From a virus: a stretch of DNA of 24,059 nucleotides. How positions within the stretch are numbered: position 1 is the first letter of the stretch; each line of letters begins with the position of its first letter. Under the pieces are notes generated by a model that was not told the origin of the DNA, made no database searches, and saw only the letters and a program-made list of their open reading frames with translations. Location: positions 1-24,059 of IMG/VR virus record IMGVR_UViG_3300042549_004077. One strand, written 5' to 3'. Position numbers and translations under genes: made by a program. This document shows positions 1 through 24,059 of the stretch, piece after piece.

Positions 1-203
1 GCCAATGCACCATTACCAATGTGTAAATGAATACTTTCTGATTTGAATTGATGTACTTGTAAGCTGGTTACGAACCCTGCTTTTAGTATTAATTCTTTAA
101 GAGCAAATGGATAAACATCTGAACCACCCTGTAACCAAGTTTCAATACCCCAGGGTTTATGTACTACGTGACAATCTTCAATATTACGGAATTCTACAGT
201 CAT
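1..203 (-). CDS. Cupin-fold sugar isomerase-like protein, 3' end outside the window
   Basis: The start codon is at 203 and the frame stays open for 67 codons to the left edge, so only the N-terminal part is present. A purine-rich AGAGG lies 5 nt before the ATG and supports this start. The visible protein has a KPWGIETW segment (about residues 16-23) followed by a G-x2-TSLQ-x-H-x3-SE strand pattern (about residues 46-59). This is the layout of the cupin domain of type II mannose-6-phosphate isomerases and related sugar-processing enzymes. It is the last visible gene after a glycosyltransferase-like gene and a NeuD-like acyltransferase, so a role in making or altering a surface sugar is likely. 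The first cupin motif has HQF rather than HxH, so the metal site may be altered. The cupin fold is fairly secure; the substrate is not. Confidence 0.7.
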   Translation of the reverse strand, partial: MTVEFRNIEDCHVVHKPWGIETWLQGGSDVYPFALKELILKAGFVTSLQVHQFKSESIHLHIGNGAL

Positions 204-223
204 AGCGGCCTCTTATGTAGATA

Positions 224-243
224 ATTATATACTACTATTTAAC
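224..243 (-). promoter_or_regulatory. Possible promoter before the cupin gene (TATAAT and T4-late-like octamer)
   Basis: On the - strand a GTTAAATA octamer (236-243, resembling TATAAATA) is followed by TATAAT (224-229), then about 20 nt and an AGAGG ribosome site before the ATG at 203. No good -35 was seen for the TATAAT. The upstream gene ends at 245, so this may give the cupin gene separate late expression. The evidence is sequence similarity only. Confidence 0.35.
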
Positions 244-244
244 T

Positions 245-1045
245 TTATGCAACATCACGTAAAAATTTTATCACGTGTTTTGCCTGATTTATATCCATAT
301 TTTTTAACGGTGGAGCATGGAATTTCACCGAATGATACTGCGACCAATCTATCGCAAAAAACTCCTCCCAGGTTTCAACTTTTGGTTGGCTAGGATTACT
401 AAAATACTGCCAACCCGTTTGATTTGTTTTCCAAATACCTAATAATTCATACTCACTGAACCAACTTGTACTATCAAATTCTTGTGTATTTGCTATGGCA
501 TCTAAAAAATTACAGCCGTGTCGTTGTTCTATATATGATTTTAACTCAAGCCAATCTTGTTTGGTATAGGGCATTAATTCATTGACTAGACTAACAGAGT
601 GTTTGCGTGATATACCTAGGATTTTTTCAATCATAGTGCCATATAAATGCTGATACTCATTCCAAAGATCTTCAGCTTTGAAGTTTAATTCTCCACTGAC
701 TATCATGCTATAAGATTTAAGTAAAATTAAATCACAGTCTTGTATTAAAAAATATTCACTGCTAAAATGATCTAGTGCGCAGAGTTTGAATGCTTGTTGT
801 TTATACCAATTATTATGTGACCAACGACTTAGATCATAATGTTTACCAAAGTACTCATCATCTAAAAAAGTAAAGTTGGTGATGTTTAGATTAAATTCTA
901 AGAATAGCTCTTGAAATTGCAGTTGGCTATAAGGACTGATGATAATCGTGCGATCGCACTGTGGAAATATCCTGTGGTCAAAACTTAATGTAGCCATGGC
1001 TTCATTGATTCTACCCGGACCTACACACATGATACGTGTGATCAT
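245..1045 (-). CDS. Glycosyltransferase-like protein (resembles the DUF6492 type)
   Basis: This is a 266-aa protein starting at the ATG at 1045, which overlaps the stop of the upstream gene in an ATGA. A longer reading from 1141 would run deep into that gene and is unlikely. Residues 80-110 carry a WYKQQ-x2-KL stretch followed by YFLIQDCDLILL, where D103-x-D105 resembles the DxD metal/nucleotide-sugar motif of GT-A glycosyltransferases. The WxxQQ-xxKL layout before it recalls DUF6492-type proteins. No signal peptide or membrane helix is visible, so it should act in the cytoplasm. The ATGA overlap implies translational coupling with the NeuD-like gene, and both are driven from the sigma70 promoter at 1791-1819. 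The likely job is modification of a host or virion glycan; the donor sugar and acceptor cannot be predicted. Confidence 0.7.
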   Translation of the reverse strand: MITRIMCVGPGRINEAMATLSFDHRIFPQCDRTIIISPYSQLQFQELFLEFNLNITNFTFLDDEYFGKHYDLSRWSHNNWYKQQAFKLCALDHFSSEYFLIQDCDLILLKSYSMIVSGELNFKAEDLWNEYQHLYGTMIEKILGISRKHSVSLVNELMPYTKQDWLELKSYIEQRHGCNFLDAIANTQEFDSTSWFSEYELLGIWKTNQTGWQYFSNPSQPKVETWEEFFAIDWSQYHSVKFHAPPLKNMDINQAKHVIKFLRDVA

Positions 1046-1755
1046 TCTACGTCTGTTCTTTTTAGAATACGACCGTTGTAGACGGCTGTGGTACCCGGTT
1101 CCATGTCTTTGGAAACTGTAGCAGTAGCATGTATTTTGCAATCATCACCAATGGTTACATGTGACTGTTTGCTACTGTGTCCATTAAACACTGTGGCTCT
1201 AGTACCAACATAAACATTGTTACCAAGTATGACGTTGCTCATTAGATAAACACCTGCACTGAGTACACAGTTGTCACCAAGGGTAACATCATTAGCAAAT
1301 CCACTGGCGTCAGTGATTGTACAATGTCGTCCAATCCTAGCACCTGCACGTATGTTTACCTGGCGCCCAATATAAGTCCCAGCACCAACTTCTATGTTTT
1401 TGCTTAACATACTGCGAGGATCTATTAGTGTATAGCAGTCAAGTTTGTTATCATCAATGAATTTAATACGATTTAAGCGTAGTTGATATCCGCTGAGTAC
1501 ATCAGTTTCAATGTTACTGTTGCCATCCCAGAAACTGCCTACAAAAAACTTGGCATCACCAAACTTTTTAGGATTATCAACAAGATCTAACTCACTGCCC
1601 AAACAAGCCAGTCCGTTTAATTCTTCAACCCGGCCCGCATAATACTGATCAACAAAGCCCAATACCGGAATATTTAATTGTTCGCAGGTATCTGTAATAA
1701 AGTCCCAGGTCTGCCTAGCGCCTATTATTACCAATGGTTGATTAAAGTTTGACAT
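1042..1755 (-). CDS. NeuD/PglD-like sugar O- or N-acyltransferase (left-handed beta helix)
   Basis: This is a 237-aa protein. The N-terminal part (PLVIIGARQTWDFI, residues 7-20) is a Rossmann-like strand-loop-helix as in PglD/NeuD proteins. From about residue 118 there is a run of imperfect hexapeptide repeats (IEVGAG, YIGRQV, ARIGRH, VTLGDN, VILGNN, VTIGDD), the hallmark of left-handed beta-helix acyltransferases. These normally form trimers and transfer acetyl or similar groups from a CoA donor to a nucleotide sugar. The length fits the roughly 210-240 aa of the family. It is the first gene of the leftward sugar operon. Its ATG lies 36 nt from the -10 box of a near-consensus sigma70 promoter, with only a weak CGGAA ribosome site. 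The exact sugar is unknown. Confidence 0.85.
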   Translation of the reverse strand: MSNFNQPLVIIGARQTWDFITDTCEQLNIPVLGFVDQYYAGRVEELNGLACLGSELDLVDNPKKFGDAKFFVGSFWDGNSNIETDVLSGYQLRLNRIKFIDDNKLDCYTLIDPRSMLSKNIEVGAGTYIGRQVNIRAGARIGRHCTITDASGFANDVTLGDNCVLSAGVYLMSNVILGNNVYVGTRATVFNGHSSKQSHVTIGDDCKIHATATVSKDMEPGTTAVYNGRILKRTDVE

Positions 1756-1769
1756 ATGGTTCCGTTTAA

Positions 1770-1777
1770 CGTAAATA
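1770..1777 (+). promoter_or_regulatory. T4-late-like octamer, 5 nt before the desaturase ATG
   Basis: CGTAAATA, then TAGTT, then ATG at 1783. This is the same octamer-N5-ATG layout seen at 3339, 11951, 14607 and 16916. There is no Shine-Dalgarno sequence before the ATG. The layout is the main reason for preferring the start at 1783 over the one at 1756. Confidence 0.4.
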
Positions 1778-1782
1778 TAGTT

Positions 1783-2553
1783 ATGCTTACATTATACAGA
1801 ACTATTAAAAATTCGTCAACATATTCACAGGTTTTATTTGTACAATCTGTCATGCACGCCCTAGTTATCGCAGGACTAATTGTTGCATTTGATTGGAGTT
1901 TGTTATTTTCTGGACTAGCCGTTAGTTGGTTATTATTCTGCGTTGGTGGTAGTGTGAGTCTACACCGTTGGACTTGTCATCGTAGCTTTGAACCAAAAAA
2001 TCGTGTGATTAAATGGATATTGTTATGGTTGGGTGTACAATGCACCTTGGGTAGTGTACCTGGATTTGCCTCTGCACATCGACAACATCACGTACACAGC
2101 GACACTGATCAGGATCCGTTCAAACTGACTGATAATTTCTGGCACAATTTCAAATTGTTTTGGTATCATTTCCCTAAGATGAGTGCCAGCCCTAAGATGA
2201 TCGTAGACATTCTCAGAGATGAGGACATGAGATTAAGTCATGACCACTATTGGAAGATATGGGCAGTATATCCTGCACTAGTTTTACTTCTAGGCGGTCC
2301 TGTGTATTTTGTTTATTTTGTTGCCTTACCAATAACTTATATGGTGTTAGGTATGAGTTGGGTAACTGTAATAGCACACAGCGGGCCAATAGATCCTGTT
2401 ACCAACGATCGTAGTTGGGATAGTAGACTTTTTACAGTATTATTTGCTGGGGAAGGATTACATAACAGCCATCACGCACATCCAGGTCAGTGTGACTTCA
2501 ATGCAACTAAATTTGATCCTACAGGATTAGTTATTAAATTTCTTAAACACTGA
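1783..2553 (+). CDS. Membrane fatty acid desaturase (acyl-CoA delta-9 type)
   Basis: This is a 256-aa protein and the only rightward gene in the window. All three histidine boxes of di-iron membrane desaturases are intact: H61-x4-H66 (HRWTCH), H99-RQHH and H227-NSHH. Hydrophobic stretches around residues 17-60, 75-95 and 163-200 fit the usual four-helix topology. The family introduces a cis double bond into an acyl chain, using O2 and a reductant supplied by the host. The short form without a cytochrome b5 domain matches bacterial DesC-like enzymes. An in-frame ATG at 1756 abuts the ATG of the divergent acyltransferase gene, but I prefer 1783 because of the octamer. The 3' end overlaps the next gene, which is convergent, by 27 bp. 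This is probably an auxiliary metabolic gene altering host membrane fluidity during infection; that role is inferred. Confidence 0.85.
   Translation: MLTLYRTIKNSSTYSQVLFVQSVMHALVIAGLIVAFDWSLLFSGLAVSWLLFCVGGSVSLHRWTCHRSFEPKNRVIKWILLWLGVQCTLGSVPGFASAHRQHHVHSDTDQDPFKLTDNFWHNFKLFWYHFPKMSASPKMIVDILRDEDMRLSHDHYWKIWAVYPALVLLLGGPVYFVYFVALPITYMVLGMSWVTVIAHSGPIDPVTNDRSWDSRLFTVLFAGEGLHNSHHAHPGQCDFNATKFDPTGLVIKFLKH
1791..1819 (-). promoter_or_regulatory. Sigma70 promoter of the sugar operon
   Basis: On the - strand: -35 TTGACG (1814-1819), a 17-nt spacer, and -10 TATAAT (1791-1796). It drives the NeuD-like, glycosyltransferase and cupin genes. It lies inside the 5' end of the oppositely oriented desaturase, so the two transcription units overlap head to head. 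Confidence 0.8.
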
Positions 2554-3339
2554 TTGATCAGGCACACGCCCAATTAGTCGAATAAACCAATAACCAGTAT
2601 CCCAATCACCCGGTTTCAAACTGTTAGTTGCTGCACCTGCACAACCATGATGATTGTTATGATTACCATCACATGGACAGAATATTGCCGCTACCTTGCT
2701 GTTGAAACTTTTATCATCAGTGTTGAAATTACGATAGCCAAATTTAGCCAACCAAGTATTGTGTGCCAAAACTGTGATATAACTAGTTGCTTGGAATCCA
2801 TATACCACTGGCACAAAGTACAAATAACATACCGCTTTTATGCCAAATAATGACAATAAAACAATGTAAATGGCCACAATTTTGAAGTAATTCTTATGGA
2901 AAAATTTATGTATAGGATCTACACTAAGGTCTTTAACTATACGTGGATTAACATGATATGTTGGGAAGTAATAGAACCACAACTTGATACTGCGCCAGAA
3001 CCCACCACCACTGGTATTTGGACTGTGTGGATCATCTAATTTATCGCTGGTTTGATGATGTTTACGATGTGTGCTAGACCAAGCAATACTACTGCCTAGA
3101 CTCATAACTGTAGCATAGAACAACATCAGTATCTTAAATGCTACATGCTTTTCTTTGAAGTTACCGTGCGCACTGTATTTGTGTAAGCCACAACTAACCC
3201 CTACCAGAGTCATTAACCAACCAATGATAAAGAAGCTGATTAAAAATAAGGTTAGATCAAACTGATATGCTAGTGTGTAGACGAATCCCACATAGACAAA
3301 TGCTTGTAATAGTTTTACTCTGGTATCTAGGCTTGGCAT
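2527..3339 (-). CDS. Second membrane fatty acid desaturase
   Basis: This is a 270-aa protein with all three desaturase histidine boxes at the same positions, within a few residues, as its convergent neighbour: H53-x4-H58 (HKYSAH), H91-RKHH and H227-NNHH. Hydrophobic segments lie near residues 10-50, 65-90 and 152-192. The two proteins are clearly paralogues but diverged, so this is not a recent duplication. The reading frame is open to 3366, but that start (TTG) lies inside tRNA-Glu. Candidate starts are the ATGs at 3345 and 3339. I choose 3339 because it lies exactly 5 nt after a perfect TATAAATA. A CPCDG segment (residues 221-225) just before the third box is unusual. Carrying two desaturases suggests two acyl substrates or two double-bond positions; this is inference. 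Confidence 0.83.
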   Translation of the reverse strand: MPSLDTRVKLLQAFVYVGFVYTLAYQFDLTLFLISFFIIGWLMTLVGVSCGLHKYSAHGNFKEKHVAFKILMLFYATVMSLGSSIAWSSTHRKHHQTSDKLDDPHSPNTSGGGFWRSIKLWFYYFPTYHVNPRIVKDLSVDPIHKFFHKNYFKIVAIYIVLLSLFGIKAVCYLYFVPVVYGFQATSYITVLAHNTWLAKFGYRNFNTDDKSFNSKVAAIFCPCDGNHNNHHGCAGAATNSLKPGDWDTGYWFIRLIGRVPDQSVFKKFNN

Positions 3340-3344
3340 ATTCA

Positions 3345-3352
3345 TATTTATA
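3345..3352 (-). promoter_or_regulatory. Perfect T4-type late promoter octamer
   Basis: TATAAATA on the - strand, immediately after the CCA end of tRNA-Glu and exactly 5 nt before the ATG at 3339. It matches the T4 late -10 consensus in full. It would allow late expression of the desaturase independent of the early tRNA transcript. Confidence 0.5.
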
Positions 3353-3354
3353 AT

Positions 3355-3430
3355 TGGTACTCCCAACGAGATTCGAACTCGTGTTACCTGCGTGAAAGGC
3401 GGGTGTCCTAGGCCTCTAGACGATGGGAGC
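3355..3430 (-). tRNA. tRNA-Glu (anticodon TTC), CCA encoded
   Basis: The acceptor stem GCTCCCA/TGGGAGT is complete with a discriminator A and encoded CCA. The anticodon loop CTTTCAC gives TTC. The T arm (ACGAG-TTCGAAT-CTCGT) is perfect. The anticodon stem holds one C-A mismatch. It is the last gene of the tRNA cluster. Confidence 0.95.
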
Positions 3431-3439
3431 AGTAATCTA

Positions 3440-3613
3440 TTATTTTTCTTTTTTCTTAGGTCGTCCCCAGGCAGCCTGAGGACTTCCTTCTTCTACACCG
3501 CTGACTCCTCGGGCAATTTGTTGTACGACGCCACCATTTGCTAAAAACTTTTTCATAGCAAGATCTATTGCCTGTGATTCTTCTAACTCTTGTTGTTTGG
3601 TGTCTTTTGACAT
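3440..3613 (-). CDS. 57-aa conserved-looking phage microprotein of unknown function
   Basis: This 57-codon ORF sits between tRNA-Arg and tRNA-Glu. It has an AGGA ribosome site 8 nt before its ATG, so it is very probably translated. The protein has a charged N-terminal helix (MSKDTKQQELEES), a helical core around AMKKFLANGGVVQQIARGVSG (residues 19-39), and a basic C-terminal tail starting WGRPKKK. The small, helical and basic character would fit a DNA- or RNA-binding or host-modulating early protein. I recall similar 'FLANGG' microproteins in tailed phages, but no function can be given. It is transcribed with the tRNAs, so early expression is likely. Confidence 0.75.
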   Translation of the reverse strand: MSKDTKQQELEESQAIDLAMKKFLANGGVVQQIARGVSGVEEGSPQAAWGRPKKKEK

Positions 3614-3642
3614 TTATTATTCCTATTGTTATTAATTCTTAC

Positions 3643-3717
3643 TGGTCCGGCGTAAAGGAATCGAACCTCTATCTAGGGAGTAGAAATCCCCTGTTTTATC
3701 CATTAAACTAACACCGG
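3643..3717 (-). tRNA. tRNA-Arg (anticodon TCT), CCA encoded
   Basis: Acceptor CCGGTGT/ACGCCGG, discriminator A, encoded CCA. The D stem is GTTT/AAAC, the anticodon loop TTTCTAC, and the T arm AGAGG-TTCGATT-CCTTT. It is 72 nt without CCA. It reads AGA, a codon common in AT-rich genomes. Confidence 0.93.
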
Positions 3718-3724
3718 ACTGTTC

Positions 3725-3799
3725 TGGCTACGATGCACGGACTCGAACCGCGACCAAGGGTTTTGGAAACCCGTGTGCTACCATTAACACTACACCGTA
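3725..3799 (-). tRNA. tRNA-Trp (anticodon CCA), 3' CCA encoded
   Basis: Acceptor TACGGTG/CATCGTA, discriminator G (usual for bacterial Trp tRNA), encoded CCA. The anticodon loop TTCCAAA gives CCA. The D stem GTGT/GCAC and T arm CGCGG-TTCGAGT-CCGTG pair well. The anticodon stem has one C-T mismatch at its top pair. Confidence 0.9.
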
Positions 3800-3801
3800 C
3801 C

Positions 3802-3876
3802 TGGTGCGCCTTGATAGAATTGAACTATCACTCCTCCGATTATGAGTCGGACGCTTTACCATTAAGCTAAAGGCGC
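3802..3876 (-). tRNA. tRNA with anticodon CAT (elongator Met or lysidine-type Ile), CCA encoded
   Basis: The acceptor GCGCCTT/AAGGCGC is perfectly paired, with discriminator A and CCA. Anticodon stem TCCGA/TCGGA, loop CTCATAA. The fully paired 1-72 position and the lack of three G-C pairs in the anticodon stem exclude an initiator. CAT could be Met or, after TilS modification, Ile (ATA codon). T4 itself carries an Ile tRNA of the second kind, so both remain open. Confidence 0.92.
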
Positions 3877-3886
3877 AACTTAAAAA

Positions 3887-3974
3887 TGGCGGAAACGGAG
3901 AGATTCGAACTCTCGAAACCTTTCGGTTTGCTTCGTTAGCAGTGAAGTGCCTTCGACCACTCGGCCACGTTTCC
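3887..3974 (-). tRNA. tRNA-Ser (anticodon GCT), CCA encoded
   Basis: A type II tRNA of 85 nt plus CCA: acceptor GGAAACG/CGTTTCC, discriminator G, anticodon loop CTGCTAA (GCT). The long variable arm is AAACC-GAAA-GGTTT with a GAAA tetraloop, and the T arm is GAGAG-TTCGAAT-CTCTC. One A-C mismatch closes the anticodon loop. Confidence 0.95.
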
Positions 3975-3981
3975 TTGTTCA

Positions 3982-4098
3982 TTAGTATAGAGTTCTCGTG
4001 CTACAGTTGCAACCGTAGCATATGACCCATCGGAAGCTAGCTATCTAGAATTAGTCCGCATATATCATAATATTGATTGGCTGAGAACCCTATACTAA
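3982..4098 (-). ncRNA. Structured non-coding segment closed by a 16-bp helix
   Basis: Positions 3982-3997 and 4083-4098 are inverted copies that pair over 16 bp on the - strand (TTAGTATAGGGTTCTC with GAGAACTCTATACTAA, one G-U). They enclose 85 nt. Inside is a second hairpin at 3999-4020, with an 8-bp stem GCTACGGT/ACTGTAGC around a TGCA loop. There is no ORF and no tRNA fold here. It lies between the HNH gene and tRNA-Ser within the tRNA transcript. It could be a stable small RNA, a processing site for maturation of the tRNA precursor, or a remnant of a mobile RNA. The pairing is seen directly; its role is unknown. Confidence 0.55.
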
Positions 4099-4121
4099 TA
4101 ATCCCGCTTACTCTATACGGG

Positions 4122-4137
4122 GACATTCCGGAATGTC
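4122..4137. repeat. Perfect 16-bp palindrome after the HNH gene
   Basis: GACATTCCGGAATGTC reads the same on both strands. It lies 8 bp past the HNH stop codon and 23 bp from the closing helix of the structured RNA. There is no T-tract, so it is not a classical terminator. It could be a protein binding site, possibly for the HNH protein, or an RNA hairpin. Confidence 0.6.
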
Positions 4138-4145
4138 AGCGACTC

Positions 4146-4781
4146 TTAAAAGTTAAGTCTACTTAATATCTCATTTGCGGCTTTTATACGTTTTGGGCTG
4201 TTTGCTAATCCCATAGCACGTAACGCAGGCGTTGCATACTTATGTATCCTTAACATTTCTTCTAACAACTCTAAATTTAATTCTCTTCTATTGATCTTAA
4301 TATTCTTAGCTCTATATGTGTGCGTTTGACTGTGGCAATTAGGGCAAAGTATTCTTAAATTTTTTCTATTATTATTAAATGGATCACCATCTATGTGATC
4401 TATTTCTAAAGTTATAGGTTTGTCTTGCCAATCACTTATACCACACATTTCACATTTGTAATTACTTTCGTGCAATATCCTTTTCTTTAGAGCCTCTCGG
4501 CTCATTTCTTCATATGGTCTATCCCAGGATTTCTTTATCTTAGTTTCCTTAGCTCGACGTTGCATATCATCATAATCATATTTGCTTTTAGCTACTTCAA
4601 ACTTGTCTCGTTTTTCTTGTGGTGTTAGGCTGTCGTTATACTTCTGCAAAGTTGCGCTGGTTTTTTCTCGTGATTCTTTACTAAACGTTCTACTGTTTCC
4701 ACAACTCCTAGAGCAAAATTTCTTTTCACCCCATTTGCTATAGGCATCAAATTCTTTACCGCATTTTGTACATATTTTCAT
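4146..4781 (-). CDS. HNH endonuclease (free-standing, homing-type)
   Basis: This is a 211-aa protein. The N-terminus is a small zinc-ribbon-like module (C4-x2-C7 ... C23-x3-C27). A lysine-rich helical linker follows. The HNH nuclease core is C110-x2-C113, then L-E-I-D-H129 with the catalytic His, NNNRKN (136-141) and C146-x2-C149-H150, a zinc-stapled beta-beta-alpha metal fold. The C-terminal helices (around residues 171-208, with ATPALRAMGLANSPKRIKAANEIL) look like a DNA-binding helix-turn-helix. The gene sits inside the tRNA cluster, with its ATG only 7 nt past the CCA of the first tRNA, and is followed by a palindrome and a structured RNA. Homing endonucleases often lie in tRNA arrays of T4-like phages. 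No split host gene is seen, so it is a free-standing copy. No good ribosome site precedes the ATG. Confidence 0.88.
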   Translation of the reverse strand: MKICTKCGKEFDAYSKWGEKKFCSRSCGNSRTFSKESREKTSATLQKYNDSLTPQEKRDKFEVAKSKYDYDDMQRRAKETKIKKSWDRPYEEMSREALKKRILHESNYKCEMCGISDWQDKPITLEIDHIDGDPFNNNRKNLRILCPNCHSQTHTYRAKNIKINRRELNLELLEEMLRIHKYATPALRAMGLANSPKRIKAANEILSRLNF

Positions 4782-4787
4782 AATATT

Positions 4788-4872
4788 TGGTGCCGGCTGA
4801 GTGAATCGAACACTCTCTATCTTACGAAGCCTGATTACAAGTCAGGTGCAATCCCACTCTGCGCAAGCCGGC
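4788..4872 (-). tRNA. Atypical tRNA: anticodon TGT (Thr) with a long type II variable arm
   Basis: Acceptor GCCGGCT/AGCCGGC (7 bp), discriminator A, encoded CCA. The anticodon stem CCTGA/TCAGG is perfect around loop CTTGTAA, giving TGT. The T arm GAGTG-TTCGATT-CACTC is perfect. Between the anticodon and T arms are 14 nt (with a CTT-CGT-AAG mini-stem) where a Thr tRNA should have 4-5. The D arm is weak (GCA/TGC). The body is 82 nt. Long arms are normally limited to Leu, Ser and Tyr tRNAs, so the charging identity is uncertain. Confidence 0.8.
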
Positions 4873-4891
4873 AATTTTTTACTTATGATTA

Positions 4892-4920
4892 ATTATAACA
4901 GACTTTTGGAAAGATGTCAA
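4892..4920 (-). promoter_or_regulatory. Consensus sigma70 promoter of the tRNA cluster
   Basis: On the - strand: TTGACA (4915-4920), a 17-nt spacer, TATAAT (4892-4897), matching the host housekeeping consensus at all twelve positions. The first tRNA begins 19 nt after the -10 box. It starts one base after the stop codon of the 463-aa gene. It implies strong early transcription of the tRNAs, HNH gene and microprotein by unmodified host polymerase. Confidence 0.88.
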
Positions 4921-6312
4921 CTATTTACTGACGCGGAAACTTACCGTTCCTTTAACTGGGTTACTGGCACTACCTTTACTTTCTACGCTTACTACGCCAT
5001 CAACTTTAGCTGGCCATAATACGTAGGTTTCAAGTGTGCCTTGCTTAGTACCTTGTGTATATATTTGGACAAAGTTTTCACTCAGGACTTCTAATACGCA
5101 GGCTTGGAAATTTTTAATAGCACCGGTATTGACAATCCGCATAACTTCTTTAATCGTAACGTAATGTAATACACCGCCTGGTGTTGTTTCGTCTGCCAGT
5201 TTGCGTTTGAATACAAAGCCATTAACAAATTTCTGCATCTTGGCTGGTAATGGTTTGCGTTCCCTGCGGCTGGCATTCACTGCATTTACTGTAGCCGTAA
5301 TATCCCATGGTAACATTTTTATAAATTTTTCGTCGATAGCATTTGGATATTTTTGTGCTATATAATTCATTAAATAGAATGGTTGTTCGATAGCACCTGT
5401 GTTTTGACATAGCAAGATAAATTCTACAGCATCTTTGTATTGACGACGTTTTTTTAGCTCTTCTGGGATTTTAAGTCCGCTGATTGCTGGAGCTGCGCCG
5501 CCTGCTGATCCTTTGCTACTCATGTATATAGTATGACCCGTTTCACTGTCTTGGATAGCAAAGCTGTCTGCCAATGGAGTGTTACTTTTACTTGGAAAGT
5601 ATAAGGTGCTTGTACCTAGATCATTACCGATGAATTTTAGGAATGCTTCGCGTTTAGGAAAATCTGCTGTTCCTTTGTACATAGCAAGGATACCTAAATA
5701 CTCCCCAGCATAGTCTACTAGAGCACGCATCTGCGGGCTAGTGAGGCCTTCTGGAACTTTAGGATCTTTACCTGAATTAATTTGTTTAGCACAACTGATG
5801 ATCGCTTGACCATATGTGCCTAATGCGTTTAACTGTTCACTGGTAGATATTTTGTTATACAAATCTTTTACCTTAAATGCGCCAGCACGTTGTAGGTCTT
5901 TAGCTGTGGCTAGGTTAATGTCTTTAATATCTGTAGTTTGGAATACCTGTGGTGGTTTAACTGGTAAGCCTTCTTTACCTGCGGTTTGGCTTACATCAAC
6001 GTTTTGTCCTTGTGCTTGGGTAGGGCTACTTTGTCCCCCAAATTCGCCGGTTTTTACTAGTTTACTAGTGCTAATTAGTTCTTTACCGTCTGTACTACGC
6101 ACCAACAGTTGACCTTTAGTATCAGGATCTAATAAGAACTTTTTTAATTCTGGAAGTTGTTTACGGTCAACAACAAAATCTCTACCATCTGTTGTTACAA
6201 AGGGACTTCCTGCCTGTACTTTATGTATAAAGGCAGCGATTCTACTTTGATATTTTTTAATCTCGCCTGTAGCAAGGTTGCCGGCTTCTATTAGGAATTC
6301 ATTTGCACGCAT
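4921..6312 (-). CDS. 463-aa protein of unknown function with a capsid-targeting-like N-terminus
   Basis: I do not recognise a named family. The N-terminus MRANEFLIE-AG closely resembles the T4 capsid-targeting peptide MKTYQEFIAE-A, including the [LI]-x-E/[AG] site cut by the T4 prohead protease. Residues about 10-75 look folded, 80-130 are low-complexity (Q, T, S, P), and from about 130 a larger alpha/beta region follows. Two similar SKGSA segments occur: one near residue 266, in YMSSKGSAGGAAPAISGL, and one in VESKGSASNP near the C-terminus. Lysine motifs of this kind occur in some PD-(D/E)xK nucleases, but a full active site cannot be assigned. It has its own late-like octamer just upstream and no Shine-Dalgarno sequence, while its neighbours look early. 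A virion-packaged (internal head) protein is the best guess. Confidence 0.85.
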   Translation of the reverse strand: MRANEFLIEAGNLATGEIKKYQSRIAAFIHKVQAGSPFVTTDGRDFVVDRKQLPELKKFLLDPDTKGQLLVRSTDGKELISTSKLVKTGEFGGQSSPTQAQGQNVDVSQTAGKEGLPVKPPQVFQTTDIKDINLATAKDLQRAGAFKVKDLYNKISTSEQLNALGTYGQAIISCAKQINSGKDPKVPEGLTSPQMRALVDYAGEYLGILAMYKGTADFPKREAFLKFIGNDLGTSTLYFPSKSNTPLADSFAIQDSETGHTIYMSSKGSAGGAAPAISGLKIPEELKKRRQYKDAVEFILLCQNTGAIEQPFYLMNYIAQKYPNAIDEKFIKMLPWDITATVNAVNASRRERKPLPAKMQKFVNGFVFKRKLADETTPGGVLHYVTIKEVMRIVNTGAIKNFQACVLEVLSENFVQIYTQGTKQGTLETYVLWPAKVDGVVSVESKGSASNPVKGTVSFRVSK

Positions 6313-6319
6313 GATGTAG

Positions 6320-6327
6320 TATTTATC
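6320..6327 (-). promoter_or_regulatory. T4-late-like octamer before the 463-aa gene
   Basis: GATAAATA on the - strand, 7 nt before the ATG at 6312. It contains the TAA stop codon of the upstream nucleotidyltransferase gene. No ribosome binding site lies between it and the ATG. Confidence 0.45.
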
Positions 6328-6757
6328 TTTGTGTAGATTTCCAGCGTTTCAATAATTCACTGCTGGAATTTAGCTTAAAATCGCCACCTACACCAAATAC
6401 AAATTCTACATTGGGTTCTGACATTTCTGGAATATTTGTCGCTGTACGATCGCCGCCATTAGCAAAGACTATTTTACTGTTAGGATACATCATTTTAACA
6501 TTACGTATGGCTTCTACCGCTGAATCATTATTGTCGTCAAATAATATACAATGATCTACCATACGAAGACTTTCAATGATTGTTACACGATCTTTGATGG
6601 GCATGAATGCCTGCCCTTTTTTGCGAATTAACCATGCATCACTGTTAACTCCAACTACCAGCATAGTTCCTAACTGCCTGGCGGCACGGAAGTATTCTAT
6701 GTGTCCTGAGTGTAGTGGATCAAATCCACCTGTTACCAGAACCACTCTATTTAACAT
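6323..6757 (-). CDS. Cytidylyltransferase-like nucleotidyltransferase (HldE-C/TagD type)
   Basis: This is a 144-aa single-domain protein. The nucleotide-binding signature TGGFDPLHSGHIEYF (residues 9-23) holds the HxGH motif (H16, G18, H19). A second family motif, S-S-S-E-L-L-K near residues 132-138, stands in for the ISSTxxR motif. The length fits the family (about 130-160 aa). Such enzymes join CTP or ATP to a phosphorylated small molecule, for example glycerol-3-phosphate or heptose-1-phosphate, making an activated precursor for cell envelope polymers. The ATG overlaps the stop of the methyltransferase gene by 11 nt and has an AAAGGTAGG-like ribosome site. The substrate is not predictable. 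It may work with the sugar genes at the left end of the window. Confidence 0.85.
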   Translation of the reverse strand: MLNRVVLVTGGFDPLHSGHIEYFRAARQLGTMLVVGVNSDAWLIRKKGQAFMPIKDRVTIIESLRMVDHCILFDDNNDSAVEAIRNVKMMYPNSKIVFANGGDRTATNIPEMSEPNVEFVFGVGGDFKLNSSSELLKRWKSTQR

Positions 6758-7652
6758 ACCTACCTTTAGGAACTCGCATAACTCCGGTTGGAGTTAATAG
6801 ATCAGTACCTTTGATTTTTGCTGTTGCTTGTTCAACAGTGGTCGTTGTACTCGCTTCAGATTTATTAAAAACACCATCTATAATAGGGTCGCCAGCTTCC
6901 ATTGGAATTTCTGTTTGTTGTCTAATCCAATCAACAAAATAGTTTTCTTTATCTAACCAAGGGTATACAATTTCTTCTTGGCGTACATGTCCATTCTTTA
7001 ATATAGAATTAACCACACTGTGATTTAATAATCCTGTGTCTATTAGATGTTCCCATTTGGTTTTAGCAGGGTCCATTGGAGCAATATTAGACTTATAAAC
7101 AGCAATGTCAATCCATGGATCGTTATATTTCTTCAATAGGTATGCATCATTACAGTCAAATCCATTGACTGCTAGCATGTAAATTAAGTTAACGGGTGTG
7201 TAGTCAAAGAAACTTCCGCTATAACTTCTACTGTAGTATTTGTTATATTGAACCCCACTGTTTTGTTGTACGCTCAATACCAGCATGCCATTCACTGACA
7301 TCTGATCGTTCCAAAACTTTAATGTTTCCAATGGATTTATACTGTAATGTAAACAGTCATGAGCAAACATTAAATCTATATTTGTAGGAAGGATATTAGG
7401 TTTGGTAAAGTCACGTTCAAGTTTAGTGATATTAATAAGGTCCGGAACTTGTGCTAGTTTTGACCCGTCAATGTCTACAGCAAAACATTTGTAGTTATAT
7501 GGTTCCGGATTATCATCTCTACTTGCTAGAGTGGCCCACCACGTCATATCTTGGCCAGTACCGCAGCCCATGTCTGCGATTGTGCGTAGACTTTCTAAGA
7601 AACTATCATATTCTCTTAATTGTCCTAATACTGATTCTGAGTGACTAGCCAA
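6747..7652 (-). CDS. Class I SAM-dependent methyltransferase, TTG start
   Basis: This is a 301-aa protein. Motif I is IADMGCGTGQD (residues 25-35), followed by an acidic loop after the second strand (FAVDIDGSKL, residues 57-66), then DLMFAHDCLHY and GMLVLSVQQ as later strands of the Rossmann-like methyltransferase fold. The last 80 or so residues are an extra segment outside the core fold. The start is a TTG, chosen because a strong GGAGGA lies 8 nt before it. The first codons overlap the end of uvsY by 8 nt, so translation is coupled to it. The target could be a small molecule, sugar or nucleic acid; nothing in the sequence decides. It is followed by, and overlaps, a nucleotidyltransferase, which hints at small-molecule rather than DNA modification. 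Confidence 0.82.
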   Translation of the reverse strand: MASHSESVLGQLREYDSFLESLRTIADMGCGTGQDMTWWATLASRDDNPEPYNYKCFAVDIDGSKLAQVPDLINITKLERDFTKPNILPTNIDLMFAHDCLHYSINPLETLKFWNDQMSVNGMLVLSVQQNSGVQYNKYYSRSYSGSFFDYTPVNLIYMLAVNGFDCNDAYLLKKYNDPWIDIAVYKSNIAPMDPAKTKWEHLIDTGLLNHSVVNSILKNGHVRQEEIVYPWLDKENYFVDWIRQQTEIPMEAGDPIIDGVFNKSEASTTTTVEQATAKIKGTDLLTPTGVMRVPKGRYVK

Positions 7653-8100
7653 TTGATGCGTCCTCCATGCCTGCTGTACGTAAGCGTGTTACATGTCCTA
7701 ACATGAAGTTCTTAGATTCTAAGCCTTTCATGATACCCAACCAACGATTACGCAGTAAGGCTACTTCGTTGATAATTGTTTCAAAGTCAATGACTTCATC
7801 TTCACCGTCTACGTATTTTTCTACATCACGACTTGTTAGGGCACGTTGATAGTTTTCTAAGTATTTCTTAAAGTGTTTAGTGCGTATCTTGCGTAGTTGA
7901 ATATTTAGATAGTTGAGAACCGCTTCAATCTCTTGTAGTTGATTAAAGCGTCGTTCTGTAATACCGGGCAGGCCAGCAAGATTCTTTTCTATGTTACCAT
8001 AGACCCCAACTTCTGTTTTAGCACTATCCAGTTCTTTTTCATAGTGATCTATGAAATCAGGAATACTGCCCAAACTTGCAACTACACGACTATACCACAT
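7645..8100 (-). CDS. uvsY: UvsY recombination mediator
   Basis: This is a 151-aa, mostly helical and highly charged protein (T4 UvsY is 137 aa). The C-terminal LRNRWLGIMKGLESKNFMLGHVTRLRTAG (residues 117-145) follows the UvsY pattern W-x-[GI]-(L/M)-x3-ES-x-NF-x2-H-x3-LR-x-AG known from T4-like phages. UvsY forms rings that help load UvsX onto ssDNA covered by gp32. It lies downstream of uvsX, separated by one small gene, with stop/start overlaps throughout, so the recombination proteins are made together. The start at 8100 overlaps the stop of the 81-aa gene (TAATG). Confidence 0.85.
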   Translation of the reverse strand: MWYSRVVASLGSIPDFIDHYEKELDSAKTEVGVYGNIEKNLAGLPGITERRFNQLQEIEAVLNYLNIQLRKIRTKHFKKYLENYQRALTSRDVEKYVDGEDEVIDFETIINEVALLRNRWLGIMKGLESKNFMLGHVTRLRTAGMEDASIG

Positions 8101-8345
8101 TAATAGTCGTCACCGTCATCTTCTTCATCAGCGATCGCTTGATCTTCTTCATCGCCAAGATACTCCTTAACAGCACGACCTAGATAAGCATCAGTACCAC
8201 CAAAGGTTTTAAGCTCACTTTCAGTGATGTTGTGATCTGCAGCAACACTGATCACGTGATCTGCGGCCGCTTGACGATCCTTAGGATTGATATACTCTTT
8301 ACAAGTAAGCCAAACTTCACTGGCGATATCTAATTCAATGCTCAT
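8100..8345 (-). CDS. 81-aa acidic protein linked to uvsX, unknown function
   Basis: This is a small protein with a helical first part (SEVWLTCKEYINPKDRQAAADHVI, residues 9-32) and a strongly acidic tail (GDEEDQAIADEEDDGDDY). I recall similar small proteins near recombination genes in marine T4-like phages, but none has a known role. Its ATG overlaps the uvsX stop (ATGA) and its stop overlaps the uvsY start (TAATG), so the three are translationally coupled. The acidic tail could mimic DNA or bind a basic partner such as UvsX or UvsY; that is inference. Confidence 0.8.
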   Translation of the reverse strand: MSIELDIASEVWLTCKEYINPKDRQAAADHVISVAADHNITESELKTFGGTDAYLGRAVKEYLGDEEDQAIADEEDDGDDY

Positions 8346-9421
8346 TCTGCTGTCTCCTCTTCTGTTTCTTCGACTACTTTTGATTCAGTACTTAGCAGAT
8401 TTACATTAGAACTAAGTTCTTTCATAACCTTATCTAAGCAACCATCTTCATTGCGTTCCCAGGCTTTGCGGAATTGTTTAATAGTTGTTTTATCAGCAAA
8501 TGTATAAACTAAACTATTGCCTTCTTTCTTAAGCAAGTTTTTAGCTTCTAACATGTCTGTTAATCCTGAGTAAGGACTCATACCTGTTTCATATGGAATC
8601 TCTACTTGGACTGATTCAAACGGTTTAGCGTAACGTGTTTTCATAATCTTACATGCCGCACGTATACCATTAACTGTTGTAGTCTTGTTGCCGTCTGCAT
8701 CTGTTTTAAGTTTAAGTTTGCGCATAGCTACAACGATACTTGACGCATAGATAAAGCCTTGACCACCACTAATCTTATCATCTGGATCAAACATATCCTG
8801 GCTCGCATAAGTATGATTCGTACAAACCAATCCTAAGTTCAGTGTACCAAACATGTTTACGCAGTTACGTACAAGTGCTGTAAGTGCTTTAGGTTTACGA
8901 CCCATATCGCCCTTCATTTCACCTGCTTCAAACTGGTTAACGTCTGTTGGAGTTAACATCATACCTAATGAATCTAATACGAATAGGACCTTTGGACGGT
9001 CTTCTTCTGGTAAGGTGCGATACTCTTTAACAAAGTCACTGATAACTTTGGCTACATCATCGATCATAGCCATGTTAAGTTTCAGTAATTTGTCTTCTGT
9101 GGTGTCTACACCAAGTGCGTGTAACCAAGCTTCATCAAGTGCGTTTTCTGTATCGATCAAGATAACATAAATGCCTTGTTCTTGTGCGTGTCTAACAATA
9201 TTACCTGAACAGATAAATGATTTACCTGCGCCTGATTCTCCTGCAAATACAGTTACTTTACCCATTGGAATACCTCTTTCAAAGTTACCGGATAGTAAGT
9301 AGTTTAATGTGTAGTTGCCAGTGCTGATCCAATCTGTTGGATCGTTAAAGCCAATACCCAAGCCGTCAATGCTTTTGGTAATCGACTTTCTAAATTTTGA
9401 TATATCGAATGGTTTTGCCAT
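8342..9421 (-). CDS. uvsX: UvsX RecA-like recombinase
   Basis: This is a 359-aa protein (T4 UvsX is 391). The Walker A motif is GESGAGKS (residues 61-68), a catalytic-type DTENALDEAW segment follows (90-99), and Walker B is VLFVLDS (145-151). A DNA-binding L2-like loop region containing GGQGFIYASSIVVAMRK comes next. The protein forms a filament on ssDNA and drives strand exchange for recombination-dependent replication and repair, assisted by UvsY and gp32, both encoded next to it. The C-terminus is rich in glutamate (VVEETEEETAE). The ATG is preceded by GAGGA at a good distance. A strong hairpin lies in the 59-bp gap to gp32. Confidence 0.95.
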   Translation of the reverse strand: MAKPFDISKFRKSITKSIDGLGIGFNDPTDWISTGNYTLNYLLSGNFERGIPMGKVTVFAGESGAGKSFICSGNIVRHAQEQGIYVILIDTENALDEAWLHALGVDTTEDKLLKLNMAMIDDVAKVISDFVKEYRTLPEEDRPKVLFVLDSLGMMLTPTDVNQFEAGEMKGDMGRKPKALTALVRNCVNMFGTLNLGLVCTNHTYASQDMFDPDDKISGGQGFIYASSIVVAMRKLKLKTDADGNKTTTVNGIRAACKIMKTRYAKPFESVQVEIPYETGMSPYSGLTDMLEAKNLLKKEGNSLVYTFADKTTIKQFRKAWERNEDGCLDKVMKELSSNVNLLSTESKVVEETEEETAE

Positions 9422-9444
9422 AATGTGTCCTCGTTGAAATAACT

Positions 9445-9466
9445 GGGTAGAACCTAGGCTCTACCC
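9445..9466 (-). other. Strong RNA hairpin between gp32 and uvsX
   Basis: GGGTAGA and TCTACCC pair around an inner palindrome CCTAGG, and flanking TAAC/GTTA extends the stem after one bulged A (9440-9470). No T-tract follows, so it is not a simple terminator. It lies between the gp32 stop and the uvsX ribosome site. It could partly attenuate transcription, protect the gp32 mRNA 3' end, or control uvsX translation. Confidence 0.6.
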
Positions 9467-9480
9467 GTTACCTTTACTTA

Positions 9481-10491
9481 TTAAGAAGTTTTTTGTCTAT
9501 TACGAATCATCGCTAAGATGTCTTCAGCACGTGCTGTTCCACCTGCTGGAGGTGTTGCAACTGGTGCTGTAGGAGCCGCCGGTGCAGCCTCTGTAACTAC
9601 TGGAGCAGCCACAGCCGGTGCAGTTTCAAATTCTTCATCTGCCACTGCTGGTGTTGCTGTTTGTGCTACAGGTGTAGCTGATTCAGCTGAGACGATTGTT
9701 ACGCCTCTTGGTTTGTAATAGTTACCCCAACGTTCTGCATCATATGCTTGACCATCTACACTTGCTTCAAACATTTCTTTCATGACTTTAAGTTCAACTT
9801 CGCTAGGTTTCTTAGGTAAGAAATCTTTCAAGTTGTATAAGCCATGAGTTTCAATAGCTGCAGCTTCTTCTGCTGTTAATGCAGATTCTTTGCGTGACCA
9901 TTTTGAAGTTGAGTAGTCAGCATAACCACCTTTTGATGTTTTAGTAACTGTAAAGTCTAAACCACCTTGGTAGTCTGTTGGTAAGTTTTCTAACTCTGGA
10001 TCAAGTAATGCTGATTTGATCAAGTTAAAAATCTGTGGACTAATGATAAATCTACGAATTGGATTTTCTGGTGTCTTATCGTCTGTGATAGGATTCTCAC
10101 GCACAAAACCTTGGAACAAGTATGATCTTTTCTTCCAATACTTACGACCCATTTCTTCTAGACTTTGATCCTTGAACCAAGTACGGACTTCTGCTAAGAT
10201 TGGACATGCTTCGCCCCACATCTCAACGCATGGTACTTGTACAGTGACTGGTTTACTATCTGCTTGGCCTTTAACGCCAGCAAACGGTAAATTGATCATT
10301 GCTCGTTCTGCCCAAAAGAATGTGTTTTTTGTGTCTGCGTCTGGAAGGAATCTAATGCGAGCGTTTGTGCCTTCTTGGATGTTCCAGTGTGCGTAGATAG
10401 CGTTGTCGCCACCACTTTGTGAATTACCGCCTGTGCCACGGTTTTCTGATGCTTGTAACTTTGCACGGATTTCTGCTAAACTTGTTGCCAT
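9481..10491 (-). CDS. gp32: gp32 single-stranded DNA-binding protein
   Basis: This is a 336-aa protein. The core (residues about 25-265) matches gp32 of marine T4-like phages: NARIRFLPD, a VQVPCVEMWGEACPIL cysteine segment, GRKYWKKRSYLFQGFV aromatic and basic DNA-binding strands, and RRFIISPQIFNLI. The N-terminal helix MATSLAEIRAKL would serve cooperative binding. Only the two cysteines of the CVEMWGEAC segment are evident, so a T4-type zinc site is not obvious. After residue 270 comes an Ala/Pro/Thr/Val linker of about 50 residues, ending in EDILAMIRNRQKTS, a basic helix rather than the acidic tail of T4 gp32. The protein coats ssDNA in replication and recombination and contacts UvsX, UvsY and polymerase. 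The ribosome site AAGGAAA is good and a promoter lies upstream at 10556-10584. Confidence 0.92.
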   Translation of the reverse strand: MATSLAEIRAKLQASENRGTGGNSQSGGDNAIYAHWNIQEGTNARIRFLPDADTKNTFFWAERAMINLPFAGVKGQADSKPVTVQVPCVEMWGEACPILAEVRTWFKDQSLEEMGRKYWKKRSYLFQGFVRENPITDDKTPENPIRRFIISPQIFNLIKSALLDPELENLPTDYQGGLDFTVTKTSKGGYADYSTSKWSRKESALTAEEAAAIETHGLYNLKDFLPKKPSEVELKVMKEMFEASVDGQAYDAERWGNYYKPRGVTIVSAESATPVAQTATPAVADEEFETAPAVAAPVVTEAAPAAPTAPVATPPAGGTARAEDILAMIRNRQKTS

Positions 10492-10555
10492 GATGTTATT
10501 TCCTTTTTAATTTAAGTTGGTCTTTAATATGCCTAAACGTACTATGCATTTATAT

Positions 10556-10584
10556 ATAATACGCTATTATTATTTATTCCACAA
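10556..10584 (-). promoter_or_regulatory. Probable promoter of gp32
   Basis: On the - strand: TTGTGG (10579-10584), a 17-nt spacer, TATTAT (10556-10561), 65 nt before the gp32 ATG. A late-like AATAAATA (10571-10578) and a TATAAATG (10547-10554) overlap it. The 110-nt gap holding these elements is very AT-rich and has no ORF. Which element is used cannot be told by eye. Confidence 0.5.
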
Positions 10585-10601
10585 GAGTTATTTTGCCAAA
10601 A

Positions 10602-11951
10602 TTATTGTTTTTCAATTAATTGGATTATTTTATAGTTATTCTTATATACCAATTCTGCTTCTTCAACTTGGCTATGTGTGTCCCAGGCTAGAGTATATCC
10701 ACAGTCCAGAGCATATATTTCCAGTTGTTTTCTTCTGGCTAATCTATTAGCAAAGGTCAGAGTTGGATTAGTTTTGTTATACCAAAGATGTACGTCTTTG
10801 GTTAATATCATGTTCTTATCTTTTTTACTTTCACTATATAACGGGGTTCCTGGTAATACTGATGTTAGGTATCCAAGTTCCAAATAGTTAATAACTTTAT
10901 TAGCATATGGTTGGTACTTGGTTAACATAGCTAAAGTTTCAGCAAAGTCCTCTTCTGTTTCTGTTGGATATCCTGTAAACATTAAAAACGCACAGGTAAT
11001 ATTATATTTGGACATAAACTCTAAACTACTAGCCAAATCTTCATTTGAAAAGTTCTTTTTCATTTCGTAGCGTAATCTATCACTACCTGTTTCTACTCCA
11101 ATTTCTAACAATTCTGCGCCAGACTCTGCTATTCTCTTCCAATAGGCATCGTTACACTGTTTAGCATTTCTGACTATGAATTGCCCGCCCCAGGTGAAGT
11201 TTGGATACTCTTTTCTTAATTCTATAATAAGACCCAATAATGTTTCAAATGCCGGCAGTGACCCGTTAACTAAACTGTCAGTAAAATGAAAGTGTACTGA
11301 CTGTAGATCTTTTAGTACTTCACGCATTTCCAAAACTATATTTGCTGGACTACGCTGTGTAAATTTCCAATGTTCATGTATTTCACAGAATGTACACTGT
11401 CTGACACAGCCACGTGATCCAGTGATTGGTACCCAAAGTTTAAGTTTTGCGGTTTCTGCAGCCTGTTGATAAAATGCAACATCATATTTGCTGTAGTCTG
11501 GCGTGTATGGGGTATCCATGTCAACAAACTTATCAATGGCAGGTAGATTAAAAAATTTGGCTAGGAATTCAGGAAACTGATATTCACCATCGCCATCTTG
11601 ATAATAATCTAAGATACCTTGCTCTAGTAACGCATTGATATTGTGCTCTAGTGAGTCGTTGATCGAATTCTTAATACCAGCACCACCAATGGTTATTTTG
11701 ACACTGCTATTTAATTTTTTTAGTTCTTTGGCTAGTTCTCTAGCAGGTTCTTGACTTTTGTAAGAAAACAAACTTAATACGATAAGATCAGGGTTTAGAT
11801 CAATCACTTGTTGTGCTGTGTGTTCTTTGGCATTAAAATCCAAAAACTCTGCATCTATACCCAACCAACGGCAAGCACCCATAAGGATAGCTGGAGCGGC
11901 AGGAAGATACCAATGTAGCATTGGAGGGAAGTTACAGACGACTACTTTCAT
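10602..11951 (-). CDS. Radical SAM protein with B12-binding-like N-terminal domain
   Basis: This is a 449-aa protein. Residues 1-115 look like the Rossmann-type cobalamin-binding domain (MKVVVCNFPPMLHWYLP, LIVLSLFSY, ITIGGAG), but no canonical DxHxxG cobalamin ligand motif is present. The radical SAM core follows: RGCVRQCTFCEI gives C182-x3-C186-x2-C189 for the 4Fe-4S cluster, then FTDSLVNGS, ELLEIGVETGSDRLR and FLMFTGYPTET as later barrel motifs. Such enzymes perform radical methylations or rearrangements on unreactive carbons. It stands alone between a terminator and the gp32 promoter region, with a GATAAGTA octamer 5 nt before the ATG and no Shine-Dalgarno sequence. Late expression is therefore possible. 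The substrate is unknown: nucleotide, lipid or glycan are all conceivable. Confidence 0.88.
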   Translation of the reverse strand: MKVVVCNFPPMLHWYLPAAPAILMGACRWLGIDAEFLDFNAKEHTAQQVIDLNPDLIVLSLFSYKSQEPARELAKELKKLNSSVKITIGGAGIKNSINDSLEHNINALLEQGILDYYQDGDGEYQFPEFLAKFFNLPAIDKFVDMDTPYTPDYSKYDVAFYQQAAETAKLKLWVPITGSRGCVRQCTFCEIHEHWKFTQRSPANIVLEMREVLKDLQSVHFHFTDSLVNGSLPAFETLLGLIIELRKEYPNFTWGGQFIVRNAKQCNDAYWKRIAESGAELLEIGVETGSDRLRYEMKKNFSNEDLASSLEFMSKYNITCAFLMFTGYPTETEEDFAETLAMLTKYQPYANKVINYLELGYLTSVLPGTPLYSESKKDKNMILTKDVHLWYNKTNPTLTFANRLARRKQLEIYALDCGYTLAWDTHSQVEEAELVYKNNYKIIQLIEKQ

Positions 11952-11956
11952 ATATC

Positions 11957-11964
11957 TACTTATC
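11957..11964 (-). promoter_or_regulatory. T4-late-like octamer before the radical SAM gene
   Basis: GATAAGTA on the - strand, then GATAT, then ATG at 11951. It is one of four leftward cases with exactly 5 nt between octamer and ATG. It lies 7 nt beyond the T-tract of the upstream terminator. Confidence 0.45.
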
Positions 11965-11971
11965 AGCCAAG

Positions 11972-11998
11972 AAAAAAGGCACTAAAAAAGTGCCTTTT
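11972..11998 (-). terminator. Rho-independent terminator after the 864-aa gene
   Basis: A 10-bp stem AAAAGGCACT/AGTGCCTTTT with a 5-nt T loop, continuing into a run of T on the - strand. It lies 14 nt past the stop of the 864-aa gene and closes the long leftward structural transcript before the radical SAM gene. Confidence 0.88.
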
Positions 11999-12012
11999 GG
12001 TATTACTCTTTT

Positions 12013-14607
12013 TTATTTTAATAAGCCTGATAATCTCATGATATCTTCTAATTTTGGATCATTTGCTGGTTTTAATTTGCTAATTCTTTGTTGATCTAAA
12101 TCGTGTTGTTCTTTTCTCTTATATGCTGGTTCATCTGTGCCTATACCTGCCCAGGGTTGTTTTTCTCTTTGATTAGCTGGTTTGATACCTGGTAACGGTT
12201 TTGTAGGTTGTCCTGGTGTAATACCTTTGCGTTGGAATGTTGGTTTGTCATACTTGCTGTAGTCTGGATTATCTGGCATTTCAATGGCTTCTTTAGCTAC
12301 CTTTTCAGCGTTTAATTTTTTGATATGATAGATGTCATCTTCGACTTTGATAGTATAATTCTCTTCCATGTCGCCTACTACTTTACCTTGGATTTCTGGT
12401 TGGGTTTTATCTCTGATCATATCACCTACGTTGATAGCGCCTTCATTTACTAATCTTTCAAATGCCTCTTCTAGTGTTTCCTCTTTGGACATCTTTTCTG
12501 TTCGTCTGCGAGCAACATCGCTCATATGATGGATTTTGCCTACAGGGTCTTTTTTCTTACCTTTAGATTTTTTCCAATCACCTTCGTGTTCCCAACCTGT
12601 TAATTTGCCTGTTTTAGGATCATATTTGATTGTGTCTTTGGCTTCTGCTACTTTATATAAGTCATCAATGTCGCCTAAGTAGCCATCGCAAGCGTGTTCT
12701 TCATCGTTTGGACAATCACCTCCGCAATATTTACATTCTTCTTTATCTTCGTTTACTTCTTCTGGATAGTCTACGCCCACTTCACGGTATACTTCACGGA
12801 CCATGATGCTAATATCACTTGAGCCTATTTCTTCCATCGGAGCATGGAATGATGCTACATCACTCGCAGCATTCATAATACCTTCCGGGCCTGCTTTCTT
12901 AAGTAACTCGCTATGATCATTAATGCTGTTTAAGATTCTACGTATGATCGCTGATTGTATATCTTCAATATTTGCCAATTGGTCTTCTTCACCTTCATTT
13001 GTTGTTGCTAACATATTCTCTGTGCCACCCGGGATAGCCGCACCATATTCGTTGCCTTCTAACATGTCATGCGCTTTCATATTAATAATGTCACCGTGCT
13101 GATCACTTAATGTATCTAATTCATCATCTGATAATGGTGTGCCATCTGTAAAAGTTGCAGCTGATGCATACGCATCTGCGTAGTCTGGACGATCCCATGA
13201 TTCAACACCGTCTAATTCAATACTGCCTAGGTCAACTTGTTTACCGTTAATCTCTACTGGTGCCGGAGTATATGACTCATCTAAGTCACCACCCTCACTG
13301 CCTGTTTCTGCTGGTTCAGCAGGAATGTCTGAATCACCAATTTCATTTTCAATTTGTTGATAAATTTGTGGTAGGTTATCTTGTAACCAGGCAACAACAA
13401 CATCACGTGCATCTGCTTCTGGATCAGTTTCTGCTAGTTCTTGTAAACGATCAAACAAGCTATCATCACCCAATACATGATATAGTGCGTTAGTAGCGTT
13501 TTGTGCATCCACTCCGACTGGTAGTGGGTCGCTTAGTATATCGATTAGTTTACCTACTTCGTCATCGTCGTCTGGGATTGCCCAAGCACCTTCTGCAACA
13601 GTATCTGCCCAGCTTTCAAAATATTCTGCAAATTTATTGTTCTTTTTCATTTCGTATGCCTTTTGTACAATTGGTAATGCGGATTCTAAACGATCGTCAA
13701 ATATTTTTTTAACGAATTTTTCTTTCAATGCTACTGTATCAACATCATCCATTAATGTTTCTTCTGTATGGAAATGTTCTTTAATTTTCTTGTAACCTTT
13801 CTTGCCTGTTAGTCTTTTTAGCGTGTGGTTTAGTAGGCCATGATATTCAAATGCCGCTTCTGCCATTGCTTGTGTTTCTTCATCTTCAAACATGCGATTA
13901 CGCATTCCACTCTTAAATGGACGTAGTTTAGCAACTTCTTCAGCAATCTTAGTAATGTGTTGACCAAAGTCATCCATCAGACTGCCGCCTTCACTTAGGT
14001 GACGTGCCATAGCACGAGCATAGCGTAGATTATTTTCCGGTAGTTTGAAACGTTCACCGTCTTTGTTTTGTAATAGAATAGAATTAATTTTGCGAGTGCG
14101 AGCACCACGTTTTGTTTCATCTACCACAGCTGAGTGGCGTAGAATGATCTTTACAGGTCCTTTCTTTTCGTAGCTGCTTTTACGTGTACCGTATAGGCTT
14201 TCTGCTACTACTTCGTCTTTATCGTAGGTCGCATCAGCTTTGCTAGCCTGTTGTATATCACGATGTTTTAGTGTACTGCGTGTGATATCTCTAGGTTCAA
14301 AACTTAATAGATTACGTTTAGCAAACTCACGTAGTTCACGTAGGAAGCTGTACCAAGTATCACGCTGTTCCTTGTCAAGATCTGAGCTGATATTCTTACT
14401 AAAATAGACTTTTAAGCTGGCTTCATCAATGATGCTGATAGTAATGTTGCCGTAATCGTGATCGTCAACTGTGTAATCAAAGTTGAAAAAACGTGCTTTT
14501 TCAGGATCTTGTGTGGCTTTGGCTTTTTCGTCACCCAGGCTGACATCCTCAAATCTATCACGGATTTTTTCAAATAGACCTTCTGCAATTTTATTAATTT
14601 CTCTCAT
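12013..14607 (-). CDS. 864-aa protein of unknown function, probably virion-associated
   Basis: No named family is recognised, though the region around KRGARTRKINSILLQNKDGERFKLPENNLRYARAMARHL recalls conserved proteins of marine T4-like phages. The N-terminus MREINKIAE-G matches the T4 prohead protease site I-A-E/G after a 9-residue leader. Residues 1-350 appear folded (alpha/beta then helical); 350-620 are strongly acidic. A cysteine cluster C625-x2-C628-x3-C632-x5-H638-x-C640 could bind zinc. Two more candidate cleavage sites occur (for example LEE-A in EETLEEAF). The tail is rich in K, P and Q and ends in LEDIMRLSGLLK, a motif shared with two nearby proteins. It lies directly after gp17 and before a terminator. 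There is no Shine-Dalgarno sequence; a GATAAATA lies 5 nt before the ATG. An internal-head or scaffold-type role is inferred. Confidence 0.88.
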   Translation of the reverse strand: MREINKIAEGLFEKIRDRFEDVSLGDEKAKATQDPEKARFFNFDYTVDDHDYGNITISIIDEASLKVYFSKNISSDLDKEQRDTWYSFLRELREFAKRNLLSFEPRDITRSTLKHRDIQQASKADATYDKDEVVAESLYGTRKSSYEKKGPVKIILRHSAVVDETKRGARTRKINSILLQNKDGERFKLPENNLRYARAMARHLSEGGSLMDDFGQHITKIAEEVAKLRPFKSGMRNRMFEDEETQAMAEAAFEYHGLLNHTLKRLTGKKGYKKIKEHFHTEETLMDDVDTVALKEKFVKKIFDDRLESALPIVQKAYEMKKNNKFAEYFESWADTVAEGAWAIPDDDDEVGKLIDILSDPLPVGVDAQNATNALYHVLGDDSLFDRLQELAETDPEADARDVVVAWLQDNLPQIYQQIENEIGDSDIPAEPAETGSEGGDLDESYTPAPVEINGKQVDLGSIELDGVESWDRPDYADAYASAATFTDGTPLSDDELDTLSDQHGDIINMKAHDMLEGNEYGAAIPGGTENMLATTNEGEEDQLANIEDIQSAIIRRILNSINDHSELLKKAGPEGIMNAASDVASFHAPMEEIGSSDISIMVREVYREVGVDYPEEVNEDKEECKYCGGDCPNDEEHACDGYLGDIDDLYKVAEAKDTIKYDPKTGKLTGWEHEGDWKKSKGKKKDPVGKIHHMSDVARRRTEKMSKEETLEEAFERLVNEGAINVGDMIRDKTQPEIQGKVVGDMEENYTIKVEDDIYHIKKLNAEKVAKEAIEMPDNPDYSKYDKPTFQRKGITPGQPTKPLPGIKPANQREKQPWAGIGTDEPAYKRKEQHDLDQQRISKLKPANDPKLEDIMRLSGLLK

Positions 14608-14612
14608 ATTCT

Positions 14613-14620
14613 TATTTATC
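14613..14620 (-). promoter_or_regulatory. T4-late-like octamer before the 864-aa gene
   Basis: GATAAATA on the - strand, directly after the gp17 stop codon, then AGAAT and ATG at 14607 (5-nt gap). Seven of eight bases match TATAAATA. Confidence 0.5.
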
Positions 14621-16189
14621 TTACATTAGGATAAAGGGCATTGGCTCAATGAAGTCATCTAGATTATCACGCATTGTTGCATCTAAACTAGCATCATAGC
14701 TTTGTAATAGCTGTGCCATACGTATAATTAGGATCAAACTCATAACTAGGTCATCCGTTTCGCCTGGTTTAGCCGCATAGCTAGCACCGTTGGCTACAAA
14801 TGTCTTAAGTTCACTTATCAACGGACGACTATATAGAGTCATGCGCTTGCTTTCAACTAGGCTTTTAAGTTTAGCACAGGCGGTGATTTTAGGTTTATTT
14901 GATGTATTAAATCCTTTGCGATATCTACGGCTTGCTCCTGCGGCTCTAGGCTCACTGAGGAAAGTACCTTTGATATTCTCTTCGCCAATTTCAGCAATAC
15001 TAACTAGGCCAGCTTCACCTAGAGAATTGTTTTCTAATGAATAATAAACATTGGTTGATGGCACTGTTTCTGTCAGGTACTTGGTTATTTCGCTGAGGAT
15101 TTTAATTTGTTGTGTTATTGGTGTACGATTGTGATGCCACTCTGCTACTTGTGTGAAGTTAGGTAATTCAAATACCTGTATACCTGCAGGGTCACCACCG
15201 GTGCCTAGACTAGGGTCTAAGGCTACCATATATGTTTTACTTGGATCAGGACGCTTGTACCAACGTACTTGTCCTTGACGCTCAATTGGGTCAATACCTT
15301 GTAGTTCTATCAGATAACTAGGATTAATCAGTGTTTCGTCCCAGATGATAAATTCACAATCCATCTCACGACGGAAACGTTCATCACCTAGCTGCGCTCG
15401 TTGTTGTATTGCCCACTGTTCATCACGATCCGGGTGTTCATTCCAATAGCTTCTAAATGCCTTGAACCCGTTAACTCCTAGTTCAGTTGGATTGCCGTAT
15501 TCATCAAACTGTTTATTGGCACCTTTCCATAGGGTAGCAAACTGATCTTCATCACTGTTAGGTGTTGAAGTAATAATACATTTACCACCAGTTGCTAGTG
15601 TGGGACTAATTGAAGTCCAGAATTCTCGTCCTATGGTAGAGCGAACGAATGCAAACTCATCAGCGTATAACAACGAAATGGACATACCACGACCAGTGTT
15701 TTCTGTTGTTGTGGCTGATATAATACGACTGCCATTATCAAAGTCTATACTACCTTTGTTGTAACTCACTGCACCTGCACGTATAGAATCTGGTACGCTT
15801 TCATAAGCATACCGTATACGTTGCATGATTTCTTGTGAGCCTGTGTACTTGTGTGCGGCAATTAGGATAGTGCTATCTGGCACAAACATAGCGTACCATA
15901 ATAGATAACCAGCGGCGCTGGTCGACTTACCTGTTTGCCGAGGCATTAAACTAATGCTGAATCGATAGTTGTGGTATGTGTGAATTAGACGTTTTTGATA
16001 ATCAAATGGCTCATACAGCATACGTCCACGAGTAGGGTGTTGTATGTAGAAGTAATTGCTCATAAAGTATTCAGGGCCACCAATTGGGTCTGCACACTTT
16101 GCGAATTCACGTACTTGATCTTCAGTGAAAGATTCCTGCTGATGCGGTTTCTTTACTAGAACGCTGTCTGTACCTTTAGCTGTTGCCAT
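14621..16189 (-). CDS. gp17: Terminase large subunit (gp17)
   Basis: This is a 522-aa protein. The N-terminal ATPase has Walker A LMPRQTGKST (residues 81-90), Walker B with catalytic acid LLYADE (173-178), and the coupling motif ITSTPNSDEDQF (206-217). The C-terminal RNase H-like nuclease has its acidic residues at D325 (MVALDPSLGTGGDPAG), E386 (YYSLENN) and D479/D480 (ETDDLVMS). It pumps DNA into the prohead and cuts concatemers. T4 gp17 is 610 aa, so this is a shorter form. Its first 14 nt overlap the end of the SGNH hydrolase gene. Unlike T4, gp16 is not the immediate upstream neighbour but lies nearly 6 kb away across six inserted genes. Confidence 0.97.
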   Translation of the reverse strand: MATAKGTDSVLVKKPHQQESFTEDQVREFAKCADPIGGPEYFMSNYFYIQHPTRGRMLYEPFDYQKRLIHTYHNYRFSISLMPRQTGKSTSAAGYLLWYAMFVPDSTILIAAHKYTGSQEIMQRIRYAYESVPDSIRAGAVSYNKGSIDFDNGSRIISATTTENTGRGMSISLLYADEFAFVRSTIGREFWTSISPTLATGGKCIITSTPNSDEDQFATLWKGANKQFDEYGNPTELGVNGFKAFRSYWNEHPDRDEQWAIQQRAQLGDERFRREMDCEFIIWDETLINPSYLIELQGIDPIERQGQVRWYKRPDPSKTYMVALDPSLGTGGDPAGIQVFELPNFTQVAEWHHNRTPITQQIKILSEITKYLTETVPSTNVYYSLENNSLGEAGLVSIAEIGEENIKGTFLSEPRAAGASRRYRKGFNTSNKPKITACAKLKSLVESKRMTLYSRPLISELKTFVANGASYAAKPGETDDLVMSLILIIRMAQLLQSYDASLDATMRDNLDDFIEPMPFILM

Positions 16190-16916
16190 TTTTATAATCT
16201 TCGTAAAATAGATTAGCTAGATGTATGTGAGTATCTTTACCATAATGCATCAAATCTCTGGCTTGACCCTGCCCACCTTTGTCTAGATTTCTACTAGATC
16301 TGGTTATAAATTTTATATTTCTATCATCACAAATTTTTTTCATTGCTAATATATTTCTTTTTGCATTAAACATAGCATTGTTTTCGTCACCAAACCAACT
16401 TTTAATCGTAGTGTCATGTACTAATTTGGTATCATTTGGGAGGTAATTTTTTGGTACCCCATTCACAAATAATTCAAACCTATGATGTGGTGGTTGTAGC
16501 AAAAATATTCCCTGCACATTTAATTTATCTATATAATAGTCTAAAATCCTAAAGCAGGTATCCATCGATCCAGCACCAATACCTAAATTCCATATGTGTT
16601 CATTTATCTGTTTGGATAATAAAGAAGGCCAAACATTTTCGATATTTAATCCAACTCCTTCAGTGAAACTGCATCCTAATGCTAACCAGCTTGCTCTATC
16701 ATTGAACTCTTCACACCTGAATCCATGTGCATTAAATCCATATGGGATTGCTTGGTCATCCACCCACCCATTTTTTTCAAAAAATTTATAGGTATCTGAG
16801 TCTTTGAGATTATTTTCCCATAAATCTTTCTGATCAGATCCATTGAAATATACGGTTTGACCGCGCAATCTGGTATTATAATGGGAAGGAACTGTATTAT
16901 TGTATTCTAATATCAT
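16176..16916 (-). CDS. SGNH/GDSL-like hydrolase
   Basis: This is a 246-aa protein. Block I is ALGCSFTEGVGL (residues 79-90) with the likely nucleophile S83. A glycine-rich block II-like segment is LGIGAGS (111-117). The C-terminal block V is ARDLMHYGKDTH, where D221-x2-H224 provides the Asp-His pair. Together these suggest an esterase or deacetylase of the SGNH fold, a family often acting on acyl groups of sugars. A usual block III Asn is not clear. It overlaps the gp17 start by 14 nt and has a GATAAGTA octamer 5 nt before its ATG, with no Shine-Dalgarno sequence. It could deacylate host surface glycans, but it lacks a signal peptide or a tail-fibre domain. Its base composition looks more AT-rich than that of gp17, hinting at later insertion. 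Confidence 0.72.
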   Translation of the reverse strand: MILEYNNTVPSHYNTRLRGQTVYFNGSDQKDLWENNLKDSDTYKFFEKNGWVDDQAIPYGFNAHGFRCEEFNDRASWLALGCSFTEGVGLNIENVWPSLLSKQINEHIWNLGIGAGSMDTCFRILDYYIDKLNVQGIFLLQPPHHRFELFVNGVPKNYLPNDTKLVHDTTIKSWFGDENNAMFNAKRNILAMKKICDDRNIKFITRSSRNLDKGGQGQARDLMHYGKDTHIHLANLFYEDYKNGNS

Positions 16917-16921
16917 ACTAT

Positions 16922-16929
16922 TACTTATC
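16922..16929 (-). promoter_or_regulatory. T4-late-like octamer before the SGNH hydrolase gene
   Basis: GATAAGTA on the - strand, then ATAGT, then ATG at 16916. The 5-nt gap is the same as at 14607 and 11951. Confidence 0.45.
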
Positions 16930-16952
16930 TGAGTCTAGTAGAGCTACTAGAA

Positions 16953-17249
16953 TTACCAGGGTTTTTCACCTGTTAGGTATGGTTTACTAAACCATAAGCG
17001 GAACCATTCTGGGGTTCCTGGTTTGATGTCGTGTTCTTTTTGATAGTCAACTTTTTCCATAGCAGTTTTGCTACAGTTGCTACCTTCTGTGCTTACACTT
17101 TCTGGTGTTGTGTATTCTTGTAGTCGGCCAATGTTGTTGTTGCCTAGGCCAGCTAGTCGTTTGATGTTATCTAAATCATCAACTTCCATGACTGCATCTG
17201 GAATATGACTGTCTTTATAACTTTGCGATTTGAATACAATATGATCCAT
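16953..17249 (-). CDS. 98-aa conserved-looking phage protein, unknown function
   Basis: The ATG at 17249 follows the upstream stop codon after one base. The open frame to 17279 would overlap that gene and is less likely. Residues 26-35 are LDNIKRLAGL, the motif also found in the 994-aa ORF and at the end of the 864-aa protein. The C-terminus HDIKPGTPEWFRLWFSKPYLTGEKPW looks like a conserved, tryptophan-rich anchoring segment. I recall similar tails in marine myovirus proteins of unknown role. It sits in the island between gp16 and gp17, so a virion or assembly role is plausible. Confidence 0.8.
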   Translation of the reverse strand: MDHIVFKSQSYKDSHIPDAVMEVDDLDNIKRLAGLGNNNIGRLQEYTTPESVSTEGSNCSKTAMEKVDYQKEHDIKPGTPEWFRLWFSKPYLTGEKPW

Positions 17250-17250
17250 A

Positions 17251-17634
17251 TTATTTGCTCTTACGTTTAACAGGTCCAACCTTGGGGTGTGGACTTACTT
17301 TATTTGTGTCATCTTTTTCAAGGCTACGATGATCTGGAATACTATGCTGATTTTGTGATCCTATTGTTTTGAATGCACCTTGCATCATGCGATGTTCTTC
17401 TTCGGTGTATGGGCGAGCTACACTATTTTTATCTACCCAACTAGATGAATTCATTTTAACAGGATCGGCGGTTTTACCGTCATGCATGGCTGCGGCAATC
17501 ATAACTCGATTAAAATTATAATCGCGGTCAAGCCCGTCCTTGTCACGAAATTGCCATTCGCCAGTACTGGCACCTGTCGCATCTTTGCGAAGTTTACCGT
17601 GGGTTGTTTCAGTAACAATATCTTTAATTTTCAC
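17251..17634 (-). CDS. 127-aa conserved-looking phage protein, unknown function, GTG start
   Basis: The GTG start at 17634 is supported by GGAG 7 nt upstream and directly follows the previous stop. The leader MKIKDIVTE-T resembles the capsid-targeting-like N-termini of neighbouring genes. The core holds an aromatic and charged stretch (WQFRDKDGLDRDYNFNRVMIAAAMHDG, about residues 27-53) and a YTEEEHRMMQGAFKTI helix; the tail is basic (KVGPVKRKSK). I recall this pattern from marine T4-like phage hypotheticals, with no function known. It is cotranscribed with the 200-aa and 98-aa genes. Confidence 0.82.
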   Translation of the reverse strand: MKIKDIVTETTHGKLRKDATGASTGEWQFRDKDGLDRDYNFNRVMIAAAMHDGKTADPVKMNSSSWVDKNSVARPYTEEEHRMMQGAFKTIGSQNQHSIPDHRSLEKDDTNKVSPHPKVGPVKRKSK

Positions 17635-18237
17635 TTACACACTCCAGAATTGTTTCAGATGTTCCAGTGTAGCATCTAGATCCGCTTCAGGATTAACCTC
17701 ACCGTCTTCATCGTAAAACGCTGCTCGAGCTTGCTCATAAGCCTTATTCCTAGGATCAAAAGTATTGCTGTCAATCCCCTCATCATCATAGTCTGCTCTC
17801 AGAGCATCTTCTGTAAAATCCATAGCCCACTCTAATGTACGAGCATCTGCTTGTGGTGATAGTAATATGCTTTTTAGACGTTTGCTGGTCAGATGATCAA
17901 ATGTCTGTGATTCGTTTATTTCATCGTCTTCGTCACCGCTGTTGATCAGCATATTGCGTAGGCTAGCTATGCTACCTGGTTGGCGACGATCATCTATAAA
18001 ACTTTCTAAATGTGGTGCTAGATAGCTACGAATTTGTCCTGCAAATGGGCCTGGAAGATCACGTCCATATCGTGCTAGATCGTTAGCAATGCCTACAGCC
18101 TGGCCAAGATGTTCTTCAAGTTCATCTAGCATATCGCTAAGATGTGCAGTATCAACAGCGTCTTCTTGAATAGGTTGTCCTGCTTCAATAGCATCCATTT
18201 GTTCAATGAATTCTTTTAATAGTTGTGCGCTACTCAT
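17635..18237 (-). CDS. 200-aa acidic helical protein, unknown function
   Basis: The ATG at 18237 lies one base after the stop of the 994-aa ORF and has an AAGG ribosome site. A longer reading starting with TTG at 18294 overlaps that ORF and is rejected. The N-terminus MSSAQLLKE-F resembles the leaders of its neighbours. The rest is acidic and mostly helical (MLDELEEHLGQAVGIANDLARYG, residues 35-57) with several D/E-rich segments, including NSGDEDDEINES and YDDEGIDSN. There are no cysteines and no membrane segment. It could be a scaffold or internal-head protein; this is inferred from position and composition. Confidence 0.82.
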   Translation of the reverse strand: MSSAQLLKEFIEQMDAIEAGQPIQEDAVDTAHLSDMLDELEEHLGQAVGIANDLARYGRDLPGPFAGQIRSYLAPHLESFIDDRRQPGSIASLRNMLINSGDEDDEINESQTFDHLTSKRLKSILLSPQADARTLEWAMDFTEDALRADYDDEGIDSNTFDPRNKAYEQARAAFYDEDGEVNPEADLDATLEHLKQFWSV

Positions 18238-18238
18238 A

Positions 18239-21223
18239 TTATACCTTAACGTCGTTGATAATTTCTTTGTATGATTTCCAAAGACTTTCTTCAACTTGTG
18301 ATTGACCTAGTGGGTTAGCAGCCTTGTTAGCTGTAGCTGGATCTTGAAGTTTACTACGATTTAGATCTGTTCCACTTGGAATTGCAGCACTGATTGGTGC
18401 TGTTAATTCTTCAGGAGTATTATCCCATTCAATATCACGTTGTTCATCAACTACTTCTTCACAACCACATGGGTTAGAACCACATGCACCACATGCTTCT
18501 TCAGCTTGCGGAGCTTGTATAGCAATCACTGGCATACCAGCTAGCTTTTGAATTAGTTTAACAACATCTTCTTCGCCGTTGGCTGTTACATTAACATTAA
18601 CATCTTCTGTAACTAGTGTTGATTCTTCAACTTGTTGTTTTTCATTTGATGTATCACCAGTTACGTTGTGAATCTTGCCGCCAACTGAGAATGTATCTTT
18701 ACCTTGGGCAATCGCATCTAAGCGTGCTTTGGTAAATTCATTACCTTCATCCATTTCTTCTTCACCAACTATCATTGCAGATGGTGCAGCCATACCGCCT
18801 TCATCAACGCCACAGGCTTTGCAGAATACATCATGTTTGAAACGTGGATTTTGTTGTTTGAAAATACCACTATGATGATGTGCTAGTTCTTTACGTTTTT
18901 GTGCATCAGGAATATTTTTAATCAAGTCAGCTACCATACGGAAGTCTTTACGTGTTGCCGCTTCATCAAGTTGACCGCAAGCGCATGCAGACTCTGAACA
19001 ACCACAGCTTTCGCATTTAGGTGTGTACTTGATACCGCTGAGTCTAGCAATCTCATCTAACTCTTGAACTGCGTCTACTACCGGAGTCATCACTGCTTCG
19101 TCCATGGCTTCTTGTTCTGCTAGTTCTTGAGAATAGTGATCCCATGCTTCTTTTGTTGTATAGATTGGGTGATTGCGGATCGCATCTTTACCTTCTGTAA
19201 CTTTAACTTTAGTCATTTTACCTTCACTGTTTTTAATAGTGTCTCCAAATTCTGTTGTTTCTTCAACTTGCTTTTTATCCTTGACTGCTTTCTTAAATGG
19301 CTCTTTCTTATCACCATCTTTATCAACATCTAAGAAGTCTGGCTTAGCGCCTTCTTCTAAATCATCTTTGTCATCATCTTTATCAGCGGCATGCACTTTT
19401 TCGTGCTTGATACCAGTTTTAGTTTTGATAACTTTATTACCTTTGTCTGTTAAGTAGTAGTCACCAGTTTCAGCAACATCATCAAACTGATCTTTATCTT
19501 TGAGCTTTTTACCTTCTGAAACTTCTTTCTTGTAAGTTTCAAATTTAGATTCTAAGCTCTTAACAGCTTCAGTGATATCACCGTTGGCTTCTACGCTTTC
19601 GTATACTTGGTATACTGGCTCACCAAGATCCACTACAGTTTCTGTAGACTCAGTTTTCCATAGGTTGTTAAATCTACCTAAGATGTTATAGATGTTATTG
19701 CTCATATTGTCGTTTCCTAAAAAATTTTTACTTTCTTGTGTTTGTTGTTTACTTGGTGCTGTCCACTTTCTTCCTTGACCAAATAGCCTTTCAGCTTGTG
19801 GATTAGGGAAGTTTGGGCTATACCAACTACCATTCTTTGTTTGACCTAGTTTCAAAGTCTTTGCTTGCATAATTTGCTCAGGGGTAGATACTTTATAAAA
19901 ATAGTATGTATCGCCTTCTGTTTTCAATTGATCAATAAATGCAGTAAATCTATCAGCACTAGGTAAAACATTGTCAAAGAAATTTTGTTTTTTTGCAGGA
20001 TCCATGGTTGTAAGAATCTCTGCTAGTCTTAAAATAGTTTGTCTTGGATATTGTACGTTGCGGCCACCTGGATATGACAACGTTAACATCGTACGCTTAG
20101 GATCTACCATAAAATCTCTAACGTCTTTACGTAGCTTTTGTCTGAGCATAGGCACGTTATCAAGTGTTTCCTGATCGACAGGGATATCATTTACGTCTGT
20201 CGCTTCTTGGAAATTTGCAACTTTCTTATATTGATCATCAAATTGATCATCGTTGGCTGGGGAGAATCCTGGCCCAGAGAATGCCGTTTGCTCCGGCCCA
20301 TCTTCAAATCCAGATTTTGCAGCAAGTCTTGCAGCATTTGCAGCAAGTCTTGCAGCAAGAGCTTGTGCTTTTTCTAACTCTTTAGGATCTGTAGATTGAT
20401 CTGGTAACTTATCTGCTGATTTTTTTTCTTCTTCTTTGTCTTTTACCGTTGAAAGTTGTTGTACCATTTTAGCCATTGAATTATCTTGTGTGCTAACTTC
20501 TTTATCTACATCCTGATCAACTTTAGGAGCATCATTTGCTGGCACTTCGTCTTGAGCTTTAGTATCTTGCTCGGGTTCATCTTTTAGTTTTACGTATTCT
20601 TCTTTGTCTTTATTTTTATCTTTAGAGTCAGCTTTGGTTTTGTCAATGATCTGTTTGCCTTTGGCAGCAGCATCAGTCTTGTCTTTGCTAGTCTTGTTTA
20701 CTTTTGCAAACTCTCCTGCGGCCTTGGCTTTATCTGCGACCGACAATCCTTTAGTAGCCGCAACTTCTTTATTAAAGTCTTGGAAACGTTTTTCTTGATC
20801 GATGATGACCTGCGCCATGTCATTCATTTTATCTTGTTGCGTGTCAATCTTTGATTTAGCTTTTTGCATCCAGTCGTTGGCCTGGGCATCGATCTGATCT
20901 TCTTCTTGTTTGTCTTTGGCCATTAACGCTACTATAGCTTCATTGTCGTTGGCACTGTTTGGAAACTCTTGATAGGCACGTTGCAAGAATCCTTTTACTA
21001 AAGGATTATCACTTTGGTATCTAACGTTATCACTTTGCTGTTGTTGAGGTTGTGGTTGATTTTGAGCTTTATAGTATTTTTCGTTAAGTGCTTTAATACC
21101 ACCAATAATATCACCGCGAGATTCTACACTTTCGTAGATTGGGCCTGATGCTGTGCTAACTGGATTTTCTTTAGGTGTTAGCCCTTTAAGTTTGCCCAAA
21201 ATATCATAGATATTATTGCTCAT
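18239..21223 (-). CDS. 994-aa ORF: in-frame fusion of two duplicated, disordered virion-type proteins
   Basis: Residues 1-50 and 507-565 are copies of one another. Both begin MSNNIY[DN]ILG and continue to Y-ESVE-x2-GDI and K-x-LE/NxK. The second copy starts at an ATG at 19705 with an AGGAAA ribosome site 7 nt before it, so a separate 488-aa product is likely as well as the full-length one. The first half is rich in K, D, Q and A with a 21-bp repeat, then a folded region (about 335-500, including TMLTLSYPGGRNVQYPRQTIL). The second half is acidic and has an EF-hand-like loop, DVDKDGDKKE (632-641), the motif LDEIARLSGI (722-731), and cysteine pairs at 737-749, 801/804 and 911-921 that could bind zinc. 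Function unknown. Position and disorder suggest a scaffold or internal-head role. Its ATG overlaps the upstream stop (TAATG). Confidence 0.82.
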   Translation of the reverse strand: MSNNIYDILGKLKGLTPKENPVSTASGPIYESVESRGDIIGGIKALNEKYYKAQNQPQPQQQQSDNVRYQSDNPLVKGFLQRAYQEFPNSANDNEAIVALMAKDKQEEDQIDAQANDWMQKAKSKIDTQQDKMNDMAQVIIDQEKRFQDFNKEVAATKGLSVADKAKAAGEFAKVNKTSKDKTDAAAKGKQIIDKTKADSKDKNKDKEEYVKLKDEPEQDTKAQDEVPANDAPKVDQDVDKEVSTQDNSMAKMVQQLSTVKDKEEEKKSADKLPDQSTDPKELEKAQALAARLAANAARLAAKSGFEDGPEQTAFSGPGFSPANDDQFDDQYKKVANFQEATDVNDIPVDQETLDNVPMLRQKLRKDVRDFMVDPKRTMLTLSYPGGRNVQYPRQTILRLAEILTTMDPAKKQNFFDNVLPSADRFTAFIDQLKTEGDTYYFYKVSTPEQIMQAKTLKLGQTKNGSWYSPNFPNPQAERLFGQGRKWTAPSKQQTQESKNFLGNDNMSNNIYNILGRFNNLWKTESTETVVDLGEPVYQVYESVEANGDITEAVKSLESKFETYKKEVSEGKKLKDKDQFDDVAETGDYYLTDKGNKVIKTKTGIKHEKVHAADKDDDKDDLEEGAKPDFLDVDKDGDKKEPFKKAVKDKKQVEETTEFGDTIKNSEGKMTKVKVTEGKDAIRNHPIYTTKEAWDHYSQELAEQEAMDEAVMTPVVDAVQELDEIARLSGIKYTPKCESCGCSESACACGQLDEAATRKDFRMVADLIKNIPDAQKRKELAHHHSGIFKQQNPRFKHDVFCKACGVDEGGMAAPSAMIVGEEEMDEGNEFTKARLDAIAQGKDTFSVGGKIHNVTGDTSNEKQQVEESTLVTEDVNVNVTANGEEDVVKLIQKLAGMPVIAIQAPQAEEACGACGSNPCGCEEVVDEQRDIEWDNTPEELTAPISAAIPSGTDLNRSKLQDPATANKAANPLGQSQVEESLWKSYKEIINDVKV
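20319..20360 (-). repeat. Tandem repeat, two copies of 21 bp
   Basis: Two adjacent 21-bp units differ only at their last three bases (18 of 21 identical). They encode the repeated AARLAA peptide within a helical stretch of the 994-aa ORF. Being a multiple of three, it can expand or contract without breaking the frame. Confidence 0.8.
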
Positions 21224-21834
21224 TATTTTTTCGCTTTTGGTAGCTTGTTCTGATTACTGCCTACAGGGCTTTTTGTGCCTTGTGGTAATTCGTTAGATGT
21301 TTTACCTGCATTACCTTCTGGATTATTTTCAGTACCTTCAGCAACTGCTTTTGGCTCACTTAATTCTTTTAATAGGCTTTCAGCTTTAGCATATGAGTCA
21401 CCAGCTTTCTTAGCAGTTGGATTATCTTCATATGGCTTGTCTAATACTGCTTCACCTTGTGCATATTCTTTGATATCGCTAGAACCATCTTCATTCCAAC
21501 GACGTTGCTCTTCAGGATGATTTTTAGGTACTACAAATAAATTAGCCTGTGGAACACCTGCACGTTCTGCAATAATAGCACGTAGTTGTGCGTCATTGCA
21601 TGGATATTTTAGCACTGCGTCCATTAAGTAGACTTGGCAGTTTTTCATGCTAGGAAAGTCAATATCGCTTTCTTGAATTGGCAAACGTTTTGGTGTGCTT
21701 AGACTTTCTAACGCATAAGCCTCAAGAACTGTTTTAAGTTGCTCTAAGTTTTCATTAGGGTCAATGTTAGCAAACTTAATACGAAATTCGTATGTTTTTT
21801 GACTTTCTGTTAGATATGTAATAAAATTTTTCAT
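21223..21834 (-). CDS. 203-aa protein with a capsid-targeting-like N-terminus, unknown function
   Basis: The leader MKNFITYLTE-S is close to the T4 capsid-targeting peptide MKTYQEFIAE, ending in an L-x-E/S site of the T4 prohead protease type. Residues 15-110 look folded (YEFRIKFANID, LQTVLEAYALES-like helices, LRAIIAERAGVPQANLFVV); from about 115 the protein is low in order and rich in E, N, K and P. I recall a similar fold region in hypothetical proteins of T4-like phages but can give no function. It is the first gene after gp16 and has its own GATAAATA promoter with an AGGA ribosome site, the clearest conventional late-promoter arrangement in the window. Confidence 0.83.
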   Translation of the reverse strand: MKNFITYLTESQKTYEFRIKFANIDPNENLEQLKTVLEAYALESLSTPKRLPIQESDIDFPSMKNCQVYLMDAVLKYPCNDAQLRAIIAERAGVPQANLFVVPKNHPEEQRRWNEDGSSDIKEYAQGEAVLDKPYEDNPTAKKAGDSYAKAESLLKELSEPKAVAEGTENNPEGNAGKTSNELPQGTKSPVGSNQNKLPKAKK

Positions 21835-21857
21835 GCTTGTAGATTCCTGTATAGTGT

Positions 21858-21865
21858 TATTTATC
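21858..21865 (-). promoter_or_regulatory. T4-late-like promoter of the gp16-gp17 island
   Basis: GATAAATA on the - strand, 23 nt before the ATG at 21834, with an AGGA ribosome site in between. This is the one octamer in the window with room for a normal short leader. It heads the 203-, 994-, 200-, 127- and 98-aa gene series. Confidence 0.55.
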
Positions 21866-21877
21866 TGAGTTTGGTGA

Positions 21878-22372
21878 TTATTCCTTGGGTTTGTTGTCGC
21901 CTAAGATCTGTTTTAGTAGCTCGTTACGGTCAAGTATAACACCCTTGCCATCACCGGCATCTATTAACTTTTCGCCGTCGTTTTTAGCATTTGCTTGGTC
22001 TAAACGTGCTTTTTTCAGCTGTAAATCAACCATACGTAGCTTCTTATCCAGCTTGGCTTGCTTGGCTGTAATAGCGTGTCCTAGCAGGGTGCCTGCTGTG
22101 GCTAGGATGTGTCCGCTGAAGCGTGCTTCAACGTTCATGCCTAGGTCAATTAGGTCCTGGAATTTTTCTTTAGCAAGATCGCTGAGTTCATCTAGTTCTT
22201 GGTCACTGATGTCTAGATCGTTTACAAAGGGCAAAGCCGCATCAATCTTATCAATGGCTAGATCAACTTCTTGGATGATAGCACGATTTTCTTCAATGCT
22301 GGATTTGGCTTCTTCTGGGGTAGTAGAATCAGAAGATGGTAGATTAAATAGTTCTTCAAGTTTTTGTGTCAT
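21878..22372 (-). CDS. gp16: Terminase small subunit (gp16)
   Basis: This is a 164-aa protein, the same length as T4 gp16. It opens with TQKLEELFNLPSS, a common start among marine T4-like small terminases. It has an acidic helical first half, a central helical hairpin (SDLAKEKFQDLIDLGMNVEARFSGHILATAGTLL, residues 65-98) suited to oligomer formation, a lysine-rich coiled-coil-like segment (LDKKLRMVDLQLKKARL) and a C-terminal LDRNELLKQIL. The small subunit forms a ring that recognises DNA and stimulates gp17. It follows gp4 closely and is separated from gp17 by six genes, whereas in T4 genes 16 and 17 are adjacent. The assignment rests on pattern and context, not a search. Confidence 0.78.
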   Translation of the reverse strand: MTQKLEELFNLPSSDSTTPEEAKSSIEENRAIIQEVDLAIDKIDAALPFVNDLDISDQELDELSDLAKEKFQDLIDLGMNVEARFSGHILATAGTLLGHAITAKQAKLDKKLRMVDLQLKKARLDQANAKNDGEKLIDAGDGKGVILDRNELLKQILGDNKPKE

Positions 22373-22380
22373 AGTAACAC

Positions 22381-22388
22381 TATTTACC
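22381..22388 (-). promoter_or_regulatory. T4-late-like octamer before gp16
   Basis: GGTAAATA on the - strand, 8 nt before the gp16 ATG, containing the gp4 stop codon. Two bases differ from TATAAATA. No ribosome site is visible in the short gap. Confidence 0.35.
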
Positions 22389-22815
22389 GCTTGACGTTTT
22401 TGAAGATATCGTATTCGGTAACTACTCTAAAGCGTATGTTGTTGGCTCGAGCCCAACTATCTGCGGCTGCCCATTTAGCCATGTTGATTGCTACCATTAA
22501 CTTGTCGCGATAGCTTTTAGCTGATTCCATGGTAACTTCTGTACTAGGTTTGATTTCAATTAGTTCTGTGTGTTTCTTTTGATTTTTATCTTCGTAGACT
22601 ACTAAAAAATCAGGTACATATATTGTATTCTTGCCGCTTACTGGATTACGATAAGGGATTGTTATAGCTTCACTGGCCCATTGTATCACTGCTGGATTGT
22701 TGTCACAGAACGTGCAGAAAGTATATTCCCAACTACTACGATAGGTAGGAGCACGTTTACCCATATACTTGTCAACGTTTTTAACAAGATATTTGCCTGA
22801 TGCGTACTTGGCCAT
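22384..22815 (-). CDS. gp4: Head completion protein gp4 (TnsA/PD-(D/E)xK-like)
   Basis: This is a 143-aa protein (T4 gp4 is about 150 aa). The pattern RSSWEYTFCTFCDNNPAVIQWASEAITIPYRNP (residues 26-58), then YVPDFLVVYEDK and TELIEIKPS, is typical of gp4 of T4-like phages. PDF and E-x-K (IEIKP) correspond to the acidic and lysine residues of a PD-(D/E)xK nuclease fold as in TnsA. Gp4 acts late in head maturation, after packaging, allowing tails to join. The ATG overlaps the upstream stop (TAATG), indicating coupled translation. In T4, gene 4 also lies in the head-completion/baseplate-wedge region. Confidence 0.9.
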   Translation of the reverse strand: MAKYASGKYLVKNVDKYMGKRAPTYRSSWEYTFCTFCDNNPAVIQWASEAITIPYRNPVSGKNTIYVPDFLVVYEDKNQKKHTELIEIKPSTEVTMESAKSYRDKLMVAINMAKWAAADSWARANNIRFRVVTEYDIFKNVKR

Positions 22816-23813
22816 TATGGTAAAATTGCTCGTTGAATGTATTTGTTAATTTTAGGACTATTGCTTAATCCTAGTAGACTAGTACCTACTCTATTAGTGT
22901 TCAGTAACACCGTTAGGTAAGGAGTAAGTTCGTCGGTGTCTTTTTTAGTGGACAATTCATAAAAATTATATTCGTATTGCCCAGGTGCTGTGACTATTCT
23001 ATCTGCTTTATATCCTGTAACTTGCTGAATTTGAATTATTTGATCAATAATTGTTTTTGTCATGTACAGATCAGGATTAACAATATTTTCTGGGTTGACA
23101 AATTGTTGCGTTGGAGGGATTGGATAATTGAAAGTTAATTCAGTGTTGGTTAGATACACATTGGCGTCAACCCCCTCAATTTGAATGTTACCTTCATCAG
23201 TGAACATTTCACTAGAATTATATATTACAGTAACAGTAGTATTACCAACTGTTGGTTCTGATACCACAGTGGCGTTTGCTCCTGTTGCGGGTTGATAGAT
23301 GTAATCACCCACGTTGGCTGTAAAACTATCATCAAATGTTACTTGCTCATTGAAAAATCCTGGATTTTCAAAAGTAGTCTGTACTACTATAGGTTGTTCT
23401 ACTGGTATAGATTTTGCAAATGATCTGTAAAATGAATTTGTTGGGCCAACATAAAACAATTTACCAATTGGGTATTCGTTTTTATGTGCTACTACCTCAT
23501 CGTAGGTAGTGTATGTACTAACAACATTTGTAGAGTCAATTGGAGTCTTTACTTCTACAGTTTTTCCAGTTTTTAATTTACGGAACTCATCAATCAAACT
23601 CATTGGTTGAATTCCATTACTCAATGCTGTGTAAATCACTGTGGCAGCCAATGTTTTGCCAGCTTCAGTATCACCTGTTACTTTTTGAAAATATCCGGTA
23701 ATCGCATCATTTATATCAGGGCTAGTAGAATACTGCGTGGTAAAATAATTATTAAAATAATTACCAGTGGTATTATTATTTTCTTTTGATGGTAAGTTTC
23801 CGTTATTTGCCAT
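22815..23813 (-). CDS. 332-aa conserved T4-like structural-type protein, unknown function
   Basis: The N-terminal helix segment (SPDINDAITGYFQKVTGDTEAGKTLAATVIYTALSNGIQPMSLIDEFRKL, about residues 33-82) and the C-terminus (ELTPYLTVLLNTNRVGTSLLGLSNSPKINKYIQRAILP) follow a pattern I recall from conserved structural-region proteins of marine T4-like phages. Between them lies a beta-rich region (about residues 90-240) with many T, V, N and Y. No cysteines and no signal peptide are seen. It is coupled to gp4 through a TAATG overlap and probably belongs to the neck, tail or baseplate; which one cannot be told. No Shine-Dalgarno sequence is visible, only an AT-rich GATATATT just before the ATG. Confidence 0.83.
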   Translation of the reverse strand: MANNGNLPSKENNNTTGNYFNNYFTTQYSTSPDINDAITGYFQKVTGDTEAGKTLAATVIYTALSNGIQPMSLIDEFRKLKTGKTVEVKTPIDSTNVVSTYTTYDEVVAHKNEYPIGKLFYVGPTNSFYRSFAKSIPVEQPIVVQTTFENPGFFNEQVTFDDSFTANVGDYIYQPATGANATVVSEPTVGNTTVTVIYNSSEMFTDEGNIQIEGVDANVYLTNTELTFNYPIPPTQQFVNPENIVNPDLYMTKTIIDQIIQIQQVTGYKADRIVTAPGQYEYNFYELSTKKDTDELTPYLTVLLNTNRVGTSLLGLSNSPKINKYIQRAILP

Positions 23814-23822
23814 AATATATCT

Positions 23823-24059
23823 CTATATGTCTATACGACCTTGATTACTTGAAAGGACTCGATTTAATTGTGAATTTATGTTATTTGTTGTTGGTGCTGC
23901 TCCGGGTTGGTTAGTACCCGATGTTGATAATCCTTGCGTTACTGTTGAGGCTGTAGGAACAAATACTGTGCTCTGTGTATTTTGTCCTCTAAGAATATTT
24001 TGCCCAATTTGCAATAGTTCACCTGATGCCACTGCTTTAAGATTAGTATTCTTAAAGTT
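23823..24059 (-). CDS. C-terminal end of a protein running off the right edge
   Basis: The frame is open from the stop at 23823 to the window end, giving 78 residues. A GTG at 24032 could be read as a start, but the frame continues upstream without a stop (NFKNTNLKAV before ASGELLQIG), so this is most likely the 3' end of a longer gene. The segment is rich in N, Q, S and T (STVFVPTASTVTQGLSTSGT), as in tail or baseplate proteins. It ends 9 bp before the next gene. No family is recognised. Confidence 0.65.
   Translation of the reverse strand, partial: NFKNTNLKAVASGELLQIGQNILRGQNTQSTVFVPTASTVTQGLSTSGTNQPGAAPTTNNINSQLNRVLSSNQGRIDI

Follow-up and report, generated by a model that had tools for sequence, protein, structure and literature searches.

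The window analysed here, a virus record of 24,059 bases taken whole, carries an intact radical SAM gene of the B12 type. As judged by comparison of related loci, this gene is swappable cargo lodged between a structural gene and the gene of a gp32-like protein, and is a member of a large, uncharacterised family of uncultivated phages. The favoured reading, put forward tentatively, is that of a late-made, exchangeable cargo enzyme with a class-1-type cobalamin domain, which most likely alters a carbohydrate, probably a surface or virion glycan or a precursor of one.

Gene and window layout

The earlier note had assigned 10602-11998 to the gene and had given no strand. The ORF occupies 10602-11951 of the minus strand, and 11952-11998 forms its upstream header. 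The B12-type radical SAM gene itself proved real, with its domains intact and a header of its own. The gene order is structural gene, radical SAM gene, gp32-like gene, then UvsX and UvsY. The features of the window are as follows.

1042..1755, minus strand: NeuD-like sugar acetyltransferase (TIGR03570, 3.1e-30; 105.3 bits, below the cut-off of 160.8)
6323..6757, minus strand: nucleotidyltransferase of HldE-like type, sugar context (TIGR02199, 1.7e-21; 76.6 bits, below the cut-off of 181.5)
8342..9421, minus strand: UvsX-like recombinase (PHROG match)
9481..10491, minus strand: gp32-like single-strand binding protein, downstream flank of the slot (PHROG 1192, 1.4e-67)
10602..11951, minus strand: B12-domain radical SAM gene, ORF of 449 aa (Pfam domains, AlphaFold model)
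10917..11438, minus strand: radical SAM barrel, about residues 172-345 (Pfam, predicted fold)
11385..11408, minus strand: CxxxCxxC cluster motif (C182, C186, C189)
11502..11951, minus strand: N-terminal B12-binding-like Rossmann domain, about residues 1-150 (Pfam, OxsB alignment, 71-row alignment)
11957..11964, minus strand: late-promoter-like octamer GATAAGTA
11972..11998, minus strand: hairpin terminator after the upstream structural gene (folding against shuffles; common to other loci)
12013..14607, minus strand: structural gene, upstream flank of the slot (PHROG 13484, virion structural protein, 2.6e-20)
14621..16189, minus strand: terminase large subunit (PHROG and homologue search)

The structural gene has its own octamer at 14613-14620. 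Relatives use the gap between gp32 and UvsX as a second site for cargo; in the window this gap is empty. Six tRNA genes (Glu, Arg, Trp, Met, Ser, Thr) are found at 3355-4872, and two fatty-acid desaturase genes, 1756-2553 (plus strand) and 2527-3366 (minus strand), lie in opposite orientation with overlapping ends (Pfam). The source of the window is, on its marker genes, a jumbo-type virus of bacteria. Terminase and gp32 place it near the PA5oct-type jumbo phages (55% and 56% identity, respectively) and Sinorhizobium phage Phosso (51% and 60%).

Protein domains, predicted fold and cobalamin

Pfam places the protein in the radical SAM superfamily, with Radical_SAM (PF04055) over residues 179-342 (1.1e-15; 58.6 bits against a cut-off of 29.5) and B12-binding (PF02310) over residues 21-103 (1.1e-9; 38.6 bits against 32.1). 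The layout is that of class 1: an N-terminal Rossmann B12 domain precedes the barrel, and the full-length fold matches OxsB and TsrM. The cluster cysteines are intact, as had been claimed; the single CxxxCxxC motif, C182/C186/C189, is unchanged in all 71 aligned relatives. The other residues identical in 71 of 71 rows are G89, G90, S179, G181, E208, N229, G285, E287 and K299. This alignment, used for both the model and the residue counts, includes L054 (16% identity, branch 7.15), which is probably no true member.

The AlphaFold2 model built from these 71 rows has a pLDDT of 95.1 and a pTM of 0.92. Its top VIA-align rows are AprD4 (Z 25.0, rmsd 3.6, 376 aligned residues, 15% identity), OxsB (23.4), MgmA (23.3) and TsrM (22.4), and the rows of MiaB and RimO reach Z 19.6-21.4. 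The first Foldseek match is MgmA (5.1e-21). The profile of the 71 relatives matches OxsB, TsrM, CysS and TokK, with MgmA as its best match.

The absence of DxHxxG pointed out in the earlier note is real, as the motif occurs neither in the window protein nor in the first 230 residues of any of the 71 rows. The weight laid on it does not hold, because the class-1 structures OxsB, TsrM and TokK bind B12 base-off with no histidine ligand, as described in passages of PMC13331322 and PMC8992657. The notion that a missing DxHxxG means no B12 is ruled out by these structures, and its absence is compatible with the cofactor. The same passages derive the lower-face residue of class-1 enzymes from the loop after strand 3. 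F62 of the window protein aligns with OxsB Asn186, the residue under the cobalamin, and this column is Phe in 65 of the 71 rows. The invariant G89-G90 pair is no proof of cobalamin, because OxsB does not share it in the profile alignment. Cobalamin binding by the window protein is, on these alignments, plausible.

Placement in a known family with a mundane role, which the earlier note had named as a way for its idea to fail, was not found, and such an assignment was rejected because no NCBIfam family reaches its cut-off. The two best rows are TIGR04479 (PhpK family; 85.2 bits against 600) and TIGR04072 (lipid biosynthesis B12 radical SAM; 3.4e-24, 85.3 bits against 360), the latter listed second. 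Viperin or another described defence enzyme was likewise set aside; the sole PADLOC row for the window protein is the candidate PDC-M51A, which is weak (E 0.0014) and which gives 2.8e-9 for the relative in L009 and 1.1e-13 for that in L112.

Family and distribution

A scan with an eight-row alignment found at least 516 relatives among 599 candidate stretches of viral contigs, of which the best 80 were kept; the 88 viral genes collected include near-duplicates. In a search at E 1e-30, 12 of 13 viral records, mostly picked because the family was present, contain it, 11 of these in single copy. Among 50,697 phage records, three family queries between them matched only Streptomyces phage SF3 (24-26%), the one with L022 matching none. 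PHROG 21079 (unknown function) is matched by 36 of the 71 aligned relatives (best 9.9e-12) and PHROG 9298 (radical SAM domain protein) by 13 (best 1.8e-6); the window protein matches neither. A plasmid search gave 36 records, with identity of at most 26.7% among the 30 matches listed.

In bacteria, an initial genome scan gave no relative among 18 candidates, and 50 of 207 candidates in GTDB genomes are relatives. Beyond the short contigs L169 and L175, the nearest of these are six Bdellovibrionia/Bdellovibrionales contigs and one other bacterium (32-38%). Five of the seven nearest bacterial contigs have an adjoining c0-type radical SAM gene: four from Bdellovibrionia/Bdellovibrionales (L171, L172, L174, L176) and that of the other bacterium (L179). 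By eye, PP-loop ATPase genes also adjoin the family members of L172, L174 and L179, and the genome matches L169 and L173 resemble phage contigs in bins.

The gene is, as estimated from codon comparison, under purifying selection. The dN/dS of L005 against L006, the sole pair with unsaturated dS, is 0.081; the other three pairs give 0.10-0.19, with dS near or above 2.

The family is found in phages rich in other radical SAM genes, in records mostly picked for holding the B12-type family. PF04055 matches number 14 (13 over the cut-off) in a 260.7 kb record, and 8 (5) in each of the 299.9, 209.5 and 191.9 kb records. For L007, which is related to the window, the 99.6 kb record has 5 (4). The viral records G004, G005, G006, G009 and G010 range from 6 to 14 matches, 4 to 13 of them over the cut-off.

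Cargo slot between the structural gene and gp32

The slot is seen in 59 of 90 gp32-bearing loci, a set enriched for the family by contigs fetched through the gene itself: it is empty in 36, holds other genes in 15 and holds this family in 8. In the 80 loci of the gp32-directed set alone, the family occupies the slot in two, L014 and L024. On the gp32 tree (85 rows, 55 scored), the five gene-bearing rows need five changes, and the gene therefore shows no clustering. This tree leaves out L002, L095 and proteins below 300 aa (thus L006), and the trees are quick ones with SH-aLRT as sole support.

Pairs of loci show how the contents differ. Between the window and L009, gp32 is 98.2%, UvsX 99.4% and UvsY 99.3% identical, yet the radical SAM enzymes share 41.5%. 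Between the window and L002, the enzyme is 100% identical and gp32 94.0%. In L013, with gp32 at 92.6% to that of the window, other genes fill the slot. L091 has the gene, and the slot is empty in L020, L021 and L023, which share its gp32 clade, as well as in the cultured phages Phosso and Cassandra, in which the backbone is present. The enzyme tree separates a clade of slot-A enzymes, that of the window among them, from a clade of UvsX-slot enzymes (SH-aLRT 100 for either). Near-identical core genes with differing enzymes, an identical enzyme with diverged gp32 and the clade pattern together argue that versions are exchanged in place. The absence of the gene from close relatives, which had been offered as grounds for abandoning the idea, does occur; as the gene is absent or replaced there, it is better described as exchangeable cargo than as a useless gene.

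The gp32-UvsX and UvsX-c81 gaps of L010-L089 are cargo slots as well. Many alternative gene sets occur in them, and their contents differ among loci with 98-99% identical gp32 (the window and L009-L012). A recurrent set comprises c12, two c0-type radical SAM genes and an SDR/epimerase gene. One of the c0-type genes of L003 lies above and one below the cut-off of the twitch family NF033640. The cargo gene c12 (c15 in another clustering), suspected by eye to be a sulfotransferase, has no Pfam match.

Header and expression

The terminator described in the earlier note corresponds to a real hairpin at 11972-11998. Its energy in a 36-nt stretch is -13.2 kcal/mol (z -3.6, none of 200 shuffles as good), and over the whole 61-nt gap 6 of 200 shuffles do as well (z -2.4); a consensus terminator scanner does not list it. 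The hairpin also precedes the gene in L002, L003, L008 (z only -1.6 in a 104-nt stretch), L009 and L091, and not in L005 and L006.

The late-like octamer also stands: GATAAGTA lies 5 nt before the ATG of the window's gene. All nine slot-A headers read (the window, L002, L003, L005, L006, L008, L009, L091 and L095, of which L002 and L095 are near-copies) have GATAAGTA, GATAAATA or TATAAGTA at a distance of exactly 5 nt upstream of the ATG. The header of most slot-A loci consists of an AAGGCAC...GTGCCTT hairpin, GATAAGTA or GATAAATA, five bases and the ATG of the enzyme. The same hairpin-octamer header precedes different cargo in L013, L017, L026 and L034.

Across the window, TATAAATA with at most one mismatch is not enriched (47 found, 56.9 expected, 92 of 100 shuffles with as many). 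Although this overall count is at chance level, a chance octamer was rejected because its spacing to the ATG is sharply fixed. In 153 partly overlapping loci, with each in-frame ATG of the first 40 codons taken as a candidate start, the distance from [TG]ATAA[AG]TA to the ATG peaks at 5 nt (44 cases), with 2 at 4 nt, 3 at 6 nt, 13 at 7 nt, 6 at 8 nt, none at 9-14 nt and 27 at 15-26 nt. The window has further octamers at 3345-3352 and ahead of positions 16916 and 6312. Of nine octamers in 48 kb of Cassandra, one lies 5 nt before an ATG, and in 45 kb of Phosso the single octamer does not; gp32 of the relatives read has an ATAAATA-containing stretch upstream.

The octamer also stands 5 or 7 nt before the structural gene in 19 of 57 cases and before the terminase in 10 of 44, which suggests late expression of the radical SAM gene; on this pattern the gene is probably late-expressed. 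In the late promoters of T4, the octamer is located at about -13 to -6. With this geometry, the transcript start of the 5-nt octamer group would coincide with the ATG or adjoin it, and the spacing suggests that leaderless late mRNAs are made in these phages.

CBM60-like neighbour of the relatives

In 45 of the 88 viral family members, the gene directly adjoins a gene of 115-207 aa that is CBM60-like. Among 66 roughly dereplicated loci, a CBM60-like gene lies within three genes in 32; these neighbour counts leave out 23 named loci, five of them dropped earlier already. Judged by eye, the 123-139 aa neighbour c52 in six further members of the 88 also resembles a short CBM60-like gene.

The neighbour product is predicted to fold like CBM60, a module that binds sugars in a calcium-dependent manner. 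The model of the neighbour at L112:7445-7942 (39 sequences, pLDDT 90.3) gives Z 12.6 to 2xfd and 12.4 to 2xhh, with the next row at 6.4, and a Foldseek value of 4.9e-5 against CBM60. At the sequence level, Pfam CBM60 (PF16841) matches one of the 39 neighbours weakly (E 0.0082) and Pfam CVNH one (0.0078), and a PDB sequence search with the neighbour profile returned two rows (E 0.45 and 0.47). K60 is the sole invariant residue of the 39 aligned neighbours.

The pairing extends to loci close to the window and to other enzymes. L009, with gp32 and UvsX near-identical to those of the window, has a CBM60-like gene beside its slot-A enzyme (E 1.9e-11). CBM60-like genes also adjoin two other radical SAM genes, both with SPASM domains (L239, L240), and a glycosyltransferase-like gene in L242 (Anp1, 2.9e-5; 24.1 bits against 28.8). 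Downstream of the enzyme in L118 (7567-12089) are a CBM60-like protein, a carbamoyltransferase (6.4e-66) and a phosphomannomutase (8e-25); next comes a gene that looks amidinotransferase-like by eye and has no Pfam match.

In the window and its subclade, unlike in L009, no CBM60-like gene lies beside the enzyme gene. None was found in five related records (G001 of 99.6 kb, G002, G003, G007 and G012), which are perhaps fragments and belong to a set mostly picked for holding the family, nor in seven bacterial genomes carrying the family, in a search without positive control.

Proposed function and alternatives

In the favoured reading, the enzyme would be made late in infection and would cleave SAM to yield a 5'-deoxyadenosyl radical. 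This radical would then alter a carbohydrate, through B12-assisted C-methylation or through rearrangement or deoxygenation. The target would probably be a surface or virion glycan, made by phage or host, or its precursor, and the change could serve host recognition or escape. A sugar is suggested by the CBM60-like neighbour of the relatives, the surrounding sugar-type genes, the fold kinship to AprD4 and the surface-antigen-like swapping. The exchange of cargo versions resembles that of surface-antigen loci. Two points count against a sugar: the gene in the window lacks a CBM60-like neighbour, and its relatives are frequently placed among replication genes, a setting equally in keeping with a nucleic-acid role. 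Fold kinship leaves the substrate unfixed, because the substrates of MgmA and TsrM are not sugars. Part of the earlier interpretation is retained here, namely the intact gene, its own header and the late-like octamer; the weight on the missing DxHxxG is not.

A wider form of this reading, which is doubtful, would see modular glycan tailoring in uncultivated jumbo and T4-like phages. Many cassettes would pair a radical SAM enzyme with a CBM60-like dock for sugar chains, and would be swapped in serotype-like fashion at set positions next to core genes. In the slot seen in the window, the cargo would stand behind a terminator and a late promoter for leaderless mRNA, and near-identical phages would come to differ in surface chemistry.

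Nucleic-acid modification stays alive because the family is often placed among replication and recombination genes. Within three genes in the 66 loci are primase (12), helicase (12), gp46-like (7), UvsX (7) and gp32 (7) genes, the primase, helicase and gp46 being named by eye. The enzyme would C-methylate or otherwise alter a base or a tRNA residue, protecting phage DNA or adjusting translation. MiaB and RimO have the same two-domain layout, and 2OG-oxygenase-like genes (c17, by eye; the one tested has no Pfam match) lie within three genes in 11 of the 66 loci. However, replication genes are conserved core, so that any insertion there looks replication-linked, and the octamer is common to the gene and to structural genes. 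The CBM60-like neighbour of many relatives also speaks against this role, as do a score of only 44.1 bits for TIGR00089 (MiaB/RimO methylthiotransferases; cut-off 251) and the lack of a TRAM domain among the Pfam matches of the window protein. It is considered unlikely.

A low probability is also given to a radical dehydration or deoxygenation of a sugar that is independent of cobalamin, as in AprD4, with the B12-type domain as a structural relic. AprD4 heads the VIA-align rows and acts on paromamine with a reductase partner, according to PMC5461906, and 8 of the 66 loci have an SDR-like gene (c10) no more than three genes away. The Z of AprD4 is just 1.6 above that of OxsB, however, and the B12-binding domain exceeds its Pfam cut-off; in the portions of the literature consulted, cobalamin binding by AprD4 itself was not found stated.

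Protein or peptide modification is rather improbable. The substrate would be the CBM60-like neighbour or a virion protein, by analogy to MgmA, the best Foldseek match, which acts on methyl-coenzyme M reductase, and the neighbour does directly adjoin the enzyme gene in many relatives. Against this, CBM60-like genes are also found next to radical SAM genes of other types and next to a glycosyltransferase-like gene, the window's gene lacks such a neighbour, and a single residue of the neighbour, K60, is invariant. Least probable is lipid tailoring, a hopanoid-like or membrane lipid methylation to which the TIGR04072 row, the window's two desaturases and the desaturase-cluster genes that 3 of the 66 loci have no more than three genes away would point, since that row falls far below its cut-off and the desaturases of the window lie 7 kb from the gene.

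Comparison with known systems

Phages with many radical SAM genes are already in print, and the function of the enzymes is left open in the parts of those reports consulted. A 183 kb marine T4-like genome has 12 (Nishimura 2017, PMC5332604), and what is reported to set the host-recognition clusters of two pelagimyophages apart is their radical SAM cassettes (PMC7029224). The accessible portions of these papers describe no B12-type family, CBM60-like neighbour or gp32-side slot, and the radical SAM passage of a Baltic Sea study concerns ahbD (PMC9301287). Within the literature surveyed, mainly the accessible parts of non-subscription papers, none was found on the B12-type family or the CBM60-like neighbour in phages. 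The recurrent pairing with a sugar-binding fold and the allele-like swapping at one slot yield a testable hypothesis on virus-made sugar chemistry, in a large, uncharacterised family of the B12 type; enzymes of this class are noted for unusual carbon chemistry.

The Arenbergviridae-like jumbo phages (PA5oct, Cassandra) and Sinorhizobium phage Phosso have a related terminase and gp32. Cassandra and Phosso share the backbone TerL - structural gene - gp32 - UvsX, but carry nothing in the slot.

Among enzymes, MgmA (MCR glutamine methylase, 9ccb) is the best Foldseek and profile match to the window protein, but is an archaeal protein-modifying enzyme, and TIGR04014 gives 46.4 bits against a cut-off of 360. 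AprD4, a radical SAM 1,2-diol dehydratase, has the highest VIA-align Z at low identity; its reductase partner has no counterpart adjoining the window's gene, by eye. OxsB, TsrM, TokK and CysS share with the window protein an N-terminal Rossmann B12 domain without the DxHxxG histidine, followed by a CxxxCxxC barrel, at 13-19% identity in VIA-align rows. On the lower face, the Phe of the window protein stands in place of Asn in OxsB, Arg in TsrM and Trp in TokK (passages of PMC8992657 and PMC13331322; the position was aligned here for OxsB). The window protein is shorter than OxsB, TokK and CysS, and is phage-borne.
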